From Lachnospiraceae bacterium (GTDB lineage: Bacteria; Bacillota; Clostridia; Lachnospirales; Lachnospiraceae), in contig JAFVBE010000037.1 of the NCBI GenBank assembly GCA_017480195.1, forward strand, positions 1 through 64,000: a stretch of DNA of 64,000 nucleotides. Reading direction: 5' to 3'. Positions 1 through 64,000 of the stretch are shown here, one piece after another; position 1 is the stretch's first letter, and each line of letters starts with the position of its first letter. Position numbers and translations under genes: made by a program. The notes beneath the pieces are model-generated. The model searched no databases, was not told the origin of the DNA, and saw only the letters and a list, made by a program, of their open reading frames with translations.

Positions 1-4
1 AACC

Positions 5-60
5 GCCGTCCCCGAGGGCGATTTTCAAAGCTGCCCCTTTCCCCCGTCCCCGAGAGCGAT
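5..60. repeat. GC-rich direct repeat pair at window edge
   Basis: The motif CCGTCCCCGAG-(a/g)-GCGAT occurs at 5-21 and again at about 45-60, a period of 40 bases, in otherwise AT-rich DNA. On the minus strand the segment has runs of four to five G separated by 2-3 bases. It lies just downstream of the lipoprotein gene, so it could be the start of an intergenic repeat array or act at the transcript end. The window edge cuts it, so its extent is unknown. Confidence 0.5.
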
Positions 61-66
61 GTTTAA

Positions 67-615
67 TTAAGGTGTAACCTCTGAATCTGTTGCACTATTA
101 AAATCACCGTTAATAGTTATACCTGCATCAAGTGCAATAGTTCTAAGTTGCGTCTGATACTGCAATAGTAATGATTCTGATTCATCTATAAGTGAGTCTG
201 CCTGAGTAAGATAATCAGGATCCTGTTCATTTATTGAGGTAGCAACCATATTCATGGCATCAAGCTGCTTCTGAGCACTTTGTACATATAAGTCTTTCAA
301 ATTCTTAACCTCATCAGTGCTGACCTCGATATTATTCAGGTTGTTCATATATGTTTCCATAGTAGGTATTGCTGTATTCTGTAAATCAGAAGAAAACTGC
401 TCAATATTAACATCATCTGATGCAAAATAAGAATTATATATTGAAACTGCTGTATTTCTATCACCCTCTATAGCAGGAAGTTCAGTATTTACAAATTCTA
501 TAACATCCGCCTTTATCTCTGCATATTCATCCTTTTTCTCTTCATCCTTTTTTCCGCATGCAGCTAATGAGCAAATTGTACATAAAGTAATAAGCATTAT
601 ATAAAATTTCTTCAT
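67..615 (-). CDS. small lipoprotein of unknown function
   Basis: A 182-residue protein that starts with a basic/hydrophobic signal peptide ending in a good lipobox (L-A-A-C, Cys about residue 20), then a Lys/Glu-rich linker. It should be exported and lipid-anchored on the outer face of the membrane. The rest looks mostly alpha-helical with no motif I recognise. The start is preceded by GGAGG at 8-base spacing. It sits where rplS often follows trmD in Firmicutes, but it has its own promoter, so it is probably transcribed separately. No function is claimed. Confidence 0.8.
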   Translation of the reverse strand: MKKFYIMLITLCTICSLAACGKKDEEKKDEYAEIKADVIEFVNTELPAIEGDRNTAVSIYNSYFASDDVNIEQFSSDLQNTAIPTMETYMNNLNNIEVSTDEVKNLKDLYVQSAQKQLDAMNMVATSINEQDPDYLTQADSLIDESESLLLQYQTQLRTIALDAGITINGDFNSATDSEVTP

Positions 616-650
616 ATCGTATCCTCCAAATTGCTTTTCATAACTTGTTT

Positions 651-679
651 ATTATACATCATAAACATTAATAAAACAA
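651..679 (-). promoter_or_regulatory. promoter of the lipoprotein gene, within an inverted repeat
   Basis: Read on the minus strand: TTGTTT (674-679), 17-base spacer, TATAAT (651-656), about 35 bases before the lipoprotein start. An 11-base inverted repeat, ATAACTTGTTT / AAACAAGTTAT, at 640-650 and 674-684 brackets it, one arm on the -35 and the other at the likely start of transcription. This could be an operator or chance AT-rich symmetry. Confidence 0.6.
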
Positions 680-689
680 GTTATAATGT

Positions 690-1424
690 TTATTTTTTTG
701 ATTTTTCGTCGTTATTTTTAATGTACAGTTTATAAAGATCAGGTCTTCTCTCCTTAGTCCTTTGAATAGACTGCTCGTATCTCCATTTTTCAATATTTTT
801 ATGATGCCCCGAAAGCAGTACATCAGGCACAGCCTTACCCATAAAAACCTCAGGTCTCGTATACTGCGGATATTCCAAAAGCCCGTCATAAAAAGACTCA
901 TACAGCGCACTCTCTTCCTTGCCAAGCACCCCCGGAACAAGCCTTGACACTGCATCTACTATCATCATAGCAGGAAGCTCTCCGCCGGTCAAAACAAAAT
1001 CTCCTATGGAGACATTGTCTGTAACTATCATCTCAAGCACTCTCTCATCTATGCCCTCATAGTGTCCACACAGGATTATAAGGTCTTCCTCTTTAGAGTA
1101 TTCCTTCGCCATAGCCTGTGTAAACGGAGTACCCTGAGGTGTCATATATAATACTCTTGGCTTTTTATTCTCCGTTTTATCTCCATAAGGGAGCTTATCA
1201 ATTATAGATTTATACGCAAGATACACAGGTTCTGCCTGCATAAGCATACCTGCACCTCCGCCATAAGTATAATCATCCACATGACCATATTTATTCTGTG
1301 CAAAGTCTCTTATATTTACAGTATCAATCTTTATCAAATCATTTTTTATTGCCCTGCCTGTAATGCTTTCAGACAAAGCATTATTTATCATATCAGGAAA
1401 AAGTGTCATTATATGAAAATTCAT
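690..1424 (-). CDS. trmD: tRNA (guanine-37-N1)-methyltransferase TrmD
   Basis: A 244-residue SPOUT-class enzyme that methylates N1 of G37 next to the anticodon of tRNAs reading CNN codons, using S-adenosylmethionine, and so prevents +1 frameshifting. The N-terminus [12 protein letters not shown] and the knot region [10 protein letters not shown]...[13 protein letters not shown] are diagnostic, and the length is normal. Its ATG follows the rimM stop codon with no gap, so translation is probably coupled. It is the last gene of the ylxM-ffh-rpsP-khpA-rimM-trmD operon. The rplS gene often found next is not present here. Confidence 0.97.
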
Positions 1425-1937
1425 CTAATCAAGCATTCCCTTCATTAATCTTATAGTAATTTTCTTATTCTCAATATCCATATCAGGTACAAATTCCTTA
1501 ATCACCGGAACAAGTAATTCCTGCTTATCCTCCATAATGACTACAAACACATCATTTGCTCCTGTTTTCATAACATCCTTAAGCCTGCCGAAATGTGAGC
1601 CATCTTCAAGATATACATCCGCTCCGATTACATCTGATATATAGAATTCATCCTCCTCAAGCGGTATTGCAGCCTCACGCGTCACATAAAGCTCACTGCC
1701 CTTATATTTCTCAATCTCGTTAATATTATTAAATTCCTTAAACGAGAGAATAACCATATTCTTAAAAAACTTACACGAGTTTTTTTCAACCTCTATCTCT
1801 TCGCCTTTTTCAGTTCGTATAATACATTTCTTTAGCTTCTTAAATCTGTTCACATCGTCTGTCGTAGGATAAACCTTTACCTCTCCCTTCAAACCATGTG
1901 TCGATGTTATAACTCCAATTCTTAGGATATCCTCCAT
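1425..1937 (-). CDS. rimM: 16S rRNA processing protein RimM
   Basis: A 170-residue ribosome maturation factor that binds S19 and the 30S head during assembly. The N-terminal beta-barrel begins with IGVITSTHGLKGEVKV, and a C-terminal PRC-barrel follows (DEFYISDVIGADVY, then DVFVV and LLVPVIKEFVPDMDI). Both features and the length are typical. A good GGGAGG site precedes the ATG. It lies directly upstream of trmD and is separated from khpA by about 60 bases holding a strong hairpin. Confidence 0.96.
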   Translation of the reverse strand: MEDILRIGVITSTHGLKGEVKVYPTTDDVNRFKKLKKCIIRTEKGEEIEVEKNSCKFFKNMVILSFKEFNNINEIEKYKGSELYVTREAAIPLEEDEFYISDVIGADVYLEDGSHFGRLKDVMKTGANDVFVVIMEDKQELLVPVIKEFVPDMDIENKKITIRLMKGMLD

Positions 1938-1957
1938 ATAACCTCCCTATTAATAAT

Positions 1958-1982
1958 TATGGGGTGAAAAACTCACCCCATA
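1958..1982 (-). terminator. hairpin between khpA and rimM
   Basis: A 10-base inverted repeat, TATGGGGTGA / TCACCCCATA, with a 5-base loop. On the transcribed (minus) strand it is followed by AATTATTAA rather than a U-run. It is therefore more likely a partial terminator, RNase processing site or transcript stabiliser that sets the ratio of rpsP-khpA to rimM-trmD than a full stop. Confidence 0.6.
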
Positions 1983-1998
1983 AAACCTATTGTTAGAA

Positions 1999-2226
1999 TT
2001 ATTTAATATCTACAATTACCTTTTTGTCGCTCTTAGAAGCGGCAGCCTTTACAACAGTTCTGATTGATTTTGCTATTCTTCCCTGTTTACCAATGACCTT
2101 GCCCATATCATCTGCGGCAACCTTAAGTTCGATTGTAACAGTATCGCCATCAACTGTTTCGCTGACAACAACTTCATCAGGATTATCGACAAGAGATTTT
2201 GCGATAATTTCTACTAACTCCTTCAT
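1999..2226 (-). CDS. khpA: KH-domain RNA-binding protein KhpA (YlqC)
   Basis: A 75-residue single KH domain with the RNA-binding loop GKVIGKQGRIAKSIR (GxxG = GKQG). KhpA proteins bind RNA, usually as a heterodimer with KhpB/Jag, and affect cell division and elongation in Firmicutes. I start at the ATG at 2226, because AAGGAGG lies 8 bases before it. An upstream in-frame GTG at 2235 overlaps that ribosome site and is unlikely. It lies between rpsP and rimM, its standard place. Confidence 0.93.
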   Translation of the reverse strand: MKELVEIIAKSLVDNPDEVVVSETVDGDTVTIELKVAADDMGKVIGKQGRIAKSIRTVVKAAASKSDKKVIVDIK

Positions 2227-2244
2227 TACCGGCACCTCCTTGTA

Positions 2245-2490
2245 CTACTTTTCGATACCTGCCTGCTTAAACAACTTAGCTACTGTGTCTGTCGGCTGTG
2301 CGCCGTTATTGAGCCACTTCTTAGCTGCATCAGCATCAATCTTAACGATACTTGGCTCCTGATTCGGATCATAAGTGCCAATCTCCTCAATAAATCTTCC
2401 ATCTCTTGGAGATCTTGAGTCTGCTACGATTACTCTATAAAAAGGATGCTTCTTATATCCCATTCTTCTTAATCTGATCTTTACTGCCAT
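2245..2490 (-). CDS. rpsP: 30S ribosomal protein S16
   Basis: An 81-residue S16 with the characteristic N-terminus [19 protein letters not shown] and the segment [22 protein letters not shown]. It is a component of the 30S body needed for assembly. The ATG at 2490 gives the expected MAVKIRL start, with GGGAGG about 11 bases before it; an in-frame GTG four codons upstream falls on the ribosome site itself. It is followed after 18 bases by khpA. Confidence 0.98.
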
Positions 2491-2573
2491 TTTAATTTTC
2501 ACCTCCCTTTATTCTCATGAAGCTTATCATGAATTAATCCTTTGAATAATCTATAATAAGTTGTCACCTATTA

Positions 2574-3920
2574 TCAAAAACCAAATGGAAGCTTGAAGCC
2601 ACCACGCTTCTTACCGCCCATCATACCTGACATCTGCTTCATCATCTTCTTGGATTGGTCAAACTGCTTTATAAGCTTGTTGACATCACTTATATCAACA
2701 CCTGCTCCGTTTGCAATTCGCTTCTTTCTGCTCGGATTGATGATATCAGGGTTTTCCCTTTCCTCCGGCGTCATAGAAAGTATTATCGCCTTCGGCATAT
2801 TCATTGCGCTGTCATCTATATCAATATTCTGTAATTGTTTATTTGAACTAAAGCCCGGAAGCATCTTGAGTATATCGTTCATACCGCCCATCTGCTCCAT
2901 CTGCTCCATCTGCTCTAAGAAGTCATTGAAGTTAAATGAAGCCTTACGGATTTTCTGCTCCATCTCCTTAGCTTTCTCTTCGTCTATGGCATTCTGTGCC
3001 TTCTCGATAAGACTCTCAACATCGCCCATACCGAGTATACGACTTGCCATCCTATCCGGATAGAACATCTCAAGGTCTGTAAGCTTCTCTCCCATACCTG
3101 CATAAAGTATAGGCTTTCCGGTAACAGCCTTAATCGAAAGTGCCGCACCACCTCTGGTATCACCATCAAGCTTGGTTAATATAACTCCATCTATACCAAT
3201 CTTATCATTAAATGATGTAGCAACATTGACAGCATCCTGACCTGTCATAGAATCTACGGTAAGTATCGTATATGTTACATCTATGCTTTCCTTAATCTGC
3301 TGAAGCTCATTCATCATTTCCTCATCTACATGAAGACGTCCGGCAGTATCTATAAATACAAGATTTATACTATTCTTCGAAGCATGCTCTATGGCAGCCT
3401 TGGCAATGTTTACGGGGCTGTGTCCGTCACCCATGGTAAATACAGGCACACCGACCTTCTCACCGTTTATCTCAAGCTGCTTAATAGCCGCCGGTCTGTA
3501 GACATCACAGGCAACAAGTAAAGGCTTCCTGCCCTTATTCTTGTACTGTCCTGCAAGCTTTGCTACTGTGGTGGTTTTTCCTGCGCCCTGTAGACCGCAC
3601 ATCATAATAACAGTTATCTCATTCGATGGAAGAAGCTTAAGCTCAGTAACCTCCGAGCCCATAAGTGCATCCATCTCTTCTTTAACTATCTTAATAACCA
3701 TCTGTCCGGGATTAAGTCCTTTTAAGACCTCCTCACCGACAGCTCTTGCGCTTACTGATTTTATAAACTGCTTGACAACCTTGAAGTTGACATCTGCCTC
3801 AAGCAATGCCCTCTTGACTTCCTTCATTGCTTCATTTACATCATCCTCAGTAAGCATACCCTTACTTCTTAACTTTTTAAACACGTTTTGTAATTTATCG
3901 GTTAAACTGTCAAACGCCAT
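2574..3920 (-). CDS. ffh: signal recognition particle GTPase Ffh (SRP54)
   Basis: A 448-residue SRP54 homolog that binds signal sequences of nascent membrane proteins and, with 4.5S RNA and FtsY, delivers ribosomes to the membrane. The NG domain has GLQGAGKTTTVAKLAG, DTAGRLHVDEEM and TKLDGDTRGGAALS. The C-terminal M domain is methionine-rich (MEQMEQMEQMGGMND, MMKQMSGMMGG) and ends KRGGFKLPFGF. The length is normal. It follows ylxM by 20 bases, the classic arrangement. No 4.5S RNA gene was seen in the window. Confidence 0.98.
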   Translation of the reverse strand: MAFDSLTDKLQNVFKKLRSKGMLTEDDVNEAMKEVKRALLEADVNFKVVKQFIKSVSARAVGEEVLKGLNPGQMVIKIVKEEMDALMGSEVTELKLLPSNEITVIMMCGLQGAGKTTTVAKLAGQYKNKGRKPLLVACDVYRPAAIKQLEINGEKVGVPVFTMGDGHSPVNIAKAAIEHASKNSINLVFIDTAGRLHVDEEMMNELQQIKESIDVTYTILTVDSMTGQDAVNVATSFNDKIGIDGVILTKLDGDTRGGAALSIKAVTGKPILYAGMGEKLTDLEMFYPDRMASRILGMGDVESLIEKAQNAIDEEKAKEMEQKIRKASFNFNDFLEQMEQMEQMGGMNDILKMLPGFSSNKQLQNIDIDDSAMNMPKAIILSMTPEERENPDIINPSRKKRIANGAGVDISDVNKLIKQFDQSKKMMKQMSGMMGGKKRGGFKLPFGF

Positions 3921-3940
3921 ATCAAAACCCCATTATAAAT

Positions 3941-4297
3941 CTAAAAATTCTCCAAAAGCTCCGTTACATTTTCCTCAATCTCTGATAAGGATTTCTCCAG
4001 CTTACTATCCTTATTTTTATCCTTAACCTTATCTATATTTATCTTTATATCAGATATTTTTTCCTTTGCATATACGAATTTTTCAACTAATTTAAGCTTA
4101 TCCTCATATCCCTCCAAAAGCCTGTCACACCTTTTAATCATATCATATATGCCCTGTCTGGATATACCGTAGATATCTGCAAGCTCGGAATATGACATAT
4201 CATTCATAACAACATCTTCGTATATTTTTTTCTGATGCTCAGTCAAAAGCTCCCCATAAAAATCATAAAGAAGCGACTGCCTTAAGATTTTCTCCAT
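3941..4297 (-). CDS. ylxM: YlxM family DNA-binding protein
   Basis: A 118-residue predicted SRP-pathway accessory protein with a sigma-like helix-turn-helix (SYSELADIYGISRQGIYDMI) and a C-terminal charged coiled coil. YlxM is encoded before ffh across Firmicutes and is thought to modulate SRP assembly or GTPase activity. I choose the ATG at 4297, where AGAGG is 8 bases upstream and the protein begins MEKILRQSLLYDFYG as in the family; a longer version from 4327 has no ribosome site. First gene of its operon. Confidence 0.93.
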   Translation of the reverse strand: MEKILRQSLLYDFYGELLTEHQKKIYEDVVMNDMSYSELADIYGISRQGIYDMIKRCDRLLEGYEDKLKLVEKFVYAKEKISDIKINIDKVKDKNKDSKLEKSLSEIEENVTELLENF

Positions 4298-4342
4298 AGT
4301 GCAACCTCTTATGTAAAGTCTTTTCACTTGACAACAATATGT

Positions 4343-4372
4343 ATGATATACTAATCATCGTAATATGTCAAG
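4343..4372 (-). promoter_or_regulatory. promoter of the ylxM-ffh-trmD operon
   Basis: On the minus strand: TTGACA (4367-4372), 18-base spacer, TATCAT (4343-4348), about 45 bases before the ylxM start. The short divergent region also has TTGACA on the plus strand at 4328-4333 and 4382-4387, which could serve the divergent gene, but neither has a convincing -10 box at the right distance. Confidence 0.6.
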
Positions 4373-4427
4373 CATTTTTTCTTGACAGGATTAATATAAT
4401 TAAATAACAGAAAATAAAGGCATAGCT

Positions 4428-5675
4428 ATGGACAATTCCAATATAACAGGTAATGATATAGGAAAGCTAAGAATTCGTGTAACAGAAGGAGCTAATCTTG
4501 AACCGGTAACTAATGCCAAAATATCCATAAGTTCTACCGGCAATCCTAATCTTACAATCGAAGAGCTTGAAACAGACGAGAATGGAATAACAGACACCAT
4601 TGAGCTTGCTGCACCGCCCCTTGAGTTCAGTCAGGAGCCATCTGATAACCAGCCGTATTCCGAATATAATATAAAAGTCTCATCTGCCGGCTATGATGAA
4701 AGACTTATCACAGGCATACAGATATTTTCAGGTGAAACAGGAATTCAGAGTGTCAGGCTTACAAGCAATATTGGTGATGAGGAAATCTATAATCCTACTG
4801 TAATTGCAGGACACACGCTATGGGAATTTTATCCACCTAAGATAGCTGAGGATTCGATTAAACCATTAAATGAGACAGGAGAAATCGTACTTAACCGTGT
4901 CGTTGTTCCTGAAACCATAGTAGTCCACGACGGTGTACCTACAGATACAACAGCTACCAATTATTATGTCTCATATCTTGATTATATAAAAAATGTCGCC
5001 TGCTGTGAGATATATACAACATGGTCAGACGAGGCAATCAAGGCTAACATTTTAGCTATCATGTCCTTTACACTTAACAGGGTCTACACGGAATGGTACA
5101 GGAACAAGGGCTATAATTTTACCATTACTTCTTCAACATCCTTCGACCATAAGTGGACCTACGGCAAAACGATATATGAGAAGGTATCACAGATTGCAGA
5201 CAGTTTATTCGCCAGCTTTCTTGCTCTTCCAAATGTACGGCAGCCTATTCTGACACAGTACTGTGACGGCAAAAGAACCACATGCCCGGGCTGGCTTAGT
5301 CAATGGGGTTCAAAGGCACTTGCTGATGATGGACTATCAGCCATAGAAATCCTAAGATATTATTACGGTTCAAATATGTATATCGGCAGAGCGCAGGCTG
5401 TATCAGGTATACCTTCCTCTTATCCGGGGTATGATTTAAACATTGGTTCTTCGGGCGAGCCCGTTATCACGGTTCAGGAACAATTAAATGCAATATCAAA
5501 AAACTATCCGGCTATTACACCTGTAGCAGTCGATGGAATATTCGGGCCAAAAACTAAAGCATCTGTGGCAAAATTTCAATCAATATTTGACCTACCCTCA
5601 TCAGGTATAGTTGACTACCCTACATGGTACAGATTGTCTGAAATATATGTGGCTGTATCAAAGATTGCTGAATAA
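4428..5675 (+). CDS. SpoIID/LytB-like protein with peptidoglycan-binding domain
   Basis: A 415-residue protein of three parts. An N-terminal beta-sandwich-like segment (about 10-110, DENGITDT...YSEYNIKVSSAGYDE) resembles carboxypeptidase-regulatory folds. The middle (about 180-330) resembles SpoIID/LytB: YLDYIKNVACCEIYTTWSDE matches the pattern of its catalytic region, and SQWGSKALADDGLSAIEILRYYY matches its C-terminal motif. The C-terminus (about 345-410) is a PG_binding_1 domain (VQEQLNAI...VDGIFGPKTKASVAKFQ). This suggests a cell-wall lytic or spore-related role. There is no signal peptide, so export is unexplained, or it acts inside the mother cell or on a forespore. It is a single gene, divergent from ylxM. 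Confidence 0.75.
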   Translation: MDNSNITGNDIGKLRIRVTEGANLEPVTNAKISISSTGNPNLTIEELETDENGITDTIELAAPPLEFSQEPSDNQPYSEYNIKVSSAGYDERLITGIQIFSGETGIQSVRLTSNIGDEEIYNPTVIAGHTLWEFYPPKIAEDSIKPLNETGEIVLNRVVVPETIVVHDGVPTDTTATNYYVSYLDYIKNVACCEIYTTWSDEAIKANILAIMSFTLNRVYTEWYRNKGYNFTITSSTSFDHKWTYGKTIYEKVSQIADSLFASFLALPNVRQPILTQYCDGKRTTCPGWLSQWGSKALADDGLSAIEILRYYYGSNMYIGRAQAVSGIPSSYPGYDLNIGSSGEPVITVQEQLNAISKNYPAITPVAVDGIFGPKTKASVAKFQSIFDLPSSGIVDYPTWYRLSEIYVAVSKIAE

Positions 5676-5678
5676 AAA

Positions 5679-5705
5679 ACACCGCAAGCAATATGCTTGC
5701 GGTGT
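5679..5705. terminator. bidirectional Rho-independent terminator
   Basis: A perfect 12-base stem, ACACCGCAAGCA / TGCTTGCGGTGT, with a 3-base loop between two convergent genes. On the minus strand it is followed by six T, a classic terminator for the zinc-ribbon gene; on the plus strand the T-rich tail is weak but the stem lies just after the 4428-5675 stop codon. It probably serves both. Confidence 0.9.
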
Positions 5706-5720
5706 TCTGCATTAAAGACT

Positions 5721-6515
5721 TTAGTTATAATCTATATTATCATATGAATCAACCTGTAAATACCATTTATTACTTATCTCAACAAAATCCATATTCATTG
5801 TAATATCAAGGTCTGCGCCATTTGATAATACACTGCTGTCCCCTGTAACCGTTACTTTAAAGGTTACCTTTACATTATATGCTGAAGTAATTCTTGCAGT
5901 CTTTGAGGTTTGTAGTTTTATAGCATCCTGCAGTTCATATATGTCTTTATCAGGATACATTTTTTTTTCATCAATAGTATAACTATTGATATGAAGTGAT
6001 GACATATTATCAAGAATATCTTTTGCCTTGCCTTCTCTATCGTCAATATATGGAGGCATAATACCTCGCATATAGTCTATATCATTCTCATTGATGGCTT
6101 TTACATAATAATCAACTGCATCTTCACAATTATATGCTTTTTTATTAGAAAACACAAAATAATCTAAAAGATAGTAAACACCAAAAGCAAGAGCCGCAAA
6201 AAATATAATTCTAAAGATTGTTCTTCCTACATGACTCTTATGCTTAACCTCATAATCACTAACATCATTTCTGGATAAAGAAATAGGAATTGAACCTCCT
6301 ACAGAGGAATATGGCTCCTCTTCGCCATCGTTTAAAATATCCGTAAGTCCTGAACCGGTACTTACTGTAGTTCCCATAGAATGAGAATTACTCTTCTTAG
6401 GTGCAGCTCCGCCTTTTAATGAAAATCCGCTTGTATCTGCTATAGGACAGCCACATTCAGGACATTCCGTTGCATGATCATCAACATCGAAACCGCACAT
6501 TGGACACTTCTTCAT
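5721..6515 (-). CDS. zinc-ribbon membrane protein
   Basis: A 264-residue protein. It begins with a double zinc ribbon (CPMCGFDV...CPECGCPI, Cys pairs at about residues 4/7 and 18/21), then a polar Ser/Gly linker. A transmembrane helix near residues 98-117 (IFRIIFFAALAFGVYYLLDY) follows, then an outside domain of about 145 residues resembling an NTF2-like/DUF4878 fold. Proteins of this layout are common in Clostridia and have no settled role. It follows the PH-domain gene by about 20 bases, so both probably form one operon. Confidence 0.8.
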   Translation of the reverse strand: MKKCPMCGFDVDDHATECPECGCPIADTSGFSLKGGAAPKKSNSHSMGTTVSTGSGLTDILNDGEEEPYSSVGGSIPISLSRNDVSDYEVKHKSHVGRTIFRIIFFAALAFGVYYLLDYFVFSNKKAYNCEDAVDYYVKAINENDIDYMRGIMPPYIDDREGKAKDILDNMSSLHINSYTIDEKKMYPDKDIYELQDAIKLQTSKTARITSAYNVKVTFKVTVTGDSSVLSNGADLDITMNMDFVEISNKWYLQVDSYDNIDYN

Positions 6516-6535
6516 AATATTAACCCCCTTAAAAA

Positions 6536-6928
6536 TTAATTATTATCGTCATCATCGTCATCATCATTAAAATCAAAATCGCTATTAATAAATTCCTTGC
6601 TGCTTACCCTCTTTCTGTCTCTCTCTTCTTCAACATAAGAGGATATAAGCTCTTTTACCTCACGAGGTTTTTTTATATTCTTTATTTCAAAATTCTTAAG
6701 TGTTCTGTCAGAAGAATGACAGGTAACCGTTCCAAGTCCAAACAATCTCTGCCAAAAGGTTCGTGATACAGAGACATCAGTTATTCTGTATAATCTAACC
6801 TCATCCTCTTTCACATTAAAAAAACCTGTTTCCATAAAGAACCTATCCTCAGACAAGCCGTATTTTGTAAATGTCCAAGGAAGTCCAAATATTATTCTCT
6901 TTCGGTCTTTCCATACAGTATTTACCAT
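6536..6928 (-). CDS. bacterial PH-domain protein with poly-Asp tail
   Basis: A 130-residue protein with a bPH2-type (YdbS/YdbT-like) domain: WTFTKYGLSEDRFFMETGFFNVKEDEV, RITDVSVSRTFWQRLFGLGTV and PREVKELISSYV fit the family pattern. It has no membrane helices of its own. The C-terminus is a run of Asp with two Asn. It is co-transcribed with the membrane-anchored zinc-ribbon protein and may act with it at the envelope. Start supported by GGAGG 7 bases upstream. Confidence 0.82.
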   Translation of the reverse strand: MVNTVWKDRKRIIFGLPWTFTKYGLSEDRFFMETGFFNVKEDEVRLYRITDVSVSRTFWQRLFGLGTVTCHSSDRTLKNFEIKNIKKPREVKELISSYVEEERDRKRVSSKEFINSDFDFNDDDDDDDNN

Positions 6929-6991
6929 ATCATACCTCCATATTAGTATTATATTATTGGAATAATAATATTTTTACATATTATTGTCTAT

Positions 6992-7032
6992 AGTATATAC
7001 CAAATATAAAAATCAATCAAGTTTTTCGACAA
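6992..7032 (-). promoter_or_regulatory. promoter with adjacent Spo0A-like box
   Basis: On the minus strand: TTGATT (7015-7020), 17-base spacer, TATACT (6992-6997), about 65 bases before the PH-domain gene. Four bases upstream of the -35 is TTTGTCGAA (7024-7032), an exact match to the Spo0A binding consensus, in a position where Spo0A could activate or block a sigmaA promoter. The promoter is well supported; the 0A-box role is inference. Confidence 0.6.
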
Positions 7033-7048
7033 AACTATACAAATATTA

Positions 7049-8875
7049 TTATTTTTTATTTATAAATTTTATAAATGGGCTTATCTCTTTTTGCTTACCC
7101 GATATATTCTCGGGTGAAAATATACAAAGCTCATGTCTCGCTCGTGTCATAGCCACATAAAGCATGCGTCTTTCTTCTTCTATTTCGGATGCAAGTTTTG
7201 CCTTTCTATATGGCACAAAGCCATTGACAACATTCATTATGTAAACAACATCAAACTCAAGTCCCTTTGAGCTGTGCATGGTAATAAGCCTTAACCCTTT
7301 CTTGTTCTTCTCTTCAATCTGCTGTTTCTTAAGCACCTCCGAGTAATCACGAATAAATTCAAACATTTCATCATAGTTCTTAAAATCAGCTATCATAGCA
7401 GCAAACTCATCAAGCACCTCATACAGTTCGTCTTCATCTATCTGCCTATACTCAGAATAGCTTTTTATATAATCATCATAGCCTACAGCATTCCTTATAA
7501 AATTTAGTGCCGGATACGGTCTCATCCTGCTGATAAGTCTTAAGTCCGCATACAGCTTGTCAAGACGCTCAACCACATACTCCTTATCCCTCACACGATA
7601 TCTTAAAGCATCAAAATCTATAACCTCCTCCATAAGAATATCCCTGCTTATGTATCTGCTTGGCTTATTCATTATCCTAAGAAATACAGACCTGCTTCTG
7701 TCTCCAAGTGCAAATCTAATATAATCAAGTATTCCCTGAACTATAAAATGCTCAAATATATTAGGCAGGGTATCACTTATCGTATATGGAATATTGTATT
7801 GGCTAAGCTTATATACGAGATGTCTTGGTTCAATATTCGTTCTGTATAATACTGCCTGATTCTCATATGGAATTCCCTCATTAAAACGCTTTCTGACCAT
7901 AGCTATGATTTCTTCATTTTCACAGGTATTATCTTTAGGTCGTATCAGCTTACACTCGCCTTCATCCTCACTTTTAGATATTAGTTTCTTATCAAATCTC
8001 TTATTATTACCTGATATAAGCTTTGCTGATAATGCTGTGATAATTCTATCGCATCTATAATTTTCCACGAGATAAAGTCTTCTTGTATGCTTAAAATCCT
8101 TCTCAAAGCGAAGCATAATCTCCGGTCTTGCCCCTCGAAAGCCATATACCGACTGGTCGTCATCGCCCACTATAAATACATTTTCGCGAGGCTTAGCCAG
8201 AAGCTTGAATATCTCATATTGAATTTTATTGCTGTCCTGAAATTCATCAATCATAATGTATTTGAAAATATCCCTGCACCTGTTAAGTATATCAGGTCTT
8301 TTGTTAAGAAGCTCATAGCACATAACCATCATATCGTCGAAATCAATCCTTCCAAAACGAAGCATCTCTTTACTAAAGCGCCTGTAAATCTCTCTGAATT
8401 CATTCTCCGGCATATCCCTGCTGTAATAATTATCAATATCAAGCATATCACATTTTACTATGCTAATCTGCGATATGATACTGCTTATTATATCATCCTT
8501 GTTCTCATACTCCAAAGACATATCCGATAGGATTTTATCAATCATCTTTCTTTTTTCTTCACCGGAAATCACACTTTGATTATTCAGATTATACGCTGTC
8601 TTAATTATCCAATAATAGATAGAATGAAATGTACCGAATCTGACATGATAGTCATGGGTACCCGTTAGACTTTTAAATCTTTGCTCCATCTCTGAAGCCG
8701 CTGCTCTCGTAAATGTTATTACAAGAATTTCTGCGGGTGAAACACCCGCAGCTTCTATAAGATATTTTATTCTTTCTGTTATGACTGTTGTTTTTCCGGA
8801 ACCCGGTCCCGCTATAACCATACAGGGACCATCAACATGCATTATAGCCTGCCTTTGTTCTACGCTGTAATTCAT
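7049..8875 (-). CDS. UvrD/PcrA-type ATP-dependent DNA helicase
   Basis: A 608-residue superfamily 1A 3'-5' helicase. Motifs in order: Q-motif (NYSVEQRQAI), Walker A (VIAGPGSGKTTVI), motif Ia (ITFTRAAASEM), Walker B (MIDEFQDSN), motif III (VGDDDQSVYGFRGA), motif IV (VENYRC), motif V (ITMHSSKGLEFDVVYI) and motif VI (EEERRMLYVAMTRAR). It is shorter than PcrA/UvrD (about 720) and ends soon after motif VI, lacking the long C-terminal tail, so it is probably an additional UvrD-like repair helicase rather than the main PcrA. It lies directly downstream of the SEC-C gene (3-base gap). Confidence 0.92.
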   Translation of the reverse strand: MNYSVEQRQAIMHVDGPCMVIAGPGSGKTTVITERIKYLIEAAGVSPAEILVITFTRAAASEMEQRFKSLTGTHDYHVRFGTFHSIYYWIIKTAYNLNNQSVISGEEKRKMIDKILSDMSLEYENKDDIISSIISQISIVKCDMLDIDNYYSRDMPENEFREIYRRFSKEMLRFGRIDFDDMMVMCYELLNKRPDILNRCRDIFKYIMIDEFQDSNKIQYEIFKLLAKPRENVFIVGDDDQSVYGFRGARPEIMLRFEKDFKHTRRLYLVENYRCDRIITALSAKLISGNNKRFDKKLISKSEDEGECKLIRPKDNTCENEEIIAMVRKRFNEGIPYENQAVLYRTNIEPRHLVYKLSQYNIPYTISDTLPNIFEHFIVQGILDYIRFALGDRSRSVFLRIMNKPSRYISRDILMEEVIDFDALRYRVRDKEYVVERLDKLYADLRLISRMRPYPALNFIRNAVGYDDYIKSYSEYRQIDEDELYEVLDEFAAMIADFKNYDEMFEFIRDYSEVLKKQQIEEKNKKGLRLITMHSSKGLEFDVVYIMNVVNGFVPYRKAKLASEIEEERRMLYVAMTRARHELCIFSPENISGKQKEISPFIKFINKK

Positions 8876-8878
8876 ATT

Positions 8879-9382
8879 TTATACTGCTCCACAACATTTC
8901 TTATATTTCTTACCACTTCCGCATGGACAAGGATCATTGCGCCCAACCTTTGGCGGCTTCACAATTGTCTTTGATGATTTTTCAGTCTTATATAATTCCT
9001 TACGCTTTTCCTCCGAAAAAATCTTGTCCCACTGTGGCAGAGTATATAACCACTCAGCATTGCAACCGACCATATTCATATAAAGCTTTTCAGGGTCATA
9101 TAATAATGAGACCTCACTGTCCTCAGTTATATCATCTACATTATTAGGCTTTATAAGACTATCCTCAATACCATCCAAAAATCCTACCATAAGCTCAAGC
9201 GGCATATCAAACCTCTCACTAAGTTCCTTAACCGTGCCCTTTACCTCTTTCTTAGGATCTTCAAGAATCTGCTCATAAATGCCTTTTTCTCTTTGAAAAT
9301 AATTAAACCAAAAATCCTTTCCTTCCGGTGTTCTGTCATCAAGTCCATATGCATGCTCACGCCATTCTGTAAGTAAACTCAT
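8879..9382 (-). CDS. SEC-C zinc-motif protein
   Basis: A 167-residue protein ending in a SEC-C motif ([19 protein letters not shown]), the zinc-binding tail known from SecA that also occurs on many stand-alone proteins. The N-terminal 130 residues are helical and acidic (WREHAYGL..., [24 protein letters not shown]) with no function I can name. It starts an operon with the helicase, which hints at nucleic-acid or ribosome-related quality control. GAGGAG precedes the ATG. Confidence 0.85.
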
Positions 9383-9420
9383 AATATTTCTCCTCTATAA
9401 AAAATAAATTATTAGCAAAC

Positions 9421-9459
9421 ACTAATCGTTAGTATATCAAAAGAGAGAATTTATTTCAA
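9421..9459 (-). promoter_or_regulatory. promoter of the SEC-C/helicase operon with dyad at -10
   Basis: On the minus strand: TTGAAA (9454-9459), 17-base spacer, TATACT (9431-9436). A 13-base dyad, ACTAA-tcg-TTAGT (9421-9433), overlaps the end of the -10 and the expected transcription start, the usual place for a repressor operator. Confidence 0.6.
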
Positions 9460-9470
9460 TATTTTATTTG

Positions 9471-9731
9471 TTATTTATCCTCTTCCACATCCGATGTATC
9501 ATCGGAAACCCCGGAGCCGCTTAAAACCTTTCCCATCCATAGAGCTATATACATAAGAAAGGGTACAACAATGGTGAGTGCAAGGAAAGGAAGGAACAAT
9601 CTGCTTCCCATAACTCCCGTTACTAAGGTCGCAGTAATAAGAACAGTAATAATAATAAGGCAGATCCAAGCAACAATTCTTGCAAGCGGTTTTTTAGACA
9701 ATCCCGATAGATATTCGTCATTTTGTTTCAT
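9471..9731 (-). CDS. small two-helix membrane protein of the ABC export operon
   Basis: An 86-residue protein with two predicted transmembrane helices (about residues 15-38 and 44-66) and an acidic C-terminal tail (GVSDDTSDVEEDK). It lies 24 bases after the permease, with its own GAGG site, as the last gene of the MFP-ATPase-MFP-permease operon. It may be an accessory or stability subunit. No family recognised. Confidence 0.75.
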   Translation of the reverse strand: MKQNDEYLSGLSKKPLARIVAWICLIIITVLITATLVTGVMGSRLFLPFLALTIVVPFLMYIALWMGKVLSGSGVSDDTSDVEEDK

Positions 9732-9755
9732 AATTTAACCTCACATATATAAACC

Positions 9756-11048
9756 TTATTCATATCTTAACGCATCTATCGGATTAAGATTTGCCGCCTT
9801 AACAGATGGGATAAATCCGAATACTATTCCAATGAACATTGAAAACGCCACTGATACAACAATTGCCGCTCCGCTTATTGCTACAGGAACCTGTGCAACA
9901 TCAGCTATAAGGTAAGCAAGACCTATACCAGCACCTACCCCAATAAGTCCTCCGAGACTTGTGAGTACTGCTGCTTCTGTTAAAAACTGTGCAAGAATAA
10001 CCTTCTTACGAGCGCCAAGAGCCTTCTTAAGTCCTATTTCCCTGGTTCTTTCTGTTACTGACACAAGCATAATATTCATAACACCTATACCACCAACCAG
10101 AAGTGAGATACTTGCAATCCATATAAGCTGTTTGCTGGTTGAATTGCTTATCTCCTGAAGCGTCTTTGCCTTCTCAAGCAAATCCTCACTTTTATATTTG
10201 AGTGAATTATAGCTTTCTTCTTCCTCCTGCTCTGATGAACCGCTGCCCACACCTATATATTCATTAAGTAAATCCGCAGTCTTTCTGCCTGCCCTCGTCA
10301 TATCCTCAGTGCTTCTTGGCTTAACAACTATATTATATGGCTCATCAAAGCTAAAAATCATAGGCCAGATATCATCAGATACGAATATCTTACCCGACAC
10401 ATCATTATAATAATATGTGTACCAATCATTCAAATTCTCAACTGTAGGACTAAAGGAATCCTGCTGTTCCACAACACCTATTACAACATAGGCATCCTGC
10501 TTAATCTCAATTGTCTTGCCGATTATCTGCTTTTCTCCCGCAAAAAGCGTATCAGCAGCTACGGAATCCAAAATAACAAATTTATTATGATTTTTCCTGT
10601 CCTGTTCAGAGAAAAGCCTTCCCTTTTTTACAGAAAAGCCCATAACAGTAAAATAATCCTCATCAACACCGATAAATGTAGAATTATTCATACTTGTATC
10701 CTTGTAATTGACTCCATTATACATGGAACCCACCTTATATGAAGCAACTCCTGTTACCTCATCTATATCGAGTATTTGCGACTTCACATTCTCATCAATT
10801 ATCGGAAGCTTATTCCCACCTGAATCCTCGCCGGAACGGTAAGTCCAATCACCATTATACAGTTCAACCTTGACAACATTTGTTCCTGAGCCGACAAGAT
10901 TATCCTTTATCTGCTCACTCGTACCCTTGATAGTAGATACTATAGCAATAATTGCAGCGATTCCTATTATAATACCAAGCATTGTAAGGAAGGAACGCAT
11001 CTTATGAGCCCAAATACCCTGAAAAGACAATCTAATATTTTCAATCAT
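9756..11048 (-). CDS. MacB-like ABC transporter permease
   Basis: A 430-residue permease of the MacB/FtsX (type VII) family. The N-terminal helix follows the family signature IWAHKMRSFLTMLGIIIGIAAIIAIVS; a large extracytoplasmic MacB_PCD domain follows (about 50-290); three helices at the C-terminus include TERTREIGLKKALGARKKVIL. Such permeases work by mechanotransmission, moving substrates outside the membrane. The ATG at 11048 is preceded by GGAGG and gives the usual short N-terminus; an upstream in-frame extension to 11093 overlaps the previous gene. It pairs with the ATPase at 12432-13181. Confidence 0.92.
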   Translation of the reverse strand: MIENIRLSFQGIWAHKMRSFLTMLGIIIGIAAIIAIVSTIKGTSEQIKDNLVGSGTNVVKVELYNGDWTYRSGEDSGGNKLPIIDENVKSQILDIDEVTGVASYKVGSMYNGVNYKDTSMNNSTFIGVDEDYFTVMGFSVKKGRLFSEQDRKNHNKFVILDSVAADTLFAGEKQIIGKTIEIKQDAYVVIGVVEQQDSFSPTVENLNDWYTYYYNDVSGKIFVSDDIWPMIFSFDEPYNIVVKPRSTEDMTRAGRKTADLLNEYIGVGSGSSEQEEEESYNSLKYKSEDLLEKAKTLQEISNSTSKQLIWIASISLLVGGIGVMNIMLVSVTERTREIGLKKALGARKKVILAQFLTEAAVLTSLGGLIGVGAGIGLAYLIADVAQVPVAISGAAIVVSVAFSMFIGIVFGFIPSVKAANLNPIDALRYE

Positions 11049-11064
11049 ATAATCTTCCTCCCTC

Positions 11065-12435
11065 TTAATAATATAACTCATCTGCAGATGCATGCTTCGT
11101 CTTGGTTCCCTCTACTGCATCGCTGGCATATGGAAATGCAATATAATCATTAAAGCTTATACCTCGTTTTATCTCAAGGGTTTCTCCCCATATGATTTTA
11201 CCTCCCTCGACATAAACCTTCTTCAACTCACCATCAACTTCCTTCATAACATAATAATTGTCATTATCACGCTTCACGAATGCCATGGAAAGATAATATG
11301 AATTAGAGGGTTCCTCCTCATTATTCGGAAGGGTTATCTCCATATACATTCCCTGCTCCAAATCTTCGGCATCTTCAATAGTGATTGTCATAGGATAATT
11401 AGTCTGTAGTACCTCACTATATGAATAACTTTCCTCTGTAGGAATCATAGAAATATCAGTTATGGTTCCCATATAACTCATGCCTGTATCATAGCAGAAT
11501 AATTCTACAGTTTCGCCAATTGAAACTTTATCCAAAGAAAGCTCTCCTATAGATGATCTCACAGTATAACCTGAATTACCGCCTATAACTATCATTGCCT
11601 GATTATTGGCAAAGGCTTCCTCTTCATCAATTACAGTTTTTACAACTCCGTCAAAATTGGCAAGTACCTGACCATTCGTTACCTGATACTGCATTATTTC
11701 ATATTCGATTTCCTTTAACTGATATTCTATGTTAAGGCTCTTAATCTCAGCCTGTTTGTCTGATATCGCTTTATCGAGTTCTTCTCTTGTATAAAGTATC
11801 TCTCCGTCACCAAGCTCACCATTGACACCATCAATATCCGGTTCAACATTCTGATTATCGGCAGGATTGTTGTTTTGCTCCTCCGGCTGCTGATTAACCG
11901 GCTGCTCCTGAACACCTGCATCAGTTGGAGTCGCATCAGTTGGTGTTCCTATAGGCTGTGCGGGCGCCTCTGTCGTTGGTGCCTCCGTCGTAGGTTCTTC
12001 TGTTGTTGGCTGAGGCATATCCTCTATTGGTGTTACCTGCTTTAATTCTTCAAGCTCCCTTTCAGCAACAAGAATAGCAGTTTTTGCAAGTTCAACCTCA
12101 GTTCTTTCCGTCTCTAATTTAAGTGCCTGAGCCGTAGTATCATATTCAATAATTACATCTCCTGCCTTAACAGTATCACCCTCTGATACATATATTTCTT
12201 TTATCTTCTGAGAAGATAGCGGATATATTTTCTGTTCCATATTGATTGAAACCGAGCCTCCTAAGGAGGAACCGAAGTCATAGTAGTAATCATTACCGAT
12301 TTCAGATACTGAATACACATTTACTGTTTTGTTATTCGCACTGTTTTTCTTAACGCTCTTAAGTATGACAAATACTACACTAACTACTACAACAATGGAA
12401 ATAACAGCAATGATTATCTTTTTTCCTTTACTCAT
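11065..12435 (-). CDS. membrane-fusion (HlyD/MacA-like) subunit with Pro/Thr/Glu insert
   Basis: A 456-residue periplasmic-adaptor-type protein. It has an N-terminal membrane anchor (about 6-26), a biotinyl-lipoyl half motif (IKEIYVSEGDTVKAGDVIIEYD, about 78-99), a coiled coil, a long low-complexity insert rich in Pro, Thr, Glu and Asn (about 135-210), a second coiled coil (TREELDKAISDKQAEIKSL), the second lipoyl half and beta-barrel domains. The insert sits where the helical hairpin tip should be. Its start codon overlaps the ATPase stop (ATGA), so translation is coupled. It is the second adaptor of this operon. Confidence 0.88.
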   Translation of the reverse strand: MSKGKKIIIAVISIVVVVSVVFVILKSVKKNSANNKTVNVYSVSEIGNDYYYDFGSSLGGSVSINMEQKIYPLSSQKIKEIYVSEGDTVKAGDVIIEYDTTAQALKLETERTEVELAKTAILVAERELEELKQVTPIEDMPQPTTEEPTTEAPTTEAPAQPIGTPTDATPTDAGVQEQPVNQQPEEQNNNPADNQNVEPDIDGVNGELGDGEILYTREELDKAISDKQAEIKSLNIEYQLKEIEYEIMQYQVTNGQVLANFDGVVKTVIDEEEAFANNQAMIVIGGNSGYTVRSSIGELSLDKVSIGETVELFCYDTGMSYMGTITDISMIPTEESYSYSEVLQTNYPMTITIEDAEDLEQGMYMEITLPNNEEEPSNSYYLSMAFVKRDNDNYYVMKEVDGELKKVYVEGGKIIWGETLEIKRGISFNDYIAFPYASDAVEGTKTKHASADELYY

Positions 12436-13181
12436 TCTGCCACCTCCTCTGAAGCTTTAAAATCCACATCTGAAAATTCATTATCGTATGTGGTATAATT
12501 GTCAGATTTATTCTCATAATCTATCAATTCGCCATCAATTATCTTTACCGTCTTATCTGCATAAGCGGCAATCTCATCCGAGTGTGTTATCATTATTATG
12601 GTAACACCCTGATTATGAAGCTCTCGAAATAGTCCCATAACCTGTATTCCGGACTTAGAATCAAGCGCACCTGTCGGTTCATCCGCAAGAAGTATCTTAG
12701 GATGATTAACCATAGCTCTGGCTATGGCAACTCTCTGTTTCTGTCCACCTGAAAGCTGTGTAGGCATAAAATTAACCCTGTCAGAAAGTCCTACCATATC
12801 AAGTGCCTCAAGACACATATTCTTTCTCTCTTTTTTCGGCACCTTCGCATATTGCAGAGGAAGCCCTACATTGTCAAGTGCACTCTGTCTCGGCATAAGA
12901 TTAAAGGTCTGAAATACGAAACCAATCTGCTTATTACGGACAAATGACAATTCCTTATCATTAAGATTATTTATCTCCTGTCCATCTAATAAATATGTTC
13001 CTGCCGTAGGCTTATCAATACATCCAATAATGTTCATCAGGGTGGATTTTCCTGAGCCGGAGGGACCCATAATTGCTACATACTCACCCTCTTCGACAGA
13101 CAAATTGATATTTTTAAGCACCGGAACATCCATATTACCCTGAATATAATTCTTATAAATGTTCTTCAATTCAAGTAACAT
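12432..13181 (-). CDS. ABC transporter ATP-binding protein (MacB/LolD type)
   Basis: A 249-residue ATPase that powers the MacB-like permease. It has Walker A GPSGSGKSTLMNIIGC, the family-specific NIIGCIDKPTAG continuation, Q-loop VFQTFNLMPR, signature LSGGQKQRVAIARAM, Walker B ILLADEPTGALDSKSG and H-loop ITHSDE. The C-terminus extends about 25 acidic residues past the core. The ATG at 13181 follows AGAGGAGG and lies 1 base after the upstream stop; the longer in-frame start at 13217 lies inside the previous gene. Confidence 0.95.
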   Translation of the reverse strand: MLLELKNIYKNYIQGNMDVPVLKNINLSVEEGEYVAIMGPSGSGKSTLMNIIGCIDKPTAGTYLLDGQEINNLNDKELSFVRNKQIGFVFQTFNLMPRQSALDNVGLPLQYAKVPKKERKNMCLEALDMVGLSDRVNFMPTQLSGGQKQRVAIARAMVNHPKILLADEPTGALDSKSGIQVMGLFRELHNQGVTIIMITHSDEIAAYADKTVKIIDGELIDYENKSDNYTTYDNEFSDVDFKASEEVAE

Positions 13182-13182
13182 A

Positions 13183-14634
13183 TTATTCCGCCTCCTCTGT
13201 ACCTGAGGCATCATCATCTTGAAACTCCTCTAAATCCTCGCCGGTATACACATTACCATCTTCATCTATCACCATATCTCCATCATAATTCAAAATCTCG
13301 TCTACATCCAGACCATCTATATTATTCAGATCAATTATCTCTTCCTCACCATCGTTATAATAATTTTCTTCGTAATCGTCAAAGTCCTCATAATCGTAAT
13401 CTTCATAATCATAATCTTCATATATCATAACATCTTCATAGTTCCTCGTGGTCGTCATTCCCTCTTTGATTCGTTCCTCAGGAAAAGCTATATAATCATC
13501 ATTAGTTAGTCCACCTGTAATTTCATAAGCCCACATATCTTCGCTATATTCTCCAAGTGTTACATTTCTTTTTTCTATTTTGCCTTTATCATTTTCAACC
13601 CATACATATGAGCCATCTGTCTCAGTTATTATATAAAATTCACTAAGCCATACTCCGTCCTTTACCTCTCCCTGACCATAATCAAGCTCTATATATACAT
13701 GCTCACCAAGTATTAAACCATCAAGATTGTCCAAATTAATATAAAAAGGATAGTTGGAAGTACTTTCAGAAGAACCTCCATCAAAATAATAATACATGTT
13801 ATTGTTATTATTTTCCGTATGCTCAAGGTCAATCTCTGATATAGTTCCCTTCCATGTTAAAGTATCATCCAAACGGGAATGGACAATAACAGGATCTCCC
13901 TTTGACATGCTTCTTACATTCAGCTCACTTGCTGTTCCCTTAATTCTATAATCTCCCATCGCCATAATGGAGATATAAGCTTTATCATTTGAACTGTTCT
14001 GATAATATTCATAGTCATCATAGCTATTACTACTGCTTGTTGCACTTTCATTTATCTCCTTTACTATTCCATCCATCGGAGAAGTAACCACATTATTATC
14101 CATCGCAGCACTTTGTCTGTCGATTTCAAGCTGTTTGGCACTCGCATCATAATTATTCTGATTAACCTGTGCCTGAAGATTCTGTATCTGACTTGTGTAC
14201 TCTATCTTATTTTCAGCAGGAGCAGCATCTCTTTCCTTTACAAGCTCATTAATCTGAGTATTTAATGTAGCTATATTGTTATTAATACTCTGAAGTTCCA
14301 ATTCAAGCTGCTTAAGCTTAAGGTTCATCTCCTCCGTATCATATTCAAACAAAGGATCTCCCTTTTTAACCGTATCTCCCTCACTTACTAATAGCTGTTT
14401 GACCTTTTTGTCACTGTCGGGATTTATGTTCTTGGTCTCCTGTGCCTCTACAATTCCCATATACCTGCTATCTACCACATAGCCTGTACCCATTATATCG
14501 GACACGGTATCTACATAGACATACTCGTCCGAAACTGCATCCTCTTTATCACGCAACAGGAAATATCCTGCCGTTCCACCGATTATCGCCAGGATTACAA
14601 TTATTACTATGATTATCTTTGTTTTCTTCTTCAT
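13183..14634 (-). CDS. membrane-fusion subunit with acidic Tyr/Asp-rich tail
   Basis: A 483-residue HlyD/MacA-like adaptor, first gene of the export operon. It has an N-terminal membrane anchor (about 6-27), a lipoyl half motif (VKQLLVSEGDTVKKGDPLFEYD), a long coiled coil (about 110-180), a second lipoyl half (VTSPMDGIVKEI), a beta-barrel, and a C-terminal region from about residue 400 that is extremely acidic and repetitive (YEDYDYEDYDYEDFDDYEE, then many D/E). The tail should lie outside the membrane, near the wall. It differs in sequence from the other adaptor of the operon. Confidence 0.87.
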   Translation of the reverse strand: MKKKTKIIIVIIVILAIIGGTAGYFLLRDKEDAVSDEYVYVDTVSDIMGTGYVVDSRYMGIVEAQETKNINPDSDKKVKQLLVSEGDTVKKGDPLFEYDTEEMNLKLKQLELELQSINNNIATLNTQINELVKERDAAPAENKIEYTSQIQNLQAQVNQNNYDASAKQLEIDRQSAAMDNNVVTSPMDGIVKEINESATSSSNSYDDYEYYQNSSNDKAYISIMAMGDYRIKGTASELNVRSMSKGDPVIVHSRLDDTLTWKGTISEIDLEHTENNNNNMYYYFDGGSSESTSNYPFYINLDNLDGLILGEHVYIELDYGQGEVKDGVWLSEFYIITETDGSYVWVENDKGKIEKRNVTLGEYSEDMWAYEITGGLTNDDYIAFPEERIKEGMTTTRNYEDVMIYEDYDYEDYDYEDFDDYEENYYNDGEEEIIDLNNIDGLDVDEILNYDGDMVIDEDGNVYTGEDLEEFQDDDASGTEEAE

Positions 14635-14721
14635 ATCAAAGCTCCCCTTTTATTTATCCTTTTAATAAAAATATACAATAAAAAATATTAATTATAAATC
14701 TTATAAATGTTTAAGAATTTA

Positions 14722-16053
14722 TTAAATATTACCATTATCATTTTTTATATATTCTAACCATTTTTTTAAGTCTTTTTCATATCCGTTATCTCCCGGCTCA
14801 TAGAAGGTTCTTCCTGACAATGCATCCGGCAGATACTGTTGGTCTACATAATGATTAGGATAATCATGAGCATATTTATATCCGACATTTCCCAGATTCT
14901 TTGCTCCTGAATAATGTGCATCCCTTAAATATACCGGAACCTCTGCGTTGCCTATTTCCTTCACTGCCCCTGTCGCAGCATAAATAGCATTAACTATAGA
15001 ATTACTCTTAGGCGCACAAGCCACATATATTGCAGCATGTGCCAATATAATCTGTGACTCAGGCATACCCACACGCTCTACAGCCTGTGCACAGGCAGAT
15101 GCCACAACTATAGCCTGAGGATCTGCATTTCCTACATCCTCACAGGCGCATATCATTATCCTTCTTGCGATGAAGGTAACGCTTTCTCCACCATACAGCA
15201 TCTTAGCCAGATAATATACTGCTGCATCAGGGTCAGAACCACGCATACTCTTTATGAATGCCGATATTATATCATAATGATTATCCCCGTCTTTGTCGTA
15301 TTTTATGGAGCGTCTCTGTACACATTCCTCAGCAACCTTTAAATCAATGACTATCTTACCACTTTCTTCATTCCGCTCTGTAGAAAGTATTCCAAGCTCC
15401 ACAGCATTAAGTGCATTTCGTGCATCTCCCTCAGATACATCCGCTAAGAAGCTTATTGCCTCATCGGTTATCTCTGCATTATATGCTCCCATACCCTTAT
15501 CCTGATTACTTACCGCGCGTCGAATCAAAGTTTCTATATTTGATTTTGATAAAGGCTTCAATTGAAAAATAGTCGATCGTGAGACAAGCGCACTATTCAC
15601 CTCAAAATATGGATTTTCGGTTGTAGCACCTATTAAAATAACTGTTCCATCTTCTACATATGGTAAGAGATAATCCTGCTGAGCTTTATTAAACCTGTGT
15701 ATCTCATCTACGAAAAGTATGGTTTTTTTGCCATACATTCCCATATTGTCCTGCGCTTCTTTAATTACCTCGCTTATATCCTTCTTGCCTGAGGTTGTTG
15801 CATTAATCTCCTTAAATGCCGCACTTGTTGTATTGGCTATGACCATAGCAAGTGTAGTCTTACCCGTTCCCGGAGGTCCATATAGTATTATAGAACTAAG
15901 CTTGTCCGCCTTTATTACTCTGTATAGTAATTTATCCGGTCCAAGTATATGCTCCTGTCCAACAATCTCATCAAGAGTAGTCGGTCTTAATCTCTTTGCT
16001 AACGGAGAATCCTTATCCTTGTTATTCTCCCTCATATAATCAAATAAATCCAT
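14722..16053 (-). CDS. rarA: replication-associated recombination ATPase RarA (MgsA)
   Basis: A 443-residue AAA+ protein that acts at stalled replication forks. It has Walker [20 protein letters not shown], Walker [22 protein letters not shown], sensor [18 protein letters not shown], and the C-terminal tetramerisation region ([50 protein letters not shown]). Length and order fit the family. GGAGAG precedes the ATG. No obvious operon partner. Confidence 0.96.
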
Positions 16054-16087
16054 ATTCTCTCCATTTTAATTTATTTGTCCTTTACGC

Positions 16088-16119
16088 TAAGGTAGAGTGG
16101 AAAATTCCACTCTACCTTA
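16088..16119 (-). terminator. strong hairpin after the receiver-domain gene
   Basis: A perfect 15-base inverted repeat, TAAGGTAGAGTGGAA / TTCCACTCTACCTTA, with a 2-base loop, starting 4 bases after the stop of the gene at 16124. On the minus strand it is followed by GCGTAAAGG, not by T, so it may act as a 3' stabilising structure or a Rho-assisted stop rather than a classic intrinsic terminator. Confidence 0.65.
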
Positions 16120-16123
16120 AGGA

Positions 16124-16513
16124 TTATATTAATCCAAGTTTTCTAATTGTTTCATCGAATTTCATTATATCTATAGGTTTACACAAATATTCTTCATAAT
16201 CATCACTTGCATAGCTCGAATCAAAGCCTTCATCAAGCGCACTTATCATAATAACCTTACACCTTGAGTCTCTTGCAAGACCAAGCTTCCTCTCTGCATC
16301 CCTTATAGATGCCAGTGCTTTATAGCCGTCTATCTTCGGCATCATAATATCCATACATATAAGGTCAAACTTCTCGTTGTTATTAATCGCATTTACAAAT
16401 TCATCAACAGCCGCAAACCCATCTCTTGCCAAAACCACCTCACCATATTTTGACAAAAGCTTCTGCATGAACTTTCCACTTGCTATATCATCTTCTGCTA
16501 CTAAAACCTTCAT
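16124..16513 (-). CDS. stand-alone response-regulator receiver domain
   Basis: A 129-residue CheY-like receiver with no output domain. The acidic pocket EDD is near residue 8, the phospho-acceptor Asp is in FDLICMDIMMPKIDGYKAL, the switch Ser in VIMISALD, and Lys in YLCKPIDI. It could act in a phosphorelay (Spo0F-like) or bind a partner. It follows the TetR gene by 5 bases, so the two are co-transcribed; no histidine kinase is nearby. Confidence 0.88.
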   Translation of the reverse strand: MKVLVAEDDIASGKFMQKLLSKYGEVVLARDGFAAVDEFVNAINNNEKFDLICMDIMMPKIDGYKALASIRDAERKLGLARDSRCKVIMISALDEGFDSSYASDDYEEYLCKPIDIMKFDETIRKLGLI

Positions 16514-16518
16514 TACAC

Positions 16519-17124
16519 CTATTCCCCCTTCTCAACCGAAATTTTTAATAAATCAAGCCATCTGCGCAAGTTATCCATAAACTCCTGTTTAAAAGTTTTG
16601 TTATGATATATTACTCTTCTTTTTAATATATGAGCCATAAGCATACCCGATACATCACCTGCAAGCTCATCAGAGGTCATCGTATCAATTATCTCTTTTC
16701 TGTCGATAGCCTCCTGAAACAAGCCTTTTACAAAATCCCGTCTCTGCGTAATACAGGTTGATACCTTTTCTCTTGTATTGATATTGTGTAACAGCTCCTC
16801 ATATTGAAGCATAAGTGTTGATATTGCATAATAGTTATCATAATATGTAGCATATGCGTCAAAATATTCTATTATCTTTTCGATACCCACTCCTTCTTTT
16901 GATGCTACCGTACTTCTGATTCGTTCATCAAAGCTGAAATAATAATCTACAACCTCAGCCAACACCTCGTCAATACCACTGAAATACTTGTATAAAAGTG
17001 CTTCAGACATATTTTCCTTCTCAGCAAGGTTGTGTGTAGTTAGCCCTGACAAACCCAATTCACTGATAAGTTCAATTGCTGAAGATACAATACTGTACCT
17101 TCGCGATACAAAATTCTCCGCCAT
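16519..17124 (-). CDS. TetR/AcrR family transcriptional regulator
   Basis: A 201-residue TetR-type protein. The N-terminal helix-turn-helix (AIELISELGLSGLTTHNLAEKENMSEALLYKYFSG by pattern, about residues 16-50) has the typical LYKYF ending; the C-terminal domain is all-helical and would bind ligand and dimerise. The target is unknown. It shares a transcript with the receiver-domain gene, an uncommon pairing. RBS is GGGATG-like and weak. Confidence 0.88.
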   Translation of the reverse strand: MAENFVSRRYSIVSSAIELISELGLSGLTTHNLAEKENMSEALLYKYFSGIDEVLAEVVDYYFSFDERIRSTVASKEGVGIEKIIEYFDAYATYYDNYYAISTLMLQYEELLHNINTREKVSTCITQRRDFVKGLFQEAIDRKEIIDTMTSDELAGDVSGMLMAHILKRRVIYHNKTFKQEFMDNLRRWLDLLKISVEKGE

Positions 17125-17212
17125 TCACATCATCCCACTCCCATAATATAGTATTTTCCCCAAAAATACCCTTTAATTGTATGCCATTTAGCAGTATTTG
17201 TCAACGAAAAAA

Positions 17213-17238
17213 GAGCCAACACATATATGTGACGGCTC
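17213..17238 (-). terminator. Rho-independent terminator of the cold-shock gene
   Basis: The stem GAGCC..CACAT / ATGTG..GGCTC is followed on the minus strand by a run of six T (17207-17212). It lies about 105 bases after the cold-shock protein stop codon and before the TetR gene. Confidence 0.8.
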
Positions 17239-17344
17239 ATTCGGCGTTTACTCAATGATATAACAATTCGCAATCAACTATTTAGTATAAAAAATGTTAC
17301 AGAATATATTTAATAGGTACGATGTTATTAAGATTAAGTTGTAG

Positions 17345-17548
17345 CTATTTTACTACAGTTACATTAGTTGCCTGTGGTCCCTTAGCGCCTTCTATAACCT
17401 CAAATTCTACAGTCTGATTTTCCTCAAGGGTCTTAAAGCCCTCCATGTTGAGTCCGGTAAAGTGTACAAACACATCCTGACCATTCTCGTCTGTGATAAA
17501 TCCGAAGCCCTTCTGGTTGTTGAACCATTTTACTGTACCTTTCGTCAT
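17345..17548 (-). CDS. cold-shock protein (Csp family)
   Basis: A 67-residue single cold-shock domain that binds single-stranded RNA/DNA and acts as an RNA chaperone. RNP1 is KGFGFITDE and RNP2 is VFVHFTGL; the start [17 protein letters not shown] is typical. I choose the ATG at 17548 with TTGGAGG 8 bases upstream; an in-frame extension to 17608 is hydrophobic and not Csp-like. Single-gene unit with its own promoter and terminator. Confidence 0.97.
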
Positions 17549-17598
17549 GATAAATCCTCCAAAAAAATGATATATAGCACCAATTTTGATGCAAATAT

Positions 17599-17627
17599 AA
17601 AATAGCACATACTTTTGCTTAAGTCAA
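17599..17627 (-). promoter_or_regulatory. promoter of the cold-shock gene
   Basis: On the minus strand: TTGACT (17622-17627), 17-base spacer, TATTTT (17599-17604), giving a leader of about 45 bases. It starts just after the stop of the DUF5688-like gene. Confidence 0.65.
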
Positions 17628-17631
17628 GTTT

Positions 17632-18516
17632 TTATATTATACTTAATCCATCTGATACGCTGTAATAATATATACTATCAGATAAGAAATCCACTCCGGG
17701 TACAAGCAACTCATTTATATCTTTAATAAGCATTCTTAGGTTTTCCGTATTACAGTCTGCTTTATCCTGTACAAAAATAAGCTCGTTTACACTTGATGGA
17801 ATTATGTAGAAATTACAATCATTTTTTTGTGAAAGCTCAGAAAGATAATCCTTATAAATAATATAAGCCGAACCATTTAATCCACAATCACTTGACATCA
17901 GGTAAAAACCGCTGTAGGCAGCTTCTCCAATATACTCCTCCATGCCCTCAAAAAGTACATCATCAAGTCTGCTTACAATCGGTGGAAATATTTTTTTTGT
18001 ATTTTCAAATGCAAGCTTAAATAATTCCTTTGTTTCAATATCCCATTCCTTTGCAAGTCTGTTAGTAACTATTACCGATGACATTCCCTTCTTATCCTTG
18101 AAAACCATATATCTGAAGGTTATTGCAAGATCATGAAAAGGAATATATGGACAATCTGCTAACTCTTCCTTATTCTTCTCATAATTTACCACTTTTATAA
18201 AAATTCTCTCCCTATACTCACTTAAAAATTGCATCTGTTCCTCTGCTTTTTTAGCATTCTCAAGCGATGCCGCATATTCATCTCGAATATTTACCATAAT
18301 ATCATTCATACTAATACCATTTTTATATGCCCTGTAGTATGGCTCAAGATAAATCGTTGGAGCAATATCATTATCTCCTGTTCTTATAACAAGTCCATTA
18401 TATAATACACCGTTATTTTTATAAACCTCCTTAACATAAATTTTCACCACATTGTAATTCAGAAGATAATCTCCCAAATCCCTCTTTACCTTCTCAATAA
18501 ATTCTTCAAAACTCAT
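17632..18516 (-). CDS. DUF5688-like protein
   Basis: A 294-residue soluble protein. The pattern NGVLYNGLVIRTGDNDIAPTIYLEPYY near the N-terminus and YRVMV/TNRLAKEWDI-type segments in the middle resemble the DUF5688 family, which is abundant and often multicopy in Lachnospiraceae. Function unknown. AGGAGG lies 9 bases before the ATG. It is flanked upstream by the hisC-operon terminator, so it is probably transcribed alone. Confidence 0.75.
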   Translation of the reverse strand: MSFEEFIEKVKRDLGDYLLNYNVVKIYVKEVYKNNGVLYNGLVIRTGDNDIAPTIYLEPYYRAYKNGISMNDIMVNIRDEYAASLENAKKAEEQMQFLSEYRERIFIKVVNYEKNKEELADCPYIPFHDLAITFRYMVFKDKKGMSSVIVTNRLAKEWDIETKELFKLAFENTKKIFPPIVSRLDDVLFEGMEEYIGEAAYSGFYLMSSDCGLNGSAYIIYKDYLSELSQKNDCNFYIIPSSVNELIFVQDKADCNTENLRMLIKDINELLVPGVDFLSDSIYYYSVSDGLSII

Positions 18517-18657
18517 ATAATCAGCCTCCTAATATTTTAAAAAAATTAATATGGATAAGGCTTACGGAATAAAAATAAGATACAAATAATTTAATAATAT
18601 ACAGATTACATATAAGTATATCAGTCTTTATAAACATAAACAAGTACAAAAAACGAA

Positions 18658-18683
18658 CCTGTGTAAACAAAAGTTTACACAGG
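18658..18683 (-). terminator. Rho-independent terminator of the yhaO-hisC operon
   Basis: An 11-base perfect stem, CCTGTGTAAAC / GTTTACACAGG, with an AAAA loop. On the minus strand TTCGTTTTTTG follows, a clear T-run. It lies about 20 bases after the hisC stop codon. Confidence 0.88.
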
Positions 18684-18704
18684 CTTTCGCAAACCCACTG
18701 AAAT

Positions 18705-19754
18705 TCACGCTTCAAGCGACTTCAAAAACTCAAGAAAAATCTCCATTTCCTCTCTCGTTCCTATCGTCACTCTTAAGTAATTATCAATCCTCGGCTTATT
18801 AAAATATCTTACATATATTTTATTATCTCTGGCTTTTTCAAATATTTCCTTTGCCGGTATTTTATCATGTGTCATAAATATGAAATTTGTTGATGACTTA
18901 GGACACTTAAAGCCTAATTCCGATATCTCCTTACTAAACCATTCTCTTGTATCTATAACCTTATTTACGGTCTCTCTGAAATATGCTTCGTCCTTAAGAC
19001 TCTCCGTACCAAGTATCTGCGACGGCATATTCATAGTATAGGAATTATAGGAGAATTTGACATCATTCATATACTTTATAAGCTTCTTGCTTCCTATCGC
19101 ATAACCTATTCTTATTCCTGCCATTGAGCGTGACTTAGAATAAGTTCTTACAACCAGCAGATTATCATATTTATCTATAAGAGACAACGCACTCTCACCA
19201 CCGAAATCCACATATGCCTCGTCTACTATAACCACTACATCTTTGTTATGCTTAACAATATCCTCTACAAACGAAACCGGTTCGGCAATACTCGTAGGAG
19301 CATTTGGATTAGGAAATACTATACCTCCGTTTTCTACATAGTAATCTTCCTTTACGAGTCTGAAGTTCTCGTCAAGTGCCGGCTGTCTGTATGGTATACC
19401 AAGGAGCTCTGCCCAGACATCATAAAACGAATATGTTATATCCGGAAAAAGTATCTTTTTATCTGAATTAAAAAATGTCATAAACGCCATGGCAAGCACA
19501 TCATCAGAACCTACGCCGACAAAAACCTGAGCGCTGTCTACCTTGTGATAATCAGCTATCGCATCAACCAAAACCAATGCCTTATCATCAGGATAAAGTC
19601 TTAGGTTCTTAAGCTCCAACTGCTTATTAATAACCATTGGCGAGGGCGGATATGGATTCTCATTTGTATTAAGCTTTATTATATCCTTTATCTTAGGCTG
19701 CTCCCCAGGCACATAAGGTACAACCCTTCTTACATTATCTTCCCAAGTGCTCAT
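18705..19754 (-). CDS. hisC: histidinol-phosphate aminotransferase
   Basis: A 349-residue PLP-dependent class I/II aminotransferase that converts imidazole-acetol phosphate and glutamate to histidinol phosphate. Family marks: LNTNENPYPPSP, GVGSDDVLAMAF, FPNPNAPTS, VVIVDEAYVDFGG, and the PLP lysine in RTYSKSRSMAGIRIGYAIG. It is not in a his operon here; it ends an operon with yhaO, yhaN, uppP and pepD, so a broader aminotransferase role is possible. AAGGAG precedes the ATG. Confidence 0.9.
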   Translation of the reverse strand: MSTWEDNVRRVVPYVPGEQPKIKDIIKLNTNENPYPPSPMVINKQLELKNLRLYPDDKALVLVDAIADYHKVDSAQVFVGVGSDDVLAMAFMTFFNSDKKILFPDITYSFYDVWAELLGIPYRQPALDENFRLVKEDYYVENGGIVFPNPNAPTSIAEPVSFVEDIVKHNKDVVVIVDEAYVDFGGESALSLIDKYDNLLVVRTYSKSRSMAGIRIGYAIGSKKLIKYMNDVKFSYNSYTMNMPSQILGTESLKDEAYFRETVNKVIDTREWFSKEISELGFKCPKSSTNFIFMTHDKIPAKEIFEKARDNKIYVRYFNKPRIDNYLRVTIGTREEMEIFLEFLKSLEA

Positions 19755-19803
19755 TTTATATCTCCTTAAATTCTGTTTATCTTTTATTATTTTACCGGTT
19801 AAA

Positions 19804-21366
19804 TCACTTCAACCTCTTAAGTATCTCAAGTATATAGTCCCAATATCTCCTGACACTCTCTATATAAAGCTTCTCATTGGTCGTGTGTATCCCTTCCATC
19901 TTAGGACCTATCGACACACAGTCAAGATTCTCTATCTTACCTGCAAATATTCCACATTCAAGTCCTGCATGTACTGCAAGAGTCTCAGGTCTTTCACCGA
20001 ATAAATCAAGGTATGCATCTGACATTATATCTCTTAACTTAGAAGCCTTTTTGTATTCCCATGCAGGATAGTCTCCGGATATGCTTATCTCGCCATCAAA
20101 TACCCGTATCAGACTTTCCATGATGTCAATTAACTCCTCCTTCTCGCTCCGCACACTGCTTCTTACCGAGAAAGTAAACTCTATCTCTCTGTTCATAGCA
20201 GTTTGCTCAGTCTTAAGTATACCAAGATTAAGAGAGGTCTGCACAAGTCCTTCTATATCATTACTCATCTTCCTTACTCCGTTAGGAAGGTTCATAAGTA
20301 TGGCGATAATATCCTCTGTGGGATTCTTATAATCGGCATAGAGATTAAATATGTCCTCATCGGAATTTACATCGAATAATACTTCCTCTACATCAAGTCT
20401 TATATCTGAATCCGTCACAGAATATTCATTCTTAAGTATTTCATTTAATGAACGAACCTTATCCTTTATAATCTTGGATATAAAATCAATATGCTCGTTG
20501 CTTTTCTCCTCGACATATACATCAAATACTGCGTAAGCATCTCTCGGAATAGCATTATCCTTAAGTCCTCCGCCTAATTCCACCAGATTGATATATATAT
20601 CCTCTGTTTTATTTAAGGCATATAATGCCCTGCCAAGTATCTTGTTCGCATTTGCTCCCTGTTTATCAATCTCTATACCGGAGTGTCCACCGGTTATACC
20701 GCTTACATCAAGTCTCATTCTTATATAGTCATCATCATCCAGATAACCCTTTGCAAATCTCTCATTCACAGGCTTGACCACCTGACATGGAGCAGTATAT
20801 TTTAAACCTACTGTCGCGCCTCCGGCACAGCTTACAAGAAGCTGCCCCTCGTCCTCAGAGTCAAGATTTAACATAAGCTTAGAGGATAAGGAGGATGTGT
20901 CAAGCGCAGCGGCACCAAGCATACCTATCTCCTCATCTACTGTAATAACCACCTCAAGCGGTGGATGTGCTATGTCATCTGAATCAAGTATCGCAAGTGC
21001 ATATGCTACCGCAATACCATCATCCCCGCCGAGAGTTGTGCCCTTGGCATAGATATATTTATCGGTTTTAGCAAGACTAAGACCATCCTTTTCAAAATCT
21101 ATGCCACAGTCTGCCTCCTTCTCGCACACCATATCCATATGACCTTGTATGATTAATGACAAAGAAGACTCATATCCTTTTGTGCCGTCTTTAAATATTA
21201 TTACATTATTATTCTCATCCTGAATATATTTAAGCTTTCTTTCCTTTGCAAATCCAACCAGATAATCACTTATCTTCTTTGTATTCCTCGAGCCATGCGG
21301 TATGCCGCATATCTCTTCAAAATAATGAAACACCTTCTTTGGTTCCAAGTCACTTAAAACAGCCAT
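19804..21366 (-). CDS. pepD: aminoacyl-histidine dipeptidase PepD (M20)
   Basis: A 520-residue M20-family zinc metallopeptidase that cleaves X-His and other dipeptides. Metal-site segments: QGHMDMVCE, GTTLGGDDGIAVAYAL, TVDEEIGMLGA, LNLDSEDEG, and HAGLECGIFAGK near the C-terminus. PepD proteins are about 485 residues, so this one is slightly long. The lid/dimerisation domain carries SGITGGHSGIEID. It lies 12 bases after uppP in the same operon. Confidence 0.93.
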   Translation of the reverse strand: MAVLSDLEPKKVFHYFEEICGIPHGSRNTKKISDYLVGFAKERKLKYIQDENNNVIIFKDGTKGYESSLSLIIQGHMDMVCEKEADCGIDFEKDGLSLAKTDKYIYAKGTTLGGDDGIAVAYALAILDSDDIAHPPLEVVITVDEEIGMLGAAALDTSSLSSKLMLNLDSEDEGQLLVSCAGGATVGLKYTAPCQVVKPVNERFAKGYLDDDDYIRMRLDVSGITGGHSGIEIDKQGANANKILGRALYALNKTEDIYINLVELGGGLKDNAIPRDAYAVFDVYVEEKSNEHIDFISKIIKDKVRSLNEILKNEYSVTDSDIRLDVEEVLFDVNSDEDIFNLYADYKNPTEDIIAILMNLPNGVRKMSNDIEGLVQTSLNLGILKTEQTAMNREIEFTFSVRSSVRSEKEELIDIMESLIRVFDGEISISGDYPAWEYKKASKLRDIMSDAYLDLFGERPETLAVHAGLECGIFAGKIENLDCVSIGPKMEGIHTTNEKLYIESVRRYWDYILEILKRLK

Positions 21367-21378
21367 TTTAATTCTCCT

Positions 21379-22206
21379 TTATCCTGCAAATGCAAAATAT
21401 AATAAAACAATAATACCGAGTATAATTCTGTACCATCCGAATAATTTAAAGTCACGCTTTTTGATATAGCTCATCAAAAACTTTATAACGAGTATTGATA
21501 CTGCAAATGCAACCACCATTCCCGTAATCAATATAACAGCCTCCGTACCGGTGAAATGCAGTCCGAATTTTATAATCTTGATAAAGCTTAATCCGAACAT
21601 AACCGGCACTGCAACGAAGAATGTAAACTCTGCTGCCGCCACCCTTGATACGCCGATAAGGAGTGCCCCGATTATTGTAGCCCCTGAACGCGAAGTACCG
21701 GGTATAATCGATAACACCTGAAATAATCCTATAATTAATGCCGTCCTATAGGTAATATCATCTAATTCCTTTATCTTCGGAGTTCTCTTCTTATTCCAGT
21801 TCTCCACAAGTATAAAGGCAATACCATAAAATATAAGAGCAATCGCAATTATAACAGATGTCTTAAGATGTTCCTCCACAAAATCATCGAATAAAAGCGT
21901 CACAACCGCTCCCGGTATACACGCAACAACCACCTTAAACCATATGGAAAAAGTATCTTTCTTTATAACTGATTTATCCTTGTCCTTAAATTGAAACGGC
22001 CACATCTTATCCCAGAAAAGTATAACAACAGCAAGTATTGCTCCCAATTGAATTACGACGAAGAACATCTCCTTAAATTCATCCGATACATTCATTTTGA
22101 TGAATTCATCCACCAAAAGCATATGTCCAGTGCTGCTTACAGGCAGCCATTCCGTTATACCCTCCACTATTCCAAGAAAAATAACCTTTAAAATCTCTAT
22201 TAACAT
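21379..22206 (-). CDS. uppP: undecaprenyl-diphosphatase UppP (BacA)
   Basis: A 275-residue polytopic membrane enzyme that dephosphorylates undecaprenyl diphosphate, recycling the lipid carrier for peptidoglycan. Diagnostic motifs: [20 protein letters not shown] near the N-terminus and [10 protein letters not shown] in the middle. It has about eight hydrophobic helices and normal length. AAGGAGG precedes the ATG. It confers bacitracin tolerance in other bacteria. Located between yhaN and pepD. Confidence 0.96.
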
Positions 22207-22222
22207 ACTGCCTCCTTAGGTC

Positions 22223-24487
22223 CTACGCCCTGCTTTCATTGCAGGTAAAATATATTATCTGATATTCCTTCGATATATCATTAAGCAGACTCAATGTCAT
22301 ATCAAGCTTGGCATTGTCGAAGTTCACAAACATATCATCAATAATTATAAATGGTCTTTCCTTACGGTACATGGCATCTATCAGAGCCATTCTCATACAA
22401 AGTCCAGCCAAATCCTTATAGCCTGAGCTTAAGAACCTTGTCTCTCTGTTAAGTCCAAGCTCCTTACGATAGAGGTTAATATTGGCATCAAGCTCATAGG
22501 TATTATCCTTAATCTGCTCAATCTTATTATAGTATTTGTCAAAACCACTTTTAATGGGCTCTGTGTATTTTTTTGTAAACGCGGCCTTTGCTTCCTCAAG
22601 CATGAGCTTTGTCTCATCAAGGATTTTATATTTGTGATTATTTTCCTCATATATCTCTTCCAAAGAATCATATTCAGATTCACAATCACTTATATACTCA
22701 AGCTTCTCCTCAAGCTCATCAATCTGCCTGTTATAGCTTGCTATATTCTTATTATGTGCCTCTGTATTTCTCATTATAAGCTTAAGCTTATCATTAATTT
22801 CAGACAAAGTAATATCAGTAGAAAGATTCTCGATAGCTTTTAATTCCTCTATATCGTGCTCTCTCTCAAAGGCCTTCTTCTGCATATTTATTTTACCAAA
22901 GGTCTTCTTGATATCATTATATTCATTATTCTTCTTTTCAATATCAATAAGCTGGTTATACAAATCCGGTAAAGGCTCATAGCCAAGTGCAACGATATAA
23001 TTTTTCACCTCGGCATTGTAGGCTTCATAAACCTCCTTAGCATCTTTATAATCCTTCTTCTGCTCAGTCAGCTTATCGAATATATACAGGTTCTGGCGAT
23101 ACATTTTGTCGTTATGGTCTTCTTCATCCTCTGCGGCATCATTTGCATCACCATTATATTCACTCTGAACGGGCTTAAACTTCTTCTTGCCTGCCGCATA
23201 GCTTTGCCGCTCCCGCCTCGTCTCAGATATAACCATAACTATATCAACTACATCAATCACCAAAAGAACAGCTATAACACCTATCACAAATATAAGAAGT
23301 CTTGGTCTGTTGCCCTGACTGCTGTTTAGTGTATACATTACACAGAAGGTCTCAATAAATATATACAAAAGCCCCTTCAATATCAGAAGCTTTTTCTTGC
23401 CAAAATGAAGATGTGCGGCAAAATGATGCTTGTGAGCCTCGCGTACTTTTCTTTCCTCCTCAGCTCTTATCTCTGCCTCTGCGGCTTCCCTCTCATACTC
23501 ATCTATATCGCGCTTTAATTCCTCATATTTTGCCTCATCCTCTTCTGAAAAAGCAAGTGCTTCCATAGTCTTTTCTTTCTCCGATATAAGATATGCCTTT
23601 TGCTTATATTCCTTTAATTCATCCTTATCCTCTATCTCATTTTTTATAAATGTCCCTGCAAACTCATATTTCTTTAATGCATCATCATATTCACCCAAGA
23701 GCCTGTCGTATTCTTTTTTTAGGAATTCATTGTCTTTGTAATGGCTTAATGACTTTTGTTTTCTGACTAATTCCGTCTGTTCCTCCTTAAGCTTATCTAT
23801 AGCTAACATCTCATTTTTCTTTTTTTCGTTAAGCTCATCAAGTGAGGCGTATATAGAGTCACTCTGATTTATGGACTGCTTTAACTCAGTAAGCTTATCC
23901 TTCTGTTTGTAAAGCTCTCCCGTCTTCCTCCTCGGACTCATAAAATTAAGTATATCGACAAGCCTTTCATATGCCTGTTCATAATTATTTATGTCACCTG
24001 TGGTATCACTTATGTTACCAAGCTTCGCATTTATACCATCAGTTACTCCGTCGTAGCCTGAATTGTTCGTAAGATACATAGTTCGGGTAAAGGATTTGCT
24101 ATCTATACCGAACAACTCCTCGCCTATCTTCTCAGTATAGTCACTGCTTTCTAAATTCTTATCCAAATTCCTAAGTGCGAATGTATCATCCTTATCCTTC
24201 GCACCGAATATCCTTGTTATCTCATAATGTCTGTCTTCAACCTCGAATGAAAGCTGTCCGCCATATACTCCGTTCTGCCAAGGCTTATATCGCTTTCTCT
24301 CATTCTCGTAGTCGTCCCTTTTAGATTCGTTGTCGAAGCCGAAGAACATAACCTTAATAAAGGCTGCAAGCGTACTCTTACCCCAGCCGTTTTCCTCACA
24401 TATTATATTCAGATTGTCCTTATCAAATGATATGGTTTCATCACTTAGTTTACCGAAATTCTCGATATGACAGTTAAGTATTCTCAC
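22223..24487 (-). CDS. yhaN: YhaN-like SMC/Rad50-type ATPase
   Basis: A 754-residue P-loop ATPase with a split ABC head and long coiled-coil arms. The N-terminal head has Walker A CEENGWGKSTLAAFIKVMFFGFD. Coiled coils span about 180-340 and 430-650, with a hydrophobic double segment near 355-415 as in B. subtilis YhaN. The C-terminal head has signature LSSGYKDLAGLCMRMAL and Walker B FIIIDDMFVNFDN. It probably forms an SbcC/Rad50-like nuclease complex with the adjacent YhaO phosphoesterase. Translation starts at GTG (24487), 2 bases after the yhaO stop, with GAGG 8 bases upstream. Confidence 0.87.
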   Translation of the reverse strand: MRILNCHIENFGKLSDETISFDKDNLNIICEENGWGKSTLAAFIKVMFFGFDNESKRDDYENERKRYKPWQNGVYGGQLSFEVEDRHYEITRIFGAKDKDDTFALRNLDKNLESSDYTEKIGEELFGIDSKSFTRTMYLTNNSGYDGVTDGINAKLGNISDTTGDINNYEQAYERLVDILNFMSPRRKTGELYKQKDKLTELKQSINQSDSIYASLDELNEKKKNEMLAIDKLKEEQTELVRKQKSLSHYKDNEFLKKEYDRLLGEYDDALKKYEFAGTFIKNEIEDKDELKEYKQKAYLISEKEKTMEALAFSEEDEAKYEELKRDIDEYEREAAEAEIRAEEERKVREAHKHHFAAHLHFGKKKLLILKGLLYIFIETFCVMYTLNSSQGNRPRLLIFVIGVIAVLLVIDVVDIVMVISETRRERQSYAAGKKKFKPVQSEYNGDANDAAEDEEDHNDKMYRQNLYIFDKLTEQKKDYKDAKEVYEAYNAEVKNYIVALGYEPLPDLYNQLIDIEKKNNEYNDIKKTFGKINMQKKAFEREHDIEELKAIENLSTDITLSEINDKLKLIMRNTEAHNKNIASYNRQIDELEEKLEYISDCESEYDSLEEIYEENNHKYKILDETKLMLEEAKAAFTKKYTEPIKSGFDKYYNKIEQIKDNTYELDANINLYRKELGLNRETRFLSSGYKDLAGLCMRMALIDAMYRKERPFIIIDDMFVNFDNAKLDMTLSLLNDISKEYQIIYFTCNESRA

Positions 24488-24489
24488 TG

Positions 24490-25593
24490 TTAAACCTCCT
24501 CTCCTGACAGAAGAAGTATTCCATATTTTATTATCTCAGCCTTCTCTTCCTCGCTGTACTTATCGGAAGCCATTACTCCTCTTACAAATTCGCCCTTTAA
24601 GGATTCATCAAGTCTGTAATCCTCATAGGATACCTTTAGTTTTGTTTCATCATATATCTTGACAAAATAATAATCATCATCAAACTGCTTGAGAAGATAA
24701 TCCACATCCTTATCACAGAAGGCATCCACCCGACCTGTCAGAACTATCTTTATAAGACTTGATGGCGGACAGGCTTCATGTTCCAATTCTTCTCTTATCT
24801 GATTTGATATCTCTACGGAATTATTCAAATCCGTTATATCTACATTTACGGTATAGAGAATTCTCTTGGCAATAGGCAGAAACTCTCTGGTAAAGGTTTT
24901 ATTCTCCTCATCAATATCAAGTAATACAAATCCGTGCTCGCCACATTCGTCAAAGCCTCTTCCCTCCAGACAGCCCGGATAGCAGTATATTCCACGCTTG
25001 TCCAAAGACTCCTCCTTAAAGCTGTGTATATGTCCTAAGGCAAGATAATCTATCCCCTTATTCTTAAGACTTCTGAGCGGTATTATCTCTGTCTTGTCCT
25101 TCTTATCTACCGCATCACTTTCCTGACCATGAAGTGTAACTATATTAAAGTCGTCATTATTTAATACAAGCTCATTGAATACCTTATCCGAATTGTCTTT
25201 ACTAAGCTCTACACCACTTATGACAATATTATCATGCTCTCCTATCCTATATGATGTCCATGTATTCGAAAATGTCTTCAAATTATCAGGGAGCATAATT
25301 GTCTCGAACAAAAAAGTCGCTTCATCATGATTACCCTTAAGATAATAAAAGGTAATCTCCGGATTATCAGTGATGGACTGTAATACCGTATTAAATGCAG
25401 TCTTAGACACAGCATTTCTGTCAAATAAATCTCCTGCGATAATTATGCCTGATACATCATTATCAGAAGCGTATTTTATCATATTGGTAAATGTATTAAG
25501 AAGCTCAATCTTTCTTTCCTTTGCCTTCTTGCTGTTAAGATTGGCTGTCATCTTTGAATCAAGGTGCAGGTCAGCACAATGAATTATCTTCAT
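24490..25593 (-). CDS. yhaO: YhaO/SbcD-like metallophosphoesterase
   Basis: A 367-residue calcineurin-like phosphoesterase of the SbcD/Mre11 group. Metal motifs in order: HCADLHLDS, GDLFDR, LKGNHDEA, LHGQE and LGHIHSF. A C-terminal capping region follows. It is expected to be a DNA nuclease acting with YhaN in break repair. First gene of a five-gene operon (yhaO-yhaN-uppP-pepD-hisC) with its own promoter. Confidence 0.9.
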   Translation of the reverse strand: MKIIHCADLHLDSKMTANLNSKKAKERKIELLNTFTNMIKYASDNDVSGIIIAGDLFDRNAVSKTAFNTVLQSITDNPEITFYYLKGNHDEATFLFETIMLPDNLKTFSNTWTSYRIGEHDNIVISGVELSKDNSDKVFNELVLNNDDFNIVTLHGQESDAVDKKDKTEIIPLRSLKNKGIDYLALGHIHSFKEESLDKRGIYCYPGCLEGRGFDECGEHGFVLLDIDEENKTFTREFLPIAKRILYTVNVDITDLNNSVEISNQIREELEHEACPPSSLIKIVLTGRVDAFCDKDVDYLLKQFDDDYYFVKIYDETKLKVSYEDYRLDESLKGEFVRGVMASDKYSEEEKAEIIKYGILLLSGEEV

Positions 25594-25625
25594 AATTAAC
25601 CTCTTTCGCCGTATTGTATCTTTTT

Positions 25626-25654
25626 ATTATATATTGTGTAATGGTAAAAATCAA
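25626..25654 (-). promoter_or_regulatory. promoter of the yhaO-yhaN-uppP-pepD-hisC operon
   Basis: On the minus strand: TTGATT (25649-25654), 17-base spacer, TATAAT (25626-25631), about 30 bases before the yhaO start. A near-consensus sigmaA promoter. Confidence 0.75.
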
Positions 25655-25686
25655 CAAAAACAAGAAGACTGCCCTACTTGGAAAAA

Positions 25687-25698
25687 TGACTTAAGTCA
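25687..25698 (-). terminator. possible terminator after the flavodoxin gene
   Basis: The palindrome TGACTTAAGTCA is followed on the minus strand by TTTTT, about 50 bases after the flavodoxin stop codon. An outer GACTG / CAGTC pair at about 25667 and 25735 may extend the fold. The stem is short, so this is a weak call. Confidence 0.4.
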
Positions 25699-25747
25699 AA
25701 TCTCCCGTACTGACAGTCCCTTGAAAAAGTATGTTAAAGGAAATCTT

Positions 25748-26179
25748 TTAAGCTTGTGCTAATTGTCCACCGAGTGCTACGCATTCTGCTATAGCATCAT
25801 CATCCGGTGTCTCATGTACTATTAAGCCCTCACCGTTTAATACGGTAGCTCCTGCTGCTGTCATTCTATCTGTCCAGTCACGCATCCACTCTCCATCGCC
25901 CCAGCCGTATGAGCCGAAAAGCGCGATAGTCTTTCCTGATGCAAATGCCTCAACATCAGCTACAAAAGGCTCCATCTCATTCTCCTCAAGAACCTCTGCA
26001 CCCATAGCAGGACAGCCAAGTGCAAATGCGCTTGCTTCCTTTAATGCATCAAGTGATGCATCACTTACGAATACAACCTCTGCTTCTTTACCTGCCTCAG
26101 TGATACCTCTGCCTATAGCCTCTGCCATAGCCTGGGTATTTCCACCCTGTGACCAGTAAACAACCTGAATCTTGTCCAT
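25748..26179 (-). CDS. flavodoxin
   Basis: A 143-residue short-chain flavodoxin, an FMN electron carrier. The FMN phosphate loop is YWSQGGNTQAMAEA; the 60s and 90s loops are CPAMGAEVLEE and FGSYGWGDGEWM. I start at the ATG at 26179, preceded by AAGGAG; a longer in-frame start at 26194 overlaps that site. It is 26 bases after a DUF3793 gene, a pairing seen in other Clostridia, and may replace ferredoxin when iron is short. Confidence 0.93.
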   Translation of the reverse strand: MDKIQVVYWSQGGNTQAMAEAIGRGITEAGKEAEVVFVSDASLDALKEASAFALGCPAMGAEVLEENEMEPFVADVEAFASGKTIALFGSYGWGDGEWMRDWTDRMTAAGATVLNGEGLIVHETPDDDAIAECVALGGQLAQA

Positions 26180-26205
26180 ATTACTCCTTTCCATCTATAA
26201 AGATT

Positions 26206-26829
26206 TTATAAATAATTAATTTGAATTCTTCTATTATGGTTGCAGCATATTCTGATTATCTCAGCCATGCCTATACCATGATAAAGAAGATTTACCAAGC
26301 TTTCCTTTGCGTTTTCAAAGCTCTCGAACACCTTAAGCTTCTTTTCGCAGTCCTTATACACCTTCCAATATCCCGTGTATAGGGATTTTTCACCGTTATG
26401 ATTTATAAAGCCCTCTATATCTTCTACGGGATAGCCAAGCAGAAAGCCCATCTCGTGCGGAAATTTCTCCTTGTATATCATATACTCCTCGTATCTCTTA
26501 CAGAATTTGTCAAATATATATGATAAAGATGTATCCTCATATCCCATGCTATTAAGATGATTTTTCACTTCATCTCTGCTAATATAATCCGTAAGCAGCT
26601 TTTCATTATATAGTAAGACTGTAGCTCTGTAATTATTGGCATAAAGTAAACGATATGACAGATTACCGCCTTTAATAAGACTTATTAATTTGTCCACATC
26701 CCCTGCTCTTATGTTCAAAAGATTGGATATTTTAAGTCCCGCTATAAGCGGTGCACACTGTAAAGCCAGCTCAAGCTCAACATTATCAACTTCTATCCTT
26801 TTTACTATCTGCCAAGCCTCATAACTCAT
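26206..26829 (-). CDS. DUF3793-like protein
   Basis: A 207-residue soluble protein resembling DUF3793. Typical features are the early CAPLIAGLKISNLL segment, the central FPHEMGFLLGYPVEDIEGFI motif, and GYWKVYKDCEKKLKVFESF. The family is of unknown biochemistry and is commonly encoded beside flavodoxins in Firmicutes, as here, which suggests a role in redox or iron homeostasis. It lies about 47 bases after eno and could be read through from it. Confidence 0.8.
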   Translation of the reverse strand: MSYEAWQIVKRIEVDNVELELALQCAPLIAGLKISNLLNIRAGDVDKLISLIKGGNLSYRLLYANNYRATVLLYNEKLLTDYISRDEVKNHLNSMGYEDTSLSYIFDKFCKRYEEYMIYKEKFPHEMGFLLGYPVEDIEGFINHNGEKSLYTGYWKVYKDCEKKLKVFESFENAKESLVNLLYHGIGMAEIIRICCNHNRRIQINYL

Positions 26830-26876
26830 ATATAAACTCCTTAATATTACCTGCTATGCAAATAATTAAAGTTAAT

Positions 26877-28330
<1,454 letters not shown>

Positions 28331-28336
28331 AGATGA

Positions 28337-28365
28337 ATATTATCACACTTATTCTTATATGTCAA
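28337..28365 (-). promoter_or_regulatory. eno: eno promoter
   Basis: On the minus strand: perfect TTGACA (28360-28365), 17-base spacer, TAATAT (28337-28342). A strong sigmaA promoter, as expected for enolase. Confidence 0.8.
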
Positions 28366-28415
28366 CAGATTAAAAAATATTCCTGATTTTATAAATTTAT
28401 ATTTAACTCATTATG

Positions 28416-28658
28416 GGTGTAGTGGATATGGTTGTTGACTTCGTAGACATATGGGACACCGAAAACCCGTTCTCACTCGATAAAAAACGCAGGGGATACT
28501 ATTAATCCGTTCAAATAGAATATTGGCATTTTTACTTAAAAGTATGACTTAAGCAAAAATGCCAATCTCCTATTCTCACGTCTTAAAGTACCCGCGTTTT
28601 TTAACGGTTTTCTTGTGCCCCATATATCTCCTCGTCAATCAGCCATATCCACCACACC
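28416..28658. repeat. 243 bp imperfect palindrome (element C)
   Basis: The ends GGTGTAGTGGATATGG (28416) and CCATATCCACCACACC (28643-28658) are inverted copies. Complementarity continues inward with gaps, through ATATGGGACAC/GTGCCCCATAT-like, GAAAACC/GGTTTTC and AAAAAACGC/GCGTTTTTT blocks, to a central GGCATTTTTaCTTAA / TTAAGcAAAAATGCC stem at about 28524-28562. It lies between the eno promoter and the promoter of the lipoprotein gene and has no ORF. It could be a non-autonomous mobile element or a large folded RNA or terminator. Its sequence is unrelated to the four repeat copies further right. Confidence 0.7.
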
Positions 28659-28693
28659 AGCTCAAATATCGCGATAAATCGCGATATTGAGCT
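28659..28693. repeat. hairpin abutting element C
   Basis: An inverted repeat of about 16 bases, AGCTCAAATATCGCGAT / ATCGCGATATTGAGCT, with one bulged A and a 2-base loop, starts at the base after element C ends. It may be a separate palindrome into which, or beside which, element C inserted, or a terminator for leftward read-through. Confidence 0.6.
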
Positions 28694-28747
28694 ATATATT
28701 AGTTTCAGTTATAATTTATATAATATGTATATTATGATTTAATGAAT

Positions 28748-28776
28748 TTGACAATCTATAAGGTTATATGTAATAT
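28748..28776 (+). promoter_or_regulatory. promoter of the 28806 lipoprotein gene
   Basis: TTGACA (28748-28753), 17-base spacer, TAATAT (28771-28776). Transcription would start about 23 bases before the ATG at 28806, which supports that start over an upstream in-frame one at 28776 that overlaps the -10 box. Confidence 0.8.
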
Positions 28777-28805
28777 TGAAATATATGAATTGGAAGGCAG
28801 AAAGT

Positions 28806-29258
28806 ATGAGATTGACTCACAAAAAAATTATTTTATCAATATTAATAGCTTGTTTTTTGATTTCCATATATGGTTGTAGCAAAAGTTCTGAAGCAGAAAG
28901 GCTTTCTAAAAATCTTTCGGATTATAAGCTTGTTGCAGAATATGCTTTAAATAACTGTAAAAATGATAAATACAAGGTCATTGATGACAAAGCAGAACGA
29001 TATGTCGTGGACTTATCTGATATTGAAGATATTGCTGAAATAAAGTCCAGTGTTGCAATTGCACAACAAGATTTTTCGTATATATGGATTGAAGATTCCT
29101 ATGTAATATTTTGGAACGATGAAACAAAAACAATGGGATTATTGTATTCTGAAAAACCAAAGAAAGCAATTAAATCTATAAAGACATGGTATACAACTAT
29201 GGAAAGTGAAAAGATTGATACAAAATTCTACATAATAGGTACTTGGAAAAGTAAATAA
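28806..29258 (+). CDS. small lipoprotein of unknown function
   Basis: A 150-residue protein. The basic N-terminus MRLTHKK is followed by a hydrophobic stretch and a lipobox-like IYGC, then a charged extracellular domain (ISDYKL.. pattern, VVDLSDIEDIAEIKSSVA, SYVIFWNDETKTMGLLYS). It should be a lipid-anchored surface protein. No family recognised. It is a single gene with its own strong promoter, convergent with htpG across palindromic repeat copy 1, and it sits between two large palindromes, so it may be recently acquired. Confidence 0.75.
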   Translation: MRLTHKKIILSILIACFLISIYGCSKSSEAERLSKNLSDYKLVAEYALNNCKNDKYKVIDDKAERYVVDLSDIEDIAEIKSSVAIAQQDFSYIWIEDSYVIFWNDETKTMGLLYSEKPKKAIKSIKTWYTTMESEKIDTKFYIIGTWKSK

Positions 29259-29278
29259 AAATTTTTTACGCGCAGCGT

Positions 29279-29572
29279 GTCGGTTAGACGGGTATGCCTT
29301 GATATGATCTGTGTTAATTCCGACAAGATAAAAAGCAGGCAGTTTGCCAACGATTCGCACAATTTGTTTAAAATCAGAAACGAATGGTTTGAGTAAATTC
29401 ACTCAGAAATCGAGCTGTTTGAGCGAAAGCGAGTTCTCGATTTCGTGTGAATTTAGAAAACCTGAGTGCTCTGATTTAACAAATTGATTGCGTGTTGGTA
29501 AACTGCCTGCTTTTTATATTGTCGGTCTTAATTCCAATTACCTATCAGGGCATACCATACAGTCTAACCGAC
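29279..29572. repeat. palindromic repeat copy 1 (A-B nested form)
   Basis: The outer palindrome (type A) begins GTCGGTTAGACGGGTATG at 29279 and ends with its inverted copy CATACC..GTCTAACCGAC at 29572. Nested inside is the type B palindrome at 29322-29523. Its 30-base arms (29322-29351 and 29494-29523) match each other at about 28 positions. The B core includes CACAATTTG..AAATCAG / CTGATTT..CAAATTG, and a central hairpin with stem AAATCGAG / CTCGATTT around TGTTTGAGCGAAAGCGAG. It fills the gap between convergent genes (lipoprotein and htpG). Confidence 0.85.
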
Positions 29573-29597
29573 CTTGTTACACATATATCGGACAGTT

Positions 29598-31613
29598 CTA
29601 CTCTCCTATGAGGATATTAAGCACCTCATTACTTCTTGCTACAAATGCGGTCATCGCCTCCGGTGCAAGCGGCTTATTGGCAAGCACTGCAAGGTCGTAT
29701 AATTGACAGCATACTGTATTCGTATGCTCGCCCTCCGGATTGTCAAGCACATACTTTACAAGCTTATTATTAGCATTAAGCACGAGAGTTTCTCCCTCAT
29801 CACCGAACATATTCGGATCCATGCCCGGCATACTGTATGCCTTCATCATCTCAGCCATACGGCGTGATTCCTCTGATAAGGTAATCATAGATGATACATT
29901 CTCATTCTTAAGACTCTCAACCTTGACAGTAAGCTTATCCTTGCCTGTAGCCTTCTTGAAGGTTTCAGAAAGCTTATCCGTATATTCCTTAGTCTGTTCC
30001 TCGGTAAGCGCCTCGCCTACGAAATTATCCGCAAGGTCTGCATCTATACGAAGGAATTTGACATTTTCATTCTTGCTCTCGAGGTGAGTGATGTACGGAT
30101 TATCAATATTGTGGGTAAGATAAACCGCATCTATGCCCTCTTCCTTGAACATATTGATATACTGTGACTGTGCAATCTCGTCACTCACATAGAATACCTT
30201 ATTCTCATATTTTTCTTTACCTGCCTCAAGATAATCGGGAAGTGTGATATACTTTCCCTCAAGGTTCTTGAACAGCATATAATCAGTCATCTTCTCACAG
30301 AACTTATCGTCTCTTAAGCAGCCGAATTTTATGAATGGACTGATGTCATCCCAGTATTTCTCATATTCTTCTCTATCAGTCTTGCACATACCTGACAGCT
30401 TATCGGCAACCTTCTTCGTGATATAGTCGGAAATCTTCTTAACCGAGCCATCATTCTGAAGTGCGCTTCTTGATACATTAAGCGGTATGTCAGGACAGTC
30501 GATAACACCCTTAAGCAGCATAAGGAATTCCGGTATAACCTCCTTGATATTATCAGCTACGAATACCTGATTGTTATATAATTTAATCGTTCCCTCAAGC
30601 TGGTCGTACTGCGGATTAATCTTAGGAAAATATAATATGCCCTTTAAATTAAACGGATAATCCATATTAAGATGTATCCAGAACAAAGGCTTCTTAAAGT
30701 CTAAGAACACATGCTGATAGAAATCAACATACTCCTCATCAGTACAATCCTTAGGATTCTTGAGCCAAAGTGGATTGGTGTTATTAAGCGGAGTTTCCTT
30801 CTTCTCGTCTTCTTCATCTGATGAATCTTCTCCATCCTCTGCATCAGTATCAGCCTTATCCTCTGCATCCTGCTTATCAGCAGTATCACCTACAAGGTCA
30901 TCCTCTTCTGTGGTGTCAACCTCGATAACCTTATCCTTCTTCTTGTCCTCCTCAGCCTTCTTCTTAGCCTCTTCCTCGGCTTTATCCTCGTCGGTAAAGT
31001 AGATATTGTAAGGCATAAATGCACAATACTTCTGGATAACCTCTCTTACACGATATTCATTGGCAAACTCATAGCTATCCTCATTAAGATAAAGCGTAAT
31101 CGCTGTACCTCTGGTATCATCATCGCTCTCGGTCATGCTAAATTCCGTACCGCCGTCACACTCCCAGAATACAGGCGTTGCGTCCTTCTTATATGAGCAG
31201 GTCTCGATAGTAACCTTGTCAGCCACCATAAATGCCGAATAAAATCCAAGTCCGAAATGACCGATTATCTGGTCGTCATTTGACTTATCCTTATATTTAT
31301 TTATGAAGTCTGTTGCACCTGAAAATGCAATCTGATTTATATACTGCTCTACCTCCTCAGCAGTCATACCGAGTCCGTTATCGACAAAGGTTATGGTTTT
31401 GTCCTTAGGAGATGCGTATACATCTATTCTGTATTCCTCTCCTTCGACCTCCTCGAACTCTCCCATCATAGCAAGCTTCTTTAATTTCGTTATTGCATCA
31501 CAGCCATTTGAAATAAGCTCTCTTATGAAAATGTCGTGGTCTGAATAAAGCCATTTCTTGATAATCGGGAATATATTCTCGCTGTTAATTGATAAGCTTC
31601 CCTGTTTTTCCAT
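29598..31613 (-). CDS. htpG: chaperone HtpG (Hsp90) with acidic linker
   Basis: A 671-residue Hsp90-family ATPase. The N-terminal GHKL domain has RELISNGCDA, FVDNGLGM, and GHFGLGFYSAFMV. The middle domain has NPLWLKNP...YVDFYQHVF, FKKPLFWIHLNMDYPFNLKG and PLNVSRSALQND. The C-terminal dimer domain ends the protein. Between the first two domains lies a Lys/Glu/Asp-rich segment (about residues 208-275), some 50 residues longer than the E. coli linker. AGGAGG precedes the ATG. Expression is probably under HrcA through a CIRCE site upstream. Confidence 0.97.
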   Translation of the reverse strand: MEKQGSLSINSENIFPIIKKWLYSDHDIFIRELISNGCDAITKLKKLAMMGEFEEVEGEEYRIDVYASPKDKTITFVDNGLGMTAEEVEQYINQIAFSGATDFINKYKDKSNDDQIIGHFGLGFYSAFMVADKVTIETCSYKKDATPVFWECDGGTEFSMTESDDDTRGTAITLYLNEDSYEFANEYRVREVIQKYCAFMPYNIYFTDEDKAEEEAKKKAEEDKKKDKVIEVDTTEEDDLVGDTADKQDAEDKADTDAEDGEDSSDEEDEKKETPLNNTNPLWLKNPKDCTDEEYVDFYQHVFLDFKKPLFWIHLNMDYPFNLKGILYFPKINPQYDQLEGTIKLYNNQVFVADNIKEVIPEFLMLLKGVIDCPDIPLNVSRSALQNDGSVKKISDYITKKVADKLSGMCKTDREEYEKYWDDISPFIKFGCLRDDKFCEKMTDYMLFKNLEGKYITLPDYLEAGKEKYENKVFYVSDEIAQSQYINMFKEEGIDAVYLTHNIDNPYITHLESKNENVKFLRIDADLADNFVGEALTEEQTKEYTDKLSETFKKATGKDKLTVKVESLKNENVSSMITLSEESRRMAEMMKAYSMPGMDPNMFGDEGETLVLNANNKLVKYVLDNPEGEHTNTVCCQLYDLAVLANKPLAPEAMTAFVARSNEVLNILIGE

Positions 31614-31618
31614 TTTAA

Positions 31619-31752
31619 CATTCCTCCTAAAATTTGTTACGCCCCCTCACATTCGTTCGGCGGCAAGTCGTCAGAACGCATTTTAAGTATGCCGCTTTGC
31701 GGCATAGGCGTTCCTCCTATTATTGTTATGCCCCCTCACATTCGTTCGGCGG
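31619..31752. repeat. duplicated segment in the htpG leader
   Basis: A 44-base segment that includes an AGGAGGAA ribosome site and the GCCGCCGAACGAATGTGAGG-like string (minus strand) is present twice, at about 31619-31663 and 31709-31752, a 90-base offset. Copy-to-copy differences are few. Between them is TATGCCGCTTTGCGGCATA, a small palindrome at about 31689-31706. The result is two potential ribosome sites in the leader. Confidence 0.8.
31637..31705 (-). CDS. possible 22-codon leader ORF before htpG
   Basis: In the htpG leader, AGGAGG is followed after 7 bases by ATG and an open frame MPQSGILKMRSDDLPPNECEG-A that stops 23 bases before the htpG start, just upstream of the htpG ribosome site. 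It arises from the leader duplication. It may be a regulatory upstream ORF that couples translation, or a chance by-product; nothing shows that it is translated. Confidence 0.35.
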   Translation of the reverse strand: MPQSGILKMRSDDLPPNECEGA

Positions 31753-31771
31753 TTCTTAATTTCTATAACTT

Positions 31772-31800
31772 AATATAATACTGTTAAAATAGAATGTCAA
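31772..31800 (-). promoter_or_regulatory. htpG: htpG promoter
   Basis: On the minus strand: perfect TTGACA (31795-31800), 17-base spacer, TATATT (31772-31777). This predicts a leader of about 150 bases before the htpG ATG at 31613. The CIRCE operator ends 7 bases upstream of the -35. Confidence 0.75.
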
Positions 31801-31807
31801 GAAAAAA

Positions 31808-31834
31808 TTAGCACTCGTTTTAAACGAGTGCTAA
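31808..31834. promoter_or_regulatory. perfect CIRCE operator (HrcA site)
   Basis: TTAGCACTC-N9-GAGTGCTAA matches the CIRCE consensus at all 18 arm positions with the correct 9-base spacer (31817-31825). HrcA binds CIRCE to repress class I heat-shock genes, so htpG is very likely in the HrcA regulon here. The spacer GTTTTAAAC extends the dyad to 13 bases per arm, and on the minus strand six T follow. The same DNA therefore also looks like an intrinsic terminator for the anti-sigma-type gene ending at 31898. Confidence 0.93.
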
Positions 31835-31897
31835 TACAATGATTTATAATAATCTTTTTACCTGTCGGGCATAATTATTTATAACCATCAAAATAAT

Positions 31898-33373
31898 TTA
31901 TTCTACAATCTCTATCTTATTCCTAAGGTCAAACCATGCATTATTACCATTTATATTATAACCATAATCAGTATCATTTACAACCATTACAACATAAGGT
32001 AGTACATCTTCATTTAACAGATATGCCACATTAACGGTTACAGTTTCGCCTGCTTTAATCTCAGGTATATAGTTCTTGAAATACTCATTATGCACATCCC
32101 AATAAAGCATGCTGCTATCGTCTCTTGCCGCATACTCATACAATGCATAAGCAAAATCATCAAGTCCTTCAAATCTGAATTGTTCAAACCCCCTGCTTAA
32201 GTTATAGCTATCTTTATTTTCTCTTAAGAATTCTATTTCTGCCGTAAACCACACATCATACAGTGTCTCATCAGAAGTATTGGTAAATTCCAAGGTTGCA
32301 TACACAAGCTTTTCATCCACCTTTACCTCGTCTATTACCTCATCAAGTTCATTTATTCCGTCTCCGGCTTTATAGGCATATATTGTATTCTGCTTAAGCT
32401 TACCGTCTTCATCAAGTGATTTTAACCATTGCGGCTGGTAGCCTAACATTTCCTTATCTTCCAATACAGAAAAATCATCATATGCTTTTACATCTGTCAC
32501 TTTTACGCTCAAGCTTCCCGCTCCTAATTCCTTTCCGTCTTCCGTTACAGCCGAATTGCTGATATCAGCACTTTCATTCAGATTCTTAAGATTAGATAAA
32601 TCTGCAATCGGATACGAAGGAATATCTACATCACCATAATCATAGCCTATATTATATTCGCTTTCGGCTTCTACATAATCGGACCATTTGAATGCTTCTT
32701 CTGCGGTTAATACCTCATCGGTCACCTCTATCTCAAAGCCTGACATTATAATTTCAAAATCCTCATCTGATAAAGCACTTCCGGTCATCGCAACAAGCAC
32801 AGCATTTTTATCCTCATAAAGCATATAATACCATACTCGTCCGTCGCTGAATTCTACTCTTGTGCCGGGTATTCCCGCTACTACAACATCCCTGTTATCC
32901 ACTACATGCCCAAGTCTTAGCTCGTCAAAATCCACAGACTTATCTATATGTACAAGCATAGGACTAAAATATCTATCAGGGTCAGTATTGTCATTAAGTT
33001 TACCCCCTGCATTCAAATATTCATCCATTCCATCAGGCTTAGCACCGAAATTATAATCAAATGCTTTATATTCACTTTGAGCTTTCATATCAGACAGATT
33101 TTCTGTTGTGCCCTCAGTTACAATGTCTACATTGATACCATAATTTCCTTCCTTTTCCGTCTTAAGCTTTATCGCATAATTTGCCGCATATACTGTTGAG
33201 CCTGCCACAAGAACTGCCGCCAAAGCAGCCGCTACCCTAAGTATTTTACTATTGTTCTTTGTCTTATGAATCCCAGCTTTATTCGCTATACAATCCTCTA
33301 TATCATTTCTCATTCTGTCCGATATCTCATCCGGTATATCCGGAAGCATATATTTTAAATCTTCACTACGCAT
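31898..33373 (-). CDS. membrane protein co-encoded with an ECF sigma factor (putative anti-sigma)
   Basis: A 491-residue protein with a short cytoplasmic N-terminus of about 45 residues, one transmembrane helix (ILRVAAALAAVLVAGSTVYAA, about 46-67) and an extracytoplasmic domain of about 420 residues. That topology and the 8-base overlap with the sigma gene suggest an anti-sigma or sensing partner. The outer domain has no motif I recognise. The ATG at 33373 has AAAGGAGG 9 bases upstream; the ATG at 33382 abuts the ribosome site. Confidence 0.8.
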   Translation of the reverse strand: MRSEDLKYMLPDIPDEISDRMRNDIEDCIANKAGIHKTKNNSKILRVAAALAAVLVAGSTVYAANYAIKLKTEKEGNYGINVDIVTEGTTENLSDMKAQSEYKAFDYNFGAKPDGMDEYLNAGGKLNDNTDPDRYFSPMLVHIDKSVDFDELRLGHVVDNRDVVVAGIPGTRVEFSDGRVWYYMLYEDKNAVLVAMTGSALSDEDFEIIMSGFEIEVTDEVLTAEEAFKWSDYVEAESEYNIGYDYGDVDIPSYPIADLSNLKNLNESADISNSAVTEDGKELGAGSLSVKVTDVKAYDDFSVLEDKEMLGYQPQWLKSLDEDGKLKQNTIYAYKAGDGINELDEVIDEVKVDEKLVYATLEFTNTSDETLYDVWFTAEIEFLRENKDSYNLSRGFEQFRFEGLDDFAYALYEYAARDDSSMLYWDVHNEYFKNYIPEIKAGETVTVNVAYLLNEDVLPYVVMVVNDTDYGYNINGNNAWFDLRNKIEIVE

Positions 33374-33842
33374 ATTTCTCATCCTCCTTTAATTTTTCCT
33401 TCATCAGCTTTCTTGCACGAAGCAGCCTGTTCTTCACCGCTGACTGTGTACATGAAAGCATAACCGCAATCTCACTTATCTGATAGCCCTCCATATAATA
33501 AAGAACCATAGCAGTCCTTAGTTTATCAGGCAGCTCGTAGAGTGCCGCATACAGATATCCATATTCTTCCTTTTGCTCACTGTATAAATTCTCAGGTATA
33601 TCAGTAGTCTGTGGCAGCCTTAATATATTGTAACATTCATTTATCAGAATTCTTACCAGCCATGCTTTCACTGACGACTTATCCTTCAGCTTATCAAGCT
33701 TATCATAGCCTTTTACTATCATCTCGGATATAGCATCAGAGCAGTCGCTGTCATTTGGCAATATTGACTTCGCAACATGATAAAACATATTTTTATTATC
33801 CATAATGATGCTTCCTAATTCTTCCTTAGTAAGCTTCGCCAT
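33366..33842 (-). CDS. ECF-type RNA polymerase sigma factor
   Basis: A 158-residue sigma-70 family factor with only regions 2 and 4. Region 2 carries AYHVAKSI-like and VRILINECYNILR segments; region 4 is LRTAMVLYYMEGYQISEIAVMLSCTQSAVKNRLLRARKLMKEKL, with a clear helix-turn-helix. It probably directs a small stress regulon, held by the membrane protein encoded next. AAGGAG precedes the ATG. Repeat copy 2 lies 120 bases upstream. Confidence 0.93.
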   Translation of the reverse strand: MAKLTKEELGSIIMDNKNMFYHVAKSILPNDSDCSDAISEMIVKGYDKLDKLKDKSSVKAWLVRILINECYNILRLPQTTDIPENLYSEQKEEYGYLYAALYELPDKLRTAMVLYYMEGYQISEIAVMLSCTQSAVKNRLLRARKLMKEKLKEDEKYA

Positions 33843-33962
33843 ATCATACGCTCCTTTCAGCTTATTTAGATTTCAATATCATATGATAAATTCGTCTGAC
33901 ATAAATAAGACGGAAAAACAGATAAAAAGGTCTCATAATTTTTTATTTTGTTTCGTACATAC

Positions 33963-34169
33963 GGTATATAAATTAAACAGACAGCCACGACAACTTGCAA
34001 TCGATTTGTTAAATCAGTCAACTCGGATTCTATTGCCTTTGCACGAAATCGAGAACTCGCTAACGCTCAAACAGCTCGATTTCTGAGCAAGCCAATACGA
34101 ACCACTCGTTGCTGATTTGACACAAATCGTGCAAATTGTTGTCGTGGCTGCCTGTTTTATTTATATACC
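33963..34169. repeat. palindromic repeat copy 2 (type B, inverted orientation)
   Basis: A 207 bp palindrome whose 32-base arms (33963-33994 and 34138-34169) pair at all but about two positions, although the arm sequence differs from the other copies. Read on the minus strand it has the same core as copy 1, including the central stem AAATCGAG / CTCGATTT and the GCTCAGAAA and TTTGAGCG strings. It has no outer type A palindrome. It lies between the ECF sigma gene and the end of the gene at 34193. Confidence 0.85.
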
Positions 34170-34192
34170 TTATTATAGTGAACACATAAAGT

Positions 34193-34678
34193 TTAAATAT
34201 AATACTTCTCCACCGTCTTATCCCATAGTTCTTCAAGGCTTTTATCCAGTGTAAATACATTTAAGGATGTTCCGGTTGTTACGGACAGCTTATCATCAAA
34301 ATAATTTACATTCAGGAATAATGCCCTCACATTATCCGGATGTATAGGCAGATTATTCATTTCAATTAATCTTTGTATGTTCTCATTATTAAACATAAGT
34401 ATGAGCTTAAGCTTTATCGGAAGTCTGTCTGAGCGTATGTATTCAAGCACACTTTCTTTTATGTCATGCCAGCTTATGTATTCTTTATCGGAAAGTGCCT
34501 CATATTCCTCACCGTCATAAAAATCCTTATTGATTTTACCATTTATATAATAGGAAACCGACACATCTGCCTTCGCTTCAAAAAGATAAAAGCTGTCATA
34601 CTTTTCATTTGTGAATAACTCATTTAGAAAGGATTTTACCTCATCCCCTGTATATTCAAAATTCTTCACCTTATACAC
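34193..34678 (-). CDS. DUF5721-like protein
   Basis: A 161-residue soluble protein. The layout (N-terminal EVKSFLNELFTNEKYDSFYLFEA, then WHDIKESVLEYIRSDRLPIKLKLILMF, then YFDDKLSVTTGTSLNVFTLDKSLEELWD) resembles DUF5721, a Firmicutes family of unknown role. It appears to start at a GTG (34678) directly after the stop of the transglutaminase-like gene, so translation is probably coupled. Weak ribosome site (AAGAG). Confidence 0.7.
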   Translation of the reverse strand: MYKVKNFEYTGDEVKSFLNELFTNEKYDSFYLFEAKADVSVSYYINGKINKDFYDGEEYEALSDKEYISWHDIKESVLEYIRSDRLPIKLKLILMFNNENIQRLIEMNNLPIHPDNVRALFLNVNYFDDKLSVTTGTSLNVFTLDKSLEELWDKTVEKYYI

Positions 34679-35761
34679 CTATCTCTTATTCAAATTAATA
34701 GTCATTACACTATATGGACCATAACTCTCTGGTATATATGTAAATCCATATACACCATCGACATTCGCTATCTGCGACATATCATAGGTATTCGCATTAT
34801 AGTCTGTAAGCACATATTCTATAATCGCATTGCGGTCACGCATCGCCATGAATTCAACCTTATTTTTAAAGGCATCATAATTACCAATCATATCATTAAG
34901 CTTGAAATAATTGTAATCCATACTGTCACAAGGCTCATAGCCATCCTTATTCCATTCATGTAAATCATCCATTATGTCATCCGTTACATTCATATAAATA
35001 TGTCCTGCATATCCATGTCTGTCCGGTATCGGATCATCCCAAGTCGCATCAACCTGATACCACTTACCATCAAGCTTAACTCTATTCCAGGCATGAAGCT
35101 CACCGTCAGCATAACCGGTCATTATTTCATTTTCGACATCAACACAATTTAGAAGAAGTGTCATCGCCTCTGCATAACCATTGCAGACAGCTTTTCCATG
35201 TACCAGTACGCCATAAGCCCTGAAAGCATACTCATTAGCACCATCAGTATATCCATACTCACAGTTTTTTACAATATAATCGTGTATTGCGAGTTCTTTC
35301 TCATAATCTGACATCCCCGGTTTAATAACCTGATTAACAACATACAGCATCTGCTCATACAGTTTCTGTGCCGCAGGTCTATCAACAGGAATATCCATAT
35401 TATTCTTATACTTCTGATAAGCATAGTAGTTATCAGATATTTCATATTTGAACTGAATCTTAAGCTTATTATTTCTTTTATAAAGAACTATGTACTGATC
35501 TACACTTCCATTCAAGCTTATTATATAATCATTGATATTCTTGATTTCCTCAATACTTATATCAGACAGGTAGAACACTCCTCCGGTTTCTCCATCATCA
35601 ATTTGAACCGAAATCATCTTAGAAAGCTCTGCCATATCAGATGTAGTTTGTTCCGGATGGATTCTTGCACCTATCTCCCAATTTAAAAAATATGCGCCAA
35701 GAATAACCACTACCACCAGTATCGGAACAATCCAATAAACCTTAGCCTTATCTTCATTCAT
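34679..35761 (-). CDS. membrane-anchored transglutaminase-like protein
   Basis: A 360-residue protein with an N-terminal membrane helix (VYWIVPILVVVVILGAYFL) and an extracytoplasmic transglutaminase-like core. The catalytic Cys is in GKAVCNGYAEAMTLLL, the His in GELHAWNRVKLDGKWYQVDATWDDP and the Asp in DATWDDP. Bacterial members act as cysteine proteases or crosslinkers at the cell surface. It follows a 51-residue membrane ORF by 9 bases. Confidence 0.88.
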   Translation of the reverse strand: MNEDKAKVYWIVPILVVVVILGAYFLNWEIGARIHPEQTTSDMAELSKMISVQIDDGETGGVFYLSDISIEEIKNINDYIISLNGSVDQYIVLYKRNNKLKIQFKYEISDNYYAYQKYKNNMDIPVDRPAAQKLYEQMLYVVNQVIKPGMSDYEKELAIHDYIVKNCEYGYTDGANEYAFRAYGVLVHGKAVCNGYAEAMTLLLNCVDVENEIMTGYADGELHAWNRVKLDGKWYQVDATWDDPIPDRHGYAGHIYMNVTDDIMDDLHEWNKDGYEPCDSMDYNYFKLNDMIGNYDAFKNKVEFMAMRDRNAIIEYVLTDYNANTYDMSQIANVDGVYGFTYIPESYGPYSVMTINLNKR

Positions 35762-35770
35762 AAATACATA

Positions 35771-35926
35771 TTACTCCTCATCATCATCATCATTATTATT
35801 AAATTTCTTACCTGTGACTATTAATACAACGGTTAGTATAATTGAAACGATAAGACACACAGCTATAAGAAATGGTTTGCTGTTGTCACCCGTAGCTGCC
35901 ATTAAAAGCAATAAATCATTAAACAT
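35771..35926 (-). CDS. 51-residue membrane protein resembling a wall-anchor tail
   Basis: An open frame of 51 codons with GGGAGG 7 bases before its ATG. The sequence reads MFNDLLLLMAATGDNSKPF, a 20-residue hydrophobic helix, then TGKKF and an Asn/Asp/Glu-rich end. The TGDNSKPF-helix-KK order resembles the C-terminal sorting region of LPXTG proteins without the rest of the protein. It heads the transglutaminase-like/DUF5721 operon; it may be a small partner or a vestigial anchor. Confidence 0.65.
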   Translation of the reverse strand: MFNDLLLLMAATGDNSKPFLIAVCLIVSIILTVVLIVTGKKFNNNDDDDEE

Positions 35927-36036
35927 AATAAGCCTCCCATAATTATATGTCCCATACTTTTACTAAAAGCATTAAAACCAAAACAATCTATACACCATTT
36001 TAATAGATTAAGTTGAAACTATCAACTGTTTTTTAC

Positions 36037-36065
36037 TTGATACATTTAAGTCCTTGATGTAAAAT
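36037..36065 (+). promoter_or_regulatory. argH: argH promoter
   Basis: TTGATA (36037-36042), 17-base spacer, TAAAAT (36060-36065), about 50 bases before the argH ATG. A short AGTTGA/TCAACT hairpin followed by TTTTTT lies just upstream at 36011-36034. Confidence 0.65.
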
Positions 36066-36116
36066 GTTATATAAGTTTTAATTTAAGCGAAAACATACGA
36101 TAGTGAGGTAAATAAT

Positions 36117-37499
36117 ATGGCTCAGCTCTGGGGTGGTCGTTTCACAAAGGAGACAGACCAATTGGTTTATAATTTTAATGCGTCAATTTCATTTGATAAG
36201 AAATTCTACAGACAGGATATACGCGGAAGCATTGCACATGTTACCATGCTCGCAGCATCAGGAATACTTACGGACGAAGAAAAAAATCAGATTATAGCCG
36301 GTCTTAACGGCATTCTTGATGATGTGGAAGAAGGAAAGCTTGAAATCACCGACAAATACGAGGATATACACAGCTTCGTCGAGGCTAATCTGATAGACAG
36401 AATCGGTGATGTCGGCAAGAAGCTTCACACCGGGCGTTCAAGGAACGACCAGGTTGCCCTTGATATGAAGCTTTACACGCGCGATGAGCTTAGCTTTATA
36501 AAAGTTCTTGTTATAGATTTAATAAAGAACCTTCATAAGCTTATGAAGGAGAATACCGATACATATATGCCGGGCTTTACACATCTGCAGAAAGCACAGC
36601 CAATTACATTTGCACATCATATCGGAGCATATATGGAGATGTTCAAGCGAGATCTGTCAAGGATAGATGACATCTATGATAGAATGAACTACTGCCCGCT
36701 CGGTGCAGGTGCTTTAGCAGGCACCACATATCCTCTTGACAGAGAGCTTACTGCAAAGCTCCTTGATTTTAAAGGACCTACACTTAATAGTATTGATTCT
36801 GTATCCGACAGAGATTATGTGATAGAGATGCTTTCTGCATTCTCTACCATTATGATGCACCTGTCAAGATTTTCAGAGGAAATTATTATCTGGAACTCAA
36901 ATGAGTACCAGTTCGTAGAGCTTGACGATGCCTACAGCACCGGAAGCTCCATTATGCCGCAGAAGAAAAATCCTGATATAGCCGAGCTTGTAAGAGGTAA
37001 AACAGGACGTGTATATGGTGCTCTTTCTTCAATACTTACTACCATGAAAGGCTTACCACTTGCATATAATAAGGATATGCAGGAAGATAAGGAGCTTACC
37101 TTTGATGCAATAGATACCGTAAAAGGTTGTCTGGCATTATTTAACGGTATGTTATCAACTATGAAGCTTAATAAGGATATAATGGAGAAAAGTGCAATGA
37201 ACGGCTTCACCAACGCAACCGATGCCGCTGATTATCTTGTAAATCACGGCGTACCATTTAGAGACGCTCATGGAATAGTCGGTCAGCTTGTGCTCTACTG
37301 TATAGAAAAAAATATATCACTTCTTGATATGAGCTTGGACGAATATAAAAAGATAAGTCCTGTGTTCGAGGAGGATATATATGATGCGATAAGCCTTAAG
37401 ACCTGTGTTGAGAAAAGGAATACCATAGGTGCACCCGGACCTGAGGCTATAAATAGAGTTATTGAAATAAATGAGAAATATATTCAGAGTCTTAATTAA
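36117..37499 (+). CDS. argH: argininosuccinate lyase
   Basis: A 460-residue enzyme of the fumarase/aspartase superfamily, last step of arginine synthesis (argininosuccinate to arginine and fumarate). It begins [14 protein letters not shown]; the signature [23 protein letters not shown] holds the catalytic loop Ser, and [13 protein letters not shown] and [16 protein letters not shown] are conserved. GAGG precedes the ATG. No argG is next to it; two small genes follow in the same direction. Confidence 0.97.
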
Positions 37500-37547
37500 C
37501 ATATGCCTGATATTATATGATTAGCGAATTTAAGGAGAATTGTAATT

Positions 37548-37817
37548 ATGAATAATACCGATAAAGCAAAGCTTGATGTTGCAAGAAGAATGTTAAAGGG
37601 AAAAATCGAGGTTGATGAGGTTGTCCTTATGACCGGACTTGATAAAGCAACCATAAAAAAGCTTGACGAGGAGATAAATCCTAAGAACTCGGATGCAGCA
37701 ATACTTCAAAATCTCGATAATGTCGATCTTGATATAGGTCAGCTCTTATTTGATGACCTGCCTGCCGAAGATGAGGAACTTGAGGGTTTTCATGAAGTAA
37801 CTGAAAATGAAGAATAA
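37548..37817 (+). CDS. small helical protein of unknown function
   Basis: An 89-residue protein with an N-terminal helix-turn-helix-like stretch (VARRMLKGKIEVDEVVLMTGLDKATIKKLDEEI) of the kind seen in Rpn-type nuclease tails and small regulators, then an acidic C-terminus. AAGGAG lies 9 bases before the ATG. It is 48 bases after argH and 35 bases before the pilin-like gene. Function unknown. Confidence 0.7.
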   Translation: MNNTDKAKLDVARRMLKGKIEVDEVVLMTGLDKATIKKLDEEINPKNSDAAILQNLDNVDLDIGQLLFDDLPAEDEELEGFHEVTENEE

Positions 37818-37852
37818 TTAATTACTTTTTTGTAAATTAGGGAGGGGTTTAT

Positions 37853-38491
37853 ATGAAAGTAAAAGATAATAAAGGATATTCACTTGTTGAACTAATAATT
37901 GTTATAGCGATTATGGCAATATTAGCCGGAATAATATCATTAGGTGTAATAAGATATATAAATAAAGCTCGCAAGGCTCATGATATAGAAACTGCTGAAG
38001 CTATCGGAAAATCTCTACAGGCTGCAATAGCCGGTGATGAACAACTATATGATTTTGTTATGTATGCTACGAGCACATATGGCAATAATATGGAAGCTAA
38101 TCCAAGTGATAACAAATATTATCGTGTATTAGGATTTGCAAATGTTCCTACCGGTTCACATGCACAATACGCTATGGACTTCCATGTTATTAATACCGCT
38201 CTTCCTGATGAACTCAAAAATATAGACTTAGCATCACTTATAAAAGAATATATCGAAGCAGACTTGGTTCCACTTAAATTCGAAAAAGACAATGCTATTG
38301 ATGAATGGATTATCTGTGCTGACAAAAGTCAGAATATTTATATTTTTGTCGGTGCAGGTATGAATGACAATCGTTACTTTATTTCAAAAAACGGTGTAAA
38401 TAATATGGGCAACGGAAGACAATGCTATATGATATGGCCTGAGGTTGACCCTGCATACGAAAGACTTGGTACTCCGAACGATGCACCATAA
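37853..38491 (+). CDS. orphan type IV pilin-like protein
   Basis: A 212-residue protein with a type III (prepilin) signal: short basic leader MKVKDNKG, then YSLVELIIVIAIMAILAGIISLG, with Glu at mature position 5. A prepilin peptidase (PilD/ComC) should cut after the Gly and the helix would mediate assembly in a pilus or competence-like fibre. The globular domain is unlike named pilins and ends MIWPEVDPAYERLGTPND. No assembly ATPase, PilC or peptidase gene is nearby. A strong GGAGGGG site precedes it. Confidence 0.88.
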   Translation: MKVKDNKGYSLVELIIVIAIMAILAGIISLGVIRYINKARKAHDIETAEAIGKSLQAAIAGDEQLYDFVMYATSTYGNNMEANPSDNKYYRVLGFANVPTGSHAQYAMDFHVINTALPDELKNIDLASLIKEYIEADLVPLKFEKDNAIDEWIICADKSQNIYIFVGAGMNDNRYFISKNGVNNMGNGRQCYMIWPEVDPAYERLGTPNDAP

Positions 38492-38615
38492 ATCAATATA
38501 TTCCTTCTCAAAATGATTTTATTATACTAACTTTTACAACTTAATTTGTAAAATTTGTGTCATGAATATTTAATCATTAAACATAAAAATGAGCTTATCA
38601 TTATACGCGTAGCGT

Positions 38616-38906
38616 GTCGGTTAGAGGGGTATGCTTTAATGGGATATCATACTAAGGCGGGCAGATAAGAAACAGGCAGATACGGCAACAATTTGCACAA
38701 TTTGCGTAAAATCAGAAACGAGAATTCGAATAGGCTCGCTCAGAAACAGACTGTTTGAGCGAAGCGAGTTGTCTGTTTCGTGCAGAGCATAGAGAATTTG
38801 AGTTTACTGATTTAGCAAATTGATTGCATGTTGCGTAGCTGCCTGTTTCTTGGCTGTCAGTATTAGTATGATTTACCATTAAAGTATACCATACCCTCTA
38901 ACCGAC
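38616..38906. repeat. palindromic repeat copy 3 (A-B nested form)
   Basis: The outer type A palindrome begins GTCGGTTAGAGGGGTATG at 38616 and ends with its inverted copy ..CCCTCTAACCGAC at 38906. The inner type B element (about 38667-38851) has arms AAGAAACAGGCAG.. / ..CTGCCTGTTTCTT and the conserved core. Its central stem is AAACAGAC / GTCTGTTT in place of the AAATCGAG / CTCGATTT of copies 1 and 2, a compensated change. It lies between convergent genes (pilin-like and typA). Confidence 0.85.
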
Positions 38907-38918
38907 CATATACATATA

Positions 38919-40757
38919 TTAATTATTCTGCATCGCACGCTTTGCACGCATACGCTGTGTTGGGTCAAGTATTTTCTTTCTGATACGGATATGTTCGGGC
39001 GTAATCTCAAGGAGCTCATCAGTATCAATAAAGTCAAGTGCCTGCTCAAGACTAAGAATCTTAGGAGGTGTAAGCTTAAGCGCTTCATCAGAGCCTGAGG
39101 CACGCGTATTAGTAAGCTGCTTCTTCTTACATACATTGACCTCAATATCCTCTGTCTTACCACACTGTCCGACTACCATACCGCCGTAAACCTGCTCGCC
39201 GGGACCGATAAATAAGGTACCTCTCTCCTGCGCATTGAAAAGTCCATAGGTAATTGCTTCTCCTGCTTCAAATGCTATAAGAGAACCCTGACTTCTGTAT
39301 GACATATCCCCCTTGTAAGGCTCATATCCTTCAAATAATGTATTAATAATTCCGTTACCCTTAGTAGCCGTTAAGAAATCTCCCCTAAAGCCTATAAGTC
39401 CACGGGACGGAATTAAAAACTCAAGCCTTGTGGTACCATTTCCGGTAGGCGCCATCCCCTGCAATTCACCCTTACGATTATTAAGCATATTAATAACGGT
39501 ACCTGAGAATTCGTCAGGTACATCTATGACCGCAAGCTCGAAAGGCTCTAACTTCTTCCCCTTCTCGTCCTCCTTATAGATAACCTCTGCCTTACTTACG
39601 GCAAACTCATATCCCTCTCTTCTCATATTCTCAATAAGAACCGAAAGGTGAAGCTCACCACGACCTGATACCTTGAAGCACTCTGTCGTATCAGTCTCCT
39701 CAACTCGAAGTGAGACATCAGTATTAAGCTCTCTGAAAAGTCTGTCTCGCAGATGTCTTGAAGTTACATACTTTCCTTCTTTACCCGAAAGCGGCGAATC
39801 ATTGACCATAAAATCCATTGAAATAGTCGGCTCGGAAATCTTCTGAAAAGGAATCGGCTCAGGATTTTCAGGCGAACAGATTGTATCACCTATATGAATG
39901 TCCGATATACCTGATATGGCAACTATAGCACCGATATTTGCCTCATTAACTTCTATCTTATTAAGTCCATCAAATTCATACAGCTTTCCTATCTTAACCT
40001 TTACTTTCTTATCAAGCTCGTGTGCATTGACTATTACGCACTCCTGATTAAGCTTAAGAGAACCGTTATCGACTTTTCCTACACCTATTCTTCCTACATA
40101 CTCGTTATAATCAATCGTACTTATAAGTACCTGAGTGCCTGCATCAGGGTCACCTGTCGGGGCAGGGATAGACTTAATTATTGTCTCAAATATAGGCTTC
40201 ATATCAGTACCAGGTTCATCTGCACTGTAAGATGCTACACCATCCCTTGCAGATGCATAGACAAATGGACAGTCAAGCTGCTTCTCATTTGCATCAAGTT
40301 CAAGCAAAAGCTCAAGCACCTCTTCCTCTACCTCTGCCGGTCTTGCCTCCGGTCTGTCTATCTTATTTATACATACGATAACATTCAAATCAAGCTCTAA
40401 GGCTTTCTTAAGAACGAACTTAGTCTGTGGCATAGCTCCCTCAAAGGCATCAACCACAAGTATAACTCCATCAACCATCTTAAGAACACGCTCAACCTCT
40501 CCACCAAAGTCAGCATGCCCCGGAGTATCAATTATATTAATTTTTGTATTTCCATAGGTAACGGCTGTATTCTTAGAAAGAATTGTTATTCCTCTCTCCC
40601 TCTCAATATCATTGGAATCCATTACTCTCTCGGCAACTTCCTGATTCTCACGAAATACACCGCTCTGCTTCAAAAGCTCATCCACTAATGTTGTTTTACC
40701 ATGGTCAACATGTGCTATAATCGCTACGTTTCTAACATCTTCTCTAGTTATCTTCAT
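38919..40757 (-). CDS. typA: ribosome-binding GTPase TypA/BipA
   Basis: A 612-residue translational GTPase needed for 50S assembly and growth under cold or stress. G1 AHVDHGKTTLVDELLKQSG, G3 IDTPGHADFGGEVERVL, G4 NKIDRPEARP; the EF-G-like domains and the TypA-specific C-terminus (TRASGSDEALKLTPPKILSLEQALDFI) follow. Length normal. Own promoter upstream; repeat copy 3 lies just after the gene and copy 4 lies beyond its promoter. Confidence 0.97.
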   Translation of the reverse strand: MKITREDVRNVAIIAHVDHGKTTLVDELLKQSGVFRENQEVAERVMDSNDIERERGITILSKNTAVTYGNTKINIIDTPGHADFGGEVERVLKMVDGVILVVDAFEGAMPQTKFVLKKALELDLNVIVCINKIDRPEARPAEVEEEVLELLLELDANEKQLDCPFVYASARDGVASYSADEPGTDMKPIFETIIKSIPAPTGDPDAGTQVLISTIDYNEYVGRIGVGKVDNGSLKLNQECVIVNAHELDKKVKVKIGKLYEFDGLNKIEVNEANIGAIVAISGISDIHIGDTICSPENPEPIPFQKISEPTISMDFMVNDSPLSGKEGKYVTSRHLRDRLFRELNTDVSLRVEETDTTECFKVSGRGELHLSVLIENMRREGYEFAVSKAEVIYKEDEKGKKLEPFELAVIDVPDEFSGTVINMLNNRKGELQGMAPTGNGTTRLEFLIPSRGLIGFRGDFLTATKGNGIINTLFEGYEPYKGDMSYRSQGSLIAFEAGEAITYGLFNAQERGTLFIGPGEQVYGGMVVGQCGKTEDIEVNVCKKKQLTNTRASGSDEALKLTPPKILSLEQALDFIDTDELLEITPEHIRIRKKILDPTQRMRAKRAMQNN

Positions 40758-40807
40758 ACTTACATCCTCTTATATCTAATTCTCATATATACTTTTCAAA
40801 CTTAGCT

Positions 40808-40836
40808 ATTGTACCACAGCAAATTAACTTTTGCAA
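40808..40836 (-). promoter_or_regulatory. typA: typA promoter
   Basis: On the minus strand: TTGCAA (40831-40836), 17-base spacer, TACAAT (40808-40813), about 50 bases before the typA start. Confidence 0.6.
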
Positions 40837-40908
40837 CCACATATAAACTATGATATATCTTCTCAAATTTATATTGTTTGACTTATTACAAATTCATCAT
40901 ATTATGGC

Positions 40909-41108
40909 GGATAAATAAAATTAGGTGATTACAGCAACGATTCACACAATTTTCGTGAAATCAGAAACGAGAATTCGAATAGGTCTGCTCAGAAACAGAC
41001 TGTTTGAGCAAAGCGAGTTGTCTGTTTCGTGCAAGACGTAGAGAATTCGAGTTTACTGATTTAGAAAATTGATTGTGTGTTGCAGTAGTCACCTAATTTT
41101 ATTTATCC
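40909..41108. repeat. palindromic repeat copy 4 (type B)
   Basis: A 200 bp palindrome with 30-base arms (40909-40938 and 41079-41108) that pair at about 28 positions. The arm sequence (..AAATTAGGTGA.. / ..TCACCTAATTT..) differs from all other copies. The core matches copy 3, with central stem AAACAGAC / GTCTGTTT. It has no outer type A palindrome. It lies between the typA promoter and the end of the chemoreceptor gene. Confidence 0.85.
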
Positions 41109-41124
41109 AGCACACTACTGATAT

Positions 41125-42846
41125 TTATAATTTAAAGAATGCAATCTCTTTTCTAAGCTGCTCTCCAATCGTCTGAAGCTTAACTGCATTATCAGTTATA
41201 GTACGGAAGGTCGAATCAAGCTCCTGCATAGAAGCACTTGTCTGTTCCGTAGCTGCTGCGTTCTCCTCTGATATGGCAGAAAGCTCAACCATAATACTAA
41301 CAAGCTCATCCTTCCTGTCATTCATATTATTAGTCTTTTCTTCTGTATCCTCTACAGAATCCTGAACTGTCCTTGCGTCCTCAGATAACACATCCATATC
41401 ATCCTTTGCAAGCATAATCTGATCTGACTGTGCCTGGAACTGGTCTATAAGTGCATCAACTATCTGAACTGAGCTTATGGAATCATCAACCAACTGCTGT
41501 GTTACTTCTTCAATCTTAACAACCGCTTCCTGAGATTGTATTGCAAGATTAGAAATCTCAGAAGCAACCACTGCGAAGCCTCGACCTGACTCTCCTGCTC
41601 TTGCTGCCTCAATTGTTGCATTAAGTGACAGAAGGTTTGTCTGGTCAGCTATATCGGAAATCATCTGTGTCATATGTGATATCTGCTGAACTGAATTAGC
41701 TGTATTTTCAATAGTTGCACGTATAGAATCTACAGCAGATGTAACTTCCTTGTTCTGTGCAAGCAAATCATCCATTGCTTTAGTAGTTCTGTCGCTTGCT
41801 TCATGCATGCTGTCAACCATAGAATTAAGAGCATCTATATTATTAGCAATTCCTTCTATATCATGTCCAATATTGTTTGCATTGTCAGAAGATGTCTGTA
41901 CACTCTCTGCCTGTGTCATAGAGCCCTGTGATATATCCTCAACTGCAGATGTAACCTGTCTGGATGCCTCTGCTGCATTTGTCGCTGAAGCGGACAAATC
42001 ATATCCTGCTGTCTTAATATTATCGGAAAGCTGCTTGACATTACCTATTACATCACTTAGCTTATCTTTCATTTCATCTATAGCCTTGGCTATTGTACCT
42101 ATCTCATCATGTCTTTTAATGAGTACATGGTCAATATCCTCATGCAGATTACCATGTGCAATCTCATTAACCTCACCTGCCAGCATATGTAACTTCTTAG
42201 ATACAAGATTAGCAAGAGAAAATCCTATAGCACAGCTTATTCCTGCAAATATAACAATTGCAATTATAACCTTCTTTATAATTCCATTAATCTCATCCTT
42301 GATATCAGCTTTGTTACGTCCGGTAAATACCATACCTACTATGGTTCCGTCATCATTTTTCAAAGGGGTGTAATAACCACTGTAATCTTTTTTATCTATC
42401 TCAATATCGTTTGTACTGAAATCTTTGCCTGTACTGAGAACATCAAGCGGACCTTTGGAGGTTATCTTGGTACCAACCATCCTGTTCCCCTTAGAATCCT
42501 TAAGGGTAGTTAATGCTCTTTCATCCCACATAAATACTGTATATTCAATGCTGGTGTCTGCTGATATTGAATCTAACTGCTCCTCAAGTTCAGCACCAAC
42601 TTCAACTCCACCTTTATATATTATTCCGTCTTCATATGCCCAATCACCATCATATTCATTGGATACCTCATCCACCATCTGATAAGCCCCAACCTTAAGC
42701 TCCTCAAGATTTAATTTCTGTATAATCCTCTTTGCATTACTGATAGCTATTACACCAACCAAAACTGCAGTCAGAACTAAAAATACTGCTGACAGTGTTA
42801 TCATCTTGATTAATAAATTTTCATTAAGCTTTTTAAAAATTTTCAT
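41125..42846 (-). CDS. methyl-accepting chemotaxis protein
   Basis: A 573-residue chemoreceptor. It has TM1 at about 13-35, a single-Cache-like sensor domain (about 40-185, including [20 protein letters not shown] and [23 protein letters not shown]), TM2 at about 190-212, HAMP, and a long helical signalling hairpin with the conserved tip [39 protein letters not shown]. The ATG at 42846 has AAGGAAA upstream. It signals to CheA/CheW, which are not encoded here. The ligand is unknown. Confidence 0.95.
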
Positions 42847-42980
42847 GGCAATATTTCCTTTCAAAAATGATTATATTTTAACGAAATAATATTTGATTTA
42901 ACAGTAATTTGATTTAATAAATTACTATACAAGTAAGTATACCATTTTTGTATGATTTTGTCATCAAAAAAATCAAAAAA

Positions 42981-43012
42981 TATATGGCTGTAGTACAGGG
43001 TACAGCCATATA
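42981..43012 (-). terminator. Rho-independent terminator of purL
   Basis: A 12-base stem, TATATGGCTGTA / TACAGCCATATA, with an 8-base loop. On the minus strand six T follow, then GATTTTTTTG. It lies 7 bases after the purL stop codon. Confidence 0.9.
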
Positions 43013-43019
43013 TAACATC

Positions 43020-46000
43020 TTATGAAAAATACTCTACTCCTGATTCAAATATCTTCTGGTCCTGCTCACCATAGATATTAATAGCAACCGCATCTCCTCT
43101 ACGCTCCGAGTGAGCCATCTTGCCAAGCACACGTCCGTCCGGGCTTGTAATACCCTCTATAGCGTAGTAAGAACCATTGATATTATAATATTCATCCATA
43201 GTAGGATTACCGTCTATATCGACATACTGAGTTGCAACCTGACCATTTGCAAAAAGCTTCTCAATCCACTCATTGCTTGCGACAAATCTTCCTTCACCAT
43301 GTGATATAGGTACCGTGTATACTCCACCAAGTTCAGCCTTCTTAAGCCAAGGGCTCTTGTTCGTTACAACCTTGGTGTAGACCATCTTGGACTGGTGTCT
43401 GCCTATGCTGTTCATCGCAAGTGTAGGTGAAGTCTCCGACTGAGGTCTTATCTCACCATAAGGTACAAGCCCAAGCTTGATAAGTGCCTGGAAGCCGTTA
43501 CATATACCGAGGCATAGTCCATCACGCTCATTAAGAAGCTTCATAACCTCATCAGCAATCTTCGCATTTCTGAAAGCTGTTGCAATGAATTTACCTGAGC
43601 CATCCGGCTCATCACCTGCTGAGAAGCCGCCCGGGAACATTATTATCTGGCTTTCACTTATGGCCTTAACAAAGGCATCTACAGAATCCCTTATGTCCTG
43701 TGCATCCTGATTTTTAAATACTATCGTATTTACCTCTGCACCTGCCCGCTCGAATGCCTTCGCCGAGTCATATTCACAGTTAGTACCCGGAAATACCGGT
43801 ATAAATACCTTTGGCTTTGCGACCTTGTTCTTAGCCACAAGCACTGTACCCTTGTCGTATATTGAGGATTTAACTATTCCATTCTCTATCTTAAGATTAT
43901 CATTTATCTTATCTTCCTGTGATACATTTGAGTAATTCGGGAATACCTTCTCCAGCCTTCCTGTCCATGCATAAAGTGCTGAATCCATACTTATTATGGT
44001 ATCACCATACTTAAACTCTGCATCATCAGTAACCTTACCGATTACTATACATGGAATTCCGAGTGCATCCAGATTTTCTTCCTTAATCTCAAGGATTATT
44101 GAGCCATAATCCTTCGAATAAAGCTTGTCTGCCGGATATGCTTCTTCGATTTCAACACCAAGCTTATTACCAAATGCCATCTTACTTACTGCCTCTATTA
44201 CACCACCGAAGCCGACAGCATAAGAGGACTCAACTAATCCGTTCTGTATAGCCTTATATAGCTTGCCGTATTTATCGAGTGCATCCTCATAACTCGGTAT
44301 GTCGTACTCGTTCTTATCAATGTTAAACTTAACTAAGATATTGCCTGCTTTCTTGAGCTCAGGAGTTACCACATTCATATAGCTTGCCACATCTACTGCG
44401 AATGAGCACAGTGTAGGCGGAACATCTATATCATTAAATGTACCTGACATCGAATCCTTACCACCTATCGAAGGCAATCCCAATCCCATCTGTACATCAT
44501 ATGCACCAAGAAGCGCTGCAAGAGGTTGTCCCCATCTATATGGGTCAGTACCAAGCCTCTTAAAATATTCCTGGAATGTAAGTCTAATCTTGCTTACATC
44601 ACCACCCGATGCCGCTATCTTGGCAACGGAGGTAAGTACTGCATATATCGAGCCGTGATATGGGCTCCAGCTTGAGAGATAAGGGTCAAAGCCATAGCTC
44701 ATCATGGTTACCGTATCGGTCTTACCCTTAAGTACAGGAAGCTTCGCAATCATAGTCTGTGTAGGCGTAAGCTGATACTTACCGCCGTATGGCATGGTTA
44801 CTGTGCCTGCACCTATGGACGAGTCGAACATCTCGACAAGTCCTTTTTGTGAGCAGACATTCAAGTCTGACAGTATATCCAGCCAAAGCTTCTCTATATC
44901 ATTTGTGTCCTTCTTATCTTCAAAATATTTTGAATTGTCATCAGGCATCTCAACCTTAACCTCTGTCTCCTGATGAGCACCGTTCGTATCAAGAAATGCT
45001 CTCGACAGATTAACTATATCCTTGCCTCTCCAATTAAGGACGAGTCTTGGTTCTTCGGTAACAACAGCCACAGGTACAGCCTCAAGGTTTTCTTCCTTAG
45101 CATAGGCAAGCATCTGTTCAACATCCTTAGGGTCGATAACTATCGCCATTCTCTCCTGAGATTCCGATATTGCAAGCTCAGTACCGTCAAGACCTGCATA
45201 CTTCTTAGGAACCTTGTCAAGGTCTACCTTAAGACCATCTGCAAGTTCACCGATTGCTACAGACACACCGCCTGCACCGAAGTCATTACATTTCTTAATA
45301 AGTGAAGCAACCTCTTCACGTCTGAATAATCTCTGTATCTTTCTCTCTGTAGGCGGATTACCCTTCTGTACCTCTGCACCGCAGGTCTCTATCGAGCTTT
45401 CCGTATGAGCCTTGGATGAGCCTGTAGCTCCGCCGCAGCCATCACGACCTGTACGTCCGCCTAATAATATGATTATATCTCCCGGGTCAGATGTCATTCT
45501 CTTGACACATCTTCTTGGAGCAGCCCCCATTACAGCACCGATTTCCATACGCTTAGCAACATAATCCGGATGATATATCTCATTTACAAGACCTGTAGCA
45601 AGTCCTATCTGATTACCATATGAGCTGTATCCCTGAGCAGCAACTCTTACAAGCTTTCTCTGAGGAAGCTTACCCTTCATAGTGTCTTTAAGTGATACTG
45701 TCGGATCAGCAGCACCGGTTACACGCATAGCCTGATATACATATGAACGACCTGACAGTGGATCTCTGATTGCTCCTCCAAGACATGTAGCTGCACCACC
45801 GAAAGGCTCAATCTCTGTAGGGTGGTTGTGAGTTTCATTCTTGAAGCTTACGAGCCATTCCTCTGTCACTCCGTCTATGGTTACAGGCACTACGATTGAA
45901 CAGGCATTTATCTCATCAGATACTTCCATATCTTCTAACTTGCCTGCTGCTCTAAGCTCCTTCATAGCCATAAGAGCTATGTCCATAAGGCAGACAAACT

Positions 46001-46808
46001 TATCATCTCTATCCTTGTACATAACCTTCGTTGCATCAACATATCTGTTATATGTATCTGAAAGTATATCCTTGTAATATCCATCATCAAACTCAACATT
46101 AGTTAATTCAGTTGAAAATGTAGTATGGCGGCAATGGTCTGACCAGTAAGTATCAAGTACCCTTATCTCTGTCATCGAAGGGTCTCTGTCTTCCTCGTTT
46201 TTAAAATAGTTCTGTATATGAAGAAAGTCCTTGAAAGTCATAGCAAGTCCAAGTGAACTGTAAAGCTCATTAAGCTTGTCCTCTGGCATAGATTTAAAGC
46301 CATCAAATATAATAACATCAGCCGGCTCTTCAAAATTAGTAACAAGAGTCTCAGGCTTAGTCTCATCTGTAATTCTTGAATCTACGGGGTTTACAACATA
46401 CTCCTTTATTGCCTCAAGCTGTTCGTCAGATATATCTCCTGAGATGATATATGTGGTAGCCGACTTTATAAGCGGAGCCTCCTCTTCATTAAGAAGCTTG
46501 ACGCACTGCTCAGCAGAATCAGCCCTCTGGTCGAACTGTCCGGGGAGGAACTCCATTGAGAAGCATCTGTCATTATCTCCCATAGTAAATTTTTCTTCAT
46601 AAACAATATCTATAGGAGGCTCTGAGAATACGGTCACCTTAGCCTTGGCATAGGTCTCATCAGACACTCCTTCCATATCATAACGCACAAGAACTCTTAC
46701 ATCATCAGTCTTTATTCCAAGATAGTCCTTGAATTGCTGCTTAAGCTCCTTGGCTCTTACTGCATAATCTTCCTTTTTCTCGACGTAGATTCTTCTAACC
46801 TTACTCAT
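43020..46808 (-). CDS. purL: phosphoribosylformylglycinamidine synthase, single-chain
   Basis: A 1262-residue FGAM synthetase (FGAR + ATP + glutamine to FGAM), the fused form found in proteobacteria and many Clostridia instead of separate PurS/PurL/PurQ. It has an N-terminal PurS-like segment (about 1-85) and a linker. The catalytic part has FSTELTNVEFDDGYY, SFKNETHNHPTEIEPFGGAATCLGG and SIGGKDSMSGTF. The C-terminal glutaminase has MFPGGFSAGDEPDGSGKF and the nucleophile Cys in CLGICNGFQALIKLG. AAGGAAAG precedes the ATG. Apparently a single-gene unit with its own terminator. Confidence 0.96.
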   Translation of the reverse strand: MSKVRRIYVEKKEDYAVRAKELKQQFKDYLGIKTDDVRVLVRYDMEGVSDETYAKAKVTVFSEPPIDIVYEEKFTMGDNDRCFSMEFLPGQFDQRADSAEQCVKLLNEEEAPLIKSATTYIISGDISDEQLEAIKEYVVNPVDSRITDETKPETLVTNFEEPADVIIFDGFKSMPEDKLNELYSSLGLAMTFKDFLHIQNYFKNEEDRDPSMTEIRVLDTYWSDHCRHTTFSTELTNVEFDDGYYKDILSDTYNRYVDATKVMYKDRDDKFVCLMDIALMAMKELRAAGKLEDMEVSDEINACSIVVPVTIDGVTEEWLVSFKNETHNHPTEIEPFGGAATCLGGAIRDPLSGRSYVYQAMRVTGAADPTVSLKDTMKGKLPQRKLVRVAAQGYSSYGNQIGLATGLVNEIYHPDYVAKRMEIGAVMGAAPRRCVKRMTSDPGDIIILLGGRTGRDGCGGATGSSKAHTESSIETCGAEVQKGNPPTERKIQRLFRREEVASLIKKCNDFGAGGVSVAIGELADGLKVDLDKVPKKYAGLDGTELAISESQERMAIVIDPKDVEQMLAYAKEENLEAVPVAVVTEEPRLVLNWRGKDIVNLSRAFLDTNGAHQETEVKVEMPDDNSKYFEDKKDTNDIEKLWLDILSDLNVCSQKGLVEMFDSSIGAGTVTMPYGGKYQLTPTQTMIAKLPVLKGKTDTVTMMSYGFDPYLSSWSPYHGSIYAVLTSVAKIAASGGDVSKIRLTFQEYFKRLGTDPYRWGQPLAALLGAYDVQMGLGLPSIGGKDSMSGTFNDIDVPPTLCSFAVDVASYMNVVTPELKKAGNILVKFNIDKNEYDIPSYEDALDKYGKLYKAIQNGLVESSYAVGFGGVIEAVSKMAFGNKLGVEIEEAYPADKLYSKDYGSIILEIKEENLDALGIPCIVIGKVTDDAEFKYGDTIISMDSALYAWTGRLEKVFPNYSNVSQEDKINDNLKIENGIVKSSIYDKGTVLVAKNKVAKPKVFIPVFPGTNCEYDSAKAFERAGAEVNTIVFKNQDAQDIRDSVDAFVKAISESQIIMFPGGFSAGDEPDGSGKFIATAFRNAKIADEVMKLLNERDGLCLGICNGFQALIKLGLVPYGEIRPQSETSPTLAMNSIGRHQSKMVYTKVVTNKSPWLKKAELGGVYTVPISHGEGRFVASNEWIEKLFANGQVATQYVDIDGNPTMDEYYNINGSYYAIEGITSPDGRVLGKMAHSERRGDAVAINIYGEQDQKIFESGVEYFS

Positions 46809-46887
46809 TTTTCTTTCCTTTCCGTCATATATTTTTATTATTTTTATGCTTTAAATAAAAGTTATGTAAACTAATATCATTTAACCC

Positions 46888-47823
46888 TTACTGATGAAGC
46901 CTTTTTATTATCCTGTAGCACACTGTATTCTGGAACACCATAGGGGCATCCTGCACGAAGAACACTATACCATCGGTAGGTGATACTATGCCTGCTTTCA
47001 TATCACCTGTCATAGGGTCTATTATCTCTGCTAAAACCTGTCCTCTTGATACCTCCTGATTGGTTCCCACAAATCTCCTGAAGAAGCCCGAGCTTTCGGA
47101 TTTGACAGTTGCCAGAGTATCCTCATTAATGACACTTGATATAAAGCCTCCATGACAATCATACTTAATAATACCCATTCTTGTCAAGAATCTAAGTACT
47201 GACGATACTGCCATACGTGCGCTTTCATCATCTATCCAGCTCGTTGTTTTAGAATATACGGAAAAGGCCTGCACACCTGATTCCTGTAAATTATAATTAA
47301 GAGTTGAGGAATCAAAGGCTCTCGTTATACCTGATACCACATAAGGCATACCAAAAAGATTAGCCAGACTTGCACTCTCCTTTCCGGTCTTCATCATTCT
47401 GATATGAGGAACAAGCTCTCCATCCATATAAAAACTCGGAAACTGAATACCATACTGATATTCCTTGGCAACCTCCAATACAGTAGCGGCTATCCTGCTT
47501 GTTGCAGTACCCTTGTGATTGCCCGGAAATGACCTGTTGATATCCGAATCATCCGCTATCCATCTTACCTTATTTGCATTCATAGAACTATAGTTAAGCG
47601 TTGGAATAAGCAATATCTGCTTATCGGATGTTATATCCCCCTTTGCCTCTATCTCTGAAAGCTTCTCGGCAAGCAGCGAGCATATGTAAAGCTGCTGATA
47701 TTCATTTCCTCTCATAGCTCCTACTATACAGGCAGTTTTTTCGCCATGCCCATATGCAAATCCGTGTATCTCATACTCACCCCTTAAAGCAGTATTCATA
47801 GAAAATATAAGTTCCTTATTCAT
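46888..47823 (-). CDS. aspartoacylase/AstE-fold protein lacking the metal site
   Basis: A 311-residue protein of the succinylglutamate desuccinylase/aspartoacylase (M14-like) fold, with the family segment DINRSFPGN and a C-terminal beta-barrel (SSGFFRRFVGTNQEVSRGQVLAEI). The first zinc motif HxxE is RGNE here (R38, E41), the second-ligand segment DLH is IQF (126-128), and the E-S/G region of the paralog is replaced by SVYSKTT. It is probably catalytically dead or altered. It overlaps the upstream paralog by 8 bases, so translation is coupled and the two may form a complex. I start at ATG 47823 rather than a GTG four codons earlier. Confidence 0.8.
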   Translation of the reverse strand: MNKELIFSMNTALRGEYEIHGFAYGHGEKTACIVGAMRGNEYQQLYICSLLAEKLSEIEAKGDITSDKQILLIPTLNYSSMNANKVRWIADDSDINRSFPGNHKGTATSRIAATVLEVAKEYQYGIQFPSFYMDGELVPHIRMMKTGKESASLANLFGMPYVVSGITRAFDSSTLNYNLQESGVQAFSVYSKTTSWIDDESARMAVSSVLRFLTRMGIIKYDCHGGFISSVINEDTLATVKSESSGFFRRFVGTNQEVSRGQVLAEIIDPMTGDMKAGIVSPTDGIVFFVQDAPMVFQNTVCYRIIKRLHQ

Positions 47824-48757
47824 CTTCTTCACCACCTACTATACGTGCAATTAACGAGCCCTCTTCAATAACCGGATAATCCCTTAGTGAGCATATCATC
47901 CCATTACTTTCAGCATATATAACCTCCTCAACCGAGCCTGTTATTACATTAACTACCTTCCCTATCTCATCACCTATACAAACCTTTTCATACAAATTCA
48001 CATTTGGAATAAATATTCCGCTGCTTTCCGAATTCATATATACCATATCATCATCATTAGTTATGCTCGGGACATGAGGTACTATAACCTTTCCGTTCCA
48101 TATTCCCATATCGCCCATTAATGCAAATATTCCATCTATAATCTTCTCACAGTAGTCCTTGTTAATCCTATATGCTTCTCCCGATTCAATAACCAATGAC
48201 TTAACCCCTGCTTCATTAAGTGAAAAGGCAAGACTTCCATTAAGCACGGAGGTGCTTGGGTGAATCCATATCATATCTGTATTAAGGCATTTTGCTATAG
48301 GAAGGAGCATATCTGCATTATCATCATTTAACCTTACCTGCGGTACCTCTTTGAGATACAGATTGCTGGCATGCAGGTCTATACATATATCAGCGCCCTT
48401 TATATCATCAAATATACATGAGGCAGAATACTCACCTACTGCTCCTGATTTTGAACCCGGGAAAAGCAGATTCATATCAATATTTGAATCCGGTATATCT
48501 CTGCTTCTTGAATCAAGTCCGATAGGATTTAAGCTTGGATATATGTCTACAATCCCCTGCAAATTATCAAAGTTCTGCTTAATCCTTCTTATAACCTCAT
48601 AGCATATATATTGCCCCTGAAGCTCATCACCATATATTCCCGATACTATACAGAGTCTTTTTTCATCTCCGTTAAGTATATCCGGTTCAAGTCTGTTCTT
48701 TTTTATTTTTAATTTCTCTTCTATCATTAAATCAACTGAAACCACCGTTTCAATCAT
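47816..48757 (-). CDS. succinylglutamate desuccinylase/aspartoacylase family protein
   Basis: A 313-residue paralog of the next gene. It keeps Glu of the first motif (YGDE, residues 42-45, with Tyr in place of the usual His), the second His in CIDLHASN (H129), LLFPGSKSG, and VIESGE, which could hold the catalytic Glu. The C-terminal barrel has SSGIFIPNVNLYEKVCIGDEIGKV. The family cleaves N-acyl amino acids or acts as zinc carboxypeptidase. The changed first ligand leaves activity uncertain. The ATG at 48757 has GGGGGT upstream; start moderately sure. Confidence 0.82.
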   Translation of the reverse strand: MIETVVSVDLMIEEKLKIKKNRLEPDILNGDEKRLCIVSGIYGDELQGQYICYEVIRRIKQNFDNLQGIVDIYPSLNPIGLDSRSRDIPDSNIDMNLLFPGSKSGAVGEYSASCIFDDIKGADICIDLHASNLYLKEVPQVRLNDDNADMLLPIAKCLNTDMIWIHPSTSVLNGSLAFSLNEAGVKSLVIESGEAYRINKDYCEKIIDGIFALMGDMGIWNGKVIVPHVPSITNDDDMVYMNSESSGIFIPNVNLYEKVCIGDEIGKVVNVITGSVEEVIYAESNGMICSLRDYPVIEEGSLIARIVGGEEDE

Positions 48758-48819
48758 ACAAATACCCCCAATCAAATCCTGCCAATCATACACCCGCTAT
48801 CCATTAATAACACATACGA

Positions 48820-48845
48820 AAAGGCACTCTATCAAGAGTGCCTTT
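48820..48845 (-). terminator. Rho-independent terminator of the cheY gene
   Basis: An 11-base perfect stem, AAAGGCACTCT / AGAGTGCCTTT, with an ATCA loop; the stem itself ends in T on the minus strand (CCTTTTCG). It lies 16 bases after the cheY stop codon. Confidence 0.8.
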
Positions 48846-48861
48846 ACTCTTACATACATAG

Positions 48862-49224
48862 TTATGATTCTAATACATTTCTTACAACCTTCTTGATTGC
48901 GTCCATCTCAAATGGTTTGGATATGAATTCAGCCGCACCATTCTGCACTGCCTCTATCATATTGTGCTGCTGTCCCGCAGCAGAAACCATTATAATCTTA
49001 GCATCAGGAAACTCTCCCCTGATTTTCTTTAATGCCTCAACCCCTGTTAAAATAGGCATTGTAATATCCATAGTAACAAGATCCGGCTTGTACTCGACAT
49101 ACAGGTCATACCCCTCCTGACCATTCTTTGCTTCGCCAACAATTGTATGTCCTTCTTCTTCAAGTATACCGCGCAAGATTCTTCTTGAAGTTCTTGAATC
49201 GTCAACTATTAATATATTAGCCAT
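48862..49224 (-). CDS. cheY: CheY-type chemotaxis response regulator
   Basis: A 120-residue receiver domain: DDSRTSRRILRGILEEEGH with the acidic pair near residue 7, phospho-Asp in YKPDLVTMDITMPILTG, switch Thr/Ser in IIMVSAAGQQHNM and Lys in AEFISKPFEMD. The MVSAAGQ pattern is typical of Firmicutes CheY. It follows a CheX-like gene by about 11 bases, the pairing expected for a response regulator and its phosphatase. Confidence 0.9.
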   Translation of the reverse strand: MANILIVDDSRTSRRILRGILEEEGHTIVGEAKNGQEGYDLYVEYKPDLVTMDITMPILTGVEALKKIRGEFPDAKIIMVSAAGQQHNMIEAVQNGAAEFISKPFEMDAIKKVVRNVLES

Positions 49225-49235
49225 ACCATTTCTCC

Positions 49236-50126
49236 TTATTTAATATTCCACTTTGTTTCCATACATATAATCAAGTCTGCTCTCTGCTCGCGAATGAAGC
49301 ACGGAAGCACACACATCATTCCGTCTGTATCAATGGTTGTTATATCATTATACATCTCCGGCGGAAGCATATCAACTGTAACCTCCTCCTGACTAAGCTT
49401 TGAAGCAAATATACCGTTACTTACATTTATAAATTCACATACAGAATCTAAGCAATCCTCATTTATCTCAGGGAATTCCTCCTTACCGAAGAATTCTCCG
49501 ATAACCTTATTACCCTCACCGCCAATACCTATAAATAACTGATAGTCACCTGAGAAACATTGTGACGCTATGTGCTTACTTGTATATGAGTGAATCTGCT
49601 CTAAGCGCTCAAATCTAACCTTATTATCTACAAATCTTACGATATTCCTTGCCATGAGAGATACATAATCCTTGATAATTGCAGGTGCCGGAGTCTCTCT
49701 TAAGAATACCTGGATTATCTTATCTATATCTGAACTTTTCAGAGCATCTATATCAAGAGAAGTAAATCTCTCTGATTTTTTATAATGATTAATATGCTGC
49801 TGTATTTCATCAAGTGGTAATATATCTCTTTCAAGTAATTCCTGTACCAGTAAAAGATATGAGTCTCCTTGTTTCTTGAGTAAATCACCAACCTGTGCAT
49901 CTGTGAGATAGCCCTTTGATACTGCAATATCTCCGAAACGCGCATCCTGCTGTGCCTGTATTCTATTAACTTCTTCAGCCTGTTCCTTAGTCATCAACCC
50001 ATCGTTTACTGCTATAAGACCAAGCTTAACTCTGTTTACACGGTTAGCTTCTATAATTTCATTATATTGTTCACTTGTTATGACCCCTGTATCTTGCAAA
50101 TATTTCCCAAAATAAACATCAAACAT
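49236..50126 (-). CDS. CheX/CheC-like chemotaxis phosphatase with N-terminal helical repeats
   Basis: A 296-residue protein. The first 130 residues resemble repeated GspE/PilB N-terminal-like segments (YLQDTGVITSEQYNEIIEANRV.., AVNDGLMTKEQAEEVNRIQ, AVSKGYLTDAQVGDLLKKQ). The C-terminal part (about 145-296) resembles CheX: VRFVDNKVRFERLEQI, ..GEFFGKEEFPEI and ..DCLDSVCEFINVSNGIFAS, with an ExxN active-site motif at E231/N234. It probably dephosphorylates the CheY encoded next. AGGAGG precedes the ATG. Confidence 0.78.
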   Translation of the reverse strand: MFDVYFGKYLQDTGVITSEQYNEIIEANRVNRVKLGLIAVNDGLMTKEQAEEVNRIQAQQDARFGDIAVSKGYLTDAQVGDLLKKQGDSYLLLVQELLERDILPLDEIQQHINHYKKSERFTSLDIDALKSSDIDKIIQVFLRETPAPAIIKDYVSLMARNIVRFVDNKVRFERLEQIHSYTSKHIASQCFSGDYQLFIGIGGEGNKVIGEFFGKEEFPEINEDCLDSVCEFINVSNGIFASKLSQEEVTVDMLPPEMYNDITTIDTDGMMCVLPCFIREQRADLIICMETKWNIK

Positions 50127-50162
50127 TTCACTCCTCCTGTTCCATCAACAAATATTATCTTA

Positions 50163-50191
50163 ATTATACACAAATTTTTTTAATAAATCAA
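50163..50191 (-). promoter_or_regulatory. promoter of the CheX-like/cheY operon
   Basis: On the minus strand: TTGATT (50186-50191), 17-base spacer, TATAAT (50163-50168), about 37 bases before the CheX-like start. Confidence 0.75.
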
Positions 50192-50233
50192 CTTAATATA
50201 TGTAAATATCAACAAAAAATTTTTATTTACCAA

Positions 50234-50262
50234 TTGATTAATATACAAAATTTATATATAAT
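50234..50262 (+). promoter_or_regulatory. promoter of the GGDEF-EAL gene
   Basis: TTGATT (50234-50239), 17-base spacer, TATAAT (50257-50262), about 46 bases before the ATG at 50309. It is divergent from the CheX/CheY promoter, with -35 boxes about 42 bases apart. Confidence 0.75.
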
Positions 50263-50308
50263 AAATTGTATATTTGTACCAACTATAATTTATTATGGAG
50301 ATTAAACT

Positions 50309-52738
50309 ATGTCAATTAAAAAATCACTTCGATTGTCATTAATTTTATTATCAACCTTACCTATCATTATTATGACAATCCTTATATATATAATAACCTA
50401 TAACAGATATCTGCAATTAGCCAAGAATTCAGCAACAGAGCTTGCTGAAACCTATGCCAACGGTTTTGTCGCACAGCTTGATGTTCAGATATCCGAGACG
50501 GAGGGTCTGGCAAATTCAACAGATATTCAAAACATTGCACTGGAAAGCTACAATGGTATAGTATCAGGCTCATCTCCTACACATCTTGAACTTGTTGATG
50601 AGATACTTGAGAAGAAATCCTTCTATACCAACAGCTATACTAATTTTTATATGTACGATATAAATGGTTATCTTATATCAAGCTCAGATGAGAATGCAAA
50701 CGGCGACTGGGAAGAATATATGCAGGTTCCGGTTACAGACATTAAAGAGACAACCATAATGAATTCTTCAAATATCAACAAGGACAACAACAGTATTGAA
50801 ATTATTGCCCCTATCATTGTAAAGGGAACTGTAGTCGGTATCATCCGTTCCAATATACCGTCAGAGTATTTTGGTGCATTCATGCCTGAGACAGGAAATG
50901 CATTCCTGCTTACAGAAAGTGGTGAATATCTCTTTAATTCCGAGGGTTTTAAGGACAAACCCGGAATGGAACACGAAGCACTCTCAGTATTAAAAAGTGC
51001 CTCTCAAAACGGCTTTTTAAGCACCGGTGTATCTTCAGTAAAAAATATATATGGCTATTACAATATTAAAAATCACAACTGGCTATACATCATCAGACAG
51101 GAAGGAACGCAATATCAGACCATCCTCTCTACTCTTCCGATTATACTTATTATAACGCTTATTATAATACTCGCTATAGCAATATATATAAGCCACAATC
51201 TTACCCATAAATATACTGACCCTATCGTCGAGCTTATAAGTGATATGCAGAAGGCTGCTGACGGTGATTTGGACCTTCGCTCGGATATTGCTGAGGACAA
51301 TGAATTCGGTGCACTCGCCAATATGTTCAACAATATGATGGATATTATATCCGGCAACTACAAGCAGTTAGATGAGTCCAATAAAACTCTTGCCGCCAAT
51401 GAAATTGAACTTAAGAAAAGCTATGCCAATATTGAAAAATTAGCATACCATGATAATCTGACCGGATTATATAACAGAGTTGCATTTACAAAGTTCTCTC
51501 ACGAGGTATTTGATAAGGATGGTACAAATCTTACGCACCATGCCGTATTCTTTATCGACCTTGATAACTTTAAAAATGTAAATGATACTCTCGGTCACGA
51601 TTATGGCGATATGCTTCTTATTAAATTTGCAGATTTACTTAGGAAATATGCCAAGGAGGACGATATATTATGCCGTGCCGGCGGTGATGAATTCCTCGTA
51701 TTCAAATCAACCTATGATACTACAGATGAGCTTCGGGAATTCGCACACAATATAGTTGAACAGGCAAATAAGCCGTTTGACCTAAACGGAGAGACGGCAC
51801 ATATCTCAACCAGTATCGGTATCGCACTCTTCCCACAGAACGGACTTGCCATAAGTGAGCTTATCAAGAATGCTGATATCGCTATGTACAGTGCAAAGAA
51901 TTCAGGTAAGAATGAATATAAATTCTTTGAGAGCTATATGGAATATGATGTATCACGCAAGAATGAATTAAGTGATATGCTCTCAAATGTAATAGAGAAA
52001 AAAGAGGTCTATCTCCTCTATCAGCCACAGGTTAATATGACAACAGGCGAGATAACAGGCTTCGAAGCACTTATGCGTATTAATTCCAAAGAGCTTGGTT
52101 CAATTTCTCCTACTGAATTTATACCTATTGCAGAGGACAACGGACTTATCAACGAGCTTGGCGAATGGGCATTATATGAGGCATGCCTTTTCAATAACAC
52201 CATAATGAAGAACGGATACGGACCATTTAAGGTTTCCGTAAATGTATCGACAAATCAGCTTAAAAAGGATAATCTTATCGACATTATAAAGTCCATCCCT
52301 GCTAAGACAGGTATGAGTCTTGAATTTCTTGAGATTGAGATTACAGAGAGCGTTCTTATGAAGTCTATAGACCATAATCTTGAGCTTATAAGACAGATTA
52401 AAGAACTTGGCGTATCTGTTGCATTAGATGATTTCGGTACAGGCTACTCCTCCTTTAATTATCTGACACAGCTTCCTATCGATACGCTTAAGATTGACAA
52501 GTCCTTCGTAGACAATATATCAAGCAATGAAAATGACAAATATATAGCTAATACCATCATATCCCTGGCACATCAGATGAATATAGCAGTTGTAGCTGAG
52601 GGTGTTGAGAACTACGACCAGCTTTCGATACTGCAGGGTCAATTATGCGACACGCTGCAGGGATATCTCTTCTCAAAGCCGATTACGGCAGCCGAGCTGG
52701 TTAAAATAATTACGGAGAAGAAGAAGCTGACACATTAG
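50309..52738 (+). CDS. dual GGDEF-EAL cyclic-di-GMP enzyme with Cache sensor
   Basis: An 809-residue membrane protein: TM1 (about 10-30), extracellular double-Cache-like sensor (about 35-270), TM2 (about 272-296), HAMP (about 297-350), GGDEF (about 375-535) and EAL (about 555-800). The cyclase motif is intact (GGDEF, residues 458-462). The phosphodiesterase motifs are intact too: FEAL (EAL 586-588), VNVSTNQL, EIEITESV, VALDDFGTGYSS, LKIDKSFV and VVAEGVEN. It could therefore both make and degrade cyclic-di-GMP, controlling motility or adhesion. It is divergent from cheY. Confidence 0.95.
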   Translation: MSIKKSLRLSLILLSTLPIIIMTILIYIITYNRYLQLAKNSATELAETYANGFVAQLDVQISETEGLANSTDIQNIALESYNGIVSGSSPTHLELVDEILEKKSFYTNSYTNFYMYDINGYLISSSDENANGDWEEYMQVPVTDIKETTIMNSSNINKDNNSIEIIAPIIVKGTVVGIIRSNIPSEYFGAFMPETGNAFLLTESGEYLFNSEGFKDKPGMEHEALSVLKSASQNGFLSTGVSSVKNIYGYYNIKNHNWLYIIRQEGTQYQTILSTLPIILIITLIIILAIAIYISHNLTHKYTDPIVELISDMQKAADGDLDLRSDIAEDNEFGALANMFNNMMDIISGNYKQLDESNKTLAANEIELKKSYANIEKLAYHDNLTGLYNRVAFTKFSHEVFDKDGTNLTHHAVFFIDLDNFKNVNDTLGHDYGDMLLIKFADLLRKYAKEDDILCRAGGDEFLVFKSTYDTTDELREFAHNIVEQANKPFDLNGETAHISTSIGIALFPQNGLAISELIKNADIAMYSAKNSGKNEYKFFESYMEYDVSRKNELSDMLSNVIEKKEVYLLYQPQVNMTTGEITGFEALMRINSKELGSISPTEFIPIAEDNGLINELGEWALYEACLFNNTIMKNGYGPFKVSVNVSTNQLKKDNLIDIIKSIPAKTGMSLEFLEIEITESVLMKSIDHNLELIRQIKELGVSVALDDFGTGYSSFNYLTQLPIDTLKIDKSFVDNISSNENDKYIANTIISLAHQMNIAVVAEGVENYDQLSILQGQLCDTLQGYLFSKPITAAELVKIITEKKKLTH

Positions 52739-53320
52739 TTATGCCTTCAAGGTCCATTTTATTGTAACCTTTTCCTTATCCTTGCTTAAATCTATGCTGT
52801 TAAAGGCTTCAAGGAAGGCTGTCTCCACCTGCTTCATAGTACCCTTGTAAAAATCCGGTGTCATAGCAACATATGGCTCTGCCTCTCCTAATTTGATAGC
52901 TGTAAATTCATAGAATTCCCAATAAAGCATCGCATCATCTATGGTTTTAACCATCTGTATCTCGTATGTGGTAAGCGGTGAGCCTACGAACTTCTCATAT
53001 ATAGCATTCTGCAAATTATCTTCTATCTCGATATATCTGTCTAAATTCTTCTTAACAGGTCTTGTGATATCAGACAGATACGCCTCCGATGCATCGTGTA
53101 ATAAGCAGGCAAGCTTCACTCTCTCACTCTCCTGTCTGGCTACCGCCTCATCATAGCAGTTAAGAGAATGAGCTCCAACCGAGTAAAACTCACTGTAATG
53201 TCCGTTTGCCCTGCACATAAGAGACAAAGCATGCGCAATATCCTCTATCCTTATATCTTCTGCTTTAGGCTCAAGCGGTGTAAAATTAATCTTTGAATAT
53301 GTAGTTATAAAATCTGCCAT
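52739..53320 (-). CDS. HD-domain phosphohydrolase (YfbR-like)
   Basis: A 193-residue HD-superfamily protein. Metal ligands are seen in YSVGAHSLNCYDEA (His), CLLHDASEAYLSDI (His-Asp) and a later Asp in VKTIDDAMLYWEF. The pattern resembles the YfbR-type 5'-deoxynucleotidase family and related phage-like HD hydrolases, so a nucleotide-pool role is likely. Its stop codon lies at the base next to the stop codon of the convergent GGDEF-EAL gene, leaving no room for a terminator. Confidence 0.82.
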   Translation of the reverse strand: MADFITTYSKINFTPLEPKAEDIRIEDIAHALSLMCRANGHYSEFYSVGAHSLNCYDEAVARQESERVKLACLLHDASEAYLSDITRPVKKNLDRYIEIEDNLQNAIYEKFVGSPLTTYEIQMVKTIDDAMLYWEFYEFTAIKLGEAEPYVAMTPDFYKGTMKQVETAFLEAFNSIDLSKDKEKVTIKWTLKA

Positions 53321-53378
53321 AGTATATCCTCAATTATAATCTGTTACTTATGTTTCCGATTCAATAATGTTCAAGCTT

Positions 53379-54056
53379 TTATTTAACTCCATACTGCTCA
53401 TAATAAGCATCTATCGCACGCTTAATCTCATCATTTATAATAACTTTGCCATTAACTTCCTTGTTATAAAGGCACTCTACAACATCTGCCATTGAAACGA
53501 TAGCATTTGCGTCAAAACCATATTTATCCTTAATCTCATCAAGAGCCGATTTATTTCCGTCCAAGCCCTTCTCCATCCTGTTAAGGGATACCATAAGACC
53601 TTTTATGGTTACATCTCCCTGAGCCTTTATGATAGGGAATGTCTCCTCGATGGACTTACCGGAGGTTGTTACATCCTCGATAATTACAACTCTGTCGCCA
53701 TCCTTTATCGGACTTCCAAGCAGTATGCCTGCGTCACCATGATCCTTGGCTTCCTTACGATTAGAGCAATATCTGATTTCCTTTCCGTATAACTCACTAT
53801 ATGCTATCGCCGTAGCAACACTAAGCGGAATTCCCTTATATGCCGGACCAAACAATACATCAAAGTCATCACCATAATTGTCATGTATTGCCTTAGCATA
53901 ATATTCACCTAACTTCTTAAGCTGGCTTCCTGTCACATATAAGCCTGCATTCATAAAAAACGGTGACTTCCTGCCACTCTTTAAGGTAAACTCCCCAAAT
54001 CTAAGAACATCACTATCTACCATAAACTGTATAAATTCCTGCTTGTAGCTTTCCAT
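53379..54056 (-). CDS. pyrE: orotate phosphoribosyltransferase
   Basis: A 225-residue enzyme joining orotate and PRPP to give orotidine monophosphate in pyrimidine synthesis. It has LRFGEFTLKSGRKSPFFMNAG, FGPAYKGIPL, YCSNRKEAKDHGD and the PRPP loop RVVIIEDVTTSGKSIEE. AAGGAG precedes the ATG. No other pyr gene is adjacent; carB lies 7 kb away. Confidence 0.96.
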   Translation of the reverse strand: MESYKQEFIQFMVDSDVLRFGEFTLKSGRKSPFFMNAGLYVTGSQLKKLGEYYAKAIHDNYGDDFDVLFGPAYKGIPLSVATAIAYSELYGKEIRYCSNRKEAKDHGDAGILLGSPIKDGDRVVIIEDVTTSGKSIEETFPIIKAQGDVTIKGLMVSLNRMEKGLDGNKSALDEIKDKYGFDANAIVSMADVVECLYNKEVNGKVIINDEIKRAIDAYYEQYGVK

Positions 54057-54089
54057 ATCATATATCTCCTTTTACGCTGATTTTATAAT

Positions 54090-54118
54090 AATTTAACATA
54101 TTGTATATCTTTTTTCAA
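54090..54118 (-). promoter_or_regulatory. pyrE: probable pyrE promoter
   Basis: On the minus strand: TTGAAA (54113-54118), 17-base spacer, TAAATT (54090-54095), about 33 bases before the pyrE start. Confidence 0.55.
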
Positions 54119-54137
54119 TATTATTAAAACGAAAATA

Positions 54138-54164
54138 AGGACTACCGCCATAGACGATAGTCCT
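54138..54164 (-). terminator. probable terminator of the 54188 gene
   Basis: The stem AGGACTA / TAGTCCT has a 13-base loop and is followed on the minus strand by TATTTTCGTTTT. It lies about 24 bases after the stop codon. Confidence 0.65.
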
Positions 54165-54187
54165 ATAATAATTTATTCAAGTATATA

Positions 54188-54811
54188 TTATTCTGTAATG
54201 CCCTTTGATTTATAGTACTCTTCAAAAAGCTTGTTAGCTGCATCATGAGTCTGACCTGTTATCTCAGGCATTTCTTTGCCCCAAGACTTAGTTGCTTCCT
54301 TGAAGCCCTTCTCCATAGCCTTCTGCATAGCCTGCATAGTCTTTGGATCATCGCCTGCAAGAGCACTTGCAAAATCAAACAATCTCTGTGAAGTCTGCTT
54401 TACGCCCCAGTATCCATCTTCTGATATGTCTTCCTGAGCCTGCTTCTTTGCTGCCTCGCTTACAGTAACCTTGCCACTTGCGAACATTCTCCATATGGAA
54501 TCATCACCTGTTGCTATACCGAAGCTCTTAGCCTGCTGTCCAAGAGTCTTACTTACAAGATCTGTCAAGCTCTGCTGTCTTGCAGCCTGATCTGCCTTAA
54601 GCTGATCAACTAATGCACTTCTGTCACTTGCACTCATCTTATTGATAGAGTAAGTTGCCTTAGATGTGCTGTCACTTGCTGACTTCTCATATACTACATC
54701 TGATGCTGCTTCAGCAGCCTTCGCAGTAGTATCTGTCTTTACAGCTTTATTATCAGTATATGTGCTATAAATATTATTAGTCGCCTGATTTGAAACCGAA
54801 CCTATTGCCAT
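54188..54811 (-). CDS. conserved protein, possibly exported with the flagellum (DUF5610-like pattern)
   Basis: A 207-residue Ala/Ser/Lys-rich protein without Cys and without a Sec signal peptide. The first 70 residues look disordered; the C-terminal half (GYWGVKQTSQRLFDFASALAGDDPKTMQAMQKAMEKGF-type pattern, then ITGQTHDAANKLFEEY) resembles DUF5610-type proteins of flagellated bacteria. The N-terminus MAIGSVSNQA is close to that of the FliD-like protein encoded 31 bases upstream (MAIGLSGFFG). Together they suggest filament- or secretion-associated proteins. Function not established. Confidence 0.6.
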   Translation of the reverse strand: MAIGSVSNQATNNIYSTYTDNKAVKTDTTAKAAEAASDVVYEKSASDSTSKATYSINKMSASDRSALVDQLKADQAARQQSLTDLVSKTLGQQAKSFGIATGDDSIWRMFASGKVTVSEAAKKQAQEDISEDGYWGVKQTSQRLFDFASALAGDDPKTMQAMQKAMEKGFKEATKSWGKEMPEITGQTHDAANKLFEEYYKSKGITE

Positions 54812-54842
54812 TCTTCATCCCTCCTTATAAATATTCAAACAA

Positions 54843-55568
54843 TTAAACCTCTGTCTCAAACATAGAAGAAAATGCTGCTGGTAAACTGCTTCCGCTATTA
54901 GTATAGGTTGAAGCAGAATTAGATATAGCCTTAGTTATGGCATTTGACATAGTTGAAATTCTGTCAGCAAAAGAACCTGAACCGTTAAATAAAGTTTTTA
55001 ACTTATTTATATCAGCCTCTTTAAGCTTATCTTCATCAACTGTAAGCTTATTGTCCTTACCAATAGTTATACCTACCTCTGAGAGCAGCTTACTATTTGC
55101 CTTTGAAGCAGAAGTCATATGAAGAGTGTTTCTTAAAACACCATTAAGACTTGTATCTGCTGCATCGGTAATTACACTGTTATAATCATCTACAAATGAT
55201 TTTACAGCCTTAGTAATTGCATCCCAATCATAATCTTCCTTCTCAGAAGTTTCGCCTGTCTTCTCATCCTTGGTAGTAATTTTCTTCTTCTCAAATAAAG
55301 AATTACTCATTAATTCCTTTACGGATGATGAAAGGGATTCTGAACCGTTCTTTGTCAAAGTCAGCTTCTTCTCCTCTGCCTTTGCATCTGATGCAGACTT
55401 AGCACCTTCACCGGCATAATACTTCTTAGCCAGCTTCTTGTAAGTACCATTTTTGATAGATGCAAAATCGGAAAGGATAGTTGAGCCTGAGTCTGAACCT
55501 GACGACCAAATACTCTGGCTTGAATTAGTGTTGGAATTTCCGAAGAAACCTGATAATCCTATAGCCAT
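54843..55568 (-). CDS. FliD-C-like flagellar-associated protein
   Basis: A 241-residue protein without Cys and without a Sec signal. The middle and C-terminus match the FliD C-terminal pattern: AITKAVKSFVDDYNSVI, LRNTLHMTSASKANSKLLSEVGITIGKDNKLTVDEDKLK, INKLKTLFNGSGSFADRISTMSNAI. Full-length FliD caps are about 450-700 residues, so this is a short relative rather than the cap itself. It may be exported by the flagellar type III system. It forms a two-gene unit with the 54188 gene. No other flagellar genes are in the window. Confidence 0.72.
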   Translation of the reverse strand: MAIGLSGFFGNSNTNSSQSIWSSGSDSGSTILSDFASIKNGTYKKLAKKYYAGEGAKSASDAKAEEKKLTLTKNGSESLSSSVKELMSNSLFEKKKITTKDEKTGETSEKEDYDWDAITKAVKSFVDDYNSVITDAADTSLNGVLRNTLHMTSASKANSKLLSEVGITIGKDNKLTVDEDKLKEADINKLKTLFNGSGSFADRISTMSNAITKAISNSASTYTNSGSSLPAAFSSMFETEV

Positions 55569-55733
55569 TTACTTACCTCCTTCCTTGATGGTAAAAACCA
55601 CATCCATGTGTAATTTCGACAACGAGTTACATAACTATGACATTTATAGTTATATTATTTATAACATATCATATGATATGTGTCAAGGCTATTCACACCT
55701 AAAAACAGCTTTTTTACAACATTTTAAGAAATA

Positions 55734-57812
55734 TTAATCAAGCAGTCTGGTCATACTCCTTATGGAAAATGCCAAGGTCGAAGAATTATGCAAAAAAGCG
55801 CTCGTAGTCGGTGCAATAACACCTGCCACACCCAATAATATAAAACCGGTGTTAAAAAATACTATCTGTCTGTAATTCTTCCTTATACGCTCCATAAGTG
55901 CATCGCTTAGTTCCTTTAGGGTTATTAGTCCGTATAATTCATCCGCACCTATGGTTATATCTGCGATTTCTCTGGCAATATCGGCACCCTCGCTAATCGC
56001 AATACCTACATCCGCCTCGGAAAGTGCAGGAGAATCATTGATACCATCGCCAATCATTATAACCTTGTATCCGTCTTCCTTAGCCTTTCTGATATAATCC
56101 GCCTTATCCTCAGGAAGAACCTCTGCATAGTATTCATCCACTCCTACCATCTTTGCAATAACCTTCGCTGTCCTTCTGTTATCTCCGGTCATCATAACCA
56201 GCTTATCAAAGCCAAGCTTATGAAGTCCATCAACCACCTCACGAGCTTCTTCTCTAAGCGGATCCTCTATGCAGATTACGGCTATAAGCTTACCCTCCAT
56301 AGCAAGATAAAGCTGTGAATACTCTCTTGGTATACTGTCAAAAAGTTCCTGTTTGTCAGGTGGTATTATACATGCCTCGTCCTCAAATACAAAATGATAG
56401 CTTCCTATTATAGTCTTTTTGTCATTAATGGTAGTTACTATACCATGAGCAACAATATATTCAACCTTGGTATGCATTTCATCATGCACTATACCGCGCT
56501 TCTTCGCTTCTTCCACAACCGCATTTGCAATAGAATGCGGGAAATGCTCCTCAAGGCATGCAGCTATCCTAAGTAGTTCTTCTTCACTTCTCGTCTCGTC
56601 AAAGCTTACAATCCTTGCAACCGTCGGCTTAGCCTTCGTAAGAGTGCCTGTCTTGTCAAATACTATCATATCCGCATCCGATATGGACTCTAAGAATTTG
56701 CCGCCCTTAACCGTTATCTTCCTAAGTCCCGCCTCTCTTATGGCTGATAAAACCGATATCGGCATAGCAAGCTTAAGAGCACAGGAATAATCAACCATAA
56801 GTACGGATATTGCCTTAGTTACATTCTGAGTAAGAAGATAGGTTATGGCAGTTCCCGCAAATGAATACGGTACCAGACTGTCAGCCAGATGCTCAGCCTT
56901 ACCCTCAAGGTCAGACTTAAGCTTCTCTGACTCCTCTATCATCTTCACAATCTTATCATATCTGCCTGAACCCGATACCGCCTTCACCTGTATAACTATC
57001 TCGCCCTCTTCTATTATGGTTCCGGCATATACATATCCGCCCTCTCTCTTCTCGACAGCGACGGATTCTCCTGTAAGAGAAGCCTGATTAACCATAGCCT
57101 CACCTGATACGACAACTCCGTCAAATGGTATCGTCTTACCCATACGGACTATAATACTGTCGTCCTCTTTTACTTTGGAAACCGGCACAGACACCTCTCC
57201 GTCGTCGGTCTTAATCCATACCTCTCCTATATTCAAAGACATAATCTTCGCAAGGTCGTTTACGGATTTCTTATGTGTCCATTCCTCAAGAAGCTCGCCT
57301 ATGCCAAGCATGAACATCACGCTGCCCGCCGTATCATAATCACCACGAGCGACCGATACGCCTATTGCCACCGCATCAAGCACAGGCACCTCAAGCTTCC
57401 CGTGCCATAGACATTTTAGACCTTCTTTAAGATATTTCAGTGAATTAAAGGCCGTTATGGTATATCTTACAGGCGCAGGTAAAATCCATTTTTTCAAACA
57501 CCTTACAGCCACCTTATCAAAAAGCTTATCCTGATATCTCTGATTAAGCTCTCTCCCCGACGCAGAATACACGCTGTCAGGGACTTCGCAATTCTCCGGT
57601 TTTAACGAAGCAAGCAAGGCTATAATCTCATCCCTGCTTCCCTTATATTCAAGAACAACATCCGCTGTCCTCTCATACACCTTAACACGGCTTATTCGTT
57701 CGTCACTCTGAAATATATATTCCAGCCGGTCTGCATCATTTATGCTAAGATGATCTGACATAAGATGTACTCTTATTCTATTTTTAATTTCATGCTTTAT
57801 AACACATTTCAT
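55734..57812 (-). CDS. P1B-type metal-transporting ATPase with Ser-Cys-Ala motif
   Basis: A 692-residue P-type ATPase. It has an N-terminal HMA-like ferredoxin fold without the CxxC metal motif, an actuator segment ASLTGESVAVEK, the phosphorylation site DKTGTLTKAKPT (Asp386), PHSIANAV (the P1B His-Pro), MMTGDNRRTAK and IGDGINDSPAL. In the transmembrane metal helix the usual CPC/CPH is DYSCALKLAMP (Cys344), so the metal is not predictable from standard rules. It is followed upstream by a DUF6110-like gene, a frequent pair in Firmicutes. Confidence 0.88.
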   Translation of the reverse strand: MKCVIKHEIKNRIRVHLMSDHLSINDADRLEYIFQSDERISRVKVYERTADVVLEYKGSRDEIIALLASLKPENCEVPDSVYSASGRELNQRYQDKLFDKVAVRCLKKWILPAPVRYTITAFNSLKYLKEGLKCLWHGKLEVPVLDAVAIGVSVARGDYDTAGSVMFMLGIGELLEEWTHKKSVNDLAKIMSLNIGEVWIKTDDGEVSVPVSKVKEDDSIIVRMGKTIPFDGVVVSGEAMVNQASLTGESVAVEKREGGYVYAGTIIEEGEIVIQVKAVSGSGRYDKIVKMIEESEKLKSDLEGKAEHLADSLVPYSFAGTAITYLLTQNVTKAISVLMVDYSCALKLAMPISVLSAIREAGLRKITVKGGKFLESISDADMIVFDKTGTLTKAKPTVARIVSFDETRSEEELLRIAACLEEHFPHSIANAVVEEAKKRGIVHDEMHTKVEYIVAHGIVTTINDKKTIIGSYHFVFEDEACIIPPDKQELFDSIPREYSQLYLAMEGKLIAVICIEDPLREEAREVVDGLHKLGFDKLVMMTGDNRRTAKVIAKMVGVDEYYAEVLPEDKADYIRKAKEDGYKVIMIGDGINDSPALSEADVGIAISEGADIAREIADITIGADELYGLITLKELSDALMERIRKNYRQIVFFNTGFILLGVAGVIAPTTSAFLHNSSTLAFSIRSMTRLLD

Positions 57813-57862
57813 ACAATCATACCTCTGCTTGTGTATCTACCTGTAAATCTGTATCTCATGCA

Positions 57863-58153
57863 TTATGACTCTGCTGCTGCCTCAGCAGTCTCTATAGCTG
57901 CGTCTCCTATAATACAATCAGCATCCTCAGCCTCGCGGTCAGCATTAATCTGCTTAGCCTCTGCATAGATATCCTCGCAGTTCTCCTTTACCGTATTAAC
58001 AGTCTTCATAACACTGTCCTTAGCACGAAGTGTCGCTGCTGTAGCGTGTGTATAAATTTTCTTCGCATCTCTGCTTGATAAAACCTTGATACCTGCTGTA
58101 CCAAATAAAAGTCCTGCTGCAAATGTACATAATTTTCCACAATTAAAAGCCAT
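57863..58153 (-). CDS. DUF6110-like small protein
   Basis: A 96-residue protein. It begins with a short hydrophobic helix (LCTFAAGLLFGTAGIKVLSS), then DAKKIYTHATAATLRAKDSVMKTVNTVKENCEDIYAEAKQI, matching the DUF6110 pattern, and an acidic tail. It is usually encoded just before this type of P1B ATPase and is presumed to be a membrane-associated partner. AAGGAGG precedes the ATG. Confidence 0.82.
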   Translation of the reverse strand: MAFNCGKLCTFAAGLLFGTAGIKVLSSRDAKKIYTHATAATLRAKDSVMKTVNTVKENCEDIYAEAKQINADREAEDADCIIGDAAIETAEAAAES

Positions 58154-58210
58154 AATTTTGTCCTCCTTAAATATGTTAAATATTATTTATTCCCCGCTTT
58201 ATTAGCTTAT

Positions 58211-58240
58211 ATTTTATCACTTTTATGGGGTGTTATTCAA
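58211..58240 (-). promoter_or_regulatory. promoter of the DUF6110/P1B ATPase operon
   Basis: On the minus strand: TTGAAT (58235-58240), 18-base spacer, TAAAAT (58211-58216), about 55 bases before the DUF6110-like start. Confidence 0.5.
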
Positions 58241-58444
58241 TGGTAACTTTGGATTAAATGTGTCGAATTATAATCTTTTTTCGTTTACTTTTGTCATCTG
58301 ATAATATATAATCTTCCCATAAGCAAGTTAATATCTTAATTTAATCCCCCACTTATTCTAAAAACCTTTTTCTTGCTTACTTACCAAAGATAAATAATTT
58401 TAAGACTACATATAAAGGAGGAATCGTTTATAGGCTTTTATTTT

Positions 58445-58474
58445 ATTGTAATTACATATGTATGATGTTACAAT
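58445..58474 (+). promoter_or_regulatory. promoter within a dyad, before the ATPase cassette
   Basis: TTGTAA (58446-58451), 17-base spacer, TACAAT (58469-58474). The -35 and -10 are the arms of an inverted repeat, ATTGTAA-N16-TTACAAT, with extra symmetry inside (ACATA / TATG). The leader of about 85 bases also holds a TCCTTT / AAAGGA hairpin at about 58490-58520. The rest of the 411-base gap between 58154 and 58564 holds the divergent promoter, a stray AAAGGAGG at 58413-58420 with no start codon after it, and nothing else I can name. Confidence 0.55.
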
Positions 58475-58564
58475 ATCTGTAACTATTTTAAGATTTCTCC
58501 TTTTGATAAAGGAAGGTCTTTTAGTGACTTTCTCTAATTAAATATTTTAGAGGAAGGTGATTTT

Positions 58565-58840
58565 ATGAAAAATACAAATCGTCATTTAGACGATAACGGA
58601 TTACCATATTTATATCCGGAGTATTGGTTAAATCCTGATGAATACAAAAAATTATATAGTGAAATCAATAGCATATATGAAGTTCAATATAAAAACAAGC
58701 CAATCTGTGCACATCCTTCATTTGATAAAGATGGTTCATCATATATATATATTGGTTTGAGAATCATGGATTTAATAACTATAACATATATCTTAAAATT
58801 CCAAATGATTATTAGGAGGTATCTGAATGGAAGAATTTAA
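58565..58840 (+). CDS. small protein, apparently frameshifted at an (AT)6 tract
   Basis: Open for 91 codons, beginning MKNTNRHLDDNGLPYLYPEY, with AGGAAGG before the ATG. At 58741-58752 the gene crosses (AT)6. In the present frame the end reads IGLRIMDLITITYILKFQM and overlaps the next gene by 14 bases. With one AT unit fewer, the frame reads WFENHGFNNYNIYLKIPNDY and stops at 58813-58815, just at the next ribosome site, giving an 82-residue protein. The second reading looks far more natural. This copy may be a frameshifted, phase-variable or mis-sequenced gene. No family recognised. Confidence 0.65.
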   Translation: MKNTNRHLDDNGLPYLYPEYWLNPDEYKKLYSEINSIYEVQYKNKPICAHPSFDKDGSSYIYIGLRIMDLITITYILKFQMIIRRYLNGRI

Positions 58841-59057
58841 AAGAACTTTAGAAAATATAGAAGATTCATATTATGGTTTTGTTGCTGCTGTCATCACATA
58901 TGTAAAGAAAAAACAATCACATTTTGATACAGTTAAATCATTTATAAAGAATAATCCTAAAGCTTTAACATCTGATATTTTACTGTTTATATCCAACCAG
59001 CCTGATTTTTTTGAGGATGCATATAGGCAGTATATTCCATCAGAAAATGCAATATAA
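58827..59057 (+). CDS. small helical protein of the ATPase cassette
   Basis: A 76-residue protein, mostly helical (MEEFKRTLENIEDSYYGFVAAVITYVKKK, ..VKSFIKNNPKALTSDILLFISNQPDFF). AGGAGG lies 7 bases before the ATG. It sits between the frameshifted small gene and the ATPase gene (27-base gap) and is presumably co-transcribed with both. The pattern of a short helical partner ahead of an ATPase is seen in several regulator or defence modules, but no function can be assigned. Confidence 0.68.
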   Translation: MEEFKRTLENIEDSYYGFVAAVITYVKKKQSHFDTVKSFIKNNPKALTSDILLFISNQPDFFEDAYRQYIPSENAI

Positions 59058-59084
59058 AAGATAAAATATGAAGGAGTCTGATTT

Positions 59085-59798
59085 ATGGAGTTATTCATCA
59101 GAGGTTTTAGTATTAATTGGGACAAAATCAGTGAATCAAGCTATGTAAGAAAAATTGAATCTATAGCTAATATTAATCAGTTTTCATTTAACAAACCTGT
59201 AACCTTCTTTGTAGGAGAAAACGGAAGCGGAAAATCCACTCTTCTTGAAGCTATAGCTATTGAATATGGATTTAACCCTGAGGGCGGAACAAAGAACTAT
59301 AATTTTTCTACCTCAGATTCACATTCGGAATTATGTGATGCAATCAGACTAATAAAAGGATATAATAAAGCCGAATGGGGATATTTCTTAAGAGCCGAAA
59401 GCTTCTATAATGTTGCGACAGCAGAAGCCGATTATATGCAAGAGGGTTCTATAGGATTACACAGGCAATCTCACGGAGAAAGCTTTTTAGCTATGGCACA
59501 GGAAAATTTTAAACCTAATAGCTTATATATTTTAGATGAGCCTGAAGCTGCACTTTCACCGCAAAGACAACTTACCTTATTGCTTGAGATAAACAGATGT
59601 GTTAATGAAGGTTCACAGTTTATAATAGTTACACATTCGCCCATACTTCTTGGTTTTCCTGATGCTGAGATATTGACCTTTGATAACGGAACAATTCATA
59701 GCTGTGAGTATGAGGATACGGATAGCTATCAGGTAACTAATATGTTTATGAATAACCGTGAGCAATTTATAAAAAGATTATTTTATGAGAAGCAGTAA
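59085..59798 (+). CDS. stand-alone ABC-type AAA ATPase
   Basis: A 237-residue soluble ABC-ATPase-fold protein of the YbjD/RecF-like kind, not a transporter subunit. It has Walker A VGENGSGKSTLLEAIA, a signature-like SHGESFLAM, Walker B SLYILDEPEAALSPQRQ and an H-loop VTHSPIL. The coiled-coil insert of SMC proteins is missing. Such proteins occur as single chromosomal ATPases and within defence or toxin-antitoxin-like pairs. AAGGAG precedes the ATG. Last gene of the three-gene unit, closed by a terminator. Confidence 0.88.
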   Translation: MELFIRGFSINWDKISESSYVRKIESIANINQFSFNKPVTFFVGENGSGKSTLLEAIAIEYGFNPEGGTKNYNFSTSDSHSELCDAIRLIKGYNKAEWGYFLRAESFYNVATAEADYMQEGSIGLHRQSHGESFLAMAQENFKPNSLYILDEPEAALSPQRQLTLLLEINRCVNEGSQFIIVTHSPILLGFPDAEILTFDNGTIHSCEYEDTDSYQVTNMFMNNREQFIKRLFYEKQ

Positions 59799-59852
59799 AA
59801 CATCTTCATTATGCAATACAAACAGCCTTTGTGCTTCAATACAGATGACAAA

Positions 59853-59874
59853 CGGGAGGAATTATTTCCTCCCG
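59853..59874. terminator. terminator after the ATPase cassette
   Basis: A 9-base perfect stem, CGGGAGGAA / TTCCTCCCG, with a TTAT loop, followed by CTTTCTATTATT on the plus strand. On the minus strand TTTGT follows, so it may also stop leftward transcripts from dapL, which ends 45 bases to the right. Confidence 0.75.
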
Positions 59875-59919
59875 CTTTCTATTATTCCGTGAACTTATTT
59901 TTTATGTTACTTATAGTCT

Positions 59920-61101
59920 CTAAAATATCCCCTTCAGCCTCTCCATTGCCTCAGCAGTCTTCTCATGATTTGAGAATGCAGTAAGTCTGAAATGCCCCTC
60001 GCCGTTTTCACCAAAGCCCGCACCCGGAGTGCCGACGATATTAGCCTTTTCAAGCAGCAGGTCAAAGAAATCCCAGGACTTCATACCATTTGGACAGGTA
60101 AGCCATATATATGGCGAGTTCTTTCCGCCTGTGTATTTTATGCCAAGCTCGTCAAGAGCTGACATTATTATACTTGCATTTTCTCTGTAATAATCTATAT
60201 TTGCTCGTATCTCCTTTTGTCCTGCCTCTGTAAATACCTGCTCTGCACCTCTTTGAACAATATATGAAGTACCGTTGAATTTGGTAGTCTGTCTTCTAAG
60301 CCACATCTTGTTAAGACTAAAGCCATCAAAGGAAAGACTCATAGGAACAACCGTATATCCGCATCTTGTTCCGGTAAAACCTGCTGTCTTTGATAAGGAG
60401 CAGAATTCTATGGCACAGGCCTTTGCACCCTCAATCTCATATATGCTTCTTGGTACATCCTCATCAACTATAAATGCTTCGTATGCCGCATCGTAAAGGA
60501 TAACCGATGAATTGACATTTGCAAAATCAACCCATTTCTTAAGCTGTTCACGATTATATGCTGCACCTGTAGGATTGTTAGGTGAGCATATGTATATTAT
60601 GTCTGCTTTCTTTTCTTCATCAGGTAGAGGAAGGAATCCATTATCCTCATTAGCATCGATATATATTATATTTCTGCCGTCCATTGTGTTGGTGTCAACA
60701 TATACAGGATACACAGGATCAGGTACGAGCACAGTATTATCCTTATCAAATATATCAAGGATATTCCCCACATCACTTTTTGCACCATCCGATATAAATA
60801 TCTCATTTGGCTCAAGTAATACTCCAAAGCTTGCATAATAGCCTTTTACAGCATCCTGCAAAAATCCATAGCCCTGCTCCGGACCATAGCCCTTGAAGGT
60901 TTCTGCTGCTGCCATATCCTCCACTCCGCTATGTAACCCCTTGATAACCTCACTACACAGAGGAAGTGTCACATCGCCGATACCCATACGGATAATATTC
61001 GCATCAGGGTGCGCAGCCTGATACTCTGCTACCTTCCTCGCTATATCAGCAAAAAGGTAATTCTCCTTAAGGTTGTTGTAATTTTTATTAACTTTAACCA
61101 T
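59920..61101 (-). CDS. dapL: LL-diaminopimelate aminotransferase
   Basis: A 393-residue PLP aminotransferase that makes LL-diaminopimelate directly from tetrahydrodipicolinate, the short route for lysine and peptidoglycan precursors. It has NYNNLKENYLFADIARKV, IIRMGIGDVTLPL, YIYICSPNNPTG-like NNPTGAAYNREQL, and the PLP lysine in CSLSKTAGFTGTRCGYTV, all typical of DapL. The ATG at 61101 has AAGGAG 9 bases upstream; the in-frame start at 61125 overlaps carB. It follows carB by 16 bases. Confidence 0.95.
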   Translation of the reverse strand: MVKVNKNYNNLKENYLFADIARKVAEYQAAHPDANIIRMGIGDVTLPLCSEVIKGLHSGVEDMAAAETFKGYGPEQGYGFLQDAVKGYYASFGVLLEPNEIFISDGAKSDVGNILDIFDKDNTVLVPDPVYPVYVDTNTMDGRNIIYIDANEDNGFLPLPDEEKKADIIYICSPNNPTGAAYNREQLKKWVDFANVNSSVILYDAAYEAFIVDEDVPRSIYEIEGAKACAIEFCSLSKTAGFTGTRCGYTVVPMSLSFDGFSLNKMWLRRQTTKFNGTSYIVQRGAEQVFTEAGQKEIRANIDYYRENASIIMSALDELGIKYTGGKNSPYIWLTCPNGMKSWDFFDLLLEKANIVGTPGAGFGENGEGHFRLTAFSNHEKTAEAMERLKGIF

Positions 61102-61117
61102 AACATATTCTCCTTTT

Positions 61118-64000
61118 CTAAGCATCTATAGTAGAAATACCTATTGTAATTTCTTCAAGCACATCAAGTAATACTCTTACCGTATCAAGCGAGGTAAACA
61201 TCGTCACATTGTTCTCACTTGCGCAGCGTCTTATGGATACTCCATCGCCGTAGTGGATTCCCGAAAGTATCGCACGGGTATTTATGACATAGCTTACATA
61301 GCCCGAGCGAATCGCCTTAAGGATTTCCTCGCTGCCCTCACTCATCTTGCCTCTTACTCTGGTTCTTATGCCATGCTCCTTAAGGAATACTCCTGTTCCG
61401 ACTGTTGCCTCTATATTAAAGCCCATATCGTAAAATCTCTTGACGATAGGAAGTGCCTCCTCTTTGTCCTCATCAGCAAGAGTAACCATTACTGTGCCAT
61501 AGTTCTGAAGCTTTATGCCCGAAGCAACCAGTGCCTTATACATGGCTCTGTGAAGCTTATCATCATAACCGATTGCCTCACCCGTAGACTTCATCTCAGG
61601 CGAAAGATAAGCGTCCATACCTCTTAGCTTCGAGAATGAAAATGCAGGCGCCTTTACATACCAACGCTTTTTCTCATTAGGATACAAAGCTATATCTCTT
61701 CCCTTACCAAAATCTGCTATGTCACTTTCTTTTATTATCTCCTGCTCCTTAAGGCTCTTGCCGAGTATAACAAGTGTTGCGATATCTGCAAGGCTGTAGC
61801 CCGTTGCCTTGGATAAAAACGGCACCGTCCTTGACGAGCGCGGGTTTACCTCTATTATAAATACATTGTCATTTTTATCAACTATAAACTGTATATTAAA
61901 TAATCCAATTATGCCGATTCCCAGTCCGAGTCTCTTAGTATAATCAAGTATGGTTTCCTTGACCTTATCCGATATGCTGTAAGGCGGATATACGCTTATC
62001 GAGTCGCCCGAATGTACTCCTGTCCTTTCTACCAACTCCATAATGCCCGGCACAAATACATCCGTTCCGTCACATATAGCGTCCACCTCAACCTCCTTGC
62101 CTTGTATGTATTTATCTACAAGGACAGGTTTATCCTCATCTATCTCAACCGCCGTTTTAAGATAATGAGTCAGATGTTCCTCCTTCGCAACTATCTGCAT
62201 CGCCCTGCCGCCAAGTACGAAGCTCGGACGCACAAGTACAGGATACCCTATATCTGCTGCCGCCCTAAGTCCCTCTTCTATGCTTGTCACTGCACGCCCT
62301 TTAGGCTGTGGTATGTCAAGGTCATATAAAACCTTTTCAAATGCATCTCTGTTCTCAGCCTTTTCGATAGCCTCGCAGTCTGTTCCGATAAGCTTAACTC
62401 CCCTCTTCATAAGAGGCTCAGCTAAGTTTATGGCAGTCTGTCCGCCTAAAGAAGCTATAACACCCTCAGGATTTTCATGGATGATGATATCCGTTACATC
62501 TTCTACGGTAAGAGGTTCAAAGTAAAGCTTATCAGATGTGGTATAATCCGTTGAAACGGTCTCAGGATTGTTATTTATTATAATAGCCTCATAGCCGTAT
62601 TCCTTTATGGTCTTTATTGCATGTACAGTCGAATAGTCGAACTCCACACCCTGACCTATACGGATAGGTCCCGAGCCAAGTACAATAATCTTCTTTTTAT
62701 CGGATATAACCGACTCATTTTCATCCTCGTATGTTGAGTAAAAATAAGGTATATAGCTGTCAAACTCCGAAGCACAGCTATCAATCATCTTATATACAGG
62801 GAATATACCTTCCTTCTTGCGAAATTCAAATACCTCATCTTCATCACACTTCCAAAGGTCAGCTATTATCTTGTCAGAAAAGCCCATCTTCTTGGCAAAT
62901 ACTAATTCTGTCTTATCAAATGTTGCTTTAGCAAGTTCAGTTTCTTCCTCCACAATATTTTTAAACTTTCTAAGGAAAAGCATATCTATCTGTGTTTTTG
63001 CAGCTATATCCTCTAATGAAGTACCGATTCGAAGCAGTCTTGCTATAGCGTAAATTCTGTCATCAGTTCCGTCACTTATATAATCAAGAAGTTCTTCCTT
63101 AGAATACTCATCAAACTTCTTCATGTAGAGGTGATACACACCTATCTCAAGTGAGCGTATTGCCTTAAGCAGACTCTCCTCCAAGGTTCTGCCGACGCTC
63201 ATAACCTCGCCTGTCGCCTTCATCTGAGTTCCGAGATGATTATTAGCATCTGCGAATTTGTCAAATGGGAAGCGTGACATTTTCGTAACCACATAATCAA
63301 GTGCAGGCTCGAAGGATGCAGGTGTGTTCGCAAGCATTATTTCATCCAAATTCATGCCAATACTTATCTTAGCAGAAACCCGCGCTATCGGATATCCGCT
63401 TGCCTTTGATGCAAGTGCCGATGAACGCGACACTCTCGGATTAACCTCAATCAGATAATACCGGAATGAATGTGGATCAAGTGCGAACTGTACATTGCAT
63501 CCACCCTTTATCTTAAGAGCCCTTATAATCTTAAGCGCACTGTCTCTTAGCATATGATATTCCTTGTTGGTAAGCGTCTGCGAAGGACAGACAACTATGG
63601 AATCACCTGTATGTATGCCGACAGGGTCTATATTCTCCATATTACATATGGTAATCGCGGTGTCATTGGCATCACGCATTACCTCATATTCTATCTCCTT
63701 ATAACCCTTTATACTCTTTTCCACAAGCACCTGATGCACAGGTGAAAGCACAAGGGCATTTTTCATAATTTCCTTGAATTCTTCTTCATTAGAAGCAAAA
63801 CCGCCTCCTGTACCTCCAAGTGTATAAGCAGGGCGAAGTATTATCGGATAGCCAATCTTTTCTGCTGCCTCCAAACCTTCCTCCATGGAATTGGCTATAA
63901 GCGACGGAAGCACAGGTTCTCCAAGTTCCTCACAGAGTTCCTTGAATAGTTCTCTATCCTCTGCTTTTTCTATACTTTCACTGCCGGTTCCGAGAAGCTC
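61118..64000 (-). CDS. carB: carbamoyl-phosphate synthase large subunit (N-terminus outside window)
   Basis: 960 codons are present; the frame is open to the right edge, so roughly the first 110 residues are missing (the family is about 1070). It has two ATP-grasp halves: the first with RPAYTLGGTGGGF, EVMRDANDTAITICNMEN and EVNPRVSRSSALASKASGYP; the second with KKIIVLGSGPIRIGQGVEFDY, RPSFVLGGRAMQI and EVNPRSSRTVPFLSKATGY. A C-terminal MGS-like allosteric domain follows. It makes carbamoyl phosphate for pyrimidines and arginine. carA should lie further right. Confidence 0.97.
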   Translation of the reverse strand, partial: ELLGTGSESIEKAEDRELFKELCEELGEPVLPSLIANSMEEGLEAAEKIGYPIILRPAYTLGGTGGGFASNEEEFKEIMKNALVLSPVHQVLVEKSIKGYKEIEYEVMRDANDTAITICNMENIDPVGIHTGDSIVVCPSQTLTNKEYHMLRDSALKIIRALKIKGGCNVQFALDPHSFRYYLIEVNPRVSRSSALASKASGYPIARVSAKISIGMNLDEIMLANTPASFEPALDYVVTKMSRFPFDKFADANNHLGTQMKATGEVMSVGRTLEESLLKAIRSLEIGVYHLYMKKFDEYSKEELLDYISDGTDDRIYAIARLLRIGTSLEDIAAKTQIDMLFLRKFKNIVEEETELAKATFDKTELVFAKKMGFSDKIIADLWKCDEDEVFEFRKKEGIFPVYKMIDSCASEFDSYIPYFYSTYEDENESVISDKKKIIVLGSGPIRIGQGVEFDYSTVHAIKTIKEYGYEAIIINNNPETVSTDYTTSDKLYFEPLTVEDVTDIIIHENPEGVIASLGGQTAINLAEPLMKRGVKLIGTDCEAIEKAENRDAFEKVLYDLDIPQPKGRAVTSIEEGLRAAADIGYPVLVRPSFVLGGRAMQIVAKEEHLTHYLKTAVEIDEDKPVLVDKYIQGKEVEVDAICDGTDVFVPGIMELVERTGVHSGDSISVYPPYSISDKVKETILDYTKRLGLGIGIIGLFNIQFIVDKNDNVFIIEVNPRSSRTVPFLSKATGYSLADIATLVILGKSLKEQEIIKESDIADFGKGRDIALYPNEKKRWYVKAPAFSFSKLRGMDAYLSPEMKSTGEAIGYDDKLHRAMYKALVASGIKLQNYGTVMVTLADEDKEEALPIVKRFYDMGFNIEATVGTGVFLKEHGIRTRVRGKMSEGSEEILKAIRSGYVSYVINTRAILSGIHYGDGVSIRRCASENNVTMFTSLDTVRVLLDVLEEITIGISTIDA

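Follow-up and report, generated by a model that had tools for sequence, protein, structure and literature searches.

What are the four related palindromes found in a 64,000-nucleotide stretch of Lachnospiraceae DNA (the window)? A preliminary description had treated them as a four-copy family whose arms drift in sequence while pairing is kept, and had proposed either a palindromic transposable element or a structured RNA. We consider it fairly probable that they belong to a family of putatively mobile, non-autonomous hairpin repeats with a conserved tip and site-specific palindromic arms, located behind genes.

When the window was searched at E up to 1 with a covariance model built from 65 cores (the four window copies among them), only the four copies were matched (Table 1). 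They scored 166-174 bits on one strand and 16-33 bits on the other; tip-strand E-values did not exceed 6e-38, and the opposite strand was matched weakly (1e-5 to 0.12). The four positions and the inversion of copy 2 were recovered as described, each copy having its own pair of arms of 36-57 nt (82-92 % complementary; repeat search), and the inner stem indeed reads AAATCGAG/CTCGATTT in copies 1 and 2 and AAACAGAC/GTCTGTTT in copies 3 and 4. The copies are thus real but their extent had to be revised, as copies 1 and 3 are enclosed by a longer outer inverted repeat (repeat B). Copy 4 sits directly behind the end of a chemoreceptor-like ORF (41125-42864, minus strand).

Table 1 Palindrome copies and enclosing repeats in the window
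Feature	Position	Strand	Basis or remark
Copy 1 core, AAATCGAG/CTCGATTT subfamily, tetraloop tip GAGCGAAAGCGAG	29352..29494	+	Covariance-model match
Copy 1 left arm	29314..29351	+	89 % complementary to 29494-29531 (repeat search)
Copy 1 right arm	29494..29531	+	Repeat search
Outer inverted repeat B around copy 1, TCGGTTAGACGGGTATGCC ... GGCATACCATACAGTCTAACCGACC	29280..29573	+	Right end read from sequence
Copy 2 core, inverted, AAATCGAG subfamily, tip GAGCGTTAGCGAG	33997..34136	-	Covariance-model match
Copy 2 including arms	33959..34173	-	Arms 33959-33994/34138-34173, 92 % complementary
Copy 3 core, AAACAGAC/GTCTGTTT subfamily	38691..38830	+	Covariance-model match
Copy 3 including arms	38628..38890	+	Arms 38628-38684/38834-38890, 82 % complementary
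Outer inverted repeat B around copy 3	38617..38907	+	Right end read from sequence; bare B-type hairpin here in relative G013
Copy 4 core, AAACAGAC subfamily	40939..41079	+	Covariance-model match
Copy 4 including arms	40900..41117	+	Arms 40900-40938/41079-41117, 85 % complementary

The core unit is 143 bp long, and one of its strands folds as a long, interrupted hairpin with TGTYTGAGCGNAGCGAGTT at its end. In the alignment of 65 cores (without L023, L024, L028, L031, L035 and L036 from the own genome, and L045), 97.9 % of the cells were paired and both sides had changed at 26 of the 37 consensus pairs. The covariation score was 0.397; it fell to 0.170 on shuffling (0 of 500) and to 0.094 or less on sliding. 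Among 67 cores from the own and related genomes, the inner stem showed further compensated states, including AAACCGAA/TTCGGTTT, AAACCAAT/ATTGGTTT, AAATTGAT/ATCAATTT and AAATCGTG/CACGATTT. Covariation, the object of the check that had been proposed, was strong across the 65 homologs. The tip contained GCGNAGC in 50 cores, GCANAGC in five and a four-base loop in ten (GAAA in four, GTAA in three, GTTA in two and GATA in one). Loops of the d(GCGNAGC) type are unusually stable in DNA. These DNA mini-hairpins, to which the family tip may be linked, have GCGNAGC in common with it but represent a biophysical motif and not a repeat family.

Mismatches in the stem differed between the strands. Within consensus pairs read on the tip strand, 84 G.T and 18 A.C cells were counted, 11 of the latter in one pair. 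As the consensus structure was picked by RNA energies, a choice favouring G.U pairs, the structure-free counts from arms and from outside sequences are safer. Isolated arm mismatches (L023, L024 and L036 left out) gave G.T:A.C ratios of 12:1 for the repeat B group and 20:9 (p 0.06) for the other copies. Three outside sets, which may overlap and in which repeats were collapsed and low-scoring matches dropped, gave 57:29 for other organisms (92 distinct hairpins from 122 matches), 31:3 for other genera (25 from 40) and 7:0 for viral contigs (21 from 88). For elements opposed to their neighbouring genes, the G.T excess was non-significant (32:20). An excess of G.T over A.C on one strand implies that the fold of one strand is selected, so the fold of the tip strand is under selection, as RNA or ssDNA. 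Together with the covariation, this supports a structured single strand, of which the structured RNA suggested earlier would be one form. It also makes it quite unlikely that the palindromes are a matter of DNA only, that is, quasi-palindromes kept perfect by template switching from arm to arm with an unselected fold. Equal numbers of G.T and A.C would then be expected, and G.T was in excess in each set, although not significantly in each set alone; the same 19-base tip across phyla would also be left unexplained. Template switching is nevertheless a documented process, arm homogenisation and spacer inversion being described in PMC8604942, and at site C26a the element of relative G013 appeared by eye to be flipped in place with its centre deleted.

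The family extends well beyond the window. The proposed search of the own genome and its relatives revealed 40 matches in the own genome, making the family about ten times larger than the four copies had indicated, and its presence in 10 of the 37 genomes searched from the genus. Eight of these ten are high-copy genomes with at least 14 matches each, and G011 and G032 have eight and three matches, respectively. Of 398 genomes from the phylum, 14 contained the tip pattern TGTYTGAGCGNAGCGAGTT, with 123 matches in total, mostly on hairpins; when the own genome was left out, 91 matches in 13 genomes remained. The reversed pattern used as a control was not matched in any of the 398. The 398 genomes are an evenly drawn sample, and 14 of 398 is thus no prevalence figure for all bacteria. 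In an all-species collection at least 118 stretches contained the tip pattern, a count made without a control pattern. For other phyla, 47 of 124 tip matches were not above the arm-score control, and only 25 of the 87 matches in viral contigs were above it; three viral stretches with a longer tip pattern were set aside. The conserved tip on otherwise different hairpins in distant phyla suggests a type of mobile hairpin that has yet to be described. Two copies in G304, a genome of another genus, differed at 2 bases over 183 bp and had unrelated flanks. No target-site duplication was seen in the single near-identical (young) pair inspected (L377). Divergent pairs made up seven of 12 two-match stretches among the matches listed, and in G022, G007 and G023 two inverted hairpins flanking a central dyad formed composites.

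When arms and cores were compared, aligned arm positions in 37 own copies (L023, L024 and L036 again left out) paired at 72 % within a copy and 31 % between copies, so that terminal inverted repeats of the MITE kind are present. In 11 pairs of copies with cores at least 93 % alike and no more than one of the two in repeat B, outer-arm identity was 0.30-0.68, and in nine of them it did not exceed 0.43 (background about 0.38). Four like-core pairs with both partners in repeat B had similar arms too (0.90), and this, like the arms common to the G304 pair, indicates that a core can take its arms along. At the site of copy 1 in G013 the arms were kept around a core of the other subfamily (by eye), which means that part of the "compensatory" change is a core replaced as a block. 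The outer arms are therefore mostly site-specific, and core and arms are inherited largely separately. Of the earlier account of the arm differences, the maintained pairing holds, but drift does not describe arms that are largely specific to their sites and cores that are partly exchanged.

In the own genome, 39 of the 40 copies follow the end of one or more genes (mechanical ORFs). Twenty copies were located in convergent gaps and one in a divergent gap, compared with 5 and 10 among control gaps (same loci and window); in other phyla the convergent bias was weak (19 vs 11 against 34 vs 45, p 0.085). A terminator scan of the window that allowed loops of up to 8 returned 12 sites where 7.0 were expected, none of them at the four copies. 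Hairpins of the family are often located where a transcription terminator would be.

Comparison with sister strains, proposed earlier as a way to find empty sites, showed short bare hairpins at four sites in some relatives (all judged by eye). The site of copy 3 has a bare hairpin and no element in G013, and that of copy 4 has bare or different hairpins in G013, G024, G007, G023, G019 and G015, four of the six being nearly identical in sequence. Bare hairpins were also present at site C26a in G024, G022, G019 and G015, and at site C23a in G013. Two further sites fit poorly to a simple insertion into a loop: at C26b the native terminator persists beside the element, and at C23b no hairpin was present in G023. 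Behind htpG, where G007 and G024 form the best pair of an empty and a filled site, a deletion through a 5-base repeat accounts for the empty state as well as an insertion does. An inverted duplication of the flank on insertion, considered on the basis of this pair and of the unlike arms around like cores, was not adopted, as core replacement and deletion explain both.

These data bear on whether the family could instead be immobile, inherited site by site as a structured RNA or a terminator. The covariation and the placement at gene ends would suit such a family, but its patchy presence, the empty sites with bare terminator-like hairpins, the near-identical cores in unlike arms and the discrete G304 duplicate would not, and we regard it as very unlikely. 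The transposable palindrome of the preliminary description fares better, since the 40 copies, the patchy distribution, the empty sites and the near-identical pair with unrelated flanks all agree with it, apart from its account of arm drift. For the mobile hairpin family that we favour, the form that spreads would be the tip strand, single-stranded and folded, either as RNA or as ssDNA. Terminator hairpins may tolerate such an element because their stem is not disrupted when a second hairpin is placed in the loop. Later reshuffling may have replaced cores between copies and copied sequence between arms (homogenisation and in-place inversion).

Known families were also compared. When the window was searched with 4,227 Rfam models at the gathering cut-off, the only match was GA-cis (31631-31721); none of the copies was matched, so membership in an Rfam family, raised earlier as an alternative, received no support. 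At E up to 10, seven Rfam matches were found in 28000-42000 and none lay over a copy, while 18 tip-bearing loci of other organisms gave only one tRNA and one tmRNA. No match to the exact tip strings was found in a literature search, and no such hairpin family appeared in the titles and abstract openings among the matches listed, a search mostly outside subscription papers.

PMC3733652 describes REPs as placed behind genes, with opposite-orientation dimers and G.T pairs, and states that the GTAG type is thought to be moved by RAYT and the CGTC type is without a known transposase. The present family resembles REPs and REPINs in consisting of dispersed palindromes located behind genes and distributed patchily among phyla, with opposite-orientation pairs (divergent pairs occur here too) and G.T stem pairs. 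It differs in having its tag at the tip whereas that of REPs is at the base, in stems of tens of bp and in outer arms that vary by site. The REP (GTAG/CGTC) stem criterion of 5-13 bp excludes a core with 37 consensus pairs plus arms, and no conserved GTAG or CGTC column was found at either end of the 65 aligned cores. Movement as REP-type repeats by a RAYT/IS200-like Y1 transposase is accordingly highly improbable: Y1_Tnp was found in 8 of 37 genomes and, among the eight high-copy genomes, only in G000 (the own genome) and G022, and did not track the element. RUP, ERIC, BOX and Correia elements are MITEs or small bacterial mobile repeats that are short, non-autonomous, intergenic, foldable and multi-copy. 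The family is likewise short, intergenic, foldable and multi-copy and forms inverted-hairpin composites, but no parent IS was found in the searches made and its conservation is centred on the tip instead of the ends. Group IIC introns are associated with terminator-type hairpins; these introns contain a ribozyme and insert next to hairpins, whereas the family consists of hairpins within hairpins. The best reading is that the family is REP/MITE-like in behaviour yet outside the tagged REP families.

No transposase cluster was present among the 25 listed clusters of 564 ORFs lying up to 2.5 kb from tips (loci L056-L173). The largest cluster (11 loci) consisted of ORFs overlapping the hairpins and those next in size, with 9 and 7 loci, of ABC ATPases and histidine kinases; these clusters yielded no candidate for a recurrent neighbouring gene. 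PF05635 (23S rRNA intervening sequence/IVP protein) was found in 0 of 37 genomes, where the control search was matchless too. As no candidate gene recurs beside the hairpins, the putative mobilising enzyme probably acts in trans.

One candidate for such an enzyme is a UG26-type reverse transcriptase (RT) of the own genome (PADLOC RT_UG26, E 2.7e-154). Its lineage (46-86 % identical) is present in seven of the eight high-copy genomes (G000, G013, G007, G024, G022, G023 and G015, the last with a partial gene), and RVT_1 was found in seven of eight high-copy and 7 of 29 other genomes (Fisher p 0.002). With this RT, the strand-specific fold and the position at gene ends, the family could be a bacterial retroelement corresponding to SINEs, in which the RT, acting in trans, recognises the transcribed tip strand and returns it to the genome at terminators. 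We consider this unlikely. The eight high-copy genomes are those nearest to the own genome by typA, and the association may thus reflect one shared ancestry; no RT match was found in G019 (many copies; 88 % complete), G011 or G032, while in G026 (100 % complete) an RT of 37 % identity is present but the tip was not matched exactly. Moreover, no tip motif was found in nine RT loci of 7-18 kb each, and PADLOC places UG26 under defence (DRT). Doubtful as well is the wider proposal of a pan-bacterial, tip-tagged and SINE-like superfamily, which would copy itself through a folded single strand, possibly with a UG26-type RT in trans, and reside inside terminator hairpins, and whose only universal sequence would be the 19-base tip.

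The tip is kept almost to the letter across phyla while the stems are free, which implies that very distant bacteria have one recognition event in common, by an enzyme or host factor. Identifying that factor would place a further mobility system next to RAYT/REP. If terminators carry the elements as safe passengers, the transcript ends of the host would be reshaped too. In the literature found on UG26 RTs no role was described, and the family makes a role for them directly testable. Genes beside the UG26 RT gave no Pfam match above the cut-off except one that is tRNA synthetase-like. Carriage of the UG26 RT by phages or plasmids was rejected, as only distant RTs (<60 % identity) were found; viral contigs contained five distant RT relatives (23-26 % identity). 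The RT near the tip in L143 was of the group II intron type instead of UG26.

The four palindromes in the window share a core and form one family, as the preliminary description held; the family is real, large and mobile-looking. Its unit is a core of about 143 bp (type: window 29352-29494) nested in longer self-complementary arms. The genome itself (G000; 2.4 Mb, 85% complete) yielded 40 core matches by BLAST. In a wider genome search, as had been suggested, the core was matched in 11 of 61 genomes, of which ten were among the 37 genomes of the genus; the match in the eleventh, outside the genus, covered only 28 bases (E 8.5e-4). Eight high-copy genomes (G000, G007, G013, G015, G019, G022, G023 and G024) hold at least 14 or 15 core matches each, and two others of the genus hold eight (G011) and three (G032). 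Core relatives also occur in loci of named Lachnospiraceae MAGs (L155, 148 bits; L173, 64 bits). In its workings the family resembles REPs or MITEs, yet by the tests made it falls outside the tagged REP families. Two own-genome copies (L023 and L024) carry an insert of about 80 bp of additional hairpin sequence in the core's left strand.

Features in the window and on contig C37 of the same genome
Feature	Location	Strand	Details
Copy 1	window ~29314-29531
Copy 2	window 33959-34173		inverted
Copy 3	window 38628-38890
Copy 4	window 40900-41117
GA-cis RNA (Rfam RF02987)	window 31631-31721	-	79.9 bits
Further nested palindrome	window 28416-28658		arms 28416-28471/28603-28658, 71%; inner 28502-28539/28549-28586, 79%
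UG26-type reverse transcriptase gene	G000 C37:50680-51357 (L381)		RVT_1 and PADLOC match

The fold is genuine, and it is a property of one strand. The alignment comprised 65 cores, 31 from relatives and 34 from among the 40 own copies; L036 and L045 were extracted and then set aside, and the own copies L023, L024, L028, L031 and L035 did not pass the filters. The consensus structure has 37 pairs, 97.9% of cells are paired and 26 of the pairs carry double-sided changes. The covariation score, in line with the kind of check proposed earlier, was 0.397 vs 0.170 in shuffled and 0.029-0.094 in slid alignments, and the compensated inner-stem changes first described proved to be among many compensated states across the aligned cores. 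On the strand reading TGTYTGAGCGNAGCGAGTT, the ratio of G.T to A.C mismatch cells was 84:18 (own copies 40:13, relatives 44:5), with 11 of the 18 A.C cells in one pair. When isolated arm mismatches were counted structure-free, each context once, it was 12:1 for copies within repeat B (a longer outer inverted repeat) and 20:9 outside it (p 0.06). With arms and core taken together, it was 21:4 where element and genes have the same orientation and 49:12 for elements flanked by convergent genes; where the element is opposed to the genes it was 32:20, which is not significant. Tip-sharing hairpins elsewhere also show the G.T excess (other organisms 57:29, viral contigs 7:0, other genera 31:3). RNA folding was more stable on the tip strand in 67 of 67 cores, which the tip itself partly accounts for. 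The preliminary description had the fold either selected or made by copying. DNA copying from arm to arm alone predicts equal G.T and A.C; as the counts are unequal, pairing is not kept by such copying alone, and the one-strand excess favours selection.

The surprising part is the conservation of the tip across phyla. The 19-base pattern TGTYTGAGCRNAGCGAGTT was found in at least 118 stretches of one-genome-per-species data (a count without control), with carriers including Marinobacter, Variovorax, Stenotrophomonas, Haemophilus, Bacteroidetes, Nitrospira, Patescibacteria and Clostridia. Flanking complementarity exceeded the 99th percentile of control positions at 77 of the 124 hits examined in these data and at 25 of 87 tip hits in viral contigs. 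In an even sample of the phylum, TGTYTGAGCGNAGCGAGTT gave 123 matches in 14 of 398 genomes (arms checked in part of the matches), or 91 in 13 without the own genome, the source of the pattern; the reversed pattern gave none in the same 398. The covariance model of the core scored above 30 bits on some loci of other organisms, a partly circular result since those loci were chosen by tip. Among the two-match stretches listed, 7 of 12 were divergent pairs 181-255 bp apart, and composites in which a central dyad (AGCTTGAAACTGCGC... type) is flanked by two tip hairpins in inverted orientation were seen in G022, G007 and G023 (L366-L369). Two copies in G304, 1.1 kb apart, are alike, arms included, except for 2 mismatches in 183 bp; their flanks are unrelated and no target duplication is evident at this pair. 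In G266, at least 7 of 10 listed tip matches are no more than about 70 bases away from the end of a contig (C8, C12, C19, C23, C29, C42 and C46), the pattern expected of young, near-identical copies breaking assembly.

The tip loop has three bases in 55 of the 65 cores and four in 10, three of which (GTTA, GATA) are not GNRA. In form the tip, GAGC-GNA-GCGA, resembles DNA mini-hairpins of unusual stability; this likeness hints at DNA, without deciding. A hairpin of the form GAgcGaAagcGAg, resembling the tip, is contained in the Rfam consensus of the GA-cis RNA, which in the window lies just upstream of an htpG-like ORF (29598-31613). The core model did not match the further nested palindrome in the window.

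The histories of arms and core are largely separate, judging from identities among 34 own copies. With pairs that lie wholly in repeat B set aside, eleven copy pairs share cores at 93% identity or more; outer-arm identity was 0.43 or less in nine (background about 0.38) and 0.59 and 0.68 in the remaining two. L029 and L032, for example, have cores about 1% different and outer arms 0.34 identical, palindromic in each. As a counter-case, however, four like-core pairs within repeat B also have like arms (0.90). By eye, G013 matches copy 1 almost fully in arms and flanks with a core of the other subfamily, and at own-genome site C26b only the outermost stem is common to G000 and G013, inner arms and core being different. 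The element at C26a is inverted in place in G013, with its centre deleted, and at C23b G000 and G019 have the same copy and G013 another in opposite orientation. These comparisons fit a replacement of cores among copies and inversion in place. Repeat B encloses 16 own copies (by eye); bare forms (L281), forms that have lost the core (L274) and forms with another palindrome inside (L279, L284) exist as well. The palindromes in the latter two are nested and quite different; these loci look identical on two contigs, possibly an assembly duplicate.

At least one gene end precedes 39 of the 40 own copies (mechanically called ORFs). Twenty copies lie in convergent gaps and one in a divergent gap, vs 5 and 10 control gaps from the same loci and the window; the preference was weak in other phyla (p 0.085). 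Relatives were compared for empty sites, as proposed earlier, and bare or short hairpins were found: a short B-type hairpin only at the copy 3 site in G013, at the copy 4 site in six relatives a short terminator-like hairpin of another kind (nearly the same sequence in four), and a bare hairpin at C26a in four relatives and at C23a in one. At C26a the filled stem of G007 looks, by eye, like the stem that is bare in G024, the loop now holding the core. At copy 2, G013 is without the surrounding block of about 2.4 kb. We infer that the elements reside in terminator hairpins, in many cases within the loop; C26b and C23b are not a clean fit. In G013 (C91 near 37791-38006; L288) the copy 4 site has tandem hairpins with GACGTGCTCAC(GTC) motifs next to a CGCTTCGCTCG stretch, and at C23b G007 and G024 (L323, L324) have another palindrome whose tip, GAGCGACAGCGAG, is of the same kind and has the tetraloop form.

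As for a mobiliser, a Y1 transposase was rejected, as its presence does not track the element, and the control of the IVP search gave no working signal. RVT_1 was found in 14 of the 37 genus genomes, seven of which belong to the eight high-copy genomes. These seven encode one reverse transcriptase (RT) lineage (46-86% mutual identity; partial in G015), whose G000 member, the one scanned, matched PADLOC RT_UG26 (E 2.7e-154). The UG26-type RT is a lead only, because the eight high-copy genomes are those nearest to the own by typA, no RT of this lineage was found in high-copy G019, and no tip was found within the RT loci fetched. The parts of the literature available to our search described no role for UG26. 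In a Desulfobacteraceae MAG (L143), an RT gene of the group II intron type (1580-2954, minus strand) lies about 0.6 kb from a tip hairpin near 3570, perhaps inserted into the hairpin arm (compare L063).
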